Part shown: positions 1-64,000 of the stretch, in pieces
Numbering within the stretch: the first letter of the stretch is position 1
Layout: every line of letters starts with the position of its first letter
Notes under the pieces: model-generated
Told to the model about the DNA's origin: nothing
The model's database searches: none
The model's input: the letters and a program-made list of their open reading frames with translations, nothing else
Source: Candidatus Manganitrophus noduliformans
GTDB taxonomy: Bacteria; Nitrospirota; Nitrospiria; SBBL01; Manganitrophaceae
Direction of reading: 5' to 3'
Assembly (NCBI RefSeq): GCF_012184425.1
Contig: NZ_VTOW01000008.1
Location: forward strand, 1 to 64,000
Length of the DNA stretch: 64,000 bases
Position numbers and translations under genes: made by a program

Positions 1-87
1 CTTACAGGCCTGTGAGACATTCCCTAACTGCTTGGCCAGCTCCAGTAATCCCACCTTCGTCTTGATGATCTTTTGATCCTTACTCAT
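1..87 (-). CDS. IS481-type transposase, N-terminal fragment cut by window start
   Basis: The reverse strand opens with ATG at 87 and reads MSKDQKIIKTKVGLLELA followed by KQLGNVSQACK to the window edge. This is the usual helix-turn-helix opening of IS481-like transposases (a lysine-rich start, then a LAKQLGNVSQACK helix). Only 29 residues are visible, so whether the element is intact cannot be judged. A purine-rich stretch (GAGAAAGGAG) precedes the start. It abuts another IS remnant on the opposite strand, so this edge is an insertion hot spot. Confidence 0.7.
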   Translation of the reverse strand, partial: MSKDQKIIKTKVGLLELAKQLGNVSQACK

Positions 88-162
88 GTCCTTGACTCCT
101 TTCTCCCACTCTCGGGATGAGATCCAAAGACCTTACCATATTGTCAGATTAAATCGTAGTAC

Positions 163-640
163 TTGCACTTTAAGACCTTCCAAGACCGTCTAGTGAAAGA
201 GATGCGCCTGGCCGGGATCTCAAGCATCGAGGCGGCGAACCGATTTCTTTTGGAGTATCTGCCGATCTACAACCGGCGGTTTTCGGTCAAACCGGCTCAA
301 GAGGCCAATCTGCACCGGCCCCGTCCGGATCTTCGGGTTCTAGATCAAATCTTATGCATCAAGACAGAGCATACATTGCGCCGTGACTTTACCGTGGCCA
401 TGACCGAAAGCTCTATCAGATTGAAGATAACCTTCGGGCGCAACGGGTGACCGTCGAAGAGCGGCTGGACGGATCGATGCGGATCACCCATCAGGAGCGG
501 CGGCTTCGGTATCGGCAGATTACCACCCGGCCGCTGAGGGCCCACGAAACACCGAAATCACCCTCGCAGAGGCCCAGGACCAAACCATCACCGCAGCATC
601 CTTGGAAAAAACATCCCTGGCTGCGAAAGAAAAAAAGAGC
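163..640 (+). pseudogene. ISNCY/IS1202-like transposase C-terminal remnant, frameshifted
   Basis: The frame from 163 contains FQDRLVKEMRLAGISSIEAA, then a LEYLPIYNRRF segment and PAQEANLHRP. This is the end of an integrase-like catalytic domain as found in ISNCY (IS1202-type) transposases. Near 405 the frame breaks. The neighbouring frame continues the family pattern (RKLYQIEDNLRAQRVTVEER) into the C-terminal tail, so one base change separates the halves. The N-terminal two thirds are absent. It is a dead fragment lying between an IS481-like fragment and an IS110 remnant. The family call is from recalled motifs, not a search. Confidence 0.6.
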
Positions 641-841
641 CCTGCGCTTCGTTATCCTAAAACCGGACATTTCTATCTTGGTAGGATTAGGACATTTCTA
701 CTTTGGCTTGACAGAACGTACAAAAAAGTCTTGACAATGAAGTCAAATCGTCCTATAAACTGTCCTTTTCTTCGTGACCTTCCGTCACACACTGTAACTG
801 TCCGATCCCCCGCTCTCTATCCTGGACAAGAGCCCCGAAGG

Positions 842-1868
842 CTAGTTTTTTGTGAGAGTAGCGGGGGCAACCTTTTTGTGAGGAAGACCCATTTGGGGTC
901 GACAAGGTCTTTCCTCATAAACCCGTTTTTCCTTCAACACATGCCAGACGATCTCACTCAAGCGCCGGGCCAGGGCAACAATGGCCGTGTTCGGGCCCTT
1001 ACGACGTTTGCGATCGTCAAAGAAAAGACGGCAGTAGGCCGAGTGTCGGATCGACGTCCAGACGGCTTCCACCAGGGCCCATTTCAACCACTTATTGGTC
1101 ATCCGCAACAAATGCCCATGATAGGTTTTGCCTCCCGAAGAATAGGTCGAGGGAACCAAACCGGCGTAGGCCGCAAGCTTCGCCGAATGAGGAAAGCGCT
1201 CAATATCGTCGATCTCGAGGGCCACCACCGCGGCCAGGATGGGCCCCCAGACCTGGAACCGTTGCAAGCAGCTGCACCCGCGCATCCGAAGAGAGCAGAC
1301 GGTTGATTTCCCCTTCTGCCTCCTTGATCAATTGATTAAGCGCCTCCAGAAGCTCCAAGTCCTCCCGCAACAACTCCTGATCCACCCCAGCAAGCTTCAG
1401 CTGCTTGAGGTAGCTGACACCCTTTTTCCCGAAGAGGTCGCTGACCACGGGGAGCGGAACATGCAGCCGATCCAGAAGCACGTGAATACGATTTTTGAGG
1501 CGGGTGCGCGTGCGTACCAGAAAGACCCTCTGCCGGATCATCTCTTTAGAGGCGCGGGTTTCTTTTCCCGGGATATAAGCGGCCGGAATCAGGTCTGCAC
1601 GCAGAAGTTGGGCCAGGATTTCGGAATCGATTCGATCGGTCTTCACCTTTGCCTCCGCAATCGCACGCACCTTCAGCGGATGGGCCAGGGTCACCGAGGC
1701 TACCTGGGCTTCCAGCACCGCATGGTGGGGTCCACCGATTTCCTAAAAGGCGGCCTCAAAGGCTTTTGGATCATTCGCCAAGCGTCGCGATCGCATTACC
1801 TTACCCTCTGGATTCACGATTGTGATGTGGCTGTACTTCTTATGGTAATCTATACCAACGTAATGCAT
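842..1868 (-). pseudogene. IS110-family transposase, decayed
   Basis: Reading leftward from ATG at 1868, the protein starts MHYVGIDYHKKYSHITIVNP, the DEDD-domain opening of IS110 transposases. It then meets an in-frame stop near 1740 and a small deletion before TLAHPLKVRAIAEAKVKTD. The middle (1200-1718) and the C-terminal transposase_20-like part (842-1285, ending with the NKWLKWALVEAVW segment) are in different frames, with a break near 1240. At least three lesions mean no full product can be made. It ends next to an AT-rich promoter region and the His-rich gene at 1982. Confidence 0.8.
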
Positions 1869-1945
1869 GGGAGTCCTTCTCGTACGGTTGGATGAGTTTG
1901 TGATGGCCACATCCTACCAAGGTCGACCCCCTTTTTCATTTTACC

Positions 1946-1974
1946 TTGACAACAAAGTACAATAGCAGTATTAA
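1946..1974 (+). promoter_or_regulatory. Sigma-70-like promoter for the 1982 gene
   Basis: TTGACA at 1946-1951 and TATTAA at 1969-1974 are separated by 17 bp. The first ATG of the downstream small gene (1982) lies only 7 nt past the -10 box. The message would therefore be leaderless, or translation may begin at a later ATG at 2006. It is the first promoter after the IS110 debris. Confidence 0.5.
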
Positions 1975-1981
1975 TGGGAGC

Positions 1982-2290
1982 ATGTTTCATCTTATTTCTA
2001 AAAAGATGGTCTTCCTCTTCCTCGTGGTATGTTATTTAACGGCCTTGATCCTTGGAACCCTTTGCTCCTTTGATCCGCCAACAGGTCAGACCCATCACCA
2101 CCATCATGGCAGAACGGTTTTACATACTCCCTTCTGTCTCCTCGCCTGCACGAGCAACGTCGCCAATCAGCCCAAAACCCTTCCCTTGATCTTCTTCTTG
2201 CTCCTTATTGGGATGCTCGTTTCCCTTAGGAAGCCGTTTGTCCTGCAACCCGCCCTGCTCAGACTCCACAGCCGAGCGCCTCCTCTCTAA
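1982..2290 (+). CDS. Small exported His-rich protein with H-T-P-F-C-x-x-x-C motif
   Basis: The product is about 102 aa. It has an N-terminal hydrophobic segment (KKMVFLFLVVCYLTALILG), then a THHHHHG run, then HTPFCLLAC, and a second hydrophobic segment near residues 65-80. No named family was recognised. The layout (signal or anchor, histidine cluster, then two nearby cysteines) parallels the two paralogues at 2593 and 3643, whose motif is HASxICxWMC. This suggests a related periplasmic or membrane metal-binding peptide, possibly for copper, zinc or cobalt; the function is inferred. The start could be ATG 1982 or ATG 2006; neither has a clear ribosome-binding site. Confidence 0.5.
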   Translation: MFHLISKKMVFLFLVVCYLTALILGTLCSFDPPTGQTHHHHHGRTVLHTPFCLLACTSNVANQPKTLPLIFFLLLIGMLVSLRKPFVLQPALLRLHSRAPPL

Positions 2291-2299
2291 GTATTTTTA

Positions 2300-2491
2300 G
2301 TCTTAAGATCAGTAGTGTCCCAACGTTTCTAAAATTCGACGTTTTTCGAACGTAAGTCATTGTTTTCTATGGAAGCGATTTTCTGAATCAAGTTGAAATC
2401 GAGACCAAATCTGGAAACTATAGCACCATTGCTAATCAAGGGTTTTAAAGCCCCGATGGTCAAAACGTTGGGACACCACTGTCTTAAGATC
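2300..2491. repeat. 170-bp MITE-like element with 11-bp target-site duplication
   Basis: The ends at 2311 and 2480 are inverted repeats (AGTAGTGTCCCAACGTTT against AGTGGTGTCCCAACGTTT on the other strand; one mismatch). They are flanked by an identical 11-bp direct repeat GTCTTAAGATC at 2300-2310 and 2481-2491. The interior (about 170 bp in all) has no convincing gene. The terminal TGTCCCAACGTT resembles the outer end of the IS4-type transposase fragment at 54249, and an 11-bp duplication fits the IS4 family. It is therefore probably a non-autonomous derivative of that IS. It sits between the first two His/Cys-rich genes. Confidence 0.75.
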
Positions 2492-2592
2492 TGAATGATC
2501 TTTTTTCCCATTATGTCATGCTGAGTGAAGTGAAGTATTTTAATGATGTTTCTGGAATCGCTTCGGTTTTGCTCTGAGACAAGGGTATAAAC

Positions 2593-2916
2593 TTGATCAC
2601 CTTTTCTAACGCGTGGATTAAACGTACTACCGTTCTCTTCACGCTGGTTTATCTTTTCTCGACCGGCTTCATCATGGTCCGGGCCGAGGGACATGCCCTC
2701 GACCATGAGGCGCATGAAAACCATGCCAAGCAGCATGCCTCCTTCATCTGCACCTGGATGTGCGCGGCTTCGAGCTTCAGCCATACGCCGGAGCAGGCGT
2801 TCGACCGGAAATCAACTCTTTCTTGTGAGCAGCCGATTACCCGAATGGCGGTCTTTTCCGGAATACAACTGCTTTGCGCGGACGTCATCCGACCTCCTCC
2901 GTTTTTGCACGCCTAA
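2593..2916 (+). CDS. Small exported His/Cys-rich protein (GHxLxHE...HASxICxWMC family)
   Basis: The product is about 107 aa starting at TTG 2593, since no in-frame ATG lies before the hydrophobic segment; AAGGG lies upstream. The hydrophobic leader (TTVLFTLVYLFSTGFIMV) is followed by AEGHALDHEAHENHAKQHAS and then FICTWMCAAS. The paralogue at 3643 has the same order and spacing: AEGHxLxHE, HAxxHAS, ICxWMC. The clustered His and Cys residues after a signal or anchor segment suggest periplasmic metal binding. I do not recognise a named domain. The tail (residues 65-107) is less conserved. Confidence 0.6.
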   Translation: MITFSNAWIKRTTVLFTLVYLFSTGFIMVRAEGHALDHEAHENHAKQHASFICTWMCAASSFSHTPEQAFDRKSTLSCEQPITRMAVFSGIQLLCADVIRPPPFLHA

Positions 2917-3031
2917 TTATTTCCTCAAACCACATCCATTCCGGAACGCCGATTATGTAAAGACCGGCTGTGCGATCATGCTCGGCTGTGTCTTACTCGA
3001 CGCGATCTGGAATTACTGAAAAGGAGTCCTC

Positions 3032-3574
3032 ATGCGTCGGATAGTTCTATGGAACGTTATTCTGCTCGTCGGTCTGATTGTGATGCTTACCGCGAAGGTC
3101 GCTCCCGCGAGATTCGGATCGGCGAGTTGTTTCCTCGTCACCGGCACTCAACAGGGGATCGCCTGCGCTGGCCCGATTTTATCAGTGGGAAGATGAAGAA
3201 GGGGCCGTCAACATGACAATGACCTGAAAAATGTTCCAGAGAAATACCGCGACCGCGCCAAGGAGATCATCTTGCCCAAAGAGGACGAGAGACCGGGGAA
3301 CAACGCCCCCTCCCTCACAAACCGACTAGAGCGACCGATCAAACATCCGGAGGAAGTCGATTTCCGAGGCCGCACCCGGGAATGGTGGCGGAAACGAGCG
3401 GGAAAGTGGAGAGAGAGGAAAAATAAGGCAGCGCAACAGCTCGCCCGCGCGGGGGAGCGGTTGAACACGATCCCGATGAACCCCTCGCTCCGGGCGCGGG
3501 AGCGGGAGAAGCGGGAAATTCTGCGGGAGATGGAAACCTACAAGGGGCAGGTCCGGGAAGGGAGCGGATGTTGA
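3032..3574 (+). pseudogene. DUF4124-type periplasmic protein, frameshifted
   Basis: ATG 3032 follows AAGGAG and starts a signal-like segment (IVLWNVILLVGLIVMLTAK). A frame shift near 3178 separates it from YQWEDEEGAVNMT, and another near 3218 from LKNVPEKYRDRAKE. Together these give the DUF4124 pattern (aromatic-x-W-x-D-x-x-G-x-V-x-x-T, then PEKYRDRA). The C-terminal 90 residues (3272-3574) are very basic and charged, with repeated R/K/E and likely helical. Two single-base lesions break the gene. It lies between the two His/Cys-rich paralogues and probably belonged to the same transcript. Confidence 0.6.
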
Positions 3575-3642
3575 ATGAAAGTCCTGCCGGAAGAGGCGCG
3601 CAAGGCCGGTGCGCCTCCGGGATGGCTGAGGGGATAGTCGCG

Positions 3643-3966
3643 ATGAGACGAAGGGAATTCAAACAAACGGCCCTCTGCCTTGCCCTCCTTTTTCTTCTCT
3701 CTATCGGATTGATGACGATCCGGGCGGAAGGGCATTCCCTGAACCATGAGGAGAGCGCCGATCATGCCGCCCGGCATGCCAGCTCCATCTGTGCCTGGAT
3801 GTGCAGCGCCTCCACTTTTGTCGATTCAGTGGAGAAAGATCCGACCGAGCGTTTCTATCCTTCTCCTGAAACGCTGGTTGTTTTAACCCGGCATTTCTTC
3901 AGCCGGCCTCCCGTTTTTTCCTTTCATATCCGTCCTCCTCCCTCTTCCTCGGTTGATAGCGATTGA
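3643..3966 (+). CDS. Small exported His/Cys-rich protein, paralogue of the 2593 product
   Basis: The product is 107 aa from ATG 3643 (GAGGGGATA upstream). A basic start MRRREFKQ is followed by a hydrophobic segment (ALCLALLFLLSIGLM). The conserved block comes next: AEGHSLNHEESADHAARHAS, then ICAWMCSAS. The 2593 protein has the same spacing of five histidines and two cysteines. The C-terminus is proline- and serine-rich. No named family was recognised. The retained His/Cys positions in two diverged copies argue for metal coordination outside the cytoplasm. The gene stands about 80 bp before the barrel-protein operon. Confidence 0.65.
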   Translation: MRRREFKQTALCLALLFLLSIGLMTIRAEGHSLNHEESADHAARHASSICAWMCSASTFVDSVEKDPTERFYPSPETLVVLTRHFFSRPPVFSFHIRPPPSSSVDSD

Positions 3967-4048
3967 ACCGTTCCGTCGGCATTGCGTGTAGGAAGCTTCT
4001 GCATCGCTGCGTCCAACGGACATAACGATCACAACCGGAGGAATCTTG

Positions 4049-4834
4049 ATGAAGAGGACGGCGATTGTTCTTTATCTTCTGACGTTATCGATTGCACTGG
4101 CCAGGGAAGCGTTGGCGGCACATATTCTGGAGCCGCTCGGGACAGAGATTGCGGCGACGCCCCCCCGCGGGAGGATGTTCGGGCAGCTCAATTATGAGTA
4201 TGCAAGGAAAGCGGACGGCGGCACGAGCAGCACAGCGCTTTTGCCCATCGAGTTCGAGATCGGCCTAGGGGAGAGAACGCAGCTCAATCTGGAGGGGGAG
4301 ATCGTGCTTCGTCAGGAAGCCACAGGCGCTCCGAGAGAAAACGGAATCGAGGAGATCGGAGTCGGGGTCAAGCACCGGTTTCTGGATGAGACGGGGCAGC
4401 TGCCGGATGCCGCGTTCGAGGCGGAGTTCTCCCCCTCGGTCGGGCTGGCAGGGAATGCGCATGCCCTCAAGGGGGTTCTTATCCTCTCAAAAAACCTCCA
4501 TCCTCGATGGGTGGTCCATCTCAATGGGGGCTACGAGCTTGAAACCGAAAACGAGGGGGAGGAGGTCGTCAACTGGGCGACCTGGTCTTACAATATCGCT
4601 CCGATGTACCGCGTGATTCCGGACCGGCTGATTGTTTTGGCCGAATTAAACGGCCTCACCCGTTCTTCGGGTGGGACGCAGCTGACCCTGGCGCCGGAGG
4701 TGATAGGGGTGATTCAGACCGAGACCTTCTTTGCGCTCCAGAACCTCGCCTTCAAGCTGGCGGTTCCCATCGGGCTCACCGATCGCTCCCCCGACATCGG
4801 GGTCCGGTTCGGCGTCTCCAAACTTTTTAATTGA
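4049..4834 (+). CDS. Outer-membrane beta-barrel-like protein of unknown function
   Basis: Start ATG 4049 has GGAGG eight bases upstream. The 261-aa product has a signal peptide (MKRTAIVLYLLTLSIALA... cut near AHA). It is then rich in alternating-polarity strands (GRMFGQLNYEYARK, TQLNLEGEIVLR, WVVHLNGGYELE) and ends in a terminal aromatic/hydrophobic strand FGVSKLFN, typical of barrels. It resembles the transporter/MetA-pathway-of-phenol group of barrel proteins, but I cannot name it. A 15-bp gap and good ribosome sites tie it to the 4850 gene. In this setting it may serve metal efflux or sensing; that is inference. Confidence 0.65.
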   Translation: MKRTAIVLYLLTLSIALAREALAAHILEPLGTEIAATPPRGRMFGQLNYEYARKADGGTSSTALLPIEFEIGLGERTQLNLEGEIVLRQEATGAPRENGIEEIGVGVKHRFLDETGQLPDAAFEAEFSPSVGLAGNAHALKGVLILSKNLHPRWVVHLNGGYELETENEGEEVVNWATWSYNIAPMYRVIPDRLIVLAELNGLTRSSGGTQLTLAPEVIGVIQTETFFALQNLAFKLAVPIGLTDRSPDIGVRFGVSKLFN

Positions 4835-4849
4835 ACGGAGGAATTCGAC

Positions 4850-5536
4850 ATGATTCAGATTCATAAAGTGAAAATCCTGTTATTGGCGGCGATCCTGGCC
4901 GGTCTCCTCTCGACAGATCTCTCGGCCCACGAGGTGGTGGGGGAGGTCACCCCCTTAATGATCCACATGAAGCGGGTGCTTCTCCTGATAGAGAACGGAA
5001 AGGAGAAGGAATCGATCCGGGAGATCCGCGCGGTCTATGAGGACTTCTCGCATGACATGGGGATGGGGATGTCGATGCAGGGGACGGGGCTCAAGAACAC
5101 GGCCGATCAGATCGACCTGCGGTTCGGAACCCGGCTGAAGGTTTCTCTGGAAGAAGCCCTGAAGAAAGAGGATGCCCCAGCTCTTCAAAAGGCGATTCAG
5201 GAGATTGCCTTTCTTCTGATGCTGGAGAAGTTCGAGGCCCTTCGATCGACCTTCGACAAAAAGACCGCCAACCAGGAGGCCCAGGAGACGATCTTCTGGC
5301 TGGGGAGAAATTATTTCTCCTACCTTTTGGAACCGGCCCTCGCCTCAAAAAATCCAGTCGAGGAGCAGCGGCTGGACCGTCTGCTCGACCGGATGCTCTA
5401 CCGCCTGGAAGATGGAAAGTTCGATGAATTCGCGGCGCTTCAGAAAGAGTTGGTCACAGGAGTGCAAACCGCATTTCACCTCGATCTTCCCTCGATGACG
5501 CCAGCGAGGGACGGATCAGGGCAGTTTGTGCGATAA
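4850..5536 (+). CDS. Exported helical protein of unknown function
   Basis: The 228-aa product has a signal peptide (KILLLAAILAGLLSTDLSAH) and a mainly helical mature part. A Met-rich stretch HDMGMGMSMQGTG lies near residue 65, a pattern common in periplasmic copper-handling proteins, though not diagnostic. CGGAGG lies just upstream of the ATG. The stop overlaps the next reading frame by one base. The paired helices (residues 80-190) could form a four-helix bundle. No family was recognised; the place between a barrel protein and a membrane protein suggests a periplasmic part of the same system. Confidence 0.6.
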   Translation: MIQIHKVKILLLAAILAGLLSTDLSAHEVVGEVTPLMIHMKRVLLLIENGKEKESIREIRAVYEDFSHDMGMGMSMQGTGLKNTADQIDLRFGTRLKVSLEEALKKEDAPALQKAIQEIAFLLMLEKFEALRSTFDKKTANQEAQETIFWLGRNYFSYLLEPALASKNPVEEQRLDRLLDRMLYRLEDGKFDEFAALQKELVTGVQTAFHLDLPSMTPARDGSGQFVR

Positions 5537-5553
5537 TGAGAACGGAGGGAAAA

Positions 5554-6087
5554 ATGGTCAGGCTGCCCCCCGCTTGGGTTGTATTTTTCTGCCTCCTCCT
5601 CTTCGGTTTCGGGGAGCTGGCGGGGGCGCTGCTGGGAGGCTACCCGCAACCGATTAAAAAGGCGATCGGCGGGGCCGCGCGGGAGCGTCTCCAGGTCCAT
5701 GGTCTCACCGGCGTCGGCGACATCGACCGGACCGTTCTGGAGAATGTCGAAACAGAGGCGCTGGCGAGGGTTCACACCTTCCACCTTCATGCCCACGGGC
5801 TGGCGCTGGTCGTCTTCGTCCTCGGTCTGATCGTCACCAACATGGCCCTTTCCCCCAAGGCCGAAAGGATGCTGCTTGGCCTGATCTGCCTTGGCCTCCT
5901 CTACCCGTTCGGGTGGCTGACGATGGTCTTTGCTCTCCCTTTCTACGGCAGAAGCGAGGCGTTCCGCCTGGTCGAGAGATTTTTTTTCATTCCGTTCGGA
6001 GGAGCGTTTCTCTTCATTGTCTGGGGCCTCATTCTCCTCTATCTCTTCCGATGGATCGGGGGAAAGGGGAAAATAAGGAGAGAGTGA
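5554..6087 (+). CDS. Four-helix integral membrane protein of unknown function
   Basis: ATG 5554 is preferred over ATG 5536 because GGAGGG lies just upstream of it. The roughly 177-aa product has four hydrophobic segments (residues about 5-25, 85-105, 112-132, 150-172). Between the first and second lies a loop ending HTFHLHAHG, with three histidines spaced to bind a metal at the membrane face. Its stop overlaps the start of the CDF gene (TGATG), so the two are translationally coupled. The function is unknown; coupling to a cation exporter suggests a metal-related role. Confidence 0.6.
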
Positions 6088-6970
6088 TGTCAACAAGAGC
6101 TGAGACCGGCATCAGCGGGCGACCCGCCTATCGAAGGCGGATGCTTATCGTCTTTTTCATGACCTTCGGTTATTTGGCGGTAGAAGTCATCGGCGGCCCT
6201 TGGACCCTCAGCCTCGCCTTGTTAGCCGATGCGGGCCATCTGCTGACCGACGTGGGGGGCTGGCGATCGCGCTGTTTGCCATGTGGTTCGCCGAATGCCC
6301 TCCGACACCTCAGAAGAGCTACGGCTATTATCGTATCGAGATCTTGTCCGCGCTGGTCAACGCCGTCATCCTGATCTTCATTTCATTTTATATTCTGTAT
6401 GAAGCCTACCAGCGCTTGATCGCCCCTCCTCCCATTTTGGCGCTTCCGATGATGGCGGTGGCGGTCGTGGGGCTGATTGTCAATCTCATCGGCATGCGCC
6501 TCCTGCACGCCGGCTCCAAAGAGAGCCTGAATCTGAAAGGGGCTTACCTGGAGGTCCTCAGCGACATGCTCAGCTCAATCGGAGTCATCATCGCTGCGAT
6601 CGTGATGCTCACCACCGGCTGGTACCTGGCCGATCCGATCATCAGTGTCGGGATCGGTCTGTTCATCCTCCCCCGTACCTGGAGCCTGCTCAAACAGGCG
6701 GTCAATATTCTCATGGAGGCGGCTCCTGAACATATCGATTTAGGAGAAGTTGGAAAGGCGATGGTCTCCGTTGAAGGAGTCGACGAGGTGCACAACCTGC
6801 ACGTCTGGACACTTACTTCGGGCAAATATGCTTTGAGCGCTCATGTGACGATCTCCAAGCTTCAGGACTGGCCCGCCATACAGCATTCGCTCGAAGCACT
6901 CCTCGCCGACCGTAGGCAAACTCAGGGTGGCTGGAGGAAGATAGTGCATGATGATTGCTGCCGCATCTAG
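6087..6970 (+). pseudogene. Cation diffusion facilitator (CDF, Zn/Co/Cd exporter family), frameshifted
   Basis: CDF proteins are proton-coupled exporters of Zn, Co, Cd, Fe or Mn. The reading starts at ATG 6087 and gives [15 protein letters not shown] and [12 protein letters not shown], which is the H-x-x-x-D metal site of TM2. It breaks at a run of six G near 6260. One extra G would restore [14 protein letters not shown] in the next frame, which then runs through [16 protein letters not shown] and DMLSSIGVIIAA to the cytoplasmic domain (VHNLHVWTLTSGK). The last 20 residues diverge from the usual family ending, so the 3' end is also damaged. It may be a sequencing error or a genuine lesion. 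Confidence 0.75.
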
Positions 6971-7226
6971 TCTGGAAGCATCGGCTTCCTCTTCAGCGAC
7001 TCGGACCTTTTTAGCCGCCACTTCATCTTGGTGCTCCCCTTTGTGGAGTCATCGGGAATTTCTAAACGTTTCAGAGTGCACGGGTGAGCGGAGGAGGGGA
7101 AGAATGAAGCGTTATGTAGGGGGTAAGATAAGACTGAAGATAATTCCGGTGGGGATCATTATGGAAGGCGAATAAAAATGGATTTAACAGAGGGGAATTT
7201 TAACGAAAGCCATACCCAGCCAGGGT

Positions 7227-7839
7227 TCATCCAGTAGATTGTCCATGAACAGGTCTAGCATTTAGAAGAATCTCTTTGACGCTCCTGAGAGCAGTCCGGC
7301 CCAATTCTCTCTTTTCTGAATCGATCGGTGCAGTCTCAAGCAAACCCTCGATCTCTGAAATGCAGGTGAGGATCGACTGATAATCCTCATCGAAGATCCT
7401 ACTCTCTCCTGAGGAATCGTTTCTGAAGCCTGATTGGACAAGTGAAATAAGGTGCGCCTTGGTCAATTCCAATCGCGCGAGTGGGCCTTCTGTTTCATCG
7501 GAATACATCGAGACTCCGGTACAACATACGAGCGATTTCCTGCCTGGATCAAGGTCGAGAACCAGCCAATTTGATTCCGTATTCCCTTGCAACCTCCTTC
7601 GTGACGGAGAGTTCGCGGAGTAGACTCTCCCTTTCATCGAGAAGGGACCGAATGGAGGCATCCCCCTCATCGGAAATTTCTTCATACGCTTTCTTGAAAT
7701 ATTCACCCGCTGTCCGGAGAGAGGGGTTTTCATTCCGAAGCGAGATCGTCTTATGAATAAGAAATAGAATGACAACTGCTTGAACGACCACGAATCCCAT
7801 CAGCATTCGCTCTTTCGTTAGACCCATATGTCCTCTCAT
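7227..7839 (-). pseudogene. Membrane-anchored protein of unknown function, frameshifted
   Basis: The minus-strand frame from 7839 (or ATG 7827) gives one N-terminal membrane segment (MLMGFVVVQAVVILFLIH) and a charged, probably coiled region. Near 7570 the frame shifts and continues as WLVLDLDPGRKSLVCC to a stop at 7227, adding a further helical region (SILTCISEIEGLLET). Together the two parts would make about 200 aa with a single anchor. No family was recognised. The next gene upstream on this strand is the ParE/Phd pair, about 700 bp away. Confidence 0.4.
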
Positions 7840-7845
7840 TTTGTT

Positions 7846-8139
7846 CTATTGAAGATGAACGATCCGATCTTCAAAGCCGTGATCCCGGTCGAATTGCTCC
7901 AGGATTTTGATAAACCCGCTCATTCCTACCTTCGCCTGTTCCCTCGTCCTGGGATCAATTTCGCCGTAGCGGATCATCCAATCGATGCCCTCTAAATAGG
8001 GGAGGGCCTGCAAATAGTAGCGGCCGATCGACCCGCATGTGCCTCCTTTGGTCTGCCTGATTGCTGTTATCACGATTTGATAGGCCCGCTGGCCGAAATA
8101 ATGAAGAAGCGTCTCATCCGCGTTTAGAGGATGGTCCAT
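7846..8139 (-). CDS. Small hypothetical protein
   Basis: The 97-aa frame from ATG 8139 reads MDHPLNADETLLHYFGQRAY and ends DHGFEDRIVHLQ. The open frame extends upstream to 8361 but that part looks non-coding, so ATG 8139 was chosen; GGAATGAG precedes it. It is likely cytosolic and helical, with no recognised motif. It ends 7 bp before the frameshifted membrane protein at 7839, which suggests a shared transcript. Confidence 0.4.
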   Translation of the reverse strand: MDHPLNADETLLHYFGQRAYQIVITAIRQTKGGTCGSIGRYYLQALPYLEGIDWMIRYGEIDPRTREQAKVGMSGFIKILEQFDRDHGFEDRIVHLQ

Positions 8140-8519
8140 CTCATTCCGAACCGGTTTGTGCAGATGCTGTTGGAGCACACATTTCTCCCTGGATTCAGAG
8201 AAGGCATCGATTAAGCCGCTGATGCTTGGGATAAGCAATCTGTGAAGGAATCTAAGTGGGGTTATTCTACAATTCCATATAAGGATATGCAATAAAAAAT
8301 GTGCGGAACCCTTGCCGAAATATTGAAGACATCGCGATCCATCTCCCGGACAGAGCGCCATAGGAGGGATCTTTCAGCTTTGACGAGAGTTCTGCTCCCA
8401 GAGAAAATATCCTTGGGGTGCCTTTGAAATCCCAATTTAGGGGGATCGGATTTTTCTAAATAAATCCGTGAGTGTTAAGCGGAAGCGACGAAATCAGGTG
8501 TCGGGATAAATCCGATGCT
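8140..8519. other. Intergenic region with no supported gene
   Basis: This stretch lies between the small hypothetical protein and parE. It holds only the non-coding-looking upstream extension of the former and AT-rich sequence. I saw no hairpin with a T-run, no RNA gene and no repeat. Confidence 0.5.
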
Positions 8520-8867
8520 TTATTTATCATCGTCAGGACGCGCTCTTTCAACGGGTAAGGGCTTCGGGAGAGTAAAGGACCTTGCACCGTGCCGTACGGT
8601 AAGGATCTGGACCGTTGATTTTCCGGGTAGGATCCTGTAAATGATACGGTAGTTCTCTACGATCAACTCGCGGAGACCCGAGGACGGAAATTCCGGCACG
8701 AAGCGGCCTGAGTTCGGAAACCGAGCCAGGCGGGACACCTTTGTTTTGATCTGCTTGACGAGCTTTCTGGCAGCGGCAGGATTGTCGGCTTGGATATATT
8801 GCGCAATTTCCAATAAGTTCTGAAGTGCAGGATTCGTCCAGGCAATGGCGTGAGGCCGCTTAGCCAT
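8520..8867 (-). CDS. ParE/RelE-family toxin of a type II toxin-antitoxin pair
   Basis: The 115-aa product has the ParE fold pattern: W-T-x-x-A-x-x-x-L near the N-terminus (AIAWTNPALQNLLEIAQYIQ), then AAARKLVKQIKTKVSRLARF, then SGLRELIVENYRIIYRI, and VQILTVRHGAR at the C-terminal strand. ParE toxins poison gyrase, while RelE relatives cut mRNA; the sequence alone favours ParE. It overlaps the antitoxin gene by 8 bp, the usual antitoxin-first order. The tail (KPLPVERARPDDDK) is slightly longer than normal. Confidence 0.85.
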   Translation of the reverse strand: MAKRPHAIAWTNPALQNLLEIAQYIQADNPAAARKLVKQIKTKVSRLARFPNSGRFVPEFPSSGLRELIVENYRIIYRILPGKSTVQILTVRHGARSFTLPKPLPVERARPDDDK

Positions 8868-9138
8868 TTAGCAGCGAATCCAGTCGCCGCATCGCATCCT
8901 CGTGCGAGACCACTTCGCCTCGCTCGGCCGCTTGAAGCCCACGGACGATCGCTTCCAGCAGTTCCAAGCGCTCGAGTCGATCCTCATACTCCCTCATATC
9001 CTCGACGACTGCGGCGGACCGGCCCCGCTGAGTAAGGATCAACGGGCGACGGGTTTTTTTGATCTTCTCGAGCAGCTCGGCTGCATTGGTGCGAAAATCG
9101 GTTACGGGAATGATGTCCTCGGTCAGTTTTGCTTTCAT
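8860..9138 (-). CDS. Phd/YefM-family antitoxin
   Basis: The 92-aa product contains the Phd/YefM DNA-binding N-terminus (IIPVTDFRTNAAELLEKIKK, then PLILTQRGRSAAVV). The C-terminal half is acidic and helical and would wrap the toxin. It precedes and overlaps the ParE gene. Such antitoxins repress their own promoter; a repressor site would lie just above 9138, where the sequence is AT-rich, but I see no clear palindrome. Length and motif are typical, so the pair looks intact. Confidence 0.87.
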   Translation of the reverse strand: MKAKLTEDIIPVTDFRTNAAELLEKIKKTRRPLILTQRGRSAAVVEDMREYEDRLERLELLEAIVRGLQAAERGEVVSHEDAMRRLDSLLNG

Positions 9139-9373
9139 TCAAGTATTTACCTTTTAGAAGTCTTTCCATAGTACTTCTGAACATCCTTAAAAATACCTCA
9201 ATATTTCGGTAAAGTCAATATAAACCCTGCACAGGGAAAATCGATCTTCGGTCTGGAATTGAATGCGATGAGGGATGGGATAGCAATGCCGGATAACGGA
9301 CTACGTGATCAGCTCTTCCCAGGTTATGCCGGGCCGCCACTGTGCTTTCGGTTTAAAGTGGCGGTCGTCTCGA

Positions 9374-10705
9374 TCATATAGCAGATTTCAACGTATTGAT
9401 TATCAGGATAGCGATAATCAGCATTGTGGCCCCTGCCGCATAGCCCCCGAGCACATCGGTGAGCCAATGCACATTGAGATAAATCCGGCTGAATCCAACC
9501 AGGAGTATCACGAGAAAGGCGAAAGCGGTCACGGTCAGTCTGATGGCGGTGTTTTTCGCTTCCTTCCAGGTGATATAAACGAGAAATCCGTATACCGTTA
9601 TCGCCATAAAGGCGTGTCCACTCGGGAAACCAAATCCTTTCGTATTGATTTCCTGCGGGATGGGACGTGATCTATGGAAAAGCAATTTCATAAGGCCCAG
9701 AATCACACCACCGACTCCGGCTGCGAGAAACAAAGAAAGCAGATCCCATCCATTCCTTCTTTTTAGAAGAAAGATGAAAAGAAAGAGGGCGACACCTGCG
9801 GTCAGATAGATTCCTCCATAATTGGTGATATCCACCATCCATCTGGTGAGAGAGGGGGTTGTGATCCTCTCCACGATCCTTTGTATCCGGAAGTCGAGGT
9901 AAAAAAGTGTTTCCTGATCGGTTAGGGCATCGACAATTTCCCCGAAAGAGAGGATCGCAAGGAGCAGGGAGACCAATCCGATTGTGAGATTCAATCCGTA
10001 CCACGGCCCGGTCCGGAAACGGCCTTTAATGAAATCTGATGTCCTTGGCATTTGGGAGGAGAAGGCACGATCAATCAAGCGGATCTTCTCTTGAAGAAGC
10101 CGTTTCTCTTTGGTGAGAAGAGAGTAGAAATAAAAGGCCATGACTCCGAGGATAAAGATCAGCAGACCCAGAAGACCGAAGTATCTTCGGATTACCTCCC
10201 AACTGCTTCCGACGAAGTACCCAATCAGAGAGAAGGTAGCTGCCCAAGCGATTCCACCGGAGAGGTTAAAGAGCAGAAACCACGGATAGGACATTTTGGA
10301 GATCCCTGCAAGGGCTGGGGCGAAAGCCCTCAGCCATGCCATGAACCTCCCCAGGAAGACAACCTTGCCACCATGGCGTTGGAAGAACTGTTTCGCCTCC
10401 TCCTGCGCGTCCTTTTTTATAAGAAAATATTTTCCGTATTTGAGGAGGAATCTCTCTCCAAGCCGATCGCCGATGAGGTATCCGACGCTGTCTCCCAGGA
10501 CGGCGCCGAGAGAGGCCGCGGCGATGACCCCCTTCAGGTCGAGGAGACCGCGGGACGCAAGAAGTCCCGCGATCACAACCACGCTCTCCCCGGGTACCAG
10601 CAAGCCGAGAAAGACCGAGGTCTCCAGAAAGGTCATCAGCAGAATAAGATAATATCCCCAATGCTGGAGGTGGGGTTGGAGGAGTTCAATGATTCTGTTT
10701 TCCAT
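9374..10705 (-). CDS. DedA-PAP2 fusion membrane protein
   Basis: Start ATG 10705 (MENRIIELLQ) is preferred over the earlier open frame. The first 210 residues form a DedA/SNARE-associated domain, with FLETSVFLGLLVPGE, the GDSVGYLIGDRLG glycine motif and GRFMAWLRAFAPALAG. The last 200 form a PAP2 phosphatase domain with its three motifs: KLLFHRSRP, PSGHAFM and SRIYLNVHWLTD. DedA proteins flip undecaprenyl phosphate or related lipids, and PAP2 enzymes remove phosphate from lipid pyrophosphates. A fusion therefore suggests lipid-carrier recycling. Its 5' end overlaps the ATPase gene by about 20 bp, so the two are likely co-transcribed. Confidence 0.88.
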   Translation of the reverse strand: MENRIIELLQPHLQHWGYYLILLMTFLETSVFLGLLVPGESVVVIAGLLASRGLLDLKGVIAAASLGAVLGDSVGYLIGDRLGERFLLKYGKYFLIKKDAQEEAKQFFQRHGGKVVFLGRFMAWLRAFAPALAGISKMSYPWFLLFNLSGGIAWAATFSLIGYFVGSSWEVIRRYFGLLGLLIFILGVMAFYFYSLLTKEKRLLQEKIRLIDRAFSSQMPRTSDFIKGRFRTGPWYGLNLTIGLVSLLLAILSFGEIVDALTDQETLFYLDFRIQRIVERITTPSLTRWMVDITNYGGIYLTAGVALFLFIFLLKRRNGWDLLSLFLAAGVGGVILGLMKLLFHRSRPIPQEINTKGFGFPSGHAFMAITVYGFLVYITWKEAKNTAIRLTVTAFAFLVILLVGFSRIYLNVHWLTDVLGGYAAGATMLIIAILIINTLKSAI

Positions 10706-13335
10706 CCCGATCCCTTCCCATTGCAAACCACTTAAAGAGCTCAATCCAAAAGGTGCCTATTGCTGCCGTGCCGATGGCCAGCAGCCAATCGCTTGCGCTG
10801 AGCGGTGCCGTCCTGAAGACCAAGCGGGCTGCCGGGACCAGTGTTGTGATCAGGATGAAGGCGGCTGTCGCAGCGACCCATCCGTTCATCGACCGGTTGG
10901 TAAAGAGGCCCAAACGCAGGAGCGGCTCCCGCTCGGTCCGAAGGTTGAGCGCCAGGAAGAGATGCCCTAGAAGCCAGGTCACGAAGGCAACAGTCTGGGC
11001 TCGAACCGTCTCAGCGCCTCCATACCAGGAGGCGAGGTAACAGATGGAGACGGCGGCGAAGAGTCCCGCGGCCGGGATGAGGATACTTCCAATCATCGCC
11101 CGATCCATAAAGGGGGCTTTGGGGTCGCGGGGTGGAAGCGTCATCAGATTCGCCTCGGCCAGCTCCGTCACGAAGGTTGCCGACGCGGCCAGATCCATGA
11201 AGAGCTCCATCAGAATGATCTGGATCGGAGCGAAGGGGGCCGGAACGCGCAGAAGGACAGGGACGAGGGTGATCGAGATAAGGGCCACTTTGCAGGCGAG
11301 ATAATAGCGGACCCCTTTCTTGAGGTTGGCGAAGAGAGTGCGCCCCTCCTCGATCGCATGAACGATCGTGGCGAAGTTGTCATCCGACAAAACAACATCG
11401 GCCGCCTCTCGGGCGACGTCGGTTCCGGTCTCTCCCATGGCGACTCCAATGTTGGCGGCGGCGAGCGCCGGCGCATCGTTGATTCCATCTCCGGTGACGG
11501 CCACCCGCTCCCCTCGCTCGCGGAAGGCCTCCACGATCCGAAGCTTGTGCTCTGGGCTGATGCCCGTGTAGAGGGAGACCTCGCCGATCTTCTCTCGTAG
11601 TTCGTCGGCGGAAAGTAAATCGATTTCCGGTCCGGTCAGGAGTTGGGCATCGGCATCGAATCCGACCTGACCGGCGATGGCACGCGCGGTCAAGGGATGG
11701 TCCCCGGTCATCATCACAAGGCGAATGCCGGCTCTCCGGCAGGCTTCGATCGCCCCCTTTGCCTCGAGCCGCGGAGGATCGGCCAGCCCCGCCAGGCCGA
11801 TGAAGATAAGACCGGATTCCGCTTCGTCCTGGGAAAGCGGAATCCTCTCCTCCCTCTTCTCGGCGAAGCCGATGACGCGCAGTCCCGCGGCCGCCATCCT
11901 CGCCGCCGCGTTCAGGAAGGCCTGCCGATCGGCCTCGGTCAAAGGGCGCTCGCTTCCTTCCGTCGCCTGATGAATGGAGCGCTCCAGGATCGCCTCCGGC
12001 GCTCCCTTGACGCCGATCCAGAAGGCATCGTTTTCACCGCAGACCACCGACATTCTCTTCCGGTGGTTATCGAAAGTAAATTCGTTTCGCAAGGCATGGG
12101 TCCTGCGCAAGACCCCCAAGTCGAGTTCCTCCTCGCGCGCCGCCTGGACCAAGGCGACCTCCAGGGGATCTCCGGTCAGCGCCCTATCCTTTTCAATTAC
12201 ATCGTTGCAAAGCGCGCCCACTTCCAATATTTTCCGGCGCATCGATTCCGGATGGAATCGGCTGACCTTTCATCCGGTTCTCCGTCAGGGTGCCGGTCTT
12301 GTCGGCGGCGATGACGGTGACGGCCCCCAGCGTTTCAACCGCGCGCAGCTTCCGGACGATGGCCCGCCGTTTGGAGAGACGATAAGCGCCGAGGGCCAGA
12401 ACCATCGAAATGATAATCGGCATCTCTTCCGGAATCGTCGCGAAGACCAGGGAGAGGCCGGTCAAGAGCATCTGTCTCAGAGATTGTCCCGCCAGCAGCC
12501 ATCCGAATAGCGGCACGGCCAGGCTGAACCCGAAGGCGAGCCAGACCATCCAGCGGGTCATCTCATTCATCGCCTGCTGAAGCGGGGTGCGGAGAGGCTT
12601 TACCGCTCGGGTCATGCGGGCGACGCGGCCCAGCTCGGCCGCTATCCCGGTCGCCACCGCGATGGCGGTCCCCCGACCGCGTGTGATCATCGTCCCCGCA
12701 AAGACAAGGTTGCGACGCTCTGCGAGGGGGGTGGCTTCTGGTAGGAGGAGATCGGCTTCTTTTTCCACAGGAGCCGACTCCCCCGTCAGCGCCGATTCAT
12801 CCGCCGCCAAGCCAAAGGCCCTGATGATGCGCGCACCGGCCGGGACCCGCTGCCCGGCCCGAAGGAGAATCAGATCCCCCGGTACGATCTCTTCAGAAGA
12901 AATTTCAAGGGGATTCCTCCCTCGGCAAACGGAAGCCGTCGGTTCGGCCAGTTTGCCCAACGCGGCGATCGCCTTCTCCGCGCGCCGCTCGTTGAAGATT
13001 TCTACCCCGACAAGGGCCAGGATTACGAAAAAGATCGTGAGCGCGTCGGTCAATCCGCCCCAGAGAGCGTAGAGGACGCCTGTAGCGAGAAGAAGAAGGA
13101 TCATCGGCTCGCGGATCTCTTCCAAAAGGACCTCCCAGAGAGGCTCTCGCCGCTCTTCGAGGAGACGATTGGGTCCATACCGGGCAAGGCGCTCGCACGC
13201 CTCCGATTCACTAAGCCCCAGATGAGGATCGACTTCGAAGTGCCCCGCCACCTCCTCCGAAGCGAGGGCATGCCATGGCATCGGATTCTTCTCACGCTCT
13301 AAAGACCCGCCCGCAGGAGGGTTTTTCTTCGGCAT
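10686..13335 (-). pseudogene. P-type cation-transporting ATPase (PMA1/PacL-like) with one frameshift
   Basis: The start at 13335 gives the cation-ATPase N-terminus (W-H-x-L, LARYGPNRL), the TGES dephosphorylation motif, an IPEEMP membrane motif, and DKTGTLT with the phosphorylated Asp. The frame breaks near 12265 in ENRMK. Removing one A from an AAA run joins it to the second part (MRRKILEVGALC, KGAPE, TGDGINDAPAL and the last four membrane helices). The rebuilt protein is close to 880 aa, normal for Ca/Mn/H-type pumps. PEEMP in place of PEGLP marks a non-SERCA branch of uncertain ion specificity. The break may be a sequencing error. It sits just downstream of the RND efflux operon. Confidence 0.85.
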
Positions 13336-13374
13336 TTTAAAAATCCCTATTCAATCAATCCGATACGGAACAAC

Positions 13375-16300
13375 TCAGAGATGGGATTCCTCCTCAATGC
13401 TTGACACCTCTTTTCTCCCGTGATGCCCTTCCAGCCAATCATAGAGGGTTGGGAGGACCAATAAAGTTAAAAGGGTCGAAGAGATCAGGCCGCCGATGAC
13501 GACCGTGGCCAGCGGCTTCTGAATCTCCGAACCCGGTCCTGTTGCAAAGAGCATCGGAATCAGCCCCAGGATGGCGACCGAGGCAGTCATCAGCACCGGG
13601 CGAAGCCGCCGCTCGCATCCTTTTAAGATCGCCTCCCGGAGCGGAAGCCCCTCTTCCGCAAGCTGATTCATATAGGTGACCAAGACGACCCCGTTTAAGA
13701 CCGCGACTCCGAAGAGTGAAATAAATCCGACGGAAGCCGGCACCGACAGATAAAACCCGGAGAGGAGGAGCCCCAAAATTCCACCGATCAACGCGAACGG
13801 AAGATTCAGGATAATGAGCGCGGCGTGATGAAGAGAGTTAAAGGTCATAAAAAGCAGAAAAAAGATCAGACCCATGACAAGAGGGACAATGATCATCAGC
13901 CGTTTCATCGCCCGCTGTTGATTCTCAAACGCCCCGCCCCAGGCGAGGTAATATCCCTCCGGCAGGTTAACCTTCTCGCGAATGAGTCTCTGACTTTCCG
14001 AAACCAGGCTTCCGATATCTCTCCCCTCCACATTGAATTCCACGACGATCCTCCGCTTGCTATTCTCGCGGCTGATCTGCGCCGGGCCGTCCACGATAGA
14101 GAGTTTGGTCAACTCCGCCAGCGGAATCCGAGCGCCGCTCGGACTGCTGACGAGGATCGCGCTGATCGCCTCCAGGCTGTTTCGCTTATCCTCCGGGAAT
14201 CGCACGACCAGACCAAACCGTCGCTCCCCTTCAAAAACTTCCGTCGCCTTCTTTCCGCCGATGGCGGTCTCGATGATTTCCTGAATGTCGGCGACATTGA
14301 TGCCGTATCGCGCGATCTTCCTCCGGTCAATCTCGATTGTCATGTAGGGCTGGCCGGCGGTCTGCTCCACCCGCAGATCGGCGACTCCGCGAACCTTGGA
14401 GATTACCCGGGCGATCTCTTCGGCCTTCGCTTCTAGAAGGTCCAGATCATCGCCGAAGACCTTAATTGCAACCTGGGATTTGATCCCCGAAATCAATTCA
14501 TCGACCCGCATCGCAATCGGTTGAGAGATGCTGTAGGAGATCCCGGGAATTTGATCAAGCGCCTCCCGCATCTTCTCAACCAGCTCCTTTTTGGTCCGAG
14601 CGCTCTTCCACTGGTTTCTCGGTTTGAGAATCAGAATCGGATCGCTGAGATTCGGCCCCTGCGGATCGGTGGCGATTTCCGCCGCTCCGAGCTTCGAGAC
14701 GATCGTCTCGGCCTCCGGAAATTTCAGCAGCACCTGCTGGACCTTCTTTTCCATCTCAATCGATTCCGGCAAAGAGACGCTGGGAAGACGGATCACCGCG
14801 GGACTCAACGAGCCCTCATCCAAAGAGGGGATAAATTCGGTTCCGAGGAATGGAACCAGCGCCACGCTTCCGGCCAACAAAAAGATCGCACCGGAGAGAA
14901 TCCCAATTCGATGCCGCAGCGACCAGCTCAAGAGCGGCAGATAGATTCTATTTGCCCCCCGGACGAGGAAGCTCTCCGTCTCTTCTCCCTTTTTCAGGAA
15001 TAAGAAACAAAAAACCGGGATCACCGACATCGAGAGCAGAAGGGAGGAGAGAAGCGCGATCACCACGGTGAACGCCAAGGGGGCGAACATCTTTCCCTCC
15101 ATTCCCTGCAAGGTTATAATCGGAATGAAGGTGATCGCGATGATCAATTCTCCGAAGAGGCTCGGCTTTCGAACCTCCAAGATCGCCCGCAGAACTATCT
15201 GTAATTTGTTTGGTTTCCCTTCCGGATGCTCCGAAAGATGCCTCTGAACATTTTCAACCTGAATGATCGCGGCATCGACGATCATCCCGAGCGAGATCGC
15301 CAAGCCTCCGAGCGACATCAGATTTGCGGAGAGGCCTGTCTTCCACATCACGATGAATGTGGAGAGGACCGCCAGCGGCAGGGTCAGCGCCACCACCAGC
15401 GCCCCTCGGAGATTCCGCAAAAACAGATAAAGCACGATGGCCAACAAAATCGCCCCTTCCTCCAGTGCGCGCGTGACGGTGTGAACGCTTTTCTCAACCA
15501 GATCGGTCCGGTCGTAGAAGGGCTTGATCGTCACCCCGCCCGGGAGGATTTTGTTCCGATTGATTTCCTCCACCTTCTTTTTGACTCCGGCGACAACCTC
15601 CATTCCACTGCCGCCGCGGATCATCATCACGATCCCGGCAACTCCCTCCCCTTTTCCGTCTTTGACCAGAGCGCCTTCCCTGACCGCCGGTCCGACCCTG
15701 ACTTCGGCCACGTCTTTCACGAAGGTCGGCGTGCCCTTCTCGGCCTTAACGACAATGTCGCGGATATCCTGTAGCTCTTTGATCAGGCCGACCCCCCGGA
15801 TCAGAAAACGCTCAGAGGAGCGTTCCATAACGTTGCCTCCGGCATTGGTATTGTTCCGCGCCACGCTCTCGAACACCTCTCGCAGGGTGAGGTCATATTT
15901 TCTGAGCCGGTCGGGATCGACCAAGACCTGGTACTCTTTGACAAACCCGCCGAAGGCGTTGACATCGGTAACACCGGGGACCGTCTTGAGAATCGGCCGG
16001 ACGATCCAATCCTCGATCGTTCTGAGCTCCATCAGATCCGCTTCGGGGTCGGAAGGGTGCTCCCCTCCGGAAGGCCTTTCCAATGTGTACTGATAGATCT
16101 CCCCCAAACCGGTGGAAATCGGCCCCATTGTCGGCTCCGCGCCGGCCGGAAGCTTCTCCTTCGCTTCAATGAGTCTCTCCAACACAAGCTGTCTGGCGAA
16201 GTAAAGATCGACATTATCCTCAAAGACCACGGTCACCACCGAGAGGCCGAACTTCGAGAGCGACCGAAGTTCAGAAAGCTTCGGAAGGCCCGTCATCTGA

Positions 16301-16512
16301 ACTTCAATCGGATAGGTGAAGAGTTGCTCCACCTCAATGGGAGAGCGGCCCGGCGCCTCCGTGATTACCTGAACCTGAATATTGGTCACGTCCGGAAAGG
16401 CGTCGATCGGGAGGACACGGAAAGCATAGAGGCCCAAGACGACCAGGAGCAACGCGCCAACCAGAATCACGATCCGTTGGCGCAGCGCAGATTCAATCAA
16501 GCGGTCGATCAT
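13375..16512 (-). CDS. czcA: Heavy-metal efflux RND inner-membrane pump, CzcA/CusA family
   Basis: The 1045-aa product spans the inner membrane with twelve helices and two large periplasmic loops, and drives metal export by proton uptake. ATG 16512 is taken as the start because it follows the CzcB stop by one base and matches the family opening MIDRLIESALRQRIVIL. Key marks are DAFPDVTNIQVQVITEAPG, the helix-4 motif GGLAISLGMIVDAAIIQVEN (acidic relay), and the second half PLVMGLIFFLLFMTF with LNGVVLVTYMNQL. Metal specificity cannot be read with certainty; the absence of an obvious Cus-type methionine cluster favours a Co/Zn/Cd/Ni range. It is the last gene of a czcCBA operon. Confidence 0.93.
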   Translation of the reverse strand: MIDRLIESALRQRIVILVGALLLVVLGLYAFRVLPIDAFPDVTNIQVQVITEAPGRSPIEVEQLFTYPIEVQMTGLPKLSELRSLSKFGLSVVTVVFEDNVDLYFARQLVLERLIEAKEKLPAGAEPTMGPISTGLGEIYQYTLERPSGGEHPSDPEADLMELRTIEDWIVRPILKTVPGVTDVNAFGGFVKEYQVLVDPDRLRKYDLTLREVFESVARNNTNAGGNVMERSSERFLIRGVGLIKELQDIRDIVVKAEKGTPTFVKDVAEVRVGPAVREGALVKDGKGEGVAGIVMMIRGGSGMEVVAGVKKKVEEINRNKILPGGVTIKPFYDRTDLVEKSVHTVTRALEEGAILLAIVLYLFLRNLRGALVVALTLPLAVLSTFIVMWKTGLSANLMSLGGLAISLGMIVDAAIIQVENVQRHLSEHPEGKPNKLQIVLRAILEVRKPSLFGELIIAITFIPIITLQGMEGKMFAPLAFTVVIALLSSLLLSMSVIPVFCFLFLKKGEETESFLVRGANRIYLPLLSWSLRHRIGILSGAIFLLAGSVALVPFLGTEFIPSLDEGSLSPAVIRLPSVSLPESIEMEKKVQQVLLKFPEAETIVSKLGAAEIATDPQGPNLSDPILILKPRNQWKSARTKKELVEKMREALDQIPGISYSISQPIAMRVDELISGIKSQVAIKVFGDDLDLLEAKAEEIARVISKVRGVADLRVEQTAGQPYMTIEIDRRKIARYGINVADIQEIIETAIGGKKATEVFEGERRFGLVVRFPEDKRNSLEAISAILVSSPSGARIPLAELTKLSIVDGPAQISRENSKRRIVVEFNVEGRDIGSLVSESQRLIREKVNLPEGYYLAWGGAFENQQRAMKRLMIIVPLVMGLIFFLLFMTFNSLHHAALIILNLPFALIGGILGLLLSGFYLSVPASVGFISLFGVAVLNGVVLVTYMNQLAEEGLPLREAILKGCERRLRPVLMTASVAILGLIPMLFATGPGSEIQKPLATVVIGGLISSTLLTLLVLPTLYDWLEGHHGRKEVSSIEEESHL

Positions 16513-16513
16513 C

Positions 16514-17713
16514 TCAATCGGCCTCCATCTGGTCCTTGAAGGTTTCCGACTTGAGGGCAAAGGCTCCCTTTATCACAACTTTTTCTCCAGGGTATAAACC
16601 GGAGGCGACTTCATAGTAGTCTTGACTCCTCCGCCCCAATCCAACCACGCGCTTCTCAAAGCTCCCTCCCTCGTGTGCTACAAAAACAATCGTTCGGGCG
16701 CCTTCCCTCTGGACCGCCGATTCCTGTATCACTAGTTTCTCTTCCGTCTTCTCCGTTAGGATGAGGAAGGAAGCGAACATCTCCGGCTTCAGTTTCCCTC
16801 TCAGATTCTCCACTTCGATTCTTACTTTCAGCGTCCGGGTGGAGGGATCGATGATATCGGAGAGATAGGTGATCTTTCCTTTGAATCGCTCTTGAGGATA
16901 AGCCGGCACCGAGACCTCCGTCAGGAGGCCCTTTTTGATTGTTGAGAGATCTTTTTCCGGAATACCGGCGATCCCCCAAAGGGTCGAAAGATCGGCAATG
17001 GTAAAGAGGGTTCTGGCCGGCTCCACCATCTCTCCGCGGGTCACATCCCGTCCGATGACGGTCCCGGAGAGGGGAGAAGGGATGACGACCTGAGAGCGAA
17101 TCGTGTTCTGACTTTCTAGCGCTCTCATCTCTTCATGAGTCATTCCCAGCAGCTGGAGCCGAGCTTGTGAGGCTTGGCCCTCCGCCTGGATGGCCCGATA
17201 CTCCCCCTCGCGCCGCTGGAATTCGCCGGTGCTGATGACCTTTCCCTCCACGAGGCGTCTGGCGCGCTCATAGGCATTCTTGGCGACGAGCAGCTTTGCC
17301 CGGACGGTGAGATATTCGGATTGAGCCTGTCCCAATTCCGGGCTGTCAACGGTAGCCAGGCTGTCTCCGCTCCTCACATAATCGCCCAGTCCGGCCGCCA
17401 CCTCGATCACCCGGCCGGGGATGCGCGATCCGACGCGAGTCAACCTGTTTTCATTGACCTGGATCGTTCCGGAGGCCTCCAGCTCAATACTCAGATGACG
17501 GGGCATGACTTCTTCGGTTTTGATCTCTGCCAGGGCTTGGGATTCCGGGCTTAAGAGAATCAGCCCACTTTCTTCTTTCGCCAATGCATTCCCCGGACGC
17601 TCGGACCTTTTCTCAATACCTTTCTCCGACTCCGCTCTTCTCGAACACCCCGAGGGCAACCCCATCCCTATCGCCGCCAGCAGAACAATCCCGACCCACT
17701 CCCTGAATGTCAC
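16514..17713 (-). CDS. czcB: RND efflux periplasmic adaptor, CzcB/CusB family lipoprotein
   Basis: The 399-aa product opens with a membrane-targeting segment and a lipobox-like LPSGCSRR (Cys about 23), so it is probably a lipoprotein anchored in the inner membrane. The barrel-sandwich (lipoyl-like) halves appear at SGTIQVNENRLTRVGSRIPG and VVIPSPLSGTVIGRDV, separated by a helical hairpin; a membrane-proximal domain follows. It bridges CzcA and CzcC. It starts at GTG 17713 inside the czcC stop (GTGA overlap), and czcA begins one base after its stop, so translation is coupled. No histidine-rich N-terminus, as in Ralstonia CzcB, is seen. Confidence 0.92.
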   Translation of the reverse strand: MTFREWVGIVLLAAIGMGLPSGCSRRAESEKGIEKRSERPGNALAKEESGLILLSPESQALAEIKTEEVMPRHLSIELEASGTIQVNENRLTRVGSRIPGRVIEVAAGLGDYVRSGDSLATVDSPELGQAQSEYLTVRAKLLVAKNAYERARRLVEGKVISTGEFQRREGEYRAIQAEGQASQARLQLLGMTHEEMRALESQNTIRSQVVIPSPLSGTVIGRDVTRGEMVEPARTLFTIADLSTLWGIAGIPEKDLSTIKKGLLTEVSVPAYPQERFKGKITYLSDIIDPSTRTLKVRIEVENLRGKLKPEMFASFLILTEKTEEKLVIQESAVQREGARTIVFVAHEGGSFEKRVVGLGRRSQDYYEVASGLYPGEKVVIKGAFALKSETFKDQMEAD

Positions 17714-18948
17714 GGCAGCCCTCCCGCCGCTCGCTCTAGCCGGGCGAGCGCTACCTGAAGCTCGAACTGCGCTTGCTGGTATTCCACGACTACCGATCGC
17801 TGTGCCCGCTGGCTGTCGAGCAGATTGAGCAGGTCCGATTCTCCCTCCGCATAACTGAGCCGGGCAATCTTCAGCGCTTCGTCGGCCGCTCTGAGCAGCC
17901 CCTGTTCCAAAAGCTCGAGCTGGGCCTGAGCCATCCGGTACTCTTGATACGCCTCGGTGATGCGCTTCGTCAGATTCAGGCGAGCTCGCTCCAGTTCGGC
18001 GACCGCTTGTGCTCTCCGGCCCTGTGCTTGCGAGATTTCGCCCTGGCGCTGGTAGAACAGCGGAAAGGGGATTGCCAGACCGATCGCAAAAGATCGCTTA
18101 TCAATCTCCTCCGTGACAGAGCCCCTCAGGATCAGGTCCGGAACGCGAGCTTGTCTCTCTCGCGAGAGCGCATCATCTGCCGCCTCCACAGCTTTGCGCT
18201 GCCGCTGAATGAGAGGGTGCCGGCCCTGCGCACTTTCAATGAGCGCCGCTAGGTCATATCGCTTGTCCGACCTCGCGAACTCCCCTTTGACCCTGTAGCC
18301 TTCTTTCAAAGCCCCTCCTAAAACAGCATTGAGCGTGGCCTTGGCCAAGATGACGTGACTCTCAGACCTCCTGCGATCCTTGGTAATCCTTAGGAATTCG
18401 ACTTGTGCCTTAATTAGTTCAAGCGCCGAAGCCTCCCCCGATTCAACCCGCATCTGGGTCGATCGGACCATCTCCTCAGCCGTCCGCTCGTTTTCTGCCA
18501 AGACCTGCGCGATGCGCTCGGAGAATAGCACGCCGAAAAAGGCCTCTTTCACCTGGGAGATGAGTTCCAGCCGAAAATCTTGCAGATCCTCTCCCGCTAC
18601 GGCGAGTTCGGCTTCCGCAGCTTTTTTCCGATAGAGCCGCTTGCCCGGCCACTCCAAGATTTGGCTGATGCCCAGGCTGTACTCGCTCTCATAACGAGCG
18701 TCTGCTTCCAAAGCTTTCCCCTTTCCAAGGGAGGTTTCCCATTCTGGATTTGGATAGGATTGCGCCGAGCGCAGCCCCCCCCGGGCGGATTCGAAGTTAG
18801 CCTGAAAGAGGGCGACCGAGGGGTTCCTCGCTTCGGCGATTGTGAGAACTTCCTCCAGGGTATAAGACCTGTCACTCATCTGGGCTGACAGAAATTCGGG
18901 TCGGGCAAAGGACAGAATCAGCACACAGAGAATCGCCGATCGGCTCAT
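17710..18948 (-). CDS. czcC: TolC-type outer-membrane efflux channel, CzcC family
   Basis: ATG 18948 follows AGGAGG at five bases, so it is preferred over GTG 18954. The 412-aa product has a signal peptide (ILCVLILSFARPEFLSAQ) and the repeated outer-membrane-efflux helices. YTLEEVLTIAEARNPSVALF opens repeat one, and ITEAYQEYRMAQAQLELLEQ and AQRSVVVEYQQAQFELQVAL lie in repeat two. It forms the outer-membrane exit duct of the RND system. It is the first gene of the operon; the promoter must lie between 18949 and 19051, where no clear metal-regulator site was seen. Confidence 0.92.
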   Translation of the reverse strand: MSRSAILCVLILSFARPEFLSAQMSDRSYTLEEVLTIAEARNPSVALFQANFESARGGLRSAQSYPNPEWETSLGKGKALEADARYESEYSLGISQILEWPGKRLYRKKAAEAELAVAGEDLQDFRLELISQVKEAFFGVLFSERIAQVLAENERTAEEMVRSTQMRVESGEASALELIKAQVEFLRITKDRRRSESHVILAKATLNAVLGGALKEGYRVKGEFARSDKRYDLAALIESAQGRHPLIQRQRKAVEAADDALSRERQARVPDLILRGSVTEEIDKRSFAIGLAIPFPLFYQRQGEISQAQGRRAQAVAELERARLNLTKRITEAYQEYRMAQAQLELLEQGLLRAADEALKIARLSYAEGESDLLNLLDSQRAQRSVVVEYQQAQFELQVALARLERAAGGLP

Positions 18949-19051
18949 GAGCACCTCCTAAATAAACGGAGAAAAAAAGGGAACCCAGTTGGCCGTCGGA
19001 GAAAGCACACTCCGGCGATCCGATTCATTATCAATTCCATCCTCACCTCTC

Positions 19052-19669
19052 CTAAGGAAGCCAAAACCAGTGCGGCCACCATGGGGCCATTCTCAAATGC
19101 ATGAGCAACTCCGCGCTTATAGGGAGCAATCCCGCAGCCCACAACCGTTTTGCCTCGAACTTGAGTGCGTTCAAGTCCACCTTGATTGAAGACCCATTAC
19201 GATAGCGAGAGGGGATTGGAAGTAGACGCGGTGTCTCTTGACGATATCGGTTAAAAATCTCCGGGAATTTCCTGGCGAGATATTCCTCCTCCGCGTTGAT
19301 CACCCCTTTGGAATAGAAGATCCAGATAAGTAAGATCGTCAGTAATAAAGAGACGCTCTTTAAAAAACATGCCATCGAGAGTGCAAAACAAAGACTCCCA
19401 AGATATAGGGGATTTCGGGTGATGGAATACGGCCCTTCGGTCTGGAGTTCTATATTTTTTCTCCCGCCTACATAGAGGGTTGCCCATAAACGAAAGGTGA
19501 CATAGATATAAAATAAAATCCATGCAAGGCCGTCCATAGCAAGATCGAGGAAGCTGTCTTCTACGATCAACGGCTTGCTAAAAGAGAGCACTGCGCTGAT
19601 GGGCAATAACAATAGGAGACCGATGATCCCTCTACGGTTGAAAGCCAAAGAATCAGTTACTCTATCCAT
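19052..19669 (-). CDS. Isoprenylcysteine carboxyl methyltransferase-like membrane protein
   Basis: The 205-aa product has four to five membrane segments and the ICMT/PEMT-type motif: YSITRNPLYLGSL (R-N-P-x-Y) followed by EEEYLARKFPEIFNRYRQET (E-E-x-x-L, then F-x-x-Y). These proteins bind S-adenosylmethionine at the membrane; bacterial members often methylate lipids or small molecules, or are uncharacterised. AGGAG precedes the ATG. Its last 40 residues (KFEAKRLWAAGLLPISAELL) extend past the usual domain. It lies upstream of czcCBA on the same strand, and such genes often accompany heavy-metal efflux operons. Confidence 0.8.
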   Translation of the reverse strand: MDRVTDSLAFNRRGIIGLLLLLPISAVLSFSKPLIVEDSFLDLAMDGLAWILFYIYVTFRLWATLYVGGRKNIELQTEGPYSITRNPLYLGSLCFALSMACFLKSVSLLLTILLIWIFYSKGVINAEEEYLARKFPEIFNRYRQETPRLLPIPSRYRNGSSIKVDLNALKFEAKRLWAAGLLPISAELLMHLRMAPWWPHWFWLP

Positions 19670-19793
19670 TTTGCTCCTTAAGAAATGGTTAAACCAATGG
19701 GCGATCGGGAAATTGCCATATAGTCGTAGGCGTTTTTTAAAAAGAGAATAAAGTGGTGTGACGGATCAGGGAGTGATTATTGAAATTGGAAGA

Positions 19794-20135
19794 CTAAATT
19801 CGGTAGGTGGAAAGAAGCTGAAAAAGCTTAATTGTACTCGGATGGCTATTGCGCTTCGATTCTTTGCAGAATAAAAAGGAAGTGAGTTGCAACGGGGGTA
19901 AAGGGGATATCTCCATCACAATCATAAAGCCGGAGAGAGTAAGCGATCCCGGTAGGTCATCTGAGAGATAGATGGCCTGATCTGCAGGCGAGGAGATCGA
20001 CTGCTCAACTACTTGATCGGCCTTTCCGGAAATATCGCCGAGAAACCTGAACTCATCAAAAAAACCGATTCCGGAGAGTAAAACCAGGAAGGTTACCATC
20101 AGCAGTGCAATACGTTTTTTTAATCGGTCAGGCAT
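19794..20135 (-). CDS. Small exported protein of unknown function
   Basis: From ATG 20135 (GAGGATTGACG upstream) the 113-aa product has a basic start MPDRLKKR, a hydrophobic segment (IALLMVTFLVLLSGIGFF) and a mature part with no recognisable domain. The start and length recall small proteins that precede RND metal-efflux operons, but the C-terminus here lacks the expected metal ligands. It is co-oriented with the ICMT-like gene and czcCBA, about 120 bp ahead, and may open that operon. Confidence 0.45.
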   Translation of the reverse strand: MPDRLKKRIALLMVTFLVLLSGIGFFDEFRFLGDISGKADQVVEQSISSPADQAIYLSDDLPGSLTLSGFMIVMEISPLPPLQLTSFLFCKESKRNSHPSTIKLFQLLSTYRI

Positions 20136-20324
20136 CGTCAATCCTCAAACAATGCGTTTATAGCTTAAATATTGCGTTCTGTCAAATCAGGAAGCTCCAG
20201 CCGTTTACTGAAACAGCAGAAAGCAATAGAATTGGGAGCCAGCATTGATCGGGGTCTGCGCCATCCTTAGCATATACCTGTGATCGTATTATAGACTGAA
20301 TGGAGTCCAGCGTTTAGTCATCAT

Positions 20325-20433
20325 ATGCTTATCCAGTTGTTTCAGCCGACCACAATATCTTGTGGTCAATGGTAGTTGGGAGGTTTCGGCAGATACCGTC
20401 TATCGCAGCTTGCTTAAACAACCGGATAAGCAT
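20325..20433. repeat. 109-bp element bounded by 18-bp inverted repeats
   Basis: The arms ATGCTTATCCAGTTGTTT (20325-20342) and AAACAACCGGATAAGCAT (20416-20433) are inverted with one mismatch. The interior is about 73 bp and has no gene. It could be a MITE or the paired ends of a deleted IS. It lies in the 500-bp gap between the small exported-protein gene and the first Fur promoter, which otherwise shows nothing. Confidence 0.5.
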
Positions 20434-20636
20434 GAGTCATCAAGACAGCCATTGAAATCTTCATTTCAAAAAATATTCATGGTTAAGATTTTTAATCAGA
20501 CACTGCTTCATTCACATCAAGAGATCGTTTGGTTCGATGGAGATTCCCTAATATTTGCAATATAGAAATTGTACCTTATCTCCCCGGTTTATCCGGTTTC
20601 CCGGTGCTCCCGCCAGCTTTTTAACGAAAAAAGGGC

Positions 20637-20694
20637 TTGACAAAAACAGAAGGACAGGCGTAGTATATTTTAGATATTGAGAATCATTCTCAAT
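20637..20694 (+). promoter_or_regulatory. Promoter with perfect Fur box (iron-regulon module 1)
   Basis: TTGACA at 20637-20642 is followed, after 18 bp, by a weak -10 (TAGTAT 20661-20666). ATTGAGAATCATTCTCAAT at 20676-20694 is a perfect 9-1-9 palindrome matching the Fur consensus. The box covers the presumed transcription start, so iron-loaded Fur would block transcription. The same layout recurs at 31771, 35394 and 39548. Confidence 0.85.
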
Positions 20695-20774
20695 TTTATC
20701 AGTCGGTATTGCAGATTTCGCACGGAGGCTCGAGATTTTAAATCCCACGCCCGGATGCATCGTCGGTCCGGGCG
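20695..20774 (+). ncRNA. Conserved Fur-regulon leader RNA, copy 1 (candidate attenuator)
   Basis: The leader runs from the Fur box to the terminator. It holds GGCT (20727-20730), three bases, GATT (20734-20737), a 3-base loop, AATC (20741-20744), CCAC, and GCC (20749-20751). GATT pairs with AATC and GGC with GCC. The GCC belongs to the 5' arm of the downstream terminator, so the two folds exclude each other. Copies 2 and 3 have GGTT/AACC at the same place, a compensatory change. The role as antiterminator is inferred. Confidence 0.6.
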
Positions 20775-20782
20775 TTTTTTTT
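20748..20782 (+). terminator. Intrinsic terminator in leader copy 1
   Basis: CGCCCGGA (20748-20755) pairs with TCCGGGCG (20767-20774) across an 11-base loop and is followed by eight T. It ends 31 nt before ATG 20814. A terminator so close ahead of a gene points to attenuation rather than simple transcript ending. Confidence 0.85.
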
Positions 20783-20813
20783 GGCGATGGGAGATAGGCG
20801 GGAGACGCTTTTG

Positions 20814-21029
20814 ATGTCCGATCTCCTCCCGGCCTCCTCAATCGGCCCGGGTAGAGGGAGAGAGGACCGGAGGACAGACACCCTATCGAGAAGAAGTCCT
20901 GACCTCGACGCGCCACTGCGTCATAGGACAATGCCGCTGCGGGGCCTATCACATTCGAATCGATGCCGTGACGCTGTATCTCACCGCCCCGGCGCCGCAG
21001 ATGGCCCTTGTGCCGGGGAAGGAAGGTAA
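20814..21029 (+). pseudogene. Small Cys-rich reading frame after leader 1, frameshifted
   Basis: The other leaders place their gene 31-34 nt after the terminator, which points here to ATG 20814 (MSDLLPASSIGPG...). That frame soon becomes arginine-rich and unlikely. The +1 frame over 20860-21015 looks protein-like: YREEVLTSTRHC, VIGQCRCGAYHIRIDAV, and LYLTAPAPQMALVPG. Joining the two needs one shift forward near 20855 and one back near 21015, giving roughly 70 aa with a C-x4-C-x-C cluster that could bind iron or an Fe-S centre. No family was recognised. Confidence 0.4.
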
Positions 21030-21112
21030 GAGGGACTCGCGTCCGGCCTGTCGCATGTCCTTTCTGGGTGGTGGAAAGTATTCCGAATCGGGATCGGAAA
21101 CAGGAGGAGAAA

Positions 21113-22812
21113 ATGAAGACCTTTTTTCTCTATTCATGGCGTTTTTATTCGTCGCGCTTCCGTGGACCTTCGCGGAGGGGAAGTCCGGGGAGAAGACCGG
21201 TTTTCTTCTGGTGGCCCCCGACCGGGGCTTCTTGGGAAACCGCGAGATTGAGGCGCTCTTTGGAGCGTTCAAGAAGAGCTATCCATCAGCCCTCGCCTTG
21301 GCAGGCCGGGATTACAACGGGATCGAAAGCGGGTATTCGGCTTATCTGAAGCGGGCGGTCGATGAACTGAAAGAGGTCGGAGTGACTAAGATCGTCGCTA
21401 TCCCCCTCTTCTTTTCCCCCGCCGACCCGATCTTCCAAAAGGTGGTGCCGCACCTTCCGGCCTATGCCTCAGGCAGGGCGATCCGCTGGGCCGCCCCGAT
21501 GCGGGAGAGCCCTCTGACGGCGCAGATCCTCCTTGACCGGATCGAGCGCCTGAGCCGGAATCCGGAAGAGGAACGTCTGGTGGGTCGTTGGGATCGGGGG
21601 GATGGACGAGAAAAGCGAGCACTCCCTCCGCGCCGATCTGGTGCGTCTGGTCGACTATGTAAAGCGGTACCGGTCCTTTAAAGAAACCCAGGTCGGGGTC
21701 TACTACGACCGGGATGCGGAAGCGGGATTGCGGGAGAAGAAGAACAAAGAGGTCGATGACCTGATCATCCGGACGGCGGCCAAGAAAGGGAAGACGATTG
21801 TGGTCCCCTTTTTGATCGGCCCGAAATTCGACAGCCACATGTCGCTCACCCGATGGCTCGGCGAGAAAGTCAAAGAGCTGGACGTCGCATACGACGGGGA
21901 GGAGATCCTCCCTCATCCGAATGTGCTTCTATGGCTGAAAAAAACCGCCAACGCCTACCTTCCCGCCTCCCTACCGGCGTGGTCATCATGCCGCATGGGG
22001 CGACCCAGCCCTGGAACTATGCGGTGGAAGCGGCAATCGCTCCTTAAAGAGGCGCTACCGGATCGAGATGGCCTATGGGATGGGGGATCCTCTCACCATT
22101 CAGCAGGCGATCTCGCGGTTGGAGGATCAGGGGGTCCGGCAGATTGTCTTTGTCCGGATGTATGGTCTCTCCGATCAGATAACGGAGATCACCGACTACA
22201 TCCTCGGCCTCTCCGAGCGCCCACCGACCCACGGGGAGGATCACGATGCCCCACCGCCTCCTCAAATCCGGAGCGCGGCGCGCTTTTCCACCTTCGGCGG
22301 CTATGAAGAAGACTTAGCGCTCACCGAGATCCTGCATGAATGGATCATGGAGATCAGCCGCCGGAGAGACGGTCATTCTGGTGGCCCACGGCGCGGGGGA
22401 CGATGAAACCGATGCGCGGTGGCTTGTGGCGATGAACCGCCAGATCGGGCAGCTTCAATCCGATCCGCATTGCAAGAAGCTCCGGGCCCTTCTGGCGGCG
22501 ACCGTCCGCGAGGACTGGCCGGAGAAGCGGGAGAAAGCGGTGGCGCAGCTGAAGGAGAAGATCGAAGAATGGAAGCAGAGCGGGCGGGTCGTGCTGATCT
22601 CCCATCGCCTTCGCGGCGCCGGTCCTTACCGGGGGCTTCTGGAGAAGGCCGGGCTTAAGGAAGGGGAAGATTATCAGATGAACCGCGCGGCCTTCGCCCC
22701 CCATCCGGTCCTCACCCGGTGGCTTCAGAGGGGAATCGAGCGGAAAATCCGGGCAATGAGCAATCAAATATCATCAATGGTTGCCGATAGAGAGGCTTCT
22801 GAGAAAGAGTAG
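21113..22812 (+). pseudogene. Exported protein with four tandem CbiX/SirB-like chelatase modules, frameshifted
   Basis: CbiX/SirB insert Co or Fe into sirohydrochlorin. ATG 21113 (GGAGGAGAAA upstream) begins MKTFF; one missing T in a T6 run separates it from the rest of a signal peptide (FLFVALPWTFAEG). Four modules follow in changing frames: TGFLLVAPDRG...KIVAIPLFFSP (21200-21560); MDEKSEHSLRADL...TIVVPFLIGPK (21600-21960); GVVIMPHGATQPW...QIVFVRMYGL (21975-22340); TVILVAHGAGDD...RVVLISHRL (22370-22790). The VxxHG starts of modules three and four match the CbiX opening. At least four single-base breaks occur. An exported tandem form may act on periplasmic tetrapyrroles or metals; this is inference. 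It lies under a Fur promoter. Confidence 0.65.
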
Positions 22813-22877
22813 CCGGTGGAAAAGAAAATTCTCTCGATCGGTCACGGAGTTCGGGAGGAAGATGATTGCGGAATCGA

Positions 22878-23222
22878 ATGCGGGAAGCAGAGACGCGGGG
22901 GAGATCGAAGGAAGGGCGGTTTGATCAGTCTGCGGAAGAGAAGGCTCTGAAGCTGGTGAGTGAGCAGCTCCGGCGGCTGCGCTCGCGGCGGGGGCTGACC
23001 CAGTCGGAGATGGAGGAGATCGGAGTCAGCTATAAGTATTACCAGCGGATCGAGGCCGGGAAGGCGAACATCACGGTCAAGACGCTGGTGCGGGTCATGA
23101 CGGCGCTGGGGTTTGAATTCTTCGGTTTTTGCAGCCGGCAGAAACTGAAGAGAAAAAAGGATGCAGGAGGAAATAAAGATGAAGGACGTCGTCGGGATTC
23201 TGAAGGGGAGGGAGGGAACTGA
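22878..23222 (+). CDS. XRE-family helix-turn-helix regulator
   Basis: About 114 aa from ATG 22878. Residues about 20-80 form a Cro/C1-type HTH: LVSEQLRRLRSRRGLTQSEM, then EEIGVSYKYYQRIEAGKANI, then TVKTLVRVMTALG. The C-terminal tail is basic and low-complexity (KRKKDAGGNKDEGRRR), which could be real or read-through. It follows the CbiX-like gene closely and overlaps the start of the next gene by about 44 bp. The ligand and target are unknown. The short frame just before it (MEKKILSIGHGVREED at 22817) echoes a CbiX opening and may be a relic. Confidence 0.75.
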   Translation: MREAETRGRSKEGRFDQSAEEKALKLVSEQLRRLRSRRGLTQSEMEEIGVSYKYYQRIEAGKANITVKTLVRVMTALGFEFFGFCSRQKLKRKKDAGGNKDEGRRRDSEGEGGN

Positions 23223-23514
23223 AAGAGTGGAGATCTTGCTGAGCCGGGGGGAGGAAAATGAGGGGAAGTTTTACCTTCGCTTCCTCTCCTGGGGGGAAGG
23301 GATCGGCTGGTATCCTCAGAAGACGATTCGACTCGATTCCCGACAGCTCCATACCCTTCGGATCGTCTTGAAGAGGGCAGAGAAGCTGCTTGAGCCCAAA
23401 AGGATAGCGAAGAAGCAGACCAGAGGGAAGGTCCTTCCTTTTCCTCTGGTCCGATTCGAGAGGGAACGGCACCGGGAGGGGGAGAGCGCGACTACCCCGC
23501 CTGTTTTGATCTGA
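23179..23514 (+). CDS. Small protein of unknown function, possibly nucleic-acid binding
   Basis: Start ATG 23179 has AGGAGGAAATAA directly upstream. The 111-aa product begins MKDVVGILKGREGTERVEIL with LRFLSWGEGIGWYPQKTIRL and a helix RQLHTLRIVLKRAEKLLEPK. The beta-strand and helix order with aromatic and basic residues recalls PC4-like single-strand DNA-binding proteins, but the match is weak. The tail is basic. It overlaps the XRE gene, so the two may form a regulatory pair. Its end overlaps the convergent ferritin-like gene by about 23 bp. Confidence 0.5.
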   Translation: MKDVVGILKGREGTERVEILLSRGEENEGKFYLRFLSWGEGIGWYPQKTIRLDSRQLHTLRIVLKRAEKLLEPKRIAKKQTRGKVLPFPLVRFERERHREGESATTPPVLI

Positions 23515-23956
23515 CCTCTCGGGCGGAGGCGGGGATCTGGAGGGCCTTCATGCCGAGCATCTTCTCGATCTCAGTCAGATGAAGGTATTCGTCCTGGGCC
23601 AAATGTTCCAGCATGACGCGCAGGGGAATGTCGTCAGAGACGAGAGAAACGCCCTCTTTGTAGGTCTCAAGGGCGGTCGTCTCCACCTCCAGGCCGAGGC
23701 GGAGCATCTCGTTGAGGTCGGCCGACTGCCGGATCGTCGCCGGCTCCACCGTGGGGACGGCACCGAGCGCGACGATATACTCCCCGATCTCCCGGGCATG
23801 CCGGAAGGAGGATTCGCTCATCTTTCTGAAGAGGCTTGAATGCACTTCCCGGTGGACACCTTGGACCAGCAGGGAATGCTGTTGATACATGATCGCGGAG
23901 GCATATTCCAAACTGACGGCTCTGTTGAGAAGATCGATGACGGCTTGTCTGTTCAT
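23492..23956 (-). CDS. Ferritin-like (bacterioferritin-type) protein
   Basis: The 154-aa product is all-helical and bundle-like: LLNRAVSLEYASAIMYQQHS (helix A with Glu and Tyr), SESSFRHAREIGEYIVALGA (helix B with His), GLEVETTALETYKEGVSLV (helix C with Glu), LEHLAQDEYLHLTEIEKML (helix D with E-x-x-H-like ligands). The spacing fits a ferritin-like di-iron bundle. The helix-B Glu sits at an unusual place (ESSFRHA rather than ExxH), so ferroxidase activity is uncertain. It is the only minus-strand gene within the 20.6-54 kb iron region and splits two plus-strand blocks; it probably stores iron. Confidence 0.75.
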   Translation of the reverse strand: MNRQAVIDLLNRAVSLEYASAIMYQQHSLLVQGVHREVHSSLFRKMSESSFRHAREIGEYIVALGAVPTVEPATIRQSADLNEMLRLGLEVETTALETYKEGVSLVSDDIPLRVMLEHLAQDEYLHLTEIEKMLGMKALQIPASAREVRSKQAG

Positions 23957-24074
23957 GGTCGTTTTCCTCCTTTTTGGGGAATGATTGTTTTACGGAATCC
24001 ATAGAGTTGTTTAACAGATTTGGCATCAGGGCGGCAACCCACTTTGAGGTGGGTGTGGGAACGACGGAGGGGAT

Positions 24075-24344
24075 ATGGAACAGGAGACGATCGGGGCGTT
24101 GGAAAACAGGAAGCTGCTTCCACTCTCTCTTCTCTGGAAGGCGACCCTCTGGCTGGAGGGGCAGTACCGGCAGGAGGCGAGGCCGACGCTCCCCCTCCTG
24201 ATCGCGCAGCACTACGGGCTGATGGCGGCCCATCCGGAGGCCAGGGAGGATCCACATTTCGTCGAACTTTTGATGGGACATTTCCGTCACTGGGAAGGAT
24301 TGGGAAGAAGCAAACGGATCGAATCGGAAGGGAGGTTTTCATGA
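24075..24344 (+). CDS. Small protein of unknown function (paralogue of the 28328 product)
   Basis: The 89-aa product has the core LSLLWKATLWLEGQYRQEA, then LIAQHYGLMAAHPEA and EDPHFVELLMGHFRHWEGLG. The product at 28328 repeats this pattern closely (LSTLWKAALWLEKRYREEA, LIAQHYEVM, EDPHLIELL, YWAGLEKERESEG). No signal peptide and no known domain were seen; it looks helical and cytosolic. Its stop overlaps the next ATG (24341). Both copies sit just ahead of envelope-transport genes in the Fur-linked region, so a conserved accessory role is likely but unknown. Confidence 0.6.
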   Translation: MEQETIGALENRKLLPLSLLWKATLWLEGQYRQEARPTLPLLIAQHYGLMAAHPEAREDPHFVELLMGHFRHWEGLGRSKRIESEGRFS

Positions 24345-24537
24345 AAAACGGATCGGGTCATCAGACGGTAACCCTGGCCAAATCGGAATTCAGTGTGATC
24401 GAGCGCTGCAGGTGCGAAGGCTATCATGTCAGTCTTAGGAAGATCATGCTCCATTTCAACAGGGAGGAGTATGTTTCCCTGGCCGATCTTTTCCGGGAGG
24501 AAACCTCTTTCCCTTCCAGAAGGAGAAGGAGCGCTGA
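24341..24537 (+). CDS. Small hypothetical protein, 3' end uncertain
   Basis: ATG 24341 overlaps the previous stop and opens MKNGSGHQTVTLAKSEFSVI, then ERCRCEGYHVSLRKIMLHFN and EEYVSLADLFREE. The open frame then runs into the damaged 5' end of the receptor gene without a stop; a TGA overlapping ATG 24536 in the next frame is the likely true end, implying a one-base shift. C-x-C near residue 23 may bind metal. No family was recognised. Confidence 0.45.
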
Positions 24538-26495
24538 TGCGGTGTGGTCTGCTGGTGGTTGTCTAGGTCATCGTCGTGGGAGTCTCCGTTGCGGCGGCCC
24601 GGGAGCAATCAGAGGGGAGAGATACCGGCGGCTCGGTCCCAGGCTGGAAATGGAAGAGGTGGTCGTCACCGAGACCCGGACGGAGAAAAAGCTGCTGGAG
24701 GCGCCGGTGAAGACGGAGGTCGTCACCCGGGAAGAGATCGAGCGGACCCAATGCCTGGGATCTCAAGGAGGCGCTGGAGATGTCCCGGGGCTGATCCTGC
24801 GCGAGATCCACGGCAAGCAGGGGCAGGCGGTCTGGATGCAGGGGTTCGACGCCGACCGGGTCCTTATCCTGCTCAATGACGAGCGGCTGACCGCCACCAC
24901 TGGATCGTCCGTCGACCTCACCCCAGATCGGCGCCGCCGACATTGAGCGGATCGAAATCGTCAAAGAGGCGACCTCCGCCCTCTACGGGAGCGAGGCATG
25001 GGAGGGGTGATTAACGTCATCACGCGGGAGCCGAAAGAGTCTTTTTCCTTCACCTTGGAGATGGATGCCGGAAACTACGGGAGTAAAAACCTTGGTGACG
25101 CGGAGCTGGGCGGGCGACTGGGGGCGGCCCATACCCTGGCCGATCTTTCACTGAAGCGTCCACGCTGGAATCCCAAGCTGACCTCCGACCTGAGGCGGTC
25201 CGAAGGCTTCGACTTAGACAAGTTAAACAGGAGGTCGATCCAGACCGACGGGGATGAGGGCCTGCGGTGGAATCTCGACCCCCTATTCGCCCTGACGCCG
25301 CCCGGCGGGGGGAAGATTCTCCTCTCCCCCCGCTACTACAAAGAGGACAAAGAGCACCTCTTCTCCACCAACGTCCCCGGCCTGGGGCAAAGCCCCGGGA
25401 AGTTTGCCGAAGAGGTCGGCAAATGGCACATCACCCTCGGCGGGAAAATGCCGTTAGAGGAGGGATCGCGTCTCTCCGGAACCGTTGCCTATGAGCAGCT
25501 TTTGGATATCAGCTCCAGCTCCCAGGATATCCCTTGCCTCCCCCAACTCGATCAGAAGAGGACTGCGGTGATTGAACTCTCAAAGGGGGAGGTCCAGTGG
25601 CACATTCCAATGAGGGAGCGCCATCTCTTCATGGCAGGGGCGGTCGCGGGCCGGGAGACCTTGACGCAGGAGCAGGTCAGCAACGAAGCCTCCGGGGTTA
25701 TTAAGGTTCAGGAGATGACCCCCGGCGCTGGGCGGCGGAACTACGAAGCGTATCTTCAAGACGACATCTTCCTGGCTTCCCGGCTTGAACTTCTCCCCGG
25801 AATCCGCTATCAGGTTGACAGCGACTTCGGCCTCTTCGTCGCCCCTAGGATCAACCTGATGGCCAAGGCCGCTTCCAGTGTTAATCTCCGTTTGGGATAT
25901 GGAAAGAGATACCGTGTTCCCAATTTAAGAGAGCGTTTTTCTTCTTTGACCACAGCGCCCTCGGTTATCAGGTGCTCGGAAATCCCGATCTCACGCCGGA
26001 GTCTTCCGGCAGCTTCCAGGCCGGGATTGAGACATGAGAACGTGGCGACCGGCCTTCAGATCTTTGAGTTCCGGAATGTCAACCTGGCGGTCACCCAGGG
26101 TGGCGGAGGTGTCGGCCTCTCTCTCCTTCCTGCGCCTATATACCTTCAAAGCCGGCTATACCTACCTCTGGGCGAAAGACACCGACCTCGACAAATGGCT
26201 CCCCCAGCGTCCCCGGCACCAGATCAAGGGGGGCCTCGATATCGCGAAGCCGCGTCATGACCCTCCGTGCGGTGCATGAGAGCAAGTCCTTTGTCGATGT
26301 TCAGAACGAGGCGACCTCTCTCGGTTGGACCACGCTCGATGTCAAAGTTAACCAGGAGGTCGGAAAGCATACGACCCTCTTTGCCGGGATCGACAATGTG
26401 ACCGATCTCCACCGGACCCGAACCGGTCCGATTTCGGCGACCTCCGGCCGGTGATCCCGCAGTTTGTGTACGCGGGGGTGAGGGTGAGTATATAA
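24536..26495 (+). pseudogene. TonB-dependent outer-membrane receptor, multiply frameshifted
   Basis: The plug domain is clear: LEMEEVVVTETRTEKKLLEA (TonB box-like start), VKTEVVTREEIERT, GLILREIHGKQGQAVWMQGF, DRVLILLNDERLT, and ADIERIEIVKEATSALYGSE followed by MGGVINVITREP. The barrel follows (MTPGAGRRNYEAYLQDDIFL, LELLPGIRYQ, LRLGYGKRYRVPNLRERF) and ends near 26495 with FVYAGVRVSI. A stop near 24567 lies in the signal peptide, and paired +1/-1 shifts occur near 24752 and 24790, with others near 24925, 24998 and 25960-26260. Next to a HmuY-like gene, haem or a related tetrapyrrole is the likely substrate. Confidence 0.8.
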
Positions 26496-26543
26496 AAACG
26501 CAACCGGGCCCCCTGGAGGGACCAAAAGAAAGGAGCGACGAAA

Positions 26544-27047
26544 ATGAATTTTCTGAGGCGTTTTCTGATTTCACCCTCTCTCCCGCCGGTACCGATCGCG
26601 GCGGCCCTTTTTTGCTTCGCCCTGGCGTGGGCCGGTTGCCGCCGTCAGGACAATACGACCTCTGCCAGCAGTCCGGCCGAGAAGGTTTCTGTGGCACTGA
26701 AAGAATGGAGCGTGATGCCGGACAGGGCGACCCTCGCCGCCGGCGGCAGGGTCCTATTCAAGGCGAAGAATACCGGCACGGTCGCCCATGAGCTGGTGAT
26801 CCTCAAGACCGACCGCCCCGCCAACGCCCTCACGGTGAAGGAAGGAATGGTAAGAGAAGAGGCGGCGGGGAAAGTGGTCGGGGAGGTCGAGGAGTTTGCC
26901 CCGGGCCTGGAGAAGGAGATGACCCTTGATCTTTCGGCCGGCGCCTATGTTCTCTTCTGCAATGTTCTGGAGGGTGGCCAGGCCGAGGGCCACTACCAGA
27001 AGGGGATGCGGGCCGCCTTCATGGTGGGGCCGGTCTCCAAGCGGTGA
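26544..27047 (+). CDS. Cupredoxin-fold copper lipoprotein
   Basis: The 167-aa product has a signal with a lipobox-like AWAGC (Cys32), so it is probably a lipoprotein. The mature domain is plastocyanin-like, with His82 (TVAHELVIL), Cys139 (YVLFCNV), His150 and Met155 (GHYQKGM). These form a complete type-1 copper site, usually used for one-electron transfer. AAAGGAG precedes the ATG. It lies intact between a broken receptor and a broken HmuY gene. A decayed relative lies at 38985. It may reduce or oxidise iron or haem iron during uptake; that role is inference from context. Confidence 0.8.
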   Translation: MNFLRRFLISPSLPPVPIAAALFCFALAWAGCRRQDNTTSASSPAEKVSVALKEWSVMPDRATLAAGGRVLFKAKNTGTVAHELVILKTDRPANALTVKEGMVREEAAGKVVGEVEEFAPGLEKEMTLDLSAGAYVLFCNVLEGGQAEGHYQKGMRAAFMVGPVSKR

Positions 27048-27174
27048 ACCGGAAGGCCCTAAGATCTATAACCTTCGCCCCCGGTTTTATTTATTCAGTG
27101 GCGCTCGGGTGGTTCGAACAAAACAGTTAACCTCAATCCAGCGCCCCAGGAGGCCAAAAGAAAGGAGTCGGGAG

Positions 27175-28347
27175 ATGAAGTTTCTAAAGCATGGTTTGCT
27201 TCTGCCGGGCGTTGGCTTGACATGTTTACTTTCCATAGGAATGCTGACTGGGTGCGGCGGGGCTCAGACAATGCTGTTTCTGCAGGGGCCCCTGCCGGCT
27301 CCGAATCCGCTGCAAAAGCATCCTGATCGATGCCACGGCGGGCGGGTTCGGGGCGCCTCCGACCGACGAACTAGTGGTTGATCTCTCCGATGCCGATGCG
27401 CCAGATTCTACCGATTAGGATATCGCGTTCAAACGGAGCAGCATCAAACGGAACGGCGGGGACTCTGACAAAAAGGGAGTGGTCGGCTTCTTCACCGGGA
27501 AAAACGCCGAGGTCTATGGCCCGGACAACGACAGCGACCTTGATCAATCGGCGCCTGGTTTGAGGCCGCGACCGCCGAGACCGAACGCCTCGATTTTGAG
27601 ATGGTGACAGCGGCTCAGATTCCGGCCGACTCTGAGTTCAAGACCGACAAGCTGGTCCTGGCGATCAAAGGGGATGAGACGAAAGACGGGTGGTGGTTCT
27701 ATGAAGGTCCTCCGACCCATGCCGTCAATGCCGTCCCTGAAAATTGGTGGGTGCTCAGGTCGGCCGATGGGAACAGCTGTGCAAAGTTCCATATGACTGA
27801 GATCGTGCGGGACAGCGGCGCCGGGATCCGGCGGATTACCCTCGAGATGAAGGTCCAGTCGGTGGGTATCACCGCCTTCGGTGATCTGCACTCCCACATT
27901 CTTTCCATCCCGATCGGCGGCGGGTCGGCGGCCCTCGACTTCGATGCAATGGATATGGTTGTCGACCCTTCAGCCGACGGATGGGATCTGAAGGTAGCGT
28001 ATGACAGCGCCGCGCGAGAATACTGGATCCGGGTCAACGGCGGGTGAACGGTTCTAGCAAAGGGGGAGTAATGGGATTGGGGAATAACCCCGATACGGTT
28101 ATCAACGGCGTCGACCGGGGACAGGTGGCCCACTATTTTGATGATAAAACGGGCGGAATTTTCGTCGACTCGTCGTGGAACGCCTGCAATATCACCGGCA
28201 ACGACCATAAGCTCTGGCCGAACTACCGGATTTTTACTTGATCAAGTCCGGAACCGATGCTTCAAACTCCAGATCCTCAGCTACTACCATCCGCAGACAA
28301 CGGAGAGCGGCTGGTATACGATCCGGTATGAGAAGACTGTTCCCTGA
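27175..28347 (+). pseudogene. HmuY-family haem-binding lipoprotein, frameshifted
   Basis: HmuY proteins capture haem at the cell surface and pass it to a TonB receptor. ATG 27175 (GGAG upstream) begins a lipoprotein signal (LLSIGMLTGCGG). After several shifts the HmuY pattern appears: DIAFKRSSIKRNGG (about 27420), SDKKGVVGFFTGK, WWFYEGPPTHAVNAVP, WVLRSADGNSCAKFHMTEI, and the C-terminal YRIFLIKSGTDASKLQILSY then GWYTIRYEKTVP, ending at 28347. At least four one-base breaks lie between 27310 and 28260. The long intact frame 27601-28047 suggests recent damage or sequencing error. It overlaps the next gene by 20 bp. Confidence 0.65.
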
Positions 28348-28655
28348 AGAAGGGCATCTGTTGACGCGGGATGGACAAATCAAACAGGAAGAGATGGCCC
28401 GTTATACGCTGATCGAGCTCCTGGAGCGATGGAGGACGCCGCCGCTTTCCACCCTCTGGAAGGCAGCCCTCTGGCTGGAGAAGCGGTATCGGGAGGAGGC
28501 CCTCCCTTCTCTGATCGCGCAACACTATGAGGTGATGGGGGATGACTCCGAGGTGGGTGAGGGAAGATCCGCACTTAATAGAACTGCTCAGGACGCAGGC
28601 CAATTACTGGGCGGGATTGGAAAAGGAAAGAGAATCGGAAGGGGTGGTCTTATGA
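28328..28655 (+). pseudogene. Small protein of unknown function, paralogue of the 24075 product, one frameshift
   Basis: ATG 28328 opens inside the end of the HmuY-like gene. The product reads MRRLFPEEGHLLTRDGQIKQ, LSTLWKAALWLEKRYREEA and LIAQHYEVMGDD. A one-base shift near 28560 then leads to EDPHLIELLRTQANYWAGLE. The stop overlaps ATG 28652 of the HlyD-like gene. The match to the 24075 protein runs along its whole length, so it is a duplicated family. Function unknown. Confidence 0.55.
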
Positions 28656-29725
28656 AGCGCATTATCAAAGTCGCAATCGGTCTTCCTTGGGGGCGGGGTG
28701 TTGCTCCTGGTCGTCCTGGGGTCTTTTGGCTGACCGCCGTGCGGCCGTCGGGCTCTTCCCCGCCCCCACTCCGGACGGTGCGGCTTGTGCGGGGGGAGCT
28801 GGTGCTCACGGTCCCCGCGATCGGTGTGTGATGTCGGCCTTCTCGGGGTGGAGATCAAGTCAAAGGCGAGCGGGGAGATCCTGAAAATTCATCGCATGGA
28901 GGGAGCGCGGGTAGAGAAAGGAGAGATTCTCATCTAGATCGATCCGAGATCGAAGAGATCGCTAGCCAGAGAGCGAGGGCCGATCTGTTGGCTGCGGAGG
29001 CAGGGGTGAAGAAGGGGGAGATCCTCCTTCAAAAAGGCGCGCCTAACGGGCTCAAGGAGCGATTCGCTCCATGAGAAGGGTTTTCTCTCCGATCAGGAGA
29101 AAGAGACGGCCCATCAGGAAGCAGGGCTGCGGGAGGCCGACTTGGCCCTGGCGCAGGCCCAGCGCCTCTGCCAGACGCGGGTGATCTCCCCCTCTCCGGA
29201 GTCCTGCTCTCCCTCTATATAGAGCGGGGGCTGATCATCTCTTCGGGAAATCTCCTCCTTCTCTCAGGGGACGCTGCTTGCCGTCGTAGGAGATCCCTCC
29301 CGGCTCCAGATCGACGCCGAAATCGATGAGACCGTGCCGGGCGGGTTGTCCCCGGGCAGGAGGCGACCGTGCGGCTGGATGTCTTTCCCGATCGGATCTT
29401 GCGCGCCCAGGTGGCCCAGATTGCCCCGGCGGCCCGGATCCGCAACGATCTCGCCGGTGGTTCCCCTCTTTCTCGGTCTGGAAGAATCCCGGAAGGAACC
29501 CGGCCGGGGCTGACCACCAACGCCGAGATCATCACCCAACGGCGATCGGACATCCTCCTCCTTCCACAGGAGGGGGTTCGGAAAGAGGGAGAGCGATGGG
29601 GGCTCTCGATTCGCCAGGGGGAGACGGTCTCGTTCCGGGAGGTGGCCGTCGGCGCGACCGATGGGAAGATGGTCGAGATCCCCCGAGGGGACCGAGGTGG
29701 TGATCGAAGGGGACAGTTCCGATGA
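28652..29725 (+). pseudogene. HlyD/MacA-type membrane fusion protein, frameshifted
   Basis: It begins MKRIIKVAIGL with one hydrophobic anchor. After shifts it shows the adaptor pattern: GVEIKSKASGEILKIHRMEG (lipoyl half, near 28845), a helical stretch (ARADLLAAEAGVKKGEILLQ), DVFPDRILRAQVAQIAPAAR and TTNAEIITQRRSDILLLPQE. It ends at 29725, overlapping the permease start (ATGA). Five or more single-base changes break it. MacA-type adaptors pair with MacB-type ABC permeases, which is what follows. Confidence 0.65.
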
Positions 29726-30950
29726 TTGTTGGCCGCTCCATCTCCTGGGCGGTCGGTCTGATCCCCGCCGCCTTATGGGTCGTCCACTTCGCCTGGGAGG
29801 GACTTCGCGCCCACCCGCTCCGGACCCCCTCTCGATCCTGGGAGTGGTGATCAGGGTCGCCTCCCTGTGGCGACCCTGGCGATTGGGGCTGGCACCCGGG
29901 AGAGCGCCACAGAGGGAATCCGTGAGTTGGGGGCAAACCTCCTCTTCGTCCGACCGGGAAAGGCCCGCGTCGGATATGCCTGGCTGGGGAATGTCGAGAC
30001 CCTCACGCTCGAAGATGCAGAGTCCGTGGGGAAGATCCGGGGGTGGCCGCCGCCGTTCCGGAAGTTTTCTCCCGCGTCCAGATCAAATACCGGAATCGGA
30101 ACAGCGACAGCCGGGTCTTCGGGGTAACGCCGGCATATCTTGATCTGCTGCGTTACCGGATGGCCGCAGGGAGCCGTTTTATCGAGGGCAATCTCAAAGC
30201 CCGGCGGATGGTAGCGCTGCTGGGGGCGAAGGCAGCCGAAGCCCTCTTCCGGGGAGAAAATCCGATGGGAAAATTCATCAAAGTCAGGGGAAGAACTTTC
30301 TGGTCCTGGGGATCCTGGAAGCGCGGGGCAAGCGGGTGGAGCTGCTGGAGGCAGGTGATCGGATCATGATCCCGGTGACCACCTACCAGAAGCATCTCTT
30401 CGGGGGGAGCTGGTCCGGAGCATTCTGGTTCAGGCGACGGAGACGTCGGTCCTGGACCAAACCGCCACGGAGGTGACTCGGCGGCGGCGGCAACGCCATC
30501 GGATTCCGCAGGAAGTGGAGGACGATTTTCACATCGCCCGCCAGACCGAAGTCCTGGAGACGATGGGGATGGTCAGCCGGACCTTCAGCCTCCTCCTGGG
30601 GAGTGTGGTGGCAATCTCCCTTCCTGGTCGGAGGGATCGGGATCATGAATATCATGCTGGTCTCTGTGGCCGAGCGGACCGCCGAGATTGGCCTGCCGGG
30701 CGGTGGGGGCGACCCGAAAGGATATTCTTCACCAGTTTCTGACAGAATCTCAGCCTGGCGGGAGGGACGCTGGGGATTCTTCTGGGGGCCGGCGGGGGAT
30801 GGCGCGGCTGGTTTCCTTCCGGGCACTCTTCTTCCTGCTCGCCTTCGTTGTCCCTTTTTCTTTTCGGTAGGGGTGGGGCTGATCTTCGGTCTCTATCCGA
30901 CCCTGAAGGCGGCGCGGCTCGACCCGGCGGAGGCATTAAGAAAGGGGTAA
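29722..30950 (+). pseudogene. MacB/FtsX-type ABC permease lacking an ATPase, frameshifted
   Basis: The N-terminal membrane segment and core FAWEGLRAHPLRT (near 29785) are followed by VATLAIGAGTRESATEGIRE, LGANLLFVRPGKARVGYAWL, LTLEDAESVGKI, and the C-terminal FtsX domain (LVGGIGIMNIMLVSVAERTA, EIGLRRAVGATRKDIL, FGLYPTLKAARLDPAEALR). These are MacB_PCD and FtsX signatures in at least four frames. No Walker A/B ATPase domain is fused, and none lies nearby. The exporter would therefore need a partner from elsewhere, or its ATPase gene is lost. It ends 41 bp before the HTH gene. Confidence 0.65.
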
Positions 30951-30991
30951 TGGTTCTCAAAGCATTCTGATGATATGGAGGGGAGGAAACG

Positions 30992-31774
30992 ATGTTCGAT
31001 CGAGTATCTGGAGGATTTGTCCTGGATGAAACCGGTGCCTCGCTCTTTTCCGAGGTCGCCAAAATGGTGCGGGACGAGATCGACCTGCTGGAGGTCTCCT
31101 CGCGCTGCCGGGTGAACCCGACGACGCTGCGAAAGATCTTGGAGGCGCGCCCGGTTTCTCATTATACTGAGAAGAAGATCCGGACCGCTTTAGGGTTGAC
31201 GGCGCTTTCCCAGGCGGAGATTTCCAACCGCCCTTCCACGGTGGAGCGATTGCGTGAGCTCCACCGAATCTATCGAGAGAAGAAGTCGCTGGCGGCCGTC
31301 GGTCGGACGATGGGGCTGAGTCGGGAGCGGGTCCGGCAATTGTTGGTCAGGGGGGCGAAGATCGGATTGTTTGAGTATCCATTCCCTCGCCCTTCTGTTC
31401 CGTCCAGGAGGAAGATCCTCGACGACTACAAAAAATGTCTAAGGTTGGATGCCGCGGCGGAAGTGAACCGACTCTCCTTGGAATCTCTGCGTCGGCTGTG
31501 CCGCTCATACCGGATCACACGGGAGGAACTTGCCAAGATCCGGAGCGACCGGCAGCAGATGGCGTGTGTCGATCTTTATATTCTCCTGGCTCAGGAAGTG
31601 GGCCATCATCCTACAGCAACGGAGCTCTTGCGTCTGAAAGCGGGGCGCTCCCTCCAGTGGCAGATCCGAAAGGGATGGGGCTCTCTTCGGAATTTTCGAA
31701 AGGCGCTGGGAATTACGCCACCGCTCCCGCGCAGGAGAAAACAGGAGATGAGAACGCGCTGGAAAAAGGCTTGA
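30992..31774 (+). CDS. Helix-turn-helix protein with sigma-region-4-like motif, unknown function
   Basis: The 260-aa product is intact. Residues about 35-70 (LLEVSSRCRVNPTTLRKILE) form one HTH-like unit. Residues about 85-125 contain YREKKSLAAVGRTMGLSRER followed by VRQLLVRGAKIGLF, closely like sigma-70 region 4.2 or a resolvase HTH. A third helical unit (RITREELAKIRSDR) follows. No catalytic or ligand domain is visible. GGAGGGGAGGAAACG precedes the ATG. Its stop codon overlaps the -35 box of Fur promoter 2, so its own expression cannot depend on that promoter. It may regulate the neighbouring iron genes; no evidence proves this. Confidence 0.6.
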   Translation: MFDRVSGGFVLDETGASLFSEVAKMVRDEIDLLEVSSRCRVNPTTLRKILEARPVSHYTEKKIRTALGLTALSQAEISNRPSTVERLRELHRIYREKKSLAAVGRTMGLSRERVRQLLVRGAKIGLFEYPFPRPSVPSRRKILDDYKKCLRLDAAAEVNRLSLESLRRLCRSYRITREELAKIRSDRQQMACVDLYILLAQEVGHHPTATELLRLKAGRSLQWQIRKGWGSLRNFRKALGITPPLPRRRKQEMRTRWKKA

Positions 31775-31830
31775 CAGGCCGCAGGCAAAACAGGTAATCT
31801 CGCAGAAAGATACTGAGAGTCATTCTCAAT
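31771..31830 (+). promoter_or_regulatory. Promoter with Fur box (iron-regulon module 2)
   Basis: TTGACA 31771-31776, an 18-bp spacer and TAATCT 31795-31800 form the promoter. The Fur box is 31812-31830 (ACTGAGAGT-C-ATTCTCAAT), with two deviations from perfect symmetry. The -35 overlaps the stop codon of the preceding HTH gene. It drives exbB-exbD-tonB. Confidence 0.85.
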
Positions 31831-31943
31831 ATTATGCGCCCCCGGCGTGATCGCGATCCGGCGGGGGCGTCTCGAATAGAGACGTTTTGCGCAGCGGCTA
31901 GAGGTTCCAAACCCCACGCCCGGATAGAGAATTGGTCCGGGCG
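31831..31943 (+). ncRNA. Conserved Fur-regulon leader RNA, copy 2 (candidate attenuator)
   Basis: It holds GGCT (31896-31899), three bases, GGTT (31903-31906), loop CCA, AACC (31910-31913), CCAC and GCC (31918-31920). The spacing is identical to copy 1, with GGTT/AACC replacing GATT/AATC. The GCC lies in the terminator's 5' arm (31917-31924). Unlike the other copies it has two extra upstream hairpins: CGCCCCCG/CGGGGGCG (about 31837-31868) and CGTCTC/GAGACG (31868-31884). Confidence 0.6.
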
Positions 31944-31949
31944 TTTTTT
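31917..31949 (+). terminator. Intrinsic terminator in leader copy 2
   Basis: CGCCCGGA (31917-31924) pairs with TCCGGGCG (31936-31943) across an 11-base loop, followed by six T. The stem is identical to that of copy 1. It ends 31 nt ahead of the exbB start. Confidence 0.85.
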
Positions 31950-31980
31950 GTTTTAGAGGTTTGAAAGGGGGGAGAGAGGA

Positions 31981-32640
31981 ATGGTCGATCTATACCTGAA
32001 AGGGGGAGCGCTCATGCACCCGATCCTGCTGGCCTCGGTGGTGGCCCTGGCCACTGCAATCGAGCGGGGGTGGTTCTTCTGGCAGATCCGGGGAGAAGCA
32101 CAGGGGGCCTTCGAGGCGCTTTCTGAGCGGTTGCGGTCCCAGGACCGGGAGGGGGCGATGCGGATGGCGGAGAAGATCGTCGGGCCGGTCGGCCTCGTTC
32201 TGAAAGAGGGTTTAAAGCACCGGGACGAGGGGGCGGAAGTTGTCCAGGAGGCGATGGCGATCCGGGGAGAGGCGCTCCTCCAAACCATCCGGCGGGGAAT
32301 CCCGCTCCTGGCTCTGATTGCTTCCATTTCCACGATGCTCGGGCTTTTGGGGACGGTCGTCGGCCTGGTCGAAGCCTTTCAGCGGGTGGCCGAGATGGAA
32401 GCGCGGGTCTCGCCGGCGCTATTGGCTTCGGGCATCTGGGCTGCCCTGATCACGACGGTGGGGGGGCTCTTCGTCGCGATCCCCACCTTCATCGTTCATC
32501 ATTACTTTCAGAGGAAAGTTTCTCACCTCGCCTTCCAGATCGAACATTACGGAAGCGAGCTGCTGCTGTTGATGAAGAGAGAGGCGCGGCGCGCCCCGGC
32601 GGCCGAGTGGGCGATGGGGGAGTCGCAATGCTCCGACTGA
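31981..32640 (+). CDS. exbB: ExbB/TolQ/MotA-family proton channel subunit
   Basis: The 219-aa inner-membrane protein has three membrane segments: residues about 8-30 (HPILLASVVALATAIERGWF), 103-130 (GIPLLALIASISTMLGLLGT) and 140-165 (ASGIWAALITTVGGLFVAIP). The second and third carry the MotA/ExbB hallmark glycines and threonines. With ExbD it uses the proton gradient to energise TonB. GGAGAGAGGA precedes the ATG. The gene lies 31 bp after the Fur-leader terminator and overlaps exbD by 13 bp. Confidence 0.92.
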   Translation: MVDLYLKGGALMHPILLASVVALATAIERGWFFWQIRGEAQGAFEALSERLRSQDREGAMRMAEKIVGPVGLVLKEGLKHRDEGAEVVQEAMAIRGEALLQTIRRGIPLLALIASISTMLGLLGTVVGLVEAFQRVAEMEARVSPALLASGIWAALITTVGGLFVAIPTFIVHHYFQRKVSHLAFQIEHYGSELLLLMKREARRAPAAEWAMGESQCSD

Positions 32641-33053
32641 AGTCGTCCCGGACCGATGCCGGCTCCACCCCTTTCATCGACATGACCCCCATGATCGACA
32701 TGGTCTTTCAGCTTCTGATCTTCTTCCTTCTCACCTCGATTTTCGCGGCGCAGCCGGCGCTCGACCTCACCCTTCCCTCCGCCGAGCATGCGAAGGAGGA
32801 GGCTCGGGAAGAGAGCGTTCATCTTTTCATCCAAAAAGAGGGGACGATCTTTATCGACGAAGAAGAGATTTCCCTGGAGGGGCTCGGCGCGGCCTTGCAG
32901 GCGAAGGTCGAAGCAGACCGAAAGAGGCCGATTCTCCTCTCTGCAGACCGCGAGGCCCCGTTTCAGCGCTTTGTCGATGTCCTCGATGTCGTTCGGCACC
33001 ATAACCACTCAAACCTGACGGTTCTGACCCGGCCGAAAGGCGAGTCGCCGTGA
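32628..33053 (+). CDS. exbD: ExbD/TolR-family biopolymer transport protein
   Basis: ATG 32628 lies inside the exbB end, so the two are translationally coupled. The 141-aa product has one N-terminal membrane helix (IDMTPMIDMVFQLLIFFLLT) with Asp24, the proton-carrying acid of ExbD, and a periplasmic domain (VHLFIQKEGTIFIDEEEISL, PILLSADREAPFQRFVDVLD). It forms the stator with ExbB. Its stop overlaps the tonB GTG start. Confidence 0.92.
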   Translation: MLRLKSSRTDAGSTPFIDMTPMIDMVFQLLIFFLLTSIFAAQPALDLTLPSAEHAKEEAREESVHLFIQKEGTIFIDEEEISLEGLGAALQAKVEADRKRPILLSADREAPFQRFVDVLDVVRHHNHSNLTVLTRPKGESP

Positions 33054-33964
33054 GAAGGGTCGGAAGCTGGGCGCTCTCGCTGATTCTCCATGCCCTGCTC
33101 TTCGGCCTCCCCTCGCCGGAGAGGCCGCCTGTCGCGCCGGGTAAAGAGGTCAAAAAAATTCCGCTGCTTCTCCTTCCCGCAGAAGGGCCGGCGGCGTCGC
33201 CTGCGGGGCCACCCACCCCTCCGGCAGCCGGGAAGGTTACTGAACCAGCGCTCTCTCCGCCTGCACAGAAACCGGCTCCGGCGCAAAAAAAGCGCGCTTC
33301 GCATCGGCCGCCAACCCCTCCTAGGCCGGAAGCAGCCCCTGCGCCCCTGGACGTTGAGCCGGAGATCTCCTCTCTTTTGGAGGCGACTGTTCCGCCCCGC
33401 CCGGAGGAAGCCGCGCCGGAGCGCCTCATCCCTCCCGACAAGGAGGACTCCGGGACAACTCCGCCCCCCTTTGCAGAGATAGAGGCGCCGGAAAGAGAAG
33501 CGAGCCTCTCTTCCAATCAGCCTTCGACAGAAAAAGAGGAGCATCCTTTTTCTGTCGAAGGGGCGGAAGAGACCGGAGGGAGATCGGAGATGGCCTCCTC
33601 CACCGGCGGGCAACCCAAAGCCGCCGGGGCGGGAGACGGCCCTTTGGCCTCCCAAGGAGGGGCAGAGTGGGAAGGCTATCTGGCCGGCCTGCGGGAGCGG
33701 ATCGAGGCGGCCCGCGCCTATCCGGAGCGGGCGCGCCGGATGGGCCAGGAGGGAAGGGTGACGGTCCGTCTAGTTGTCGGGGCCGACGGAAAGCTCTTAG
33801 AGGTGGAGATTGCCGAGGCCTCTTCTTCTTCCCTTCTCAACCGGGCGGCGATACAAACCATCCGCTCCCTCTCCCCCCTCCCGCCGCTTCCCCCCGAACT
33901 GGGAGGCCGTCTGGAGGTGACGGTGCCGATCGCCTATCATCTGGATCGGTCCGCAAGGAGGTAA
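33050..33964 (+). CDS. tonB: TonB energy-transducing protein
   Basis: The 304-aa product starts at GTG 33050, overlapping exbD (GTGA). It has an N-terminal anchor (VGSWALSLILHALLFGL with the Ser/His face). A long Pro/Ala/Glu-rich periplasmic spacer (residues about 25-195) follows, then a TonB C-terminal domain (YLAGLRERIEAARAYPERAR, GRVTVRLVVGADGKLLEVEI, LPPELGGRLEVTVPIAYHL). It spans the periplasm to push receptors open. The three genes are the only energising set in the window, so they may serve all its receptors. Confidence 0.9.
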   Translation: MRRVGSWALSLILHALLFGLPSPERPPVAPGKEVKKIPLLLLPAEGPAASPAGPPTPPAAGKVTEPALSPPAQKPAPAQKKRASHRPPTPPRPEAAPAPLDVEPEISSLLEATVPPRPEEAAPERLIPPDKEDSGTTPPPFAEIEAPEREASLSSNQPSTEKEEHPFSVEGAEETGGRSEMASSTGGQPKAAGAGDGPLASQGGAEWEGYLAGLRERIEAARAYPERARRMGQEGRVTVRLVVGADGKLLEVEIAEASSSSLLNRAAIQTIRSLSPLPPLPPELGGRLEVTVPIAYHLDRSARR

Positions 33965-33993
33965 GTGCTATTTAGGGAGACCGGGAAGGACTT

Positions 33994-34188
33994 ATGAAAC
34001 GGGATGAAGCGGAAGAAAAAGAGACCCTCTTTGGGATCTGGGTGACGGCATTTTTGCTGACCCTGCTCTCGTTTTTTCTGATCGGACTTCTATTGGCCCT
34101 GGGCCGGGAGATGGTTGCGCGTCTTGATGACGAGATCACCCGAGGGGTGTGGGATTTTAACCTGACACAAGGGGAGGAGAGGCCATGA
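33994..34188 (+). CDS. Small single-pass membrane protein of unknown function
   Basis: The 64-aa product has one membrane helix (IWVTAFLLTLLSFFLIGLLL) and a short charged tail (MVARLDDEITRGVWDFNL). It starts 30 bp after tonB and its stop overlaps the next ATG (34185), so it belongs to the same operon. No family was recognised. A role as a partner of the following Spy-like proteins is possible. Confidence 0.5.
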   Translation: MKRDEAEEKETLFGIWVTAFLLTLLSFFLIGLLLALGREMVARLDDEITRGVWDFNLTQGEERP

Positions 34189-34708
34189 AGAAACATAGAA
34201 GGTCGGTTCATTTCATCGGATCCGTTGTCTTCGGGATCCTTTTCTGGATGGTTTCCGGTGCGGAGCGGTGATCGCAGGAAAGAGATCGAAATGACCCCGG
34301 GCTGCGGATGATCCGGGCGGTGGAAGCGCTGGCAAACGACACCTGGGCGCAAAAGAGGCGCTCCGGCTCTCGCAGGAGCAGGAGGAGGCGATCCGTCAAG
34401 AGGTCGCCTCTTTCAAGAAGGACCTTTGGAAAAAGGAGGCGATCTTAATTGGGATTATTCGAGGAGATCTTGATCAAGCGTCGCCACGGCCTGCTGTTGC
34501 ACGAGGAGTACCGGACGGCAAACCAGGTCACCGGCGGGATCGAAGCCGATGAACTCGGGCGGATGATCGAGGCGGCCGCGGCGTTGCAGGCGACCCTGAC
34601 CCCGGAGCAGAAGAGATCTTCCGGGGGCATCGGCGGCGGCAATTGACCCTTCAGATGCCGGAAGACTTCAACACTCGACTGGGGCTACAGAGAAAACGAA
34701 GGAAGTGA
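34185..34708 (+). pseudogene. Spy/CpxP-like periplasmic protein, frameshifted
   Basis: The signal-like start (HFIGSVVFGILFWMVSGAE) is followed by a stop at 34269. Downstream frames give AVEALANDTW, EALRLSQEQEEAIRQEVASF, LFEEILIKRRHGLLLHEEYR and ALQATLTPEQKR. These are the helical LTxxQ-type repeats of Spy/CpxP or heavy-metal-resistance proteins. At least three single-base changes separate the parts. Such proteins chaperone or sense envelope damage and metals. Confidence 0.5.
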
Positions 34709-35189
34709 TGGAGCGGACCGCGCAATTGGAAGGGATCTTTTTCCCGAAACTTTCTGAGTTCTCCCGGAAACTGGAGGGGTGTTGACCGCCGCAGCGGGCG
34801 AAGCTGGCGGAGATACAAAAAAGAGTCCCGCGGGGGGAAGGGGAAACGGCGGTTGCGCTGTTTTCCGAAAGCGAGGAATCTTCCTCGCCCCTTGATCGTG
34901 CCGAGGAGCTGGGGCTCAGCCGTCCGCAGGTGGAGTTACTGGCGGCGCTGGAGATCGCCGCAAGACGGCAGGCGCGCCTAGACCGGGCCTGCGCTTCAGG
35001 GGGGTGCATCTCGATCTGGAGGAGATAATCCGGCGCGAGGCCTCGGATCAGAAGATCGAAGCCCGGATTGAGGGCATCGCAGAACGGTTTGCGAAAATCG
35101 AAAGCGACCGCCTTCGCGCCGGACTGAACAGCCTGAAGATCCTCAATGAGAAACAGAAGGTCGCTCTTCACCTTTCCTTCTCGGAGTAA
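34708..35189 (+). pseudogene. Second Spy/CpxP-like periplasmic protein, frameshifted
   Basis: It starts at ATG 34708, overlapping the previous stop (TGATG). The reading MERTAQLEGIFFPKLSEFSR breaks near 34783, then LTPQ-type (RAKLAEIQKRV) and ETAVALFSESEESSSPLDRA, and finally the frame ending 35189 (DLEEIIRREASDQKIEARIE, LKILNEKQKVALHLSF). The helical LTPQ and LNEKQ motifs place it with the preceding gene. Two breaks are evident. The pair closes the exbB-exbD-tonB transcript. Confidence 0.45.
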
Positions 35190-35393
35190 GCGCGGACAGG
35201 TTGTCTTCAGGCGGGCTTCTTCTCGATCGGACCGGCAGGCCGATTATTTCCGGGGCGCCCGTACCGACCTATATTTGCCTCATGTAAGAGCATCATCCAC
35301 GGCGACCGAGCTGCGCCGACCGATCCGGAGAGGGGGGTTCGCACCTTCGTTAAGCATGAACCTCCCTCCCTTTCATGAAACATAAAAACCCCC

Positions 35394-35455
35394 TTGACAG
35401 ACCGCCCTGGAATTATGTAAAAAGACCTTCTCTGAAATTGAGAATCATTTTCAGT
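35394..35455 (+). promoter_or_regulatory. Promoter with Fur box (iron-regulon module 3)
   Basis: TTGACA lies at 35394-35399. The -10 is less clear; TGTAAA 35416-35421 gives a 16-bp spacer. The Fur box at 35437-35455 reads ATTGAGAAT-C-ATTTTCAGT. It drives the TonB receptor and PepSY pair. Confidence 0.82.
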
Positions 35456-35524
35456 CTTGTGGCGGCTCGCGGTTGATCCAAAACCCCAAAGCCCAGAGTG
35501 GGATTCGCTCCCGCTTTGGGCTTT
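35456..35524 (+). ncRNA. Conserved Fur-regulon leader RNA, copy 3 (candidate attenuator)
   Basis: It holds GGCT (35464-35467), three bases, GGTT (35471-35474), a 7-base loop, AACC (35482-35485), CCAA and AGCC (35490-35493). GGCT pairs with AGCC and GGTT with AACC. AGCC is also part of the terminator's 5' arm (35488-35503). It is the shortest leader and shows the element's core without extras. Confidence 0.6.
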
Positions 35525-35526
35525 TT
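35488..35526 (+). terminator. Intrinsic terminator in leader copy 3
   Basis: A 16-bp stem (35488-35503 with 35509-35524, two G-U pairs in RNA) with a 5-base loop is followed by a T-run to 35526. Its stem sequence differs from copies 1, 2 and 4, yet position and function are kept. It ends 34 nt ahead of ATG 35561. Confidence 0.85.
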
Positions 35527-35560
35527 ATTGTTTGGGATCTGAGTGGATCGAGGAGAGAAC

Positions 35561-37708
35561 ATGCAACCTAACAAATGGAGGTCTTCCCTGATGCAATATT
35601 TTTCCCCCCTGAGGGCATGGGTCCTGGTAGTCTGTTTGGCTTTATTGTCCGCTCCGGCGTTTGGTCAGGAGCCGGAGGAGAATACTCCGGAGACGGAGCG
35701 GCTGGCTGGTGAGGCCGTGGAGATGGAAGAGGTCACCGTCACGGCGACGCGGGCCGAGCGGCCGGTCTCCAGCATCCCCGGCTCGGTCACGGTGATTCCG
35801 CGGAAGGAGATCGAAGAGCAGATCGCCATTTCAGGAGATCTCGGCGATCTCCTCGGCAATCTCGTTCCCGGCATGGCGGTCAGCCCGGAGAGCTCTTTTA
35901 GCGCCGGGCAGACCCTGCGCGGCCGGGACGTGCTCTATCTGATCGACGGCGTTCCGATGAACACCGATCTGCGGGAGGTGGGGGCGAATCTGCAGCGGAT
36001 CGATCCCTCCGCCATCGAGCGGATCGAGGTGATCCGGGGGGCGAGCGCGGTCTACGGAAGCGGCGGCGCCGGCGGCATCGTCAACATCATTACCAGGCAA
36101 GGGAAGGAGGGGCGGCCTCAGCTCAGAACCGAGCTGCGGACCCGGTTTTCGGTTGTCCATCCTGACGAGAGTTTCTCCAAGCGGATCGAGCAGAGCGTCA
36201 CCGGCGGGGCCGGGCGATTTAATTATTTGCTGGGCGGCTCGTTCGAGGACGCCGACTCCCGATTCGACGCAAACGGCGACCGGATCCCCCGCGACTTTCT
36301 CTTCAGCGATTCGGACTATGCGGATCTGTTTGGAAAGCTCGGCTATAAACTGACCGATTCCCAGCGGCTTCAATTCTCGGCCAACTACTATCGCGCCAAG
36401 CAGGAGCGGGCGTTCGCCGCGGTCGGCGGTTTGGTCGGCCACGAGGCGGCGGAGGCGGTCGAGGTGCCGCCGGGCATCTTCGATGTCGCCGACGCCGGCG
36501 CGCCTGCCAACCCGTTGCTGCGCGAGCAGGAGGTCTACACGCTCGATTACTTCAATGACCGACTCTTCGGCAGCGCCGTGAATGTCCAACTCTTCTTCAG
36601 CGAGTTCTTCAACCGCGGCCCCTTCATCGGCTTCTTCGGAGGGCAGAATTTAACCGAACAGGAGCGCAAAGCGGCGCGCCTCAATATCGATACGCCGTTT
36701 ACCGTCCCACTGAAAGGGACCCTCACCTGGGGGGCCGACCTCGGGAACCAGAAATATCATGAGCGATTCACGGCAACGGGGAGCTTTACCCCTTTGATGG
36801 ATCAAGACAACATCGCCGGTTTCGCCCAGCTCGAAGTCCCTCTCGCCCAAAGGGTCCTGCTGCGCGGCGGCCTCCGGTATGAGCTCTTCCGTCTCAATAT
36901 CCCCGATTTTACTACCCACCCTACCTCCGGCGGAAATGCCGTGGAGGGCGGCACCCTCGATTATGATACCACGACCTTCAACCTCGGCGGCGTTTTCTTT
37001 GTCACCGATACCGTCGAGCTGTTTGCCGGCTTCTCTCAGGGCTTCAGCATAACCGAGGTGGGCCGCTCGCTGATTCGCACGACCCTCCCTTCGGTCGAGG
37101 CTGCCAAACCCGAGCCGAAAGAGGTCGATAACTACGAGATCGGCGCCCGCGGCGCCTGGTCGAAGGTGAAAGCGAGCCTCTCGACGTTCTACAGCACCTC
37201 CGATCTGGGGACCACCTTTGTGCTCGTCAATGAGGTGCTCACCGTGCAGCGCGCCCCGGAGAAGGTCTATGGGGTGGAGGTCATCCTCGACACCCAGCCC
37301 TTTGCCCAGTGGGGATTCGGCGGCACCTTCAGTTGGCAGAAGGGCAAGCGGGAGATCGACGGAGACTGGACCCCGCTTCCCGGAAATCGGATTGCCCCTC
37401 CCAAGGCGACCGCCTATGTGGAGTATGCGCTCCTCCCCCGGTGGCGCAATCGCTTGCAGATGCTCTACTCCGGCAACCGGGACGAGTTTCCCGGGAGCAC
37501 CGCCTTTGCGGAGGGAAAAGTTGATGATTTCCTCCTCTTCGACCTCTTAAGCGAGATCAAAGTGTGGAGGGGAACATTGAAGGTCGGCATCGAGAATCTT
37601 CTCAACGCCTTCTATGTCCCGCCGCCCAACCAGGCGGCCAACTTTGATGACTCCTTCACCGCCGGCCAGGGAATGACGGCGAGTCTCGGTTATGAGATCT
37701 TCTGGTAA
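35561..37708 (+). CDS. TonB-dependent outer-membrane siderophore receptor
   Basis: ATG 35561 has GAGGAGAG upstream. The 715-aa product has a signal peptide (VLVVCLALLSAPAFGQ), a TonB-box-like stretch EMEEVTVTATRAERP, a plug (SVTVIPRKEIEEQ, GQTLRGRDVLYLIDGVPMNT, AIERIEVIRGASAVYGSGGA, GGIVNIITRQG) and a 22-strand-type barrel. The barrel ends in a terminal aromatic (LGYEIFW). It is about 50% similar by eye in plug motifs to the receptor at 41885. The Fur leader ahead and the PepSY gene behind indicate ferric-siderophore uptake; the ligand is unknown but may be the locally made siderophore or another one. Confidence 0.9.
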   Translation: MQPNKWRSSLMQYFSPLRAWVLVVCLALLSAPAFGQEPEENTPETERLAGEAVEMEEVTVTATRAERPVSSIPGSVTVIPRKEIEEQIAISGDLGDLLGNLVPGMAVSPESSFSAGQTLRGRDVLYLIDGVPMNTDLREVGANLQRIDPSAIERIEVIRGASAVYGSGGAGGIVNIITRQGKEGRPQLRTELRTRFSVVHPDESFSKRIEQSVTGGAGRFNYLLGGSFEDADSRFDANGDRIPRDFLFSDSDYADLFGKLGYKLTDSQRLQFSANYYRAKQERAFAAVGGLVGHEAAEAVEVPPGIFDVADAGAPANPLLREQEVYTLDYFNDRLFGSAVNVQLFFSEFFNRGPFIGFFGGQNLTEQERKAARLNIDTPFTVPLKGTLTWGADLGNQKYHERFTATGSFTPLMDQDNIAGFAQLEVPLAQRVLLRGGLRYELFRLNIPDFTTHPTSGGNAVEGGTLDYDTTTFNLGGVFFVTDTVELFAGFSQGFSITEVGRSLIRTTLPSVEAAKPEPKEVDNYEIGARGAWSKVKASLSTFYSTSDLGTTFVLVNEVLTVQRAPEKVYGVEVILDTQPFAQWGFGGTFSWQKGKREIDGDWTPLPGNRIAPPKATAYVEYALLPRWRNRLQMLYSGNRDEFPGSTAFAEGKVDDFLLFDLLSEIKVWRGTLKVGIENLLNAFYVPPPNQAANFDDSFTAGQGMTASLGYEIFW

Positions 37709-37715
37709 CTGTGGG

Positions 37716-37756
37716 CCTCAGTGATCCGCATTTGAGCAAAATGCGGATCACTGAGG
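37716..37756. repeat. Perfect 18-bp inverted repeat, 5-base loop, between receptor and PepSY genes
   Basis: CCTCAGTGATCCGCATTT (37716-37733) and its exact complement (37739-37756) enclose GAGCA. It starts 8 bp after the receptor stop and ends 2 bp before the chosen PepSY start at 37759. There is no T-run, so it is not a normal terminator. It could stabilise the receptor message or block translation of the PepSY gene. Confidence 0.7.
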
Positions 37757-37758
37757 GG

Positions 37759-38919
37759 ATGAAGATGGGACTAAAAAATGTCCGGCTTCGAAAACTCTGG
37801 CTGAAGGTCCATCTCTATATCGGCCTCCTCGCCGGAGCGGTGCTGGTCCTGATCGGTCTGACCGGCAGCGTTCTGGTTTTCGATCATGCCATCGATGAGC
37901 TCCTCAACCCGGCATTGCTGACGGTGGAGGGAGAAGGGGGCTATCGGTCTTTTGATGAGATTATCGCCGCCGCCCGAGCCGGCCACCCGGATTCGCCTGG
38001 ACCAAGCCTGCTGGTCTTCCCGCGCGTCCAAAATGGCGTTTTCCTCGCCTTTTTCGAGGAAGCGTCTGGAGGGGAGTACGGGCGCCAGGAGGTGGCGGTC
38101 GACCCATACACCGCCGAGATCTTAGGCGAGCGGCAATGGGGGGGCTACCTGATGTCTGCAATTTATAAACTGCACTCCAACCTGTTGCTGGAGACGCCAG
38201 GAGAGGTCACAGTCGGCATTCTGGGCCTGCTGCTCCTGGTTTCTGTGGGAACCGGGATTTATCTCTGGTGGCCCCTTTTCTGGCCGCCGAGGAGGCGGAA
38301 GATCGGCCAGGCCTTCACAATCAGGCGAGGGGCCCGTCCGGTACGATTCTACTTCGATCTGCACAAGACCAGCGGGATCTACAGCGCCGTCATCATTGTC
38401 GTGATCGCCTTCTCCGGAATTTATCTCGTCTTTCCAGAGTACATTAAGCCTCTGGTCGATGTTTTCTCCCCCCTGACCGGATTTCCGGAGGTGAAATCGA
38501 CCCCACTCCCCGGTATGGCGCCGATTTCCGTCGAACAGGCGGTTACTATCGCCGACCGTCTCTTCCGCGATGCGGAGTTGAAGGGAATCGCGCCGCCCGA
38601 GGATCCGGAAGGGGTGTATATCGTGGTGAAGCGCCAGCCGGGGGAGGTCAGACAGGCCTGGGGTGAGAGCCGGGTATGGATCGATGCATACAGCGGCGAA
38701 ATCCTGGCCGTCCGAAATCCGAAGCAATTCAGCGCGGGGGATACTTTTCTCAATTGGCTCTTTCCTCTTCACAGCGGAGAGGCCTTGGGTTTACCCAGCC
38801 GCATTCTGGTTTTCATCAGCGGTTTCGTGCCGCTGATCCTTTATGTAACAGGCCTCAAGCTCTGGTTCAAGCGTCGGCGGTCGAAGAAGATCAGCCGGGA
38901 GCGGAGGAAATTTCAATAA
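37759..38919 (+). CDS. PepSY-TM family membrane protein (PiuB-like ferric reductase candidate)
   Basis: Start ATG 37759 (MKMGLKNVRLRKLWLKVHLY) is preferred over GTG 37711 because the latter lies inside the inverted repeat. The 386-aa product has four membrane segments. WLKVHLYIGLLAGAVLVLIG carries the His of the PepSY_TM helix; KLHSNLLLETPG and FDLHKTSGIYSAVIIVVIAF give further conserved His; WLFPLHSGEALGLPSRIL closes the fold. Two PepSY domains lie in the loops. Such proteins next to siderophore receptors likely carry haem and reduce iron from siderophores. It is co-transcribed with the receptor. A related protein is at 53181. Confidence 0.85.
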   Translation: MKMGLKNVRLRKLWLKVHLYIGLLAGAVLVLIGLTGSVLVFDHAIDELLNPALLTVEGEGGYRSFDEIIAAARAGHPDSPGPSLLVFPRVQNGVFLAFFEEASGGEYGRQEVAVDPYTAEILGERQWGGYLMSAIYKLHSNLLLETPGEVTVGILGLLLLVSVGTGIYLWWPLFWPPRRRKIGQAFTIRRGARPVRFYFDLHKTSGIYSAVIIVVIAFSGIYLVFPEYIKPLVDVFSPLTGFPEVKSTPLPGMAPISVEQAVTIADRLFRDAELKGIAPPEDPEGVYIVVKRQPGEVRQAWGESRVWIDAYSGEILAVRNPKQFSAGDTFLNWLFPLHSGEALGLPSRILVFISGFVPLILYVTGLKLWFKRRRSKKISRERRKFQ

Positions 38920-38984
38920 ATACGGTTCATGCCTCGTGCCTATTCCCTTTGGGCAGCTGTGGTTTTACCATACTGGTCAAGGTC

Positions 38985-39360
38985 AGGTGTTGGCAGCAGT
39001 AAACATGGCACTGGGGAGAATGGCGAGTACAAGTGAACCGGGATACCATCTCTTCCGTGCTGGCCACCTTTACAGCAAAAACGTGGTGAAAAGACACATG
39101 AGGCTGTAGTCCGTCCTCAGAAGCAACCTTCCTGCTGGTCGCCTCCCGGTAGACGAGGACGGAAAGGTGAGAGAAGAGGAAGCCGGGACAGTCGTCGGAG
39201 AAATTGAGAGACTGGCTCCCTGTGCCGAAAGGGGGGGGCGGTCGATTTGCCTCCGGGCGACTACGTCCTTTTCTGCAATCTAGTGCAACTGGAAGGCAGC
39301 GAGATCGAAGCCCTTACCAAGAAGAAATGCTTTCCGCATTTTAGAGTGGAACTATGCGAG
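38985..39360 (+). pseudogene. Decayed cupredoxin lipoprotein remnant
   Basis: Stitching frames between 38985 and 39360 gives VQVNRDTI, ATFTAKNVVK, LPAGRLPVDEDGKVREEEAG, TVVGEIERLAP, VDLPPGDYVLFCNLVQLEG. This parallels the intact 26544 protein segment by segment (FKAKNTG, MVREEAAGKVVGEVEEFAPG, YVLFCNV). Several shifts and stops interrupt it. The His and Met ligands after the Cys are lost. No promoter or start is clear. It fills the gap between the PepSY gene and Fur promoter 4. Confidence 0.6.
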
Positions 39361-39547
39361 GGATTACACCGTACCCCTTGATTCCAACGTTCAGTAATGC
39401 GGACTATCTGGAGAGGCGAAGAAGAAAGGCATCGGATTTGCCGGCAGGTATAGAGAAGGTGGAACGGCCGGTCTTTCATCAAACCTCCGGTAATCTCTCC
39501 TGTTCACCAGGCGACCGGAATAAAAATATAAAGAAATAAAATAGGAG

Positions 39548-39594
39548 TTGACAAGCCATAATGGCTTCATGTATTAATGATAATGATTCTCAAA
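39548..39594 (+). promoter_or_regulatory. Promoter with Fur box (iron-regulon module 4)
   Basis: TTGACA 39548-39553, an 18-bp spacer and TATTAA 39572-39577 form the promoter. The Fur box at 39576-39594 (AATGATAAT-G-ATTCTCAAA) overlaps the -10. It drives the ten-gene siderophore operon starting at 39725. Confidence 0.85.
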
Positions 39595-39687
39595 TTCACT
39601 CTCTATTAAGAATAGTTTTAACGGCTGGCGGTCGGCAGTACCAGAACCCAGAAGCCCGGAGGAATCTTCAAATTTCCCTCCGGGCTT
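39595..39687 (+). ncRNA. Conserved Fur-regulon leader RNA, copy 4 (candidate attenuator)
   Basis: It holds GGCT (39623-39626), three bases, GGT (39630-39632), a long loop, AACC (39645-39648), CAGA and AGCC (39653-39656). GGCT pairs with AGCC, and GGT with the ACC of AACC. AGCC is also in the terminator arm (39652-39662). The loop is longer than in the other copies, but order and outer spacing are kept. Confidence 0.55.
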
Positions 39688-39691
39688 TTTT
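39652..39691 (+). terminator. Intrinsic terminator in leader copy 4
   Basis: AAGCCCGGAGG (39652-39662) pairs with CCTCCGGGCTT (39677-39687), followed by a T-run to 39691. It ends 33 nt ahead of the sbnA start, matching the geometry of copies 2 and 3. Confidence 0.87.
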
Positions 39692-39724
39692 GTTTTAATC
39701 TACCACTCGAGGAGGCAGAACCCT

Positions 39725-40765
39725 ATGGTCTATGAATCGATTGTCAATTGCGTCGGTCGCACGCCGCTGATCTCTCTCCGGCGGCTCTTCCCCCGGCCCG
39801 GGGTGGAGGTCATCGCCAAGCTCGAATTCTTCAATCCGGGCGGCAGTATGAAGGATCGTCCGGCGAGGTTCATCATCGAACAGGGGCTGCGGGATGGGAC
39901 CATCGGATCCGGCACACACCTGGTAGAGAGCAGCTCCGGCAATCTGGGCATCGCCCTGGCGATGATCTCCCGCGTGTATGGTTTAACTTTCACCTGCGTG
40001 GTCGATCCGAAGATCACCTCTTCTAACTTGAGAATCCTCCAAAGCCTGGGGGCCCGGATCGAGATGGTTTCGGAACCGGACAACCAGGGAGGATACCTTC
40101 AAAGCCGGATCCGGCGCGTCCACGAACTGCTTGAAGCGATCCCCGGCAGCCTCTGGATCAATCAATATGCCAATCCGCGCAACTGGCAGGCACATTACTA
40201 CGGAACCGGGACTGAAATCCTCTCCGATTTGGACCGGCCGATCGACCTCCTGGTCGCGGCCGTAAGCACGACAGGGACAATCATGGGGATCTCACGCCGG
40301 CTGCGTCAGGTCTTTCCGCGCCTCAGAGTCGTCGCGGTCGATGCGGTCGGGTCTGTTATCTTCGGGGCGTCTCCTGGACCGCGCGAGCTCCCCGGCATCG
40401 GGGCAAGCCGGGTGCCTGAATTGCTCCGTCCGGATGAGATTGATGAGGTGGTCTATGTCAGTGATCGGGAGTCGACGCAGGGCTGCCAGAGTCTCGCTGC
40501 CCACGAGGGCATTTTGGCCGGCGGCTCGTCCGGGTCGGTGATCGCCGCCATCGGGAAGCTCCTTCCGTCTCTCCCGCCCGCGTCTCGAGTGCTGACCCTG
40601 CTGCCGGATCGGGGCGAGCGTTACCTCGATCTGGTCTACGACAATGGTTGGATTCGAAAGCTTCCCGCTTGCGAGGCCAAACCGGTTTTGTCCTTGCCCG
40701 GCGGCGGGTCCGCCCGCCCTGAACAGAACGAGCCCGATAGAGAAATCAAGCTACTTTCACTGTAA
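39725..40765 (+). CDS. sbnA: SbnA-like N-(2-amino-2-carboxyethyl)-L-glutamate synthase
   Basis: The 346-aa cysteine-synthase-fold PLP enzyme would join O-phospho-L-serine and L-glutamate, the first step to L-2,3-diaminopropionate. Lys43 (GGSMKDRPA) is the PLP lysine; ESSSGNLGIALA is the substrate/phosphate loop; AVSTTGTIMGISRRLR binds PLP phosphate; ILAGGSSGSVIAA is the C-terminal serine site. The family's usual opening (ESIVNCVGRTPLISLRRLF) is present. GAGGAGG precedes the ATG. It is the first gene after Fur leader 4; sbnB follows in 13 bp. Pairing with sbnB makes this call much safer than from the fold alone. Confidence 0.9.
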   Translation: MVYESIVNCVGRTPLISLRRLFPRPGVEVIAKLEFFNPGGSMKDRPARFIIEQGLRDGTIGSGTHLVESSSGNLGIALAMISRVYGLTFTCVVDPKITSSNLRILQSLGARIEMVSEPDNQGGYLQSRIRRVHELLEAIPGSLWINQYANPRNWQAHYYGTGTEILSDLDRPIDLLVAAVSTTGTIMGISRRLRQVFPRLRVVAVDAVGSVIFGASPGPRELPGIGASRVPELLRPDEIDEVVYVSDRESTQGCQSLAAHEGILAGGSSGSVIAAIGKLLPSLPPASRVLTLLPDRGERYLDLVYDNGWIRKLPACEAKPVLSLPGGGSARPEQNEPDREIKLLSL

Positions 40766-40778
40766 AAGGGAGGAAGAG

Positions 40779-41888
40779 ATGGAAAAGCAACCCACGGTTT
40801 TAAAAGCGCCTTCTATCCTGTACCTGAATCAAAGCGATATCATTCGACTCGGCGGATGCTCGTCGCATCTTTATATGGAAGCGGTTCGTCATGCCCTGAT
40901 CCTGCACGCCCGGGGCGAGGTCGTTCAGCCGCTCAAGCCCTATCTCCGCTGGCGGGAGCAGGGCCACATCGCCGACCGGATCATCGCCATGCCGGCCTAT
41001 CTGGGTGGGGGGCGGCCGATGGCGGGGATAAAGTGGATCGGAAGCAAACATGACAACCCCGCTCGCTTCGGCCTTTCGCGGGCGAGTGCCCTGACCCTTC
41101 TGAACGATCCGGAGACCCATTATCCGATCGCGATCCTGGAAGGGAGCCTCATCAGCGGAATGCGGACGGCGGCGGTCACCGCGCTGGCGGCGCGACATCT
41201 TGCCAAAAAAGCATTTCGTCGGGTGGCCTGCCTCGGCTGCGGCCCGATCGCCCAGATGCAACTGAAAACCCTTCTGGAGCAGTTTTCCGGAATCGAAGAG
41301 ATTCATCTATTCGATCTCGTCCCTGAAGCCGCCTGGCGGCTCGTCGCGGCGCTGCGTCCGGAATCTTCAAGGGTGAAGTATCAGGTCGATCCCTCCGCCG
41401 AAGCAGCGGTGCGCGCAGGGGAGGTGGTGATCACCTGCACTGTCGCCGACCAGCCCTATCTTCACTACGACTGGCTGCAGAAGGGGGCTTTTATCAGCAA
41501 TGTCTCCATCATGGATCTTCACAAAGAGGTTTTTGTCCGGGCCGACAAGGTTGTGGTCGATGACTGGGATCAGTCCAATCGCGAGAAAAAGATCATCAAC
41601 CAACTGGTCCTGGAAGGGCGCTTCTCCCGCGAGCGGCTTCATGCCGAGTTGGGAGGGATTCTCGCCGGACAGAAACCCGGACGGGAATCGGACGATGAGA
41701 TCATCCTGCTCAATCCGATGGGGATCGCTATCGAAGATATCGCCTGCGCGCAGGAGATCTATCAGCGGGCGTTGGCGGAGCGGGTCGGGGCCCGGTTGAG
41801 CCTGTATGGGTCTGAGTTGGAGCCGCTCCGCGGTGAAGAAAAACAGAAGGCCGGCGAGCAGGTTTCTTTAAAAACGGAGGTGCAATGA
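40779..41888 (+). CDS. sbnB: SbnB-like N-(2-amino-2-carboxyethyl)-L-glutamate dehydrogenase
   Basis: The 369-aa product belongs to the ornithine cyclodeaminase/mu-crystallin fold. SbnB oxidises the SbnA product with NAD to release L-2,3-diaminopropionate and 2-oxoglutarate, both building blocks of staphyloferrin B. Visible marks are KWIGSKHDNPARFGLSRASA, GSLISGMRTAAVTALAARHL and the Rossmann site VACLGCGPIAQMQLKTLLEQ, then VVDDWDQSN near the C-terminus. ATG 40779 follows GGGAGGAAGAG. The stop overlaps the receptor ATG (ATGA), coupling their translation. Confidence 0.9.
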   Translation: MEKQPTVLKAPSILYLNQSDIIRLGGCSSHLYMEAVRHALILHARGEVVQPLKPYLRWREQGHIADRIIAMPAYLGGGRPMAGIKWIGSKHDNPARFGLSRASALTLLNDPETHYPIAILEGSLISGMRTAAVTALAARHLAKKAFRRVACLGCGPIAQMQLKTLLEQFSGIEEIHLFDLVPEAAWRLVAALRPESSRVKYQVDPSAEAAVRAGEVVITCTVADQPYLHYDWLQKGAFISNVSIMDLHKEVFVRADKVVVDDWDQSNREKKIINQLVLEGRFSRERLHAELGGILAGQKPGRESDDEIILLNPMGIAIEDIACAQEIYQRALAERVGARLSLYGSELEPLRGEEKQKAGEQVSLKTEVQ

Positions 41889-44149
41889 AAGGATATTCTT
41901 ATAACAGGAAGAGGTGGAGTGGATCAGTCAGTCAAGGAATCGTCATCGCGGTTTGTCTCGCTTTCGCGGCAACGCCGGGTTTCAGCCAGCAGCCCGAACC
42001 GGAGGCCCGGCCTCTGGAAGAGCAGAACGGAACCTCCGGCGTGGCGGGGGAGGAGCCGATCAGAATGGAGGAGGTCGCCGTGACGGCGACGCGCAGCGAA
42101 GAGTCGATCGCCGCCATCCCGGGGGCGGTGACCGTGATCACCCGGAAGCAGATCGAAGAGCAGGCCACCCTCTCGAGGGATCCGGCGGAGGCGCTCGGCA
42201 AGTTGGTCCCGGGCCTGGCTCCCGGCAATCAGTCGCTGAGCAGTTTCGGGCAGACACTACGCGGCCGCAACGTTCTGGTCTTAATCGACGGCGTCCCCCA
42301 GATCTCGCTCCGGAATGCGTTCCGGGATCTGACCGCCATCGACCTCTCCGCCGTGGAGCGGATCGAGGTGATCCGAGGCGCCACCGCCATTTACGGCGAA
42401 GGGGCCAGCGGCGGGATCGTCAATATCATTACCCGCAGACCGGGCGAAGGAAAAACCCGCTTCACGACGGAACTCGGCGTCAATACCTCTTTAAGCCACC
42501 TCCATCTGAAAGACAGCCTCGGCGGCCGCATCCGCCAGGAGGTGTCGGGCGGACGGGGACGGTTCGACTACACACTCAGCGGATCGTTTGAGCGGACCAG
42601 CGGCTTCTTCGACGCGGAAGGGGACCGCATTCCTCCTGAACTGCTGAGCGCCCAGGGGGGGCTCTCCGATCTCAACACGTACGACCTTTTTGGAAAGTTC
42701 GGTCTTGACCTCGGCCCGCAGCGGCTTCAACTGACCGTGAACCGCTATCACGCCCGCCAGGATACCGACGATGCCACCGATCCGGCGGTGAACGCCTTCC
42801 CGCCGCGCACCGTCAAGGCGCGGGCCCGCGAGGGGCTGGTGTTGGCGGATCAGCCCGAGACGGAGAACACGGTCGTCTCCCTCGACTACGACCGGGCCGA
42901 TCTCTTCGGCAGCCGCCTGCACAGCCAGCTCTTCTTCCGCGATTACCTGACCCGGTTTTTTCCATCCGATGCCCGCGCTTCTGCCCGCCTGGGGAACAGC
43001 ATCATTCAATCCTGGGTGGAATCCGAAAAGATCGGAGGGCGCTTGGATATTGAGACCCCTCTTCCCCTGCCCCGGGTGACGGCGCCGACGCTGTTGTGGG
43101 GGGTGGACTACACAGATGAGGAGGCGTTCCAGCCGGTGGCCATCATGGATCCGGCCGCTTTTGACAACAGCGGCGGGTTGGTTTTCATCAAGACGGGCGA
43201 GCGGATGTGGGTCCCGCCGATGACACGGCGCAATCTCGCTCTTTTCGGACAGATGGAGTGGGCCGCCACGGAGCGGTGGCTTCTGCGGGCCGGGCTGCGC
43301 CACGAATGGATCGGGATCCGCGTCGATGAATTCACCACCCTCGAAGGCAACACTATTCCGGGGGGCGACATTGATTTCAGCGCCACCGTCTTCAACACCG
43401 GCGCGGTCTTCTACGCGACCGATCCGGTCAGCCTCTTCGTCAGCTTCTCCCAGGGGTTCTCGGTGCCCGACGTCGGCCTGATCCTCAGGAGCGCCCCTCC
43501 CGGCTTCTCTCTCGAATCCTCTCTGCTGGAGCCGATCAAAGTCGATCAGTACGAAGTGGGTGCGCGCGGGACATGGCCCCGGATACAGTCCTCCGTCTCC
43601 GCATTTCTAAGCAAATCGGATCTCGGGATCACCACCACGGGAGGGCCGACCTTGTTTAACATTACCACCGTCCGCACCCCGGAGGAGATCTGGGGGGTCG
43701 AGGGGGTGATCGACCTCCAGCCGTTCGAACGGTGGTCTCTGGGCGGGACCGCCTCCTGGATCGCGGGAGAGAACGATCCCGACCGGGACGGCAATTTCAC
43801 CGATATGAACGGGTTTCGCATCCCGCCGCTGAAGCTGACCGCTTATGTCGAGCACGACACGCTGCCGCGCTTGCGTTGGCGCAACCGCCTGCAGATACTC
43901 TATGTCGGGAGCCGCGACCCCGGCTTGGGAGAGAGGGCATTCGGCGGCCGAGCGGTAAATAATTACGCCACAGCCGATTGGACCAGCAGCATGGCGGTCG
44001 GGCCGGGGGATCTCCGCTTCGGGATTGAGAACCTCTTCAACCGGCAGTACTTCACGACCGTCTCTCAACTCCTTCGGACGGGACGCAACGACAGCTTCAC
44101 GGCGGCGCGGGGGGCGACCCTCCACCTCGCCTATACCATGACATACTGA
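41885..44149 (+). CDS. TonB-dependent siderophore receptor within the staphyloferrin-type operon
   Basis: The 754-aa product has a signal peptide (GIVIAVCLAFAATPGFSQ), a TonB-box-like RMEEVAVTATRSEES, a plug (GAVTVITRKQIEEQA, GQTLRGRNVLVLIDGVPQIS, AVERIEVIRGATAIYGEGAS) and a long barrel. The C-terminal strand is LHLAYTMTY, ending in an aromatic as barrels do. GGAGGTGCA precedes the ATG. Its place between sbnB and the exporter indicates uptake of the ferric siderophore made here. Gram-positive sbn clusters have no such gene because they lack an outer membrane. Confidence 0.9.
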   Translation: MKGYSYNRKRWSGSVSQGIVIAVCLAFAATPGFSQQPEPEARPLEEQNGTSGVAGEEPIRMEEVAVTATRSEESIAAIPGAVTVITRKQIEEQATLSRDPAEALGKLVPGLAPGNQSLSSFGQTLRGRNVLVLIDGVPQISLRNAFRDLTAIDLSAVERIEVIRGATAIYGEGASGGIVNIITRRPGEGKTRFTTELGVNTSLSHLHLKDSLGGRIRQEVSGGRGRFDYTLSGSFERTSGFFDAEGDRIPPELLSAQGGLSDLNTYDLFGKFGLDLGPQRLQLTVNRYHARQDTDDATDPAVNAFPPRTVKARAREGLVLADQPETENTVVSLDYDRADLFGSRLHSQLFFRDYLTRFFPSDARASARLGNSIIQSWVESEKIGGRLDIETPLPLPRVTAPTLLWGVDYTDEEAFQPVAIMDPAAFDNSGGLVFIKTGERMWVPPMTRRNLALFGQMEWAATERWLLRAGLRHEWIGIRVDEFTTLEGNTIPGGDIDFSATVFNTGAVFYATDPVSLFVSFSQGFSVPDVGLILRSAPPGFSLESSLLEPIKVDQYEVGARGTWPRIQSSVSAFLSKSDLGITTTGGPTLFNITTVRTPEEIWGVEGVIDLQPFERWSLGGTASWIAGENDPDRDGNFTDMNGFRIPPLKLTAYVEHDTLPRLRWRNRLQILYVGSRDPGLGERAFGGRAVNNYATADWTSSMAVGPGDLRFGIENLFNRQYFTTVSQLLRTGRNDSFTAARGATLHLAYTMTY

Positions 44150-44220
44150 AGGCCTGCAAGGGGTCAGGTTCACAGCAGGCTCTCATCAGCAGCCTTGATG
44201 AAGAGGGTGGAGTTCGCTCG

Positions 44221-45453
44221 ATGAAAAGGGACCGGAAGGCTTTCTTGGTGATCTGGGTCGGACGCTTTCTGGCGACGGCCGGGTTGGCGATGGTGGTGCC
44301 GTTTCTTCCGTTCTATCTGGACGAGTTGGGGGCGACCGGGATCAAAGAAAACCGGCTCTGGACGGGACTGTCGCTGGCGGCTCCGGCGATCATGTTCATC
44401 TGGGCGGCCCCTCTTTGGGGACGGTGCGGCGACCGGTGGGGGCGCAAGTGGATGGTGGTGCGAGGGGTCTTCGGCATCGCGATCAGCCTGGCGCTGATGT
44501 CCCTGGCCCGAACGCCGTTTCAGTTTTTCCTTTGTCGTCTGTTGCAGGGGCTTGTCGGAGGAGACAATCCCGCCGCCGCGTTTGTCGGCTCTCAGGGGCG
44601 GGAGGAGGAGCGCGGACGGGCGTTAGGAAGCTTGCAAAGCGCGGTGGCTGCGGGATCACTGATCGGGCCGCTGATCGGAGGCCCGGCGGCCTACTTCACC
44701 GGATTCCGTCCCCTGCTGCTGGCGCTCGGTTTTCTGACAGGGGTGAACGGATTGCTGTCGGCCCTGATCTTAAGAGAGGTTCGGCCGCCCCCCAAAGCGC
44801 AGATCAAAGAAGGGAAGGGCCCCTCCGCGCCGCCGCGACCTGGCTTCTTCGACCTGCTGGGAAACCGAAGGCTGCGGACGTTCCTTATCGCTGGTATCTG
44901 GATTCAGGTCGGTGTCTTCGGGCTGGTGACGATCTTTGCGCCGCATGTGGAGAGATTGACCGGCTCCGCGGGCCTTGCAGCGACCTGGGTCGGAGGACTG
45001 CAGGCGATTTTATGGGGCGCCGCCATGGTCGGCGCCCCCTGGTGGGGGCGACGCAATGATCAGACAGAAGTCGAGAAAAATTTTTTCTGGTCGGCCGTTG
45101 CAGGCGGGCTTAGCATCTTTCTGCAGGCGATCCCGCAAAATCCGGCCTGGTTGATTCCGCTGCGGATCGTGCAGGGGTTTTGCTTCGGCGCCATTCTCCC
45201 TTCCATTCTACTGGTGGTGACGCAAGAATCGTCGGACCAAAACCGGGGAATGTGGATCGGCGCGGCCAGCTCTTTCCTGTTCATCGGCCAAATTCTCGGC
45301 GCTTTGTTCGGCGCGTTGCTCGGCGGAGGGGCGACCGAGTGGATTTTTATCTTGCTGGGAGGGGCGCACATTATCGGCGGGGGGTGGGTCCGATTTAAAC
45401 TCAGGGAGCCGATCGGTGCCCCGCTGTATGCAGGCAGACGAAAAGGAGGATAA
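44221..45453 (+). CDS. MFS exporter, SbnD-like siderophore efflux
   Basis: The 410-aa product has about twelve membrane segments. FLATAGLAMVVPFLPFYLDE opens helix 1; GRCGDRWGRKWMVVRGVFG is the MFS loop 2-3 motif; LGSLQSAVAAGSLIGPLIGG and LIPLRIVQGFCFGAILPSIL are later helices. Its place matches sbnD, the staphyloferrin B exporter. The start (ATGAAAAGGGACCGG) lies 71 bp after the receptor stop, the largest gap in the operon; no terminator or promoter was found there. Export of the product is inferred from context. Confidence 0.85.
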   Translation: MKRDRKAFLVIWVGRFLATAGLAMVVPFLPFYLDELGATGIKENRLWTGLSLAAPAIMFIWAAPLWGRCGDRWGRKWMVVRGVFGIAISLALMSLARTPFQFFLCRLLQGLVGGDNPAAAFVGSQGREEERGRALGSLQSAVAAGSLIGPLIGGPAAYFTGFRPLLLALGFLTGVNGLLSALILREVRPPPKAQIKEGKGPSAPPRPGFFDLLGNRRLRTFLIAGIWIQVGVFGLVTIFAPHVERLTGSAGLAATWVGGLQAILWGAAMVGAPWWGRRNDQTEVEKNFFWSAVAGGLSIFLQAIPQNPAWLIPLRIVQGFCFGAILPSILLVVTQESSDQNRGMWIGAASSFLFIGQILGALFGALLGGGATEWIFILLGGAHIIGGGWVRFKLREPIGAPLYAGRRKGG

Positions 45454-45458
45454 AGATC

Positions 45459-47369
45459 ATGATCGATCCATCGAAGTTGGCCGAGCAAGCGGCGGTTCAA
45501 GAGGCAATCGATCGAAGCGGCGCCTGGAGCAAAACGCAGGCGATCGAACGGCTGCTGAATACCTATCTGCGGGAGAGCGGTCTTTTCGATCCGAGGTTAA
45601 CGCCGGACGGCCCGCAGGGGAAGGGACTCGGCCCCGGCGCGCCGGCGCTGAAGAGCCCACAGGGGATGCCGATGCACATTCCCCTTCCGAAAACCGGAAA
45701 GGGGCTCTTCGGCACGATCATCCGCTGGTCTCCCTCGGGGCGGCATCACTTCGGTCCGTGCTTCTGGCTGCGGGAGGATCCCGGCGGAGGGGCGGTCCCA
45801 TTGGAAGGATGGAGAGGGCTTGCCTGCGCTCTGCTGGAGGAGCTGGCACTCGGTCAGCCCGATCTCTCCTCTCGGCGGGAGGGGGTCCGATCGCTGCTGG
45901 CGCGTCTTGAGAACTCTATCGAAAAAACGGCCGCCTATGCCCGCCGCCGCTCCGTCTGCCGGTCTTGGCTTGAACGGCAAGGAGCGCCACGGTTTCAGGA
46001 GGCCGAGCAGTCGCTGGTCTCCGGCCATCCCTTCCATCCGACCCCGAAGAGCTCGGAGGGCTTTTCCGCTGAGGATCTGGCGCGGTACGCCCCGGAGATG
46101 GGGGCCGCCTTCCCCCTCCATTATTTCGCGATCGCGCCCGAGCGGGCGGCAGAGTCGTTTCTGGAAGGGACCGAGCAGGAGGGGCTGTTTCCGGCGGAAG
46201 TGGTCGCGGCCGCGGAAGCGCGGCTGGGGCCCCGCCGGAAGGACCATCGTCTCCTTCCCTGCCATCCCTGGCAGGCGGGCTACCTGAAGCGGTGGCGGGG
46301 AGTTCAAGCGATGCTGGACCGAAGGGAACTGGTCGACCTGGGACCTCTGGGAGGGGTTGTTCATCCGACCTCTTCGGTCCGGACCGTCTGGGACCCGCAT
46401 CATCGCTATCTCTTCAAGCTGCCGCTGAATGTCCGCATCACAAACTTCATCCGGGTCAATCCGCCAGAGCATGTCGCGCGGGCCTTCGATGCCGCGCGGA
46501 TCCTTGCCGGTCTGCGGCATCGCATCCCTTTCAGCGATTTCGCGATTCTGCTGGAGGTCGGCTATCGGACAGTCGTTCCGCCGGACGACCCGGCCGATCC
46601 TGCAGAGCGCTTTGCAGAGAGTTTCGCGGTCCTCTTTCGGGAGAATCCGGTGACGCTCCCGGCGGATGAAGAGCCCCCAGTGGTCGTGGCGGCGCTGTTG
46701 GAGCCCCCTTTCGACGCCGAGCCGCCACCGCTCCTTCAGGTGATCCGGCGGGCCGCGGCGGCGCGGGGGCGCTCCGCCGATCTCTCCTTTCTGCGCGAAT
46801 GGCTGCAGCGCTACCTCGACATTTCGCTGATCCCCCTTCTATGGCTCTTTCTCGAAGAGGGAGTGAGCTTCGAGGGACATGTCCAGAATTCCCTCGTTCG
46901 GCTTAATCGGGGTTGGCCGGACCGGTTTTATCTCCGCGATCTGGAGGGGGTGAGCCTCAGCAGGGAGCGGGCGGCGGAAAAAGGTTTTTTCCGGGGCCGC
47001 ATTGATGAAGAGAGCCCGGCGCTCTACGCCGATGAGGAGGCCTGGAACCGATTTAAATATTATCTCTTCGTCAATCATCTCGGCCATCTTATCGATATCC
47101 TCGCCGACTATGGCGGTTGCGACGAGCGTCTTCTCTGGCGTGTCGTCGCTGAGGCGCTGGAGGGCTCCAGCCTCCGTTCGACCCATCCGATTTACTTCCG
47201 GGATCTTTTCGGGAGCAGGACGTTGCTGGCCAAAGCGAATCTGGTCAGCTGTTTTCTGGGGCGAGGGGAGCGGCCCCTTTATGTTTCCATCCCGAATGCA
47301 TTGGCTCAAGGGGACGAGGCCCCATCCGAATCAGCAACAAGGGAGATCCGAAATGCAGCAGGTGATTGA
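45459..47369 (+). CDS. IucA/IucC-family NIS siderophore synthetase (SbnC-like by position)
   Basis: The 636-aa ATP-dependent ligase joins carboxylates to amines, independent of NRPS. Motifs: SGHPFHPTPKSSEGFSAEDL (nucleotide-binding GHPxHPxxK), LLPCHPWQAGY, HPTSSVRTVWD, FKLPLNVRITNFIR, and EGHVQNSLVRL near the C-terminus; a FhuF-like C-terminal domain follows. AAAAGGAGG precedes the ATG. It overlaps the SbnH-like gene by 17 bp. In S. aureus SbnC adds 2-oxoglutarate last. Assigning this paralogue as SbnC rests on gene order (next to the exporter) and is not certain. Confidence 0.88.
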   Translation: MIDPSKLAEQAAVQEAIDRSGAWSKTQAIERLLNTYLRESGLFDPRLTPDGPQGKGLGPGAPALKSPQGMPMHIPLPKTGKGLFGTIIRWSPSGRHHFGPCFWLREDPGGGAVPLEGWRGLACALLEELALGQPDLSSRREGVRSLLARLENSIEKTAAYARRRSVCRSWLERQGAPRFQEAEQSLVSGHPFHPTPKSSEGFSAEDLARYAPEMGAAFPLHYFAIAPERAAESFLEGTEQEGLFPAEVVAAAEARLGPRRKDHRLLPCHPWQAGYLKRWRGVQAMLDRRELVDLGPLGGVVHPTSSVRTVWDPHHRYLFKLPLNVRITNFIRVNPPEHVARAFDAARILAGLRHRIPFSDFAILLEVGYRTVVPPDDPADPAERFAESFAVLFRENPVTLPADEEPPVVVAALLEPPFDAEPPPLLQVIRRAAAARGRSADLSFLREWLQRYLDISLIPLLWLFLEEGVSFEGHVQNSLVRLNRGWPDRFYLRDLEGVSLSRERAAEKGFFRGRIDEESPALYADEEAWNRFKYYLFVNHLGHLIDILADYGGCDERLLWRVVAEALEGSSLRSTHPIYFRDLFGSRTLLAKANLVSCFLGRGERPLYVSIPNALAQGDEAPSESATREIRNAAGD

Positions 47370-48606
47370 TTACCTCCATCGACGGAAAAAAGCAAATCCA
47401 AAACCGGTTTGCGCCTTTGTCTATGACCTGGATGCATTGCAGACCCATGTTTCCGGGCTGATGAAGACGCTGCCGTCGCGCTGCCGTCTTTTTTACGCCA
47501 TGAAGGCCAACTCGGAAGCGCCGATTCTCAAAGCGCTGGCCCCGCTTGTCCACGGCTTCGAAGTCGCCTCTCTGGGCGAGGTTCGGAAGGTGAGAGCGAT
47601 CTCCCCCGAGGCGCCGATTATTTTCGGAGGGCCCGGCAAGACGGATGAGGAGATCGAAGGGGCGATCGACCTCGGTCTCTACCTGCTCCATGTAGAAAGC
47701 CGCCACGAACTGCAGCGGATCGGCCGGATTGCCCATCGGCGCGGTGTAGAGGTTCCGATTCTGCTGCGCGTGAATTTACACGGCGCGCTGCCCCAGGCAA
47801 CGTTGGCCATGGCAGGGCGGCCGACCCAGTTCGGCATCGATGAAGCGGCCCTGCCTGATCTGATACGGCTCGCCGTCGCTCTTAAAAATGTGAAGTTGGC
47901 CGGCTTTCATCTTCATTCTCTGTCGAACCAGCTCGATCCCGAACAGCACGTTCGATTGATCGCATTGTACTGTGCAAGGGTCCGTCGATGGATCGAGACC
48001 TTCGGTTTGAAGATCGATTACATCAATGCCGGCGGAGGCGTCGGCGTGAACTATGCCGATTTGACACGGCAATTCGATTGGAATTGTTTTTCTGAACGAT
48101 TGGCTGGGATGCTTCAGGTTGAATGTCCTCCCGGCGCGGGCGTTCTTTTTGAGTGTGGCCGCTATCTCACGGCGGCCTGTGGATATTATGTGACCGAGGT
48201 GCTCGATATCAAACAAAACCACGGCAAGCACTACGCCATTATCAACGGCGGCTCCCATCATTTCCGGCTTCCGGCCGCTTGGCAGCATAGTCATCCCTTC
48301 AGTATCGTCCCCGTCGCGCGGTGGGATTATCCCTTTTCCCGCCCGGAGCTTCTCGACAGCGAAGTGACGGTGGCGGGACAGCTCTGCACTCCGAAGGATA
48401 TCCTTGCGAGGGATGTCCGGATCTCGCGTTTGCGGATCGGCGATCTGCTTCTATTTCCCTATGCGGGGGCCTATGGATGGTCGATCTCCTGCCACGATTT
48501 TCTAAGCCATCCCCATCCGGATCATATTTATTTAAGTGAAACAGGGCCTGCCGCCGATAAGACCGATCCGCGGCAGGCTGCGGCAAGAAGGAGTCGGAGA
48601 GACTAA
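47353..48606 (+). CDS. sbnH: SbnH-like PLP-dependent decarboxylase
   Basis: The 417-aa type III PLP (alanine-racemase-fold) enzyme is related to diaminopimelate and ornithine decarboxylases. SbnH decarboxylates citryl-diaminopropionate to citryl-diaminoethane. PLP lysine is Lys51 (LFYAMKANSEAPIL). GFHLHSLSNQL and INAGGGVGVNY bind PLP phosphate; FECGRYLTAACGYYV is the dimer/substrate loop. RIGDLLLFPYAGAYGWSISC marks the C-terminal barrel. The start ATG 47353 sits inside the NIS gene, so translation is coupled. The C-terminal LSETGPAADKTDPRQAAAR extension is non-conserved. Confidence 0.87.
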   Translation: MQQVIDYLHRRKKANPKPVCAFVYDLDALQTHVSGLMKTLPSRCRLFYAMKANSEAPILKALAPLVHGFEVASLGEVRKVRAISPEAPIIFGGPGKTDEEIEGAIDLGLYLLHVESRHELQRIGRIAHRRGVEVPILLRVNLHGALPQATLAMAGRPTQFGIDEAALPDLIRLAVALKNVKLAGFHLHSLSNQLDPEQHVRLIALYCARVRRWIETFGLKIDYINAGGGVGVNYADLTRQFDWNCFSERLAGMLQVECPPGAGVLFECGRYLTAACGYYVTEVLDIKQNHGKHYAIINGGSHHFRLPAAWQHSHPFSIVPVARWDYPFSRPELLDSEVTVAGQLCTPKDILARDVRISRLRIGDLLLFPYAGAYGWSISCHDFLSHPHPDHIYLSETGPAADKTDPRQAAARRSRRD

Positions 48607-48620
48607 AAAGAGGAGGGAGC

Positions 48621-50531
48621 ATGCAATCCAAAGGTCCGGATCGACATGAAAAAGCGTGGGGAGCGGTTCTGCGGGAGCTGATCGATGTACTGTTCCATGA
48701 AAATCTGGCGGGAATAGTCGATCGCGGCGCCGTCACAACCGATATTGAACCGGCGGGTGCTGTTTCAGATTTCACCCTGGAGGGCGACGAACAGTATTTC
48801 CGCTTCCCCTCAAAACAGAGCGGCTGCGCCCTGTTCTTCCGCGTTCGTCCCTGCCTCTTTCTTCAGCCATACCGTTTAAGCCGTCCTCCTGTGATCGTGA
48901 TCCCTCCTCCCCCCGGCGCGCCCCAGGCCGTTTTTGATCCCGCCGAGGTGCTACGGTTTCTGGCCACGCATCTTTTGGACAGAGAGGAGCGGGATCGGAT
49001 GCCGAACGTGCAAGAGGTGATTCGAGATCTGGAACGGGCCGTGGCGCAAACCGCCCTCTCCTTTGAAGCGGCCGGGCCGCTCCTCGATGCGCTCTCATCC
49101 TCACGGAGGCCTTCTCTCCTCCTGTGGGAGAGCGTGGCCGCGCTGCGGGATCGCCCCTTCCACCCGGTCTCGCGGGCCAAAGTGGGATGGAATGAGGAAG
49201 AGTACAGACGGTTCGCTCCCGAGTTCAACGCTTCCTTTGGTCTCGATTGGATCGCGGTCCGGCGGGACCATCTTCAATGCAGCGCCGCCGCGGCAGAGAC
49301 CGAGATCGCTCCCCTTGTTCTGAACGGCAAGGAGCAGGAAAGATTGGCCGCCTCGCTGGCCGAGGCCCGACGCGACGGTTCCGACTATCTGGCCCTGCCG
49401 GTTCATCCCTGGCAGGGAAGCCGACTCTTGCCGAAAGAGTACGCCGATGAATTTCGGCGCGGCATCTGTCTGCCGCTGGCCCGCGGCCTGGGCCGCTTCG
49501 TCGCCACATCCTCGGTCCGGACCCTCTCGCCGGCGGGAGGCGGGGGTGTTCATCTCAAATTGCCGCTCGGCATCGCCTCGCTCGGCGCCCTCCGCCTCCT
49601 TCCGCCGCACTTCCTGTACAACGGCGAGCGGGCCTACCAGTTGCTCGAGCGGCTCCTTGCGGTCGAGCCGGTGCTTGCCCGGCAGCTTCGCTTATGTGTC
49701 GAGGAGCGCTGGTGGGCCTTCTCCGCGGAGGGAGGGGATTCATTTGTCGATAAGTCGTGCCACCTCGCCGCTCTCTTGCGTTTCATTCCGGCGGACCTTG
49801 TAAAAGACCCCTCGACGGCCTTGATTCCGATGTCGGCGCTTTCGGTCGTGGCCCCTGACGGGCGGATCCCTGCTGTCGACTATCTCTTTCGCGAACGGTT
49901 TGAAGAAGACGGCGCGGCGCCCGATCAGGCGCTGGCGTTGTTTCAGGAGGTATGCGAACGGATCACCGAGCCGGCATTACTCTGCTTCCGCTACGGGATG
50001 ATGCCGGAGATGCATGGACAAAATGTGCTGCTCATCGTGCGCAAAGGGCGGGTGGTCGGTCTGCTGCTGAGGGACTACGACACGCTCCGCATTTACCCTT
50101 CCTGGATGGCCGAGGTCGGTCTGCCCGGTCCCGACTACATTGTCAAGCCGAACAGCACCCTGATCAATCAGACCCCTGAAGATCTCCTCGCCTATTTTCA
50201 GACCCTCTGCATCCAGGTCAATCTCTACGCGATTGCCGCCGCCCTTTCCCATCGCTACGGTATCAAAGAGGATCTGTTCTGGCGGGTGATCCATGCCTGC
50301 ATCGAGAAGACCCTCTCCGCCTTCGATTTTCCTCTTCCGGTCCGGTCGGTTCTGACGCGCGGCCTGCTCCAGAGCGAACGATGGCCGACCAAACAGGTGC
50401 TCACCCCCCTTCTCGCCCGCAGCGGTCCGGCCGGTCCGGGAATGCCGGGCGGGCGGGGGGAGATGGCCAACCCGCTCCGCGCACTCCGGCCGCTTGTAAA
50501 TCCGATCCACCCCTGCGAGGTCCCCTCATGA
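48621..50531 (+). CDS. IucA/IucC-family NIS siderophore synthetase (SbnE-like by position)
   Basis: The 636-aa product has NIS motifs. DRPFHPVSRAKVGWNEEEYR replaces the usual GHPxHP (Asp/Arg for Gly/His), a noteworthy change at the nucleotide pocket. ALPVHPWQGSRLL, VATSSVRTLSPAG, HLKLPLGIASLG and MPEMHGQNVLLIV follow. GAGGGAGC precedes the ATG. The end overlaps the next synthetase (ATGA). S. aureus SbnE makes the first amide between citrate and L-2,3-diaminopropionate. Order (E-F-G) suggests SbnE here, but the altered first motif means the partner choice is open. Confidence 0.87.
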   Translation: MQSKGPDRHEKAWGAVLRELIDVLFHENLAGIVDRGAVTTDIEPAGAVSDFTLEGDEQYFRFPSKQSGCALFFRVRPCLFLQPYRLSRPPVIVIPPPPGAPQAVFDPAEVLRFLATHLLDREERDRMPNVQEVIRDLERAVAQTALSFEAAGPLLDALSSSRRPSLLLWESVAALRDRPFHPVSRAKVGWNEEEYRRFAPEFNASFGLDWIAVRRDHLQCSAAAAETEIAPLVLNGKEQERLAASLAEARRDGSDYLALPVHPWQGSRLLPKEYADEFRRGICLPLARGLGRFVATSSVRTLSPAGGGGVHLKLPLGIASLGALRLLPPHFLYNGERAYQLLERLLAVEPVLARQLRLCVEERWWAFSAEGGDSFVDKSCHLAALLRFIPADLVKDPSTALIPMSALSVVAPDGRIPAVDYLFRERFEEDGAAPDQALALFQEVCERITEPALLCFRYGMMPEMHGQNVLLIVRKGRVVGLLLRDYDTLRIYPSWMAEVGLPGPDYIVKPNSTLINQTPEDLLAYFQTLCIQVNLYAIAAALSHRYGIKEDLFWRVIHACIEKTLSAFDFPLPVRSVLTRGLLQSERWPTKQVLTPLLARSGPAGPGMPGGRGEMANPLRALRPLVNPIHPCEVPS

Positions 50532-52387
50532 AGATACCGCTTCAGGAAGCCGGCTTCCCATCGCTGGCGCCGATCGATGTAGATCAGCTTCATGCGCTCG
50601 ACGCGGCGCTCCATTCCAGGGAATTCATCACGGTCCGAAGGCGGATTTTCCGCCAGTTGATCGAATCGCTCATCTATGAAGGGGTCTTGGTCCCGGAGGT
50701 AGAGAAGGAAAAAGGGGGAGACCTCCTCCGCCTGCATGGCCGGGAGCAGGGGGGCACCCCCGTGACTTACCGCTGCCGGGCGAGGCGGAGATTCAGCTTC
50801 GACCGGGTTCGGCTTGATCCCAAACCGGTTGTGCGAGTCCGCGGCGGAAGGAGCATGGAGGCGCAGTCGCTCTCCTGTTTCCTCCTGGAGATTCAGGCGT
50901 CCCTCGGTACCGATCCGGACCGGTTGGTCCGGTTCACGGAAGAGTTAGAGCAGACACTCCTGAAGGACACCCTGGCGCAACACCGCGGCCGGAGGGAGAG
51001 AGGGCTGCTGCGCGGCCGCGCCTACGATGATCTCGAAAGCGGATTGATGGAGGGTCATCCCTATCATCCCTGTTATAAATCCCGGATCGGCTTCGATTAC
51101 GCCGACCATCTCGCCTTCGGTCCGGAATTCGCTCCGATGCTCCGGCCGATCTGGCTTGCCGCCCGCCGCGACGCAAGCCGCATCGCCGCTTCCGGCCGGC
51201 TTCGCCCGGAACGTTTTCTCAAACAGGAATTGGGAGAAGAGGTGTATGGCCGCTTTCTTCGGGAAGTCCGCCGCAGGGGAAAAGTGCCCGAGGCGTACGT
51301 TCTCATCCCGGTCCACCCCTGGCAATGGCGGGAGCGGGTGCTCCCGCTCTTCTACAACGATCTGCGGGAGGATCGCCTGATCCAGGTCGGAACGGCGAAG
51401 GATTTCTACTCCCCGCAGCAATCGATCCGAACGGTGGCCAACCTGACCGCTCCTCACAAGGCCTCTTTGAAGCTCTCATTAGGGATCGTCAATACCTCCA
51501 CCTCCCGGATCCTGGCCCCGCATACGGTTCGGAATGCCGCGCCGATCACCGACTGGCTGCAACGGATTGCGCAAGAGGACTCCTTTCTTCGGGAGGAACT
51601 CCGCCCGATCTTGCTGGGGGAGGTCGTCGGGGTGGCCTATGATCCGCCCCGGCCGGACCTTCTTCAGCCGGCCGGCTACGGCGCCCTCTCGTGCATCTGG
51701 CGGGAGAGCGTTCACCCCTTCCTTTCCGAAGCGGAGAAAGCGGTTCCGTTCAATTCCCTTGCCTGTCTCGACCGGGATGGCCGGCCGTTTATCACTCCGT
51801 GGGTGGAGCAGGTCGGGTTGGTTCCGTGGGTCCGGCGCTTGCTTTCGGTCAGTATCCTGCCGGTGATCCATTTTCTCTATGCGCACGGGATCGCCCTCGA
51901 GGCCCACGCCCAAAATATGATCCTGATTCATACAGACGGAATGCCGCAGCGGGTCGCCTTTAAAGATTTCCACGACGGGATTCGGTTCGCTCCGGCGCTT
52001 CTGGCCGCGCCCGACCTGCGGCCGGACCTTTGTCCCACCCCCGAGCTTCACGCCCGGGTCAACCGGAACTCCTACATCGAGGCGGAAAAGGAAGAAGAGG
52101 TGCGCGATTTTGTGCACGATGCCTTCTTCTTCGTCAATTTATCGGAGCTGGCCCTTTTCCTTGACGAAGCCTTCGCGCTTCCGGAGCGACGTTTCTGGAC
52201 GCTCGCCCGCGGGGTCATCGAACGGTATCTACGCCGCTTTCCAGCGCTTCAGGGGCGCATCGCCCTTTTTGATCTCTTTTCCCCGACCGTTCAGGTCGAG
52301 CAGCTGACGAAGCGGCGGCTCTTTCCGGAGACGGAGCCTCGTCTGCATCGGGTCCGAAATCCGCTCGCCTTCGTGAAGGGGGAGTGA
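50528..52387 (+). CDS. IucA/IucC-family NIS siderophore synthetase (SbnF-like by position)
   Basis: The 619-aa product has the full motif set: MEGHPYHPCYKSRIGFDYAD, LIPVHPWQWRERV, SPQQSIRTVANLTAP, LKLSLGIVNTSTSRILAPHT, EAHAQNMILIHTDG and KDFHDGIRFAP. This pattern, with QQSIRT and NTSTSR, is that of SbnF/AlcC/DesD-type synthetases. SbnF joins citryl-diaminoethane to a second diaminopropionate. It overlaps both neighbours: ATGA with the previous gene, and a GTGA start of the SbnG-like gene within its stop. Confidence 0.88.
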   Translation: MKIPLQEAGFPSLAPIDVDQLHALDAALHSREFITVRRRIFRQLIESLIYEGVLVPEVEKEKGGDLLRLHGREQGGTPVTYRCRARRRFSFDRVRLDPKPVVRVRGGRSMEAQSLSCFLLEIQASLGTDPDRLVRFTEELEQTLLKDTLAQHRGRRERGLLRGRAYDDLESGLMEGHPYHPCYKSRIGFDYADHLAFGPEFAPMLRPIWLAARRDASRIAASGRLRPERFLKQELGEEVYGRFLREVRRRGKVPEAYVLIPVHPWQWRERVLPLFYNDLREDRLIQVGTAKDFYSPQQSIRTVANLTAPHKASLKLSLGIVNTSTSRILAPHTVRNAAPITDWLQRIAQEDSFLREELRPILLGEVVGVAYDPPRPDLLQPAGYGALSCIWRESVHPFLSEAEKAVPFNSLACLDRDGRPFITPWVEQVGLVPWVRRLLSVSILPVIHFLYAHGIALEAHAQNMILIHTDGMPQRVAFKDFHDGIRFAPALLAAPDLRPDLCPTPELHARVNRNSYIEAEKEEEVRDFVHDAFFFVNLSELALFLDEAFALPERRFWTLARGVIERYLRRFPALQGRIALFDLFSPTVQVEQLTKRRLFPETEPRLHRVRNPLAFVKGE

Positions 52388-53181
52388 AGGTGCTACGAAT
52401 CAATACGCTGAAGCAGGCGCTTCGGGAGGGGCGACCGGCCTTCGGGCTCTTCTGCTCCACGCCGGCTCCCCAGGTGGTCGAGCGGATCGGCTGCGCCGGG
52501 TTCGATTTTGTCATTCTCGACACTGAGCATACGCTGGTCAACCCGGAGACGCTGGAGGAGATGCTCCGGGCGGCCGAGGCGGCGGGGCTGATCGCCCTGG
52601 TCCGGGTGCCGCAGCACGCGCCGGGGGCGGTGCTGCGTGCGCTCGATGCGGGAGCGCTCGGCGTGGTGGTGCCGCGGGTTTGCTCCGCCGCCGAGGCGGA
52701 GACGGCGGTCCGAGCGAGCCGCTATCATCCGGAAGGAGAGCGGGGGCTGAATGCCGGTCGGGCCGCCGGGTACGGGAAGATCGATCTCTTTTCCTATCTT
52801 CAGCAGGCAAATGCCGAGGTCATGGTCGTCGTCATGATTGAAGACCGGCAGGGAATTCTGGAGGCGGGGAAGATCCTCTCCGTCCCCGGCATCGACATGG
52901 TGCTGGAGGGGGCGGCCGATCTTTCCCAATCGCTCGGCCTCCCCTGGCAGACCCGCCATCCCGCAGTCCGGGAGGCGCTCTGCGATCTCCAGACGGCGGC
53001 GCAACGGCAGGGGGTTCCCTTCTGCGCCGTCCCCCGGGTCGCAGAGGATTTCGGCTTTTGGTGGGGACGGGGGGTGCGGGCGCACATCTTGGGGGAAGAG
53101 CGAGGGATCGCCTACCGGGCCCTTGCCGCCCATCTACAGCGGTTTAAGACGGAGCTGAAAGAGCGGAAGGAGGGTCCCTGA
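52384..53181 (+). CDS. sbnG: SbnG-like citrate synthase (HpcH/HpaI aldolase family)
   Basis: The 265-aa product is of the class II aldolase fold and is not related to TCA citrate synthases. SbnG makes citrate for the siderophore from oxaloacetate and acetyl-CoA. Marks: GCAGFDFVILDTEHTLVNPE (catalytic Asp/Glu region), IALVRVPQHAPGAVLRALDA, GALGVVVPRV, RGLNAGRAAGYGK, VMIEDRQGILEAGKIL and DMVLEGAADLSQSLG. It starts at GTG 52384 inside the previous stop; the next ATG overlaps its stop. A dedicated citrate enzyme frees siderophore production from TCA flux. Confidence 0.88.
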   Translation: MKVLRINTLKQALREGRPAFGLFCSTPAPQVVERIGCAGFDFVILDTEHTLVNPETLEEMLRAAEAAGLIALVRVPQHAPGAVLRALDAGALGVVVPRVCSAAEAETAVRASRYHPEGERGLNAGRAAGYGKIDLFSYLQQANAEVMVVVMIEDRQGILEAGKILSVPGIDMVLEGAADLSQSLGLPWQTRHPAVREALCDLQTAAQRQGVPFCAVPRVAEDFGFWWGRGVRAHILGEERGIAYRALAAHLQRFKTELKERKEGP

Positions 53182-54188
53182 TGCGCCCGGTCAGCCGCCT
53201 TCTGTCGAAGATCCACATCACGGCGGGGCTGATACTGGCCTTCCCGCTCATAATTATCACGCTGACCGGCATCGTCTTGGGCTTCTATGATCAGATCCGT
53301 TATGCCGCCCCTCCCTACCGTCTCGATTCTCCTGTCGAGACCCCTCTCTCCGCCGCCTCTTTAGCGGCGCGCCTGCGTGTCCGCTATCCGGACTATCATC
53401 TCGACCTGCTGAGGCTCTCCACGGCGCCGGAACGGGCGGTCCGGGCGGCGCTCTCCGGTCCGGATCGGATCACGGCCTTTCTTCACCCCGGAAACGGGAA
53501 GGAGCTGGCGGTCCAGAAGGGCGATCACCAGGATTGGATCGGCCTCTTGTATGCCCTTCATGAGGGGGAGCCGTTCGGTTTAGCCGGCAAGGTCGTCGCC
53601 AGCGTCAGCGGGGGAGGGGTGCTGGTTCTATGGGGGGCCGGTCTTATGTTGTGGCGGTCCCGCCGCAAGGGGAGGTGGGGGGGGCCGGCCCTCCCCGGCC
53701 GTTTTCGTCCGGCCGGCGTGCACCGTTTTCTCGGCTTCTGGGGAGGCGGCCTGCTGGCGATCCTGACCTCCCTGGGAGCCCTCCTGAACTTCGCCGGGCC
53801 TCTGATCGCCCGGCTGGATCCGCCCCCCCGGATCGAATCGGCGCCGGAAGAAAAAGAGGGGCTGAAGCCCGATTTGGCGGCCGGGCTCGGCGCGGCAGCG
53901 CGCGCCTACCCACAGGCTCCCCTGGAGCGGATCGCCTTTCCCAAAGTGCCGAAGGATCCATTGAAACTCCGGTTTCAGGACGGCGGATGGGTTTTTCTTC
54001 ATCCGGACGATTACCGAATATTGGCGATCAAATCTCCTACCTCTCATTGGACCCGCCTTCTCTATCCGCTTCACAGCGGACGGATCTTGGGCGGCCGGGG
54101 TCCCTGGCTGGTTGCCGGCCTCGGCCTCTTCCTAATAATTCTTCTTGTAACTGGTCTGATCTTCTGGCAAGGCTTGCGGCCGAAATAA
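53181..54188 (+). CDS. PepSY-TM family membrane protein
   Basis: The 335-aa product has four membrane segments: residues about 10-33 (SKIHITAGLILAFPLIIITL, with the conserved His), GEPFGLAGKVVASVSGGGVL, RFLGFWGGGLLAILTSLGAL and LVAGLGLFLIILLVTGLIFW. LLYALHEGEPFG and LLYPLHSGRILG carry the paired His of the PepSY_TM fold (haem ligands in this family). It closes the operon (TGATG overlap). It likely reduces ferric siderophore or passes electrons at the inner membrane; a homologue lies at 37759 next to the other receptor. Confidence 0.85.
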   Translation: MRPVSRLLSKIHITAGLILAFPLIIITLTGIVLGFYDQIRYAAPPYRLDSPVETPLSAASLAARLRVRYPDYHLDLLRLSTAPERAVRAALSGPDRITAFLHPGNGKELAVQKGDHQDWIGLLYALHEGEPFGLAGKVVASVSGGGVLVLWGAGLMLWRSRRKGRWGGPALPGRFRPAGVHRFLGFWGGGLLAILTSLGALLNFAGPLIARLDPPPRIESAPEEKEGLKPDLAAGLGAAARAYPQAPLERIAFPKVPKDPLKLRFQDGGWVFLHPDDYRILAIKSPTSHWTRLLYPLHSGRILGGRGPWLVAGLGLFLIILLVTGLIFWQGLRPK

Positions 54189-54248
54189 AAGGCGGTTGAC
54201 GACGATTCACACCGATAAAAGGTGGCATTATTCTACAATTCAGATCAC

Positions 54249-54572
54249 TACTGTCCCGACGTTATACAAATAAATTTAACTGGTTATCGGTATCGATGGT
54301 TTCATCTTCATAGTCAGTTGAAAAAAGCACTTGTAATATGGGCGTTTTCTCGAACAGCGGCACACTCAGAATTTGTAGAATTGTGTAGAGGCTGCGGTCG
54401 AGCTTCAGACGCTTTTTTGATAATGGCCACCAGAACATATACACAGATCGCAATCCAGATTTGAGTCTTGACGGTGTTCTCGGTGGTGCCATAAAAAGCT
54501 TTGATCCGCATGTGCTGCTTGATCCACTTGAAGAACAACTCGACCTGCCAGCGACACTTGTATAACTGGGCG
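54249..54572 (-). pseudogene. IS4-family transposase C-terminal fragment
   Basis: Reading leftward from 54572: IAQLYKCRWQVELFFKWIKQ, then RIKAFYGTTENTVKTQIWIA, ICVYVLVAIIKK. After a shift near 54415 it continues LKLDRSLYTILQILSVPLFE and ends near 54262. This is the YREK-type C-terminus of IS4 transposases. Its outer end at 54249 (ACTACTGTCCCGACGTT) resembles the tips of the MITE at 2311. At 54572 it joins directly to dps sequence, so its N-terminal part and left end are deleted. Confidence 0.8.
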
Positions 54573-54823
54573 ATCACGGGACGCTCGCCGAGTTTATGAG
54601 CCAGACCCGGCTCAAAGAGCAGTCGGGAAATCCGGAAGCCTCCGAGATGATCTCCAATCTTCTGGGAGATCATGAAGCGGTTATCCGGTTTCTGAGGGAT
54701 GACCTCACCACTTGCGCCGAGAAGCATAACGATATGGGGACGAGTGATTTTTTGACCGGGTTGATGGAGCAGCATGAGAAAATGGCCTGGATGCTGCGGG
54801 TTTTTTTACACGGCCAGCGATAA
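54573..54823 (+). pseudogene. dps: 3' fragment of a dps (DNA-starvation ferritin) gene
   Basis: From about 54573 the plus strand reads HGTLAEFMSQTRLKEQSGN, then MISNLLGDHEAVIRFLRDDL, CAEKHNDMGTSDFLTGLMEQ and HEKMAWMLRVFL to a stop at 54823. This is the last half of a Dps/DPS-like ferritin, with the D/E-x-x-x-x-H-E region of helix 4. The first half is replaced by the IS4 transposase fragment in the opposite direction. No start or promoter remains, so it is dead. The loss removes one oxidative/iron protection gene beside an iron-uptake island. Confidence 0.85.
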
Positions 54824-55660
54824 ACGCTTTTTGGGATCAGGATACAAAGGGCTTTCTTGTCCAGACCGCCGATTATGGATTCGAGGTTCTGACGGATATC
54901 GAATGCCAGAACCTCGAATCACCGGTCGTTGGTTTGGTGAAGATCAGGATCGTGCAACCTTCGCCACCCGTTTGCAGCCGAAAGAATTCAACCAACTCGT
55001 CTGGTCCGGAAACGGGTTTACCGGCGCTACGATGAACTCTTAGAAGTGGTGTAAATAAATAGATCGCGCAGAAGGATTTCATAAGCTTGAACAATGGGGC
55101 GTTGATGCTAATTCCAAACTGTCTCAACAGAGGGGTTCACCCCAGGAGTTTGTGATAAAAAGCGTATAAACAGATGGAATTTCCGTAAATCAATAGAATG
55201 CCCGCTTCGTGGGCCCTTCCGCATGATATCCGGCGTGGCGATGTTTTAAATGGAGATGCGATCGTAGACAAAACACGAAGGAATAAAGGGCCTCTCGTAG
55301 GCGGCAGCGACCCTTCCCTCCTGGTCAAGCGCCGCAGGTGTAGAAGGTCAAGCGTGCGCACCGCCTGCTCGACCGCCGGATTCTCTTTATCTTCCGGCGT
55401 GAGGGGGCAGTTGAATACCGACCATCCGAAGCCACCTTGGTTCAAACTGCTCGGTCCATTTCCTGACGGTCGACATCTGCGCTTTGCAAGCTGGGCAGCT
55501 TAGGGCCCCAGAAATGAAGCAGGGTGGCCGGGGTCCCGGAGTTGTGATCTCCACCGGACCCCAATTGAATCAACCCTGAATCGTTTTAATTGGCTTGATC
55601 GGCGTTCTTAGTCGAATGGACATGGTTTCCTTGAATATTGCGAGGCGGCTGAAGCCCCTC
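54824..55660. other. Debris region with no intact gene
   Basis: Between the dps fragment and the DUF302 gene I found only short frames. On the minus strand around 55560-55400, CPACKAQM followed by TVRKWTEQFEPRWLRM looks protein-like but is soon broken. Near 54955-55040 the plus strand reads VRKRVYRRYDELLEVV, possibly an IS tail. Neither can be named. The region appears to be an insertion and deletion scar. Confidence 0.4.
54878..54920. repeat. 14-bp inverted repeat
   Basis: GATTCGAGGTTCTG (54878-54891) and CAGAACCTCGAATC (54907-54920) are perfect complements with a 15-base loop. No T-run follows. It lies within the debris after dps. Confidence 0.55.
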
Positions 55661-56059
55661 TCACGCCGCGAGCGACCGTATCACCCGTTCCAGCCGCTCT
55701 TTGGCCTCTTTGGCGACCGGCGCGATGTTGTCGTTTCCGACGATCGACAGCGCCGCCTCCGGATCCTGCGCCGAGACGACCGTCTTTCCCTCTTTTTCAT
55801 AGACGATGACGTTGCACGGCAGAAGGAGGCCGATCTCGGTCTCCGAAGTCAGCGCCTGATAGGCGAGCTGCGGATTGCAAGCTCCCAGGATGATGTACTT
55901 CGGGAACTCCTTATCGAGCTTCTTCTTCATCGTCTCCTTCACATTGATTTCAGTGAGGACGCCGAACCCCTCTTTCTTCAGGGCGTCGGTGACCTTCGGG
56001 ATCGCCTCTTCGTAAGAGGCGTTCAGGGTCGTTCGTATTCCGTAATCGTGTCGATTCAT
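55661..56059 (-). CDS. DUF302-domain protein
   Basis: The 132-aa product reads MNRHDYGIRTTLNASYEEAI, VTDALKKEGFGVLTEINVKE, KYIILGACNPQLAYQALTSE and IGLLLPCNVIVYEKEGKTVV, the standard DUF302 fold. The two Cys (GACNP, LPCN) are typical of the family. AAGGAGGCTGCC precedes the ATG. Function unknown; DUF302 proteins are often found with sulfur or rhodanese genes, as here. The next gene upstream is the MBL-rhodanese fusion, with a short gap, so they are likely one transcript. Confidence 0.85.
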   Translation of the reverse strand: MNRHDYGIRTTLNASYEEAIPKVTDALKKEGFGVLTEINVKETMKKKLDKEFPKYIILGACNPQLAYQALTSETEIGLLLPCNVIVYEKEGKTVVSAQDPEAALSIVGNDNIAPVAKEAKERLERVIRSLAA

Positions 56060-56106
56060 GGCAGCCTCCTTTATACCAAAGTGCTTTCGTTTCGATAGTC
56101 TTCCTT

Positions 56107-57489
56107 TCATGCCGCCGTCGGGTAGCCGGCCTTCTTCCAGGCGGTCATCCCCCCCGCGATGTTGTAGACCGTGGCGAAGCCATTTCGCTTCAGAAAGCTC
56201 GCCGCAATGCTGGATCGGTACCCGCTGCCGCAGATCACCGCCGTCGACTTCGACGGGGGCAGTTCTTTGATCCGCTTTTCGAGATCCCCCAAGAAGAGGT
56301 GGACTGCCCCCTCGATATGCCCGGCTTCCCATTCCTGCTCCAATCGGACGTCGATGAGGGTTTCGATCTCTCTCTTTTCCCATTTCTCTTTCAATGTCTC
56401 AATCGAAAGCTGCGGGATCGCCGAAATCGGTCTCCCGGCATCCTGCCATGATTTCATCCCCCCCTGCAGGTAGCCTTCAATCCGTTCATGGCCGATCCGG
56501 TAGAGCCGCCGGACCACTTCAGGATAGTCCGAGTCTTTTTCGAGAACGAAGAGGATCGGACGGTCGTGCGGAATCAGCCAGCCGAGCCAGGTGACGAAGT
56601 TGTCGGAGAGGCCGATGTTGACCGCGCCGGGGAGATGCCCCCCGCCGAAGGCGGAATAAGAGCGGGCATCGATCATCGCCGCTCCGCGGTCGATCGACGA
56701 GGCCGCCTCGTCGACGGTGAGGGGCCGTCCGATGGCAGAAAGGGGGATCTCCTCCTCGCCGGCCCGGTTGGTCTCCCGCAGCCGCCGGAAGTAGTCGGGG
56801 ATGCCGGGATTTCCCTTCAAGACATAATCGACGAAGGCCGCCTCGGTCGGCTGCTGGAGGGCGGCGTTGAAGCGCCGCTCGAAGCCGAGGGTGGTGCAGC
56901 GCTTGCTGCTGATATTCCTCCCGCAGAAGGAGCCTGCGCCGTGGGTCGGGAAGACCTCGAGGTAATCTTCTTCTTTGAGGATTTTCTCCTTGAGGCTGCG
57001 GTAGAGCTGGGGGGCGAGCGTTTTGGCCAGATCAGGACCGAGAAGGTCGGGCCGGCCGACCGCGCCGACCAGAAGGTCTCCGCCGCTGAAGAGGGTCATC
57101 GGGGCGTCGCTCCGGGACCGGTCGGCCAGCAGATAAGCGACATGCTCCGGCGTGTGGCCCGGGGTCTCCAGGGCGATGAAGCGAAGCTCCCCGACGTCGA
57201 TCGAGTCTCGGTCTTTTAATGGGAGATGATCGAACCCAAGCCGGGCCCCCGCCGGGGCGTAGACCCTTGCCCCCGTCCGCTCGGCCAGCGCCCGCGCGCC
57301 CGACACGTAGTCGTTGTGAAGATGGGTCTCGAAGATATGGGCGATCCGAAGCTGATTTCTCCGGGCGATTTCGAGGTACCGGTCGACATCGCGGTCGGGA
57401 TCGATCACAATCGCTTCGTCTGTTTCATCGGAGCCTAAAAGGTAAGAATAATGTCCGATCCCCTCTACAAAAAGCTGCTCCATCAACAT
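56107..57489 (-). CDS. MBL-fold/double-rhodanese fusion (persulfide dioxygenase-like)
   Basis: The 460-aa product has a metallo-beta-lactamase domain (residues about 1-230) with the ETHE1-type site His56-x-His58-x-Asp60 (THLHNDYVSG), ETPGHTPEHVAYLL and FPTHGAGSFCG. Two rhodanese domains follow. The first (MIDARSYSAFGGGHLPGAVN) lacks the active cysteine loop, reading FVLEKDSD instead. The second ends VICGSGYRSSIAASFLKRNG with the active Cys. ETHE1-type enzymes oxidise glutathione persulfide to sulfite, and rhodanese moves sulfane sulfur. The cytosolic fusion would couple both. It is the third gene downstream of the divergent ArsR promoter. Confidence 0.88.
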   Translation of the reverse strand: MLMEQLFVEGIGHYSYLLGSDETDEAIVIDPDRDVDRYLEIARRNQLRIAHIFETHLHNDYVSGARALAERTGARVYAPAGARLGFDHLPLKDRDSIDVGELRFIALETPGHTPEHVAYLLADRSRSDAPMTLFSGGDLLVGAVGRPDLLGPDLAKTLAPQLYRSLKEKILKEEDYLEVFPTHGAGSFCGRNISSKRCTTLGFERRFNAALQQPTEAAFVDYVLKGNPGIPDYFRRLRETNRAGEEEIPLSAIGRPLTVDEAASSIDRGAAMIDARSYSAFGGGHLPGAVNIGLSDNFVTWLGWLIPHDRPILFVLEKDSDYPEVVRRLYRIGHERIEGYLQGGMKSWQDAGRPISAIPQLSIETLKEKWEKREIETLIDVRLEQEWEAGHIEGAVHLFLGDLEKRIKELPPSKSTAVICGSGYRSSIAASFLKRNGFATVYNIAGGMTAWKKAGYPTAA

Positions 57490-57507
57490 CGGTCTTCCTC
57501 CAATTGG

Positions 57508-58272
57508 TTATCTGATGATTGCCCCCTGACTTTTGAAGATTAAAAAAAGGGCGACCGCCATGGCGAACCATGCAAACCCCTTCTGCAGCCTCTCCGGAGA
57601 CGCCCCCTCTCCGAGGCGGGCCCCTATCCAGGTCCCGGTGCAGGCGATGACGCCGTAGACCGCCGTCACCTTCAGATCGAGCGGGTGGTGCTGGAACTGT
57701 CCGATCAGGCCGGCGGCGCTGTTGATCGCGATGACCAGGAGCGATGTGCCGATGGCCGCGCCGATCTCGACCCCGCCGAACAAAGCGAGCGCCGGGACGA
57801 TCAAGAAGCCCCCCCCGACCCCGAGAAATCCGGTCAGCACGCCGACCAGCAGTCCGGCCGCGGCCGTCTTTTTCAGATCGGTCGCGCCGGAGCCCTCCAT
57901 TCGGGGAGGACTTTTTCTGAACATCATGACCAGTGCGACCGCCGCCAACAAGAGAGCGAAGATCAGCAGCAAGTTTTCCCCCGACACCAGGGGGGTCAGC
58001 CCGGAGCCGAAATAGGCCCCGCCCGCCCCGAACCCTCCGAAGAGCGTCCCTTTCCTCAGATCAACGTTCCCCCTCAGATAATGAAAGACCACCCCCGCGA
58101 GGCTGGTCGCGCCGACGATGGCGAGCGACATCCCGACCGCCGAAAGAGGATCGATGCCGGCAAGATAAACCAGCACCGGCAGGATGATGATCGATCCCCC
58201 GCCGCCGATCATTCCGAGCGAGAGGCCGATCAGCCCGCTGAAAACGAAGGCGCTCAGAAGATAGACGTCCAT
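57508..58272 (-). CDS. TauE/SafE-family sulfite/anion exporter
   Basis: The 254-aa product has about eight membrane helices. Marks are SLGMIGGGGSIIILPVLVYL, GFGAGGAYFGSGLTP and GVLTGFLGVGGGFLIVPALA, the paired GxGGG repeats of TauE/SafE (DUF81). It could export sulfite made by the persulfide dioxygenase next door. It lies between the rhodanese-DUF2892 gene and the MBL fusion on one strand with gaps under 30 bp, which implies a single operon. Confidence 0.9.
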   Translation of the reverse strand: MDVYLLSAFVFSGLIGLSLGMIGGGGSIIILPVLVYLAGIDPLSAVGMSLAIVGATSLAGVVFHYLRGNVDLRKGTLFGGFGAGGAYFGSGLTPLVSGENLLLIFALLLAAVALVMMFRKSPPRMEGSGATDLKKTAAAGLLVGVLTGFLGVGGGFLIVPALALFGGVEIGAAIGTSLLVIAINSAAGLIGQFQHHPLDLKVTAVYGVIACTGTWIGARLGEGASPERLQKGFAWFAMAVALFLIFKSQGAIIR

Positions 58273-58296
58273 CCTACTCCTCTTTTGAGAACTGAC

Positions 58297-58860
58297 TCAA
58301 TGGCGAACACATTCCAGCCTTCCGTCGGCTCGATTGGACGGACGGTTCCAGGGAAGTCTCGCCAGAAGAAGCGACATCCCGCAGAAATCGGTCACTCCGG
58401 CAAAAACCAGACCGGCTCCGACAAACGCGGAAAGCCAGACCAACCGGCCTTCAACAAGTACGGCAAGGAGCGCCCCCAGCAGAACAAGCGATCCCGCCGC
58501 CACCCGGACCTGCCGCTCCAGCGACCACGGCGCCCGCGCTTCTTTCTCTAAAAGATATCCGGCCTTCTGCCACGCGACGATCCCCCCCGCCACGTTTCGG
58601 ACCTCTCCGAATCCAAGCGATAGGAGCTTCTCCCGCGCCTCGGCCGATCTCCGCCCCGTCCGGCAGAAGACGTAGGTCGGGAGGGTCGGGTCGATTTCAG
58701 CCCCCCTCCGGTCGATCTCCCTCAGCGGGATCAGCCGCGCCCCGGGAAGGCGTCCCGCCGCGAATTCGGGAAACTCCCGGACGTCGATCAGATTCAAAGG
58801 CTCCTTCGACGCCATCTTGTCGTGAAGTTGGCCGACAGATATTTCAGAGGATCGATTCAT
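58297..58860 (-). CDS. Rhodanese-DUF2892 membrane protein (YgaP-like)
   Basis: The 187-aa product has a rhodanese domain (residues 8-105: LIDVREFPEFAAGRLPGARL, active Cys66 in YVFCRTGRRS, NVAGGIVAWQKAGY). A DUF2892-like pair of membrane helices follows (VAAGSLVLLGALLAVLVEGR and LSAFVGAGLVFAGVTDFCGM). The same architecture occurs in E. coli YgaP. It would keep sulfane sulfur transfer at the membrane. It is first in the minus-strand sulfur operon; its ATG lies about 50 bp from a strong promoter shared with the ArsR gene. Confidence 0.88.
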   Translation of the reverse strand: MNRSSEISVGQLHDKMASKEPLNLIDVREFPEFAAGRLPGARLIPLREIDRRGAEIDPTLPTYVFCRTGRRSAEAREKLLSLGFGEVRNVAGGIVAWQKAGYLLEKEARAPWSLERQVRVAAGSLVLLGALLAVLVEGRLVWLSAFVGAGLVFAGVTDFCGMSLLLARLPWNRPSNRADGRLECVRH

Positions 58861-58897
58861 CGGTTTTCATCTCCTCTTGCTTGATTAAAAAGATGAG

Positions 58898-58938
58898 TTG
58901 ACTAAATAATTATATAGTTATATACTATTTTTTGTCAA
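58898..58938. promoter_or_regulatory. Overlapping divergent promoters of the sulfur module
   Basis: Plus strand: TTGACT 58898-58903, a 17-bp spacer, TATACT 58921-58926, driving the ArsR gene. Minus strand: TTGACA (complement of 58933-58938), an 18-bp spacer, TATAAT (complement of 58909-58914), driving the rhodanese operon. Both are near consensus and overlap almost completely. The AT-rich symmetrical centre (TATATAGTTATATA, 58911-58924) is a likely ArsR operator, so one bound repressor would silence both directions. Confidence 0.75.
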
Positions 58939-58960
58939 GTACGATCATGGGAGGAAAAGA

Positions 58961-59305
58961 ATGAAGCAGAAACAGGTCATCCTCTCGAATGAGGCGTTGG
59001 AATTGGTGGCAGCCCGGTTTCGGATTTTGGGGGAGCCGATGCGGCTCAAGCTGCTGAGGGCGCTTCTAGAGAGAGAGAGAACCGTGACTGAACTGATCGA
59101 ATTAACAAAAGGGACCCAGGCCAATGTCTCCAAACATCTTAACCTGCTGACCCAGGCGGGCCTGTTGGGCCGGCGAAAGGAAGGGCTGCATGTCTATTAT
59201 TCCATTGCAGATGTGAGCATATTCGAACTGTGTCAAATGGTTTGCGGTCGGCTTCGCGAGCAATTTGAGCAACAGGCCAAAGCTTTTTCTTCTTCGCGTT
59301 TTTAA
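58961..59305 (+). CDS. ArsR/SmtB-family repressor
   Basis: The 114-aa winged-helix protein reads ALELVAARFRILGEPMRLKL, TVTELIELTKGTQANVSKHL (recognition helix) and GLLGRRKEGLHVYYSIAD. It has only two cysteines, Cys91 and Cys95, in the last helix (ELCQMVCGRL). BigR/SqrR sulfide sensors use one Cys near residue 42 and one near 108, so this is not the standard pair, though two nearby thiols could still form a polysulfide bridge. GGGAGGAAAAG precedes the ATG. Divergence from the sulfur operon makes it its likely regulator. Confidence 0.88.
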   Translation: MKQKQVILSNEALELVAARFRILGEPMRLKLLRALLERERTVTELIELTKGTQANVSKHLNLLTQAGLLGRRKEGLHVYYSIADVSIFELCQMVCGRLREQFEQQAKAFSSSRF

Positions 59306-59515
59306 GCGGGGTGTTCATTTGGAAGGCCAGAACAAACTTTCTGATGAAGACCCTCCTTGGACCCCTGTCGTTCGGTTCGGAGATTTTGATCATTCAAAAT
59401 TGCGCTGAAGCCGACTTTCCAGCGATAGGAGTTCAGCAGTAGGCTTGTTAAAACTTATGACAATCCGATCAGGTATTATTTAAAACGGTGTAAAGGAGCG
59501 AGAGTAGGCTCTATT

Positions 59516-59563
59516 GTCCCAAGTTCTATTAAACAGGAAGTCCCAAGTTCTATTAAACAGGAA
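59516..59563. repeat. Two perfect tandem copies of a 24-bp unit
   Basis: The unit starting GTCCCAAGTTCTATTAAAC occupies 59516-59539 and 59540-59563. Only two copies occur. It lies in the 340-bp gap between the ArsR gene and the cobalamin riboswitch, where I see nothing else. Not a CRISPR. Confidence 0.7.
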
Positions 59564-59644
59564 GAAAGATCATCCATATATTTTTCTGTTGCTTTTTCTC
59601 AAACAGGTCTGGTATAAACGGACCGTTGTTGAAATAAAACCGTT

Positions 59645-59830
59645 CAGGTGATCTCGACGTCATGTCGGGATTGAAAAGAGAATCCCGTGAGAATCGGGAG
59701 CGGACCCGCCGCTGTGATGGGGGACGAAACTCACCAAAAACCACTGTCCTGAATTTTGAAGGATGGGAAGGGGTGAGGAGTAGGACGATCCCTAAGCCAG
59801 AAGACCTGCCTGGATGTTATCTCGTATCTG
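59645..59830 (+). promoter_or_regulatory. Cobalamin (B12) riboswitch
   Basis: The conserved elements are present in order: GAATCCCGTGAGAATCGGG (about 59680-59698), CGGACCCGCCGCTGTGATGG (59701-59720), CTCACC, and the B12 box AAGCCAGAAGACCTGCC (59794-59810). It precedes a terminator and the cobD-cobQ genes, so adenosylcobalamin would shut the operon. Confidence 0.92.
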
Positions 59831-59865
59831 TCTTCGATGGTCAAGACGGAGGAGTGGGTCTTTTC

Positions 59866-59907
59866 ATCCCCAGCCTTTTACCATCCCGAAGCTGGGGATT
59901 TTCTTTT
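59866..59907 (+). terminator. Expression-platform terminator of the B12 riboswitch
   Basis: ATCCCCAGC (59866-59874) pairs with GCTGGGGAT (59891-59899), followed by a T-rich run. It would form when cobalamin is bound. A further palindrome GCGGAATTTAATTCCGC (59972-59988) lies before cobD. Confidence 0.8.
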
Positions 59908-60028
59908 TAAGACATCCCTCTTTATTCTCAACGCCAATCGATCAGACAGGTACGGGTCCATCGGAGGAGGCGGAATTTAATTCCGCGCTCTTTCGGACAT
60001 CATCGCGCTCTCGTGGAGTAGAAGACGC

Positions 60029-61093
60029 ATGGACACCGGTCATGGCGGCAACCTCGCCTCGGTCTGCGATTTGTACGGATGGCGGCCCGAGGAAATTCTC
60101 GATTTCAGCGCCAGCATCAATCCCTTCGGACCTCCGAAGAAGGTCTGGAGCACTTTTCGAGAATCGTTTCGTCAGATCACCACCTATCCTGATCCGGAGT
60201 GCAGAAGGCTGCGCCGTCGGATCGGTGCGCTTCTCTCGGTGCCGACAGATCGGATCTTGATCGGGAACGGCTCGACCGAGCTCCTCTTTTTAATTCCAAG
60301 AGCACTCTCGCCTCGCTTTATCTTTATTTTCTCTCCGACCTATCAGGATTACGAAGCGGCGGCGCAAGCCGCACGCTGCCGGATGCAATTTGCGCATCTG
60401 CCCCCATCCCCGACGGTCGATCATTTCAATTCAGCGCTCTCGCATGTTCAATCCAAAATCGACCTCGTTTTCTTATGCAACCCGAACAATCCCACTGGAA
60501 GCGGTCTCTCCGCGGATGCCGTGACATGGCTGGTCAAGCGGCATCCTTCGATTCTTTTTGTCATCGATGAGGCCTACGCCGACTTCGTCGATGAAGAGAA
60601 TGCTTCCCTTCTAAGCCGGCCGCTTCCGAAAAACGTCATTGTCCTTCGTTCCTTTACCAAAATCTTCAGCATCCCCGGCTTAAGACTCGGATTCGCAGTC
60701 GGTTCTGAAAAGATCATTGAGAAACTCCGCCGCTTTCAGGAGCCGTGGAGCGTGAACGGGAGCGCCTTACGCGTGGGAGAGTCGCTGCTCGGGGAGAAGG
60801 CCTTTGTCGAACAGAGCCGGACGCGTCTTCGGAGGGAGAAGAAATCGCTCTTTGAGGAGTTAAGCCGGATCAGGGGCCTGGAGCCGATTCCTTCGGAAAC
60901 AAATTTCCTCCTGATCCGGCGGACCGACCGCCGAAGCGTCGAGCCGCTGAGGCGGTCGTTGGTCCGGGAAAAAGTGTTGATTCGGAGCTGCGGCAACTTC
61001 CGCGGACTCGGCCGGTCGTACTTCAGGGTGGCGGTGAAGAGAGAATTCGAGAACCGGAAACTGATCGCGCTTTTGAAGGAGCGGATGCCGTGA
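60029..61093 (+). CDS. cobD: L-threonine-O-3-phosphate decarboxylase (CobD)
   Basis: The 354-aa fold-type I PLP enzyme makes (R)-1-amino-2-propanol phosphate, the linker of the B12 nucleotide loop. HGGNLASVCDLYG and LDFSASINPFGPP are the family opening; CNPNNPTGSGL, FVIDEAYADFVDE and SFTKIFSIPGLRLG (Lys211 binds PLP) follow. It is related to HisC, but the HGGN start and the riboswitch context favour CobD. GTGGAG precedes the ATG. The end overlaps the kinase start (GTGA). Confidence 0.92.
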   Translation: MDTGHGGNLASVCDLYGWRPEEILDFSASINPFGPPKKVWSTFRESFRQITTYPDPECRRLRRRIGALLSVPTDRILIGNGSTELLFLIPRALSPRFIFIFSPTYQDYEAAAQAARCRMQFAHLPPSPTVDHFNSALSHVQSKIDLVFLCNPNNPTGSGLSADAVTWLVKRHPSILFVIDEAYADFVDEENASLLSRPLPKNVIVLRSFTKIFSIPGLRLGFAVGSEKIIEKLRRFQEPWSVNGSALRVGESLLGEKAFVEQSRTRLRREKKSLFEELSRIRGLEPIPSETNFLLIRRTDRRSVEPLRRSLVREKVLIRSCGNFRGLGRSYFRVAVKREFENRKLIALLKERMP

Positions 61094-61962
61094 GTTTTTT
61101 CGTTCGCGTTCCGGGAAGCTGCGGAGAGTTGGCCCAAGGATCGATCGACGGCGTCCGCCTTCATGTCTCCTGTCCGGTGAACCGCTATAGCTGGGCCGCT
61201 CCGGAAAATGAATCGGAGCGGAGGCGACTCGGTCCGAAGGTCCGGAAGGCGCTCCATCTTGCGCAAGCCTCGTTTGGAAAGAAGACGATAGACGCTTTTT
61301 CTCTCTACTCCGACTTGCCGGTCGGGAAGGGAATGGCCAGCAGCACGGCCGATATCGCGGCGGCCCTCGCGGCATACCAGCTGACGACGGGATCGTTTAT
61401 CGATCCCGATCAGACAGCGCGCCTGTCGCTCGCCGTGGAGCCGACCGACGGGGTCCTTTTTGAAGGAATCACCTTGTTTGATCATTACCGCGGAACGGTT
61501 CGACGGGCGCTCGGGGAGCCGCCTCCGGTCGATATTCTCGCGATTGAATTTGAGGGGACGGTCGATACCGTTTCTTTCAACCAGCGGGATCATCGGCGAA
61601 TCGCGCGCGAGCAGACGCGGTCGGTCCTGGCGGCGTTTGGCCTGATCGAGGAGGGACTGCGGGAGGGATGCGTTCGGAAGATCGGAGAGGGGGCCACGTT
61701 AAGTGCCTTGGCCCATCAGAACCTGCTGCGAAAGCCCGATCTGGAGCCGATTCTCAAAATGACCCTCGATCTCGGCGGGGTCGGCGTCAACATCGCCCAC
61801 AGCGGATCGATGATCGGGATGCTCTTTCGACGGGGAACCTATCGGCTCGGAACGGTCCGGCGGCGAATCCGGGACCTGCTTCGCCGTCCGCTTCCGATCC
61901 ATCCGTTGCGGCTTCGGGGCGGAGGGATTGAAATGGGGCGGGGGGGAGGAGAGATCGAATGA
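61090..61962 (+). CDS. GHMP-family kinase, PduX-like L-threonine kinase
   Basis: The 290-aa product starts at GTG 61090 within the cobD end. RVPGSCGELAQGSIDGVRLH and HVSCPVNRYSW form the N-terminal substrate site; LPVGKGMASSTADIAAALAA is the GHMP ATP-binding loop (P-x-x-x-G-x-x-S-S). MTLDLGGVGVNIAHSGSMIG is the third motif. PduX phosphorylates L-threonine, which CobD then decarboxylates; adjacent genes for both steps support the call. The C-terminal R/G-rich tail (RLRGGGIEMGRGGGEIE) is unusual. Confidence 0.85.
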   Translation: MSFFVRVPGSCGELAQGSIDGVRLHVSCPVNRYSWAAPENESERRRLGPKVRKALHLAQASFGKKTIDAFSLYSDLPVGKGMASSTADIAAALAAYQLTTGSFIDPDQTARLSLAVEPTDGVLFEGITLFDHYRGTVRRALGEPPPVDILAIEFEGTVDTVSFNQRDHRRIAREQTRSVLAAFGLIEEGLREGCVRKIGEGATLSALAHQNLLRKPDLEPILKMTLDLGGVGVNIAHSGSMIGMLFRRGTYRLGTVRRRIRDLLRRPLPIHPLRLRGGGIEMGRGGGEIE

Positions 61963-63539
61963 GCAAGAGGCAACCCCGCGCGCTGATGGTTCAGGGGACC
62001 GGGTCGAATGTCGGGAAGAGCATTCTGACGACGGCGCTCTGCCGGATTTTTCTGGAAGATGGTTTCCGGGTGGCGCCGTTTAAGGCGCAGAACATGGCGC
62101 TCAACGCCTATGCGACGCGTGACGGCCTGGAGATGAGCCGCGCCCAGGCGCTGCAGGCGGCGGCCTGCCGGCTCGACCCGGATGTCCGAATGAACCCAAT
62201 TCTGATTAAGCCGACGACCGAGCGCCAATCGCAGTTGGTGGTGATGGGAAAGGCGATGCCGCTGATGACCTGGAGCGAGTATAACGAATTGAAGCCGACG
62301 CTCCGGCCGGTGGTTCAGGAGGCGTACCGCTCGCTCGCGGAGGGGGTCGATCTCATCGTTCTGGAAGGGGCGGGAAGTCCGGCGGAGATTAACCTGATGG
62401 CGCACGACATCGTCAACATGGCCGCGGCGGAGATGGCCGACGCCTCCGTCCTCTTGGTCGGCGACATCGATGCCGGCGGGGTCTTCGCTTCCCTCGTCGG
62501 AACCGTGGCGCTTCTGCCTCCCCATCAGGCGGCGCGGATCAAGGGATTTGTCCTCAACAAGTTTCGCGGAGATCGCGCGATCCTGGCCCCCGGCTTAGAT
62601 CAGATTCGAGCGATCACCGGCAGGCCGGTGGTGGGGGTGGTTCCTTATCTGGAGCGGCTTCTCCTTCCGGAAGAAGATTCGGTTGACTTCAAGAGCGGCC
62701 GGATGCCCCGATTCAAAAAAAAGGGGGCGGCGGAGGTCTTATGCCGGATCGCCGTGATCGATCTTCCGAAGGTGAGCAACTTCACCGACCTCGATCCGTT
62801 TTGTGTGGAACCCGATGTCGAGATGATGATCCTCCGTCCGGGTGAGGCGCTGGAGAAGGAGGGACGGCCCCCTGATGTCGTGATTCTTCCCGGATCGAAG
62901 AATGTCGCCGAGGACCTGCATCTGCTGCGGCAACATCACTTCGATCGGGCGCTCCGGGAGTTTGTCTCCGGAGGGGGGGAGGTGGTCGGCCTTTGCGGGG
63001 GACTCCAGATGTTGGGAGAGCGAATTGAAGACCCGCATCAGATTGAGGGGAACCGGACGCCGGTCCTTGGGCTCGGCCTTCTTCCGATCAGAACCGTCTT
63101 GGAACGGGAGAAAGTCTTGCGGCTCGTGGCGGCCCGCCACCTGATCAGCGGTTTGGAATTGCGCGGATACGAGATCCATCATGGCAGGACGGAAGCAGCC
63201 GCCTGCCATCCGTCGTTCGTGCAGATCTCCGGCGGCATCGGAAGAAGCACCCCTCGGGGGCCGATGCAGCTCGGTTGGATGAATGAAACGGGCCATGTTT
63301 GGGGGACCTATCTTCACGGTCTCTTCGACGACGATCCCTTCCGCCGATGGTTCATCGACCGGGTGAGGGAGCGGAAGGGACTGCCGCCGCTGAAGGAGAT
63401 CCAGGCGACCTATGACATCGAAGCGATGATTCAGCGACTTGCGGAGGTCGTCCGGAAGGAGCTCGATATGCCGGCTGTCTATGACCTTCTGGGAATGGTT
63501 GGAGGTGGCAACGGAAACCATCGAATGGCGGGTCTCTGA
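61959..63539 (+). CDS. cobQ: Cobyric acid synthase (CobQ/CbiP)
   Basis: The 526-aa glutamine-dependent amidotransferase adds four amides to the corrin ring. The N-terminal dethiobiotin-synthetase-like domain has MVQGTGSNVGKSILTTALCR (P-loop), FKAQNMALNAY, EGAGSPAEINL and VGDIDAGGVFASLVGT. The C-terminal class I GATase domain has VVILPGSKNVAEDLHLLR and the nucleophile Cys346 (VVGLCGGLQML), then GYEIHHGRTE and WGTYLHGLFD. Length and motifs are typical. It overlaps the kinase end by 4 bp. Confidence 0.95.
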   Translation: MSKRQPRALMVQGTGSNVGKSILTTALCRIFLEDGFRVAPFKAQNMALNAYATRDGLEMSRAQALQAAACRLDPDVRMNPILIKPTTERQSQLVVMGKAMPLMTWSEYNELKPTLRPVVQEAYRSLAEGVDLIVLEGAGSPAEINLMAHDIVNMAAAEMADASVLLVGDIDAGGVFASLVGTVALLPPHQAARIKGFVLNKFRGDRAILAPGLDQIRAITGRPVVGVVPYLERLLLPEEDSVDFKSGRMPRFKKKGAAEVLCRIAVIDLPKVSNFTDLDPFCVEPDVEMMILRPGEALEKEGRPPDVVILPGSKNVAEDLHLLRQHHFDRALREFVSGGGEVVGLCGGLQMLGERIEDPHQIEGNRTPVLGLGLLPIRTVLEREKVLRLVAARHLISGLELRGYEIHHGRTEAAACHPSFVQISGGIGRSTPRGPMQLGWMNETGHVWGTYLHGLFDDDPFRRWFIDRVRERKGLPPLKEIQATYDIEAMIQRLAEVVRKELDMPAVYDLLGMVGGGNGNHRMAGL

Positions 63540-63541
63540 CG

Positions 63542-64000
63542 GTGGAGGTCATCGGCGCAGTCGCGTTGGCGCTGCTTCTCGATCTCCTGCTGGGCGATCC
63601 GCGTTGGATGCCGCATCCGGTCCGGGGGATGGGGAGACTGATCGAGGCGGGGGAACAGACTCTGAGAAGGCGCTTCCCGGGTCATGAAAGGCTCGCCGGG
63701 GTCTTTCTTGCCGCGTCGATGGTCCTTGGGGTGTATGCGCTCGGCCGGGGATTGTCTTCCGCATCGGAGCAGATCGATCCGGCGCTGGGGGTCGTCGTGC
63801 AGGCGCTCTTGATCTATTTTTCTCTGGCGCCGCGGGATCTCGCCGTGCATGCGCTCCGGGTGCGGCGGGAACTGAGGGGGGGAAATCTGGAGGGGGCGAA
63901 GACAAAGGTGTCGATGATGGTGGGGCGGGATGTGGCGCAGCTTGATGAAAAGGGGGTGATCCGCGCGACGGTGGAAAGTGTCGCCGAGAACACGGTCGAC
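63542..64000 (+). CDS. cbiB: Adenosylcobinamide-phosphate synthase (CbiB/CobD), cut by window end
   Basis: It starts at GTG 63542, two bases after the cobQ stop. The visible 153 residues include LLLDLLLGDPRWMPHPVRGM and GRLIEAGEQTLRR, IYFSLAPRDLAVHALRVRRE, VSMMVGRDVAQLDEKGVIRA and TVESVAENTVD. These are the CbiB signatures (GDPxxxPHPV and the ESxxEN end). It joins aminopropanol phosphate to cobyric acid, the next step after CobD and CobQ. The rest lies beyond the window. Confidence 0.93.
   Translation, partial: MEVIGAVALALLLDLLLGDPRWMPHPVRGMGRLIEAGEQTLRRRFPGHERLAGVFLAASMVLGVYALGRGLSSASEQIDPALGVVVQALLIYFSLAPRDLAVHALRVRRELRGGNLEGAKTKVSMMVGRDVAQLDEKGVIRATVESVAENTVD

Follow-up and report, generated by a model that had tools for sequence, protein, structure and literature searches.

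Does a single operon in a member of the Nitrospirota encode everything needed to make and recover the siderophore staphyloferrin B (SB), and how would such an operon have come under the control of its host? SB is established in Staphylococcus aureus, Cupriavidus, and Ralstonia (PMC3179956, PMC2864759). A search of the open-licence literature found no report of SB in Nitrospirota, and combining SB with Nitrospira returned just a review of gut microbiota. We analyzed a 64-kb stretch of DNA from Candidatus Manganitrophus noduliformans (the window, at its full length), for which a first-pass annotation had proposed a complete SB-type pathway in one operon. Taken together, our results make it likely that this operon makes and re-imports SB, is controlled by Fur plus an RNA leader, and was acquired by transfer.

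Biosynthetic genes and their predicted product

The sbn operon is tightly packed on the + strand of the window, running from sbnA through a PepSY_TM gene (39725–54188). Overlaps between neighboring genes reach 17 bp and gaps do not exceed 71 bp, making a single transcript likely, and all genes are intact. In order, they are sbnA (39725–40765), sbnB (40779–41888), a TonB-dependent receptor (receptor 2, 41885–44149), an SbnD-like MFS exporter (44221–45453), sbnE (45459–47369), sbnH (47353–48606, with its ATG start codon at 47353), sbnC (48621–50531), sbnF (50528–52387), sbnG (52384–53181), and the gene for PepSY_TM protein 2 (53181–54188), that is, A-B-receptor-D-E-H-C-F-G-PepSY. A DDE transposase remnant on the − strand (54314–54775, PF01609 49 bits) forms the 3′, right-hand border. 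The complete enzyme set anticipated by the first-pass annotation is thus present, as are the receptor between sbnB and the exporter (by domain match) and the terminal PepSY protein (PF03929 113 bits). Its claim that gene order departs from that of S. aureus also stands, but its C and E labels must be exchanged, the order of the synthetases being E-C-F rather than C-E-F.

Individual enzymes are readily identified. SbnA and SbnB exceed their curated equivalog cut-offs (427.5 vs. 350 bits for TIGR03945 and 396 vs. 327 bits for TIGR03944, respectively) and can be aligned over almost their full length with the solved structures of SbnA (5D84, 412 bits) and SbnB (4M54, 442 bits). The best PDB match of the PLP decarboxylase is SbnH-type 6KNH (446 bits) and that of the aldolase-family citrate synthase is SbnG 4TV5 (226.8 bits); SbnH, SbnG, and SbnC all match solved S. 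aureus-type proteins. The exporter matches MFS_1 and shares 37–54% identity with what Bacillota clusters encode at the SbnD position. No SbnI was found among the operon genes, and Methylobacterium 22A is also without it (PMC9301485).

The three IucA/IucC-FhuF proteins of the operon are the only IucA/IucC proteins found genome-wide. The first-pass annotation had proposed phylogeny as a check on the product, with clustering among other siderophore types as the outcome that would speak against SB. In a tree of 48 NIS (IucA/IucC-type) synthetases, we instead recovered three separate SB clades (E 100%, C 99%, and F 99%; this and our other trees come from quick searches, have SH-aLRT values as their sole support, and draw on partial genome samples without Cupriavidus and Ralstonia sequences). 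Each clade contains one window protein together with counterparts from staphylococci, Bacilli, Pseudonocardia, Agrobacterium, Methylocystis, and a second genome of the window's class (G018), so that members include Actinomycetota and Alphaproteobacteria, while other synthetase types (L103–L110) fall outside all three. By phylogenetic placement, the synthetase at 45459 is SbnE, that at 48621 is SbnC, and that at 50528 is SbnF. SbnC and SbnF do not reach the NCBIfam "exception" cut-offs (371.6 vs. 700 bits for NF033583 and 578 vs. 900 bits for NF033586). Just 4/350 Bacilli genomes pass the SbnF cut-off, genomes that we took to be staphylococci because they alone pass it, and Marinithermofilum fails too, so the two thresholds seem calibrated to the staphylococcal branch. 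Clusters in Ottowia and Nitrosomonas (L006 and L008) were considered as SB clusters and set aside as a different siderophore type; they share SbnG and SbnH and are without linked sbnA/sbnB or SbnF.

If the enzymes act as in the SB chemistry described in PMC3179956 and PMC9301485, SbnA and SbnB would supply L-2,3-diaminopropionate (L-Dap) and alpha-ketoglutarate and SbnG would supply citrate. SbnE would couple L-Dap to citrate, SbnH would then decarboxylate the adduct, SbnF would add a second L-Dap and SbnC alpha-ketoglutarate, and the MFS protein would export the finished SB. Could a changed synthetase substrate instead yield an SB-like product that differs by one building block? SbnC is where such a change might be sought, since its orthologues are the most divergent (31–49% identity to other clusters, with a long branch in the G018 sequence), and the pathway does diversify elsewhere, as a second SbnF-type NIS replaces SbnC in clusters of Bacillus badius and of genome G617. 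However, the window has orthologues of all seven biosynthetic enzymes, and SbnA, SbnB, and SbnH are 47–71% identical to those of other full clusters. We therefore consider an altered product quite unlikely and retain SB as the predicted one. The Bacillus badius plasmid cluster (L038, 16856–19545) and the G617 cluster (L098) are themselves SB-like, with a second SbnF-type NIS and neither SbnC nor SbnG found, which suggests that they make different products.

Predicted ferric siderophore uptake and iron release

Genes that could serve uptake lie within the operon and just upstream of it. Upstream on the + strand are an ExbB-ExbD-TonB set at 31981–33964 (ExbB 31981–32640, PF01618 98.5 bits; ExbD 32607–33053, PF02472 106.6 bits; TonB 33050–33964, PF03544 66.4 bits) and, at 35561–38919, a pair comprising receptor 1 (35561–37708, 42% identical to receptor 2) and the FoxB-like PepSY_TM protein 1 (37711–38919). 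PepSY_TM proteins of the FoxB type act in the periplasm as reductases of ferric siderophores (PMC10866019, PMC13001220). Proteins 1 and 2 both exceed the curated PF03929 cut-off of 28.8 bits (236 and 113 bits); protein 1 matches FoxB-type 7ABW at 100 bits, and protein 2 is weakly similar to FoxB (29.6 bits). Two further genes, at 30992–31774 and 34276–35174, are kept with the iron locus in two congeners (G1149 and G1150), and the first weakly matches sigma-70 region 4. Elsewhere in the window, a TonB-dependent receptor is apparently split into a plug domain (24020–24946) and a barrel (24998–26260).

A FecCD search found no siderophore ABC permease in the genome. The sole strong FecCD match (279 bits) lies in a cobalamin operon, whose genes were recognized from sequence, one of them by Pfam; four other matches score 27–39 bits. 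Because no siderophore ABC permease was found, release of iron in the periplasm by the PepSY reductases is probable, and we regard reductive release as the likeliest iron route. In this scheme receptor 2, the candidate ferric-SB receptor on account of its gene position, would be powered by the upstream-encoded ExbBD-TonB and import ferric SB, the PepSY_TM proteins (with protein 2 as candidate ferric-SB reductase) would carry out the reduction in the periplasm, and Fe(II) would enter by a separate route.

Origin and control of the operon

SB genes are rare in the phylum. SbnA scores above cut-off in 2/396 sampled phylum genomes, the window's genome and G018 (the search otherwise returns mostly cysteine synthases, and only this over-cut-off tally is informative), and 3/396 have any match to the SbnF model. 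G018 has the full set (ECF sigma, receptor, A-B-D-E-C-F-G-H, and PepSY_TM as the last gene), with the receptor 58% and the PepSY_TM protein 46% identical to those of the window's operon. In the synthetase trees, the window's genome and G018 come out as sisters (98% for E, 95% for F, and 91% for C), and their NIS proteins branch among or beside those of Bacillota, away from Alphaproteobacteria. Identities follow the same pattern, reaching 67–68% for SbnA and 53–57% for SbnF against the nearest Bacillota clusters and lower values against staphylococci (56–58% and 41–44%). Clusters with this gene set are present in staphylococci, Bacilli, Actinomycetota, and Alphaproteobacteria as well as in one further genome of the window's class, and sequence affinities suggest that the biosynthetic genes were probably transferred from a Bacillota-type source, with receptor and reductase added. 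A Brasilonema SbnA (69% identity) was dropped as a possible link to the donor, having no sbnB or NIS gene annotated nearby. Complete SB clusters in A-H order are also carried by a Methylocystis plasmid (L080) and by the pTi plasmid of Agrobacterium leguminum (L081), a conjugative Ti plasmid on which the cluster adjoins an iron ABC transporter.

Upstream of sbnA we found a Fur box at 39579–39597 (15/19 consensus positions; the other strand reads GAATTTGAGAATCATTATC), with 39573 as an overlapping register, and a terminator before the gene, in keeping with the Fur/attenuator promoter that had been proposed there. A score of 15/19 is reached in 2/2000 shuffles of the region. The best four Fur-box sites on the + strand of the window are this one and those at 20673–20691 (16/19), 31809–31827 (15/19), and 35434–35452 (15/19), which precede a CbiX-like gene, exbB, and receptor 1, respectively; at most three mismatches to the consensus used are seen at 20673 alone, against an expectation of none. 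A candidate sbn promoter (TTGACA, 18 nt, TATTAA; 39548–39577, + strand) was read by eye and aligned with the congeners' copies, and a promoter scan did not report it on the + strand. When iron is plentiful, Fur would repress this promoter. A perfect palindrome, AAGCCATAATGGCTT, occupies 39553–39567 in the −35/spacer region of the candidate promoter; it is single-copy in the window and not conserved in the congeners' leader copies. The CbiX-like gene (20968–22812) behind the first Fur box and its leader is split over three reading frames, while its relative in G1149 (L124:7872–9569) is one intact frame, indicating that the window copy is frameshifted or misassembled.

The promoter arrangement appears to extend to a leader element that is restricted to the window's order. 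At sbnA, a hairpin identified by alignment and covariance model (39617–39658, + strand; P1 GGCU/AGCC, P2 GGU/ACC) is followed by an intrinsic terminator (39650–39697, a 13-bp stem at 39650–39689 plus a U run) whose 5′ strand shares AGCC with P1. A hairpin-only covariance model (R2) finds exactly four sites in the window, all on the + strand and one behind each of the four Fur boxes, although R2 was built from an alignment (A4) that includes these four copies. Besides the sbn copy these are 35458–35495 (35.6 bits), 31890–31922 (23.7 bits), and, weakest but also seen in the alignment, 20721–20753 (20 bits), so that two of the four are weak, at 20 and 24 bits. A DNA search of relatives turned up the leader in the two congeners, with 75% identity, and a covariance model from three copies found more, giving 27 collected copies after plain terminators were removed (among them low-scoring R1 matches without the core in L166, L169, L171, L172, L175, and L176).

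Sequence and pairing of the leader are conserved. All 27 copies share GGCU-NGC-G(GU)-loop-(AC)C-CARA-AGCCC or a close variant, and the GGCU/AGCC and GGU/ACC pairs are formed in 95.8% of cells. Two-sided changes, such as G-C to C-G at one pair, occur in 9 cells compared with 1.5 (sd 1.1) in shuffles, none of 500 of which reaches 9, and sliding the pairing partners lowers every covariation measure; because the core sequence played a part in choosing the copies, and several of them are related, the controls make them look more independent than they are. A CUGG/CCAG pairing proposed by RNAalifold was rejected, as it breaks in copies with CUAG or CUCG, where the GGCU/AGCC and GGU/ACC pairing holds. 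When the segment up to AGCCC is folded alone, most copies form the P1/P2 hairpin, and once the downstream half is included, AGCCC pairs within the terminator instead. A strong terminator lies at the end of nearly every copy. Pair counts with their controls, together with partial versus full folds, thus describe a conserved aptamer-like hairpin that is exclusive with a terminator, and transcripts that have started would meet a second control where hairpin and terminator compete for the same AGCC.

The contexts of the leader vary. A Fur-like site (at least 14/19) lies just upstream of 16/27 copies, and 16/27 have an ORF at most 70 nt downstream, including exbB, receptor, CbiX-like, and lipoprotein genes. 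Copies in L158, L159 (G000 contig 12), L160, and L162 often lack a Fur box and stand before lipoprotein-like and other genes, with as many as four of them in the space of a few kilobases. A strict leader pattern matches 2/331 sampled phylum genomes, both in the window's order, and a reversed control pattern matches none. Rfam gives no gathering match in the sbn leader region, just a spurious miRNA match (E 0.39), and nothing at the other copies; a scan of viral contigs for the pattern found nothing.

How the leader works admits several readings. A far-reaching one, to which we give less than even odds, is that it belongs to a previously undescribed, order-confined, riboswitch-like class, a hairpin of ~40 nt with a conserved internal loop (GGCU-NGC-GGU...ACC-CARA-AGCC) that would sense a metal ion or small molecule to gate the terminator, layered on Fur repression at iron genes and used alone at others. 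The Fur box, conserved core, and strong terminator would also fit a Fur-repressed gene for a trans-acting small RNA analogous to RyhB, with sbnA transcribed by read-through, and in the two congeners 157–223 nt separate the closest copy from the next ORF, a gene for an unrelated prepilin-like protein. That many copies stand at most 70 nt from different ORFs (exbB, receptor, and lipoprotein genes), that several have no Fur box, and that an overlap of P1 with the terminator is typical of cis attenuators make a small RNA rather unlikely in our view. A terminator alone could also explain the leader, by merely insulating the operon from upstream transcription beside a hairpin with no regulatory role, given that nearly every copy has a strong terminator and that short terminator-adjacent hairpins can be passive; conserved unpaired positions, two-sided pair changes, and the recurrent position between a promoter and a gene leave us doubtful of this explanation too.

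The promoter region seems to have been resident before the sbn genes. The closest relatives of the sbn leader, in G1149 and G1150, end a homologous iron locus (CbiX-like, regulator, ExbBD or receptor-PepSY_TM genes) and are followed by the prepilin-like gene, for which the window's genome offers no close orthologue. No sbn genes were found in the stretches examined around these copies, and the leader is absent from the G018 sbn cluster. Two histories would fit, insertion of sbn behind a leader that was already there or loss of sbn from G1149 and G1150, and insertion is favored because sbn is rare in the phylum. This suggests capture of the operon by a Fur-plus-leader promoter already in place.

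Comparison with known systems

SB chemistry is already known, and what is new here is its occurrence in a phylum where it is rare, its Bacillota affinity, the rearranged gene order, and the failure to find a siderophore ABC permease. The leader is the part that a specialist would not expect; as a compact RNA element before iron and other genes across an order, it is a testable candidate for a new class of attenuator, and it would illustrate how a host can bring an acquired operon under two layers of control that it already has. The proposal of an SB pathway adapted to a Gram-negative cell is supported, but such adaptation is not novel. Cupriavidus metallidurans CH34 and Ralstonia solanacearum are Gram-negative, have the eight core genes, and carry the receptor AleB beside the cluster (PMC2864759); their clusters are described as syntenic with that of S. 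aureus, whereas the window's is rearranged with the receptor inside the operon. Methylobacterium aquaticum 22A, also Gram-negative, has an SB-like cluster in which tonB_sbn is needed for siderophore use and SbnE and SbnF are reported to be fused (PMC9301485), while in the window they are separate. On the Methylocystis plasmid, an SB cluster lies beside PepSY_TM and TonB-receptor genes. FoxB-type reductases share the PepSY_TM fold and, as in the window, a position beside TonB receptors; PepSY_TM protein 2, in the operon, is shorter than the FoxB type. The closest sequences overall belong to Bacillota SB-type clusters (Marinithermofilum L004, G455, G614, and G696), in which we found no TonB receptor or PepSY_TM gene and the order is mostly A-B-C-D-E-F-G-H.

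S. aureus sbnABCDEFGHI and the window have SbnA-H orthologues, the predicted chemistry, and a single operon in common. They differ in order (A-B-C-D-E-F-G-H in S. aureus) and in SbnI, and S. aureus uses the SirABC importer, whereas the window has an outer-membrane receptor and a candidate PepSY_TM reductase. Our results describe a rare, probably transferred SB pathway in a phylum that is almost devoid of NIS siderophore synthesis, and paired with receptor-plus-reductase uptake instead of a Sir-type ABC importer.
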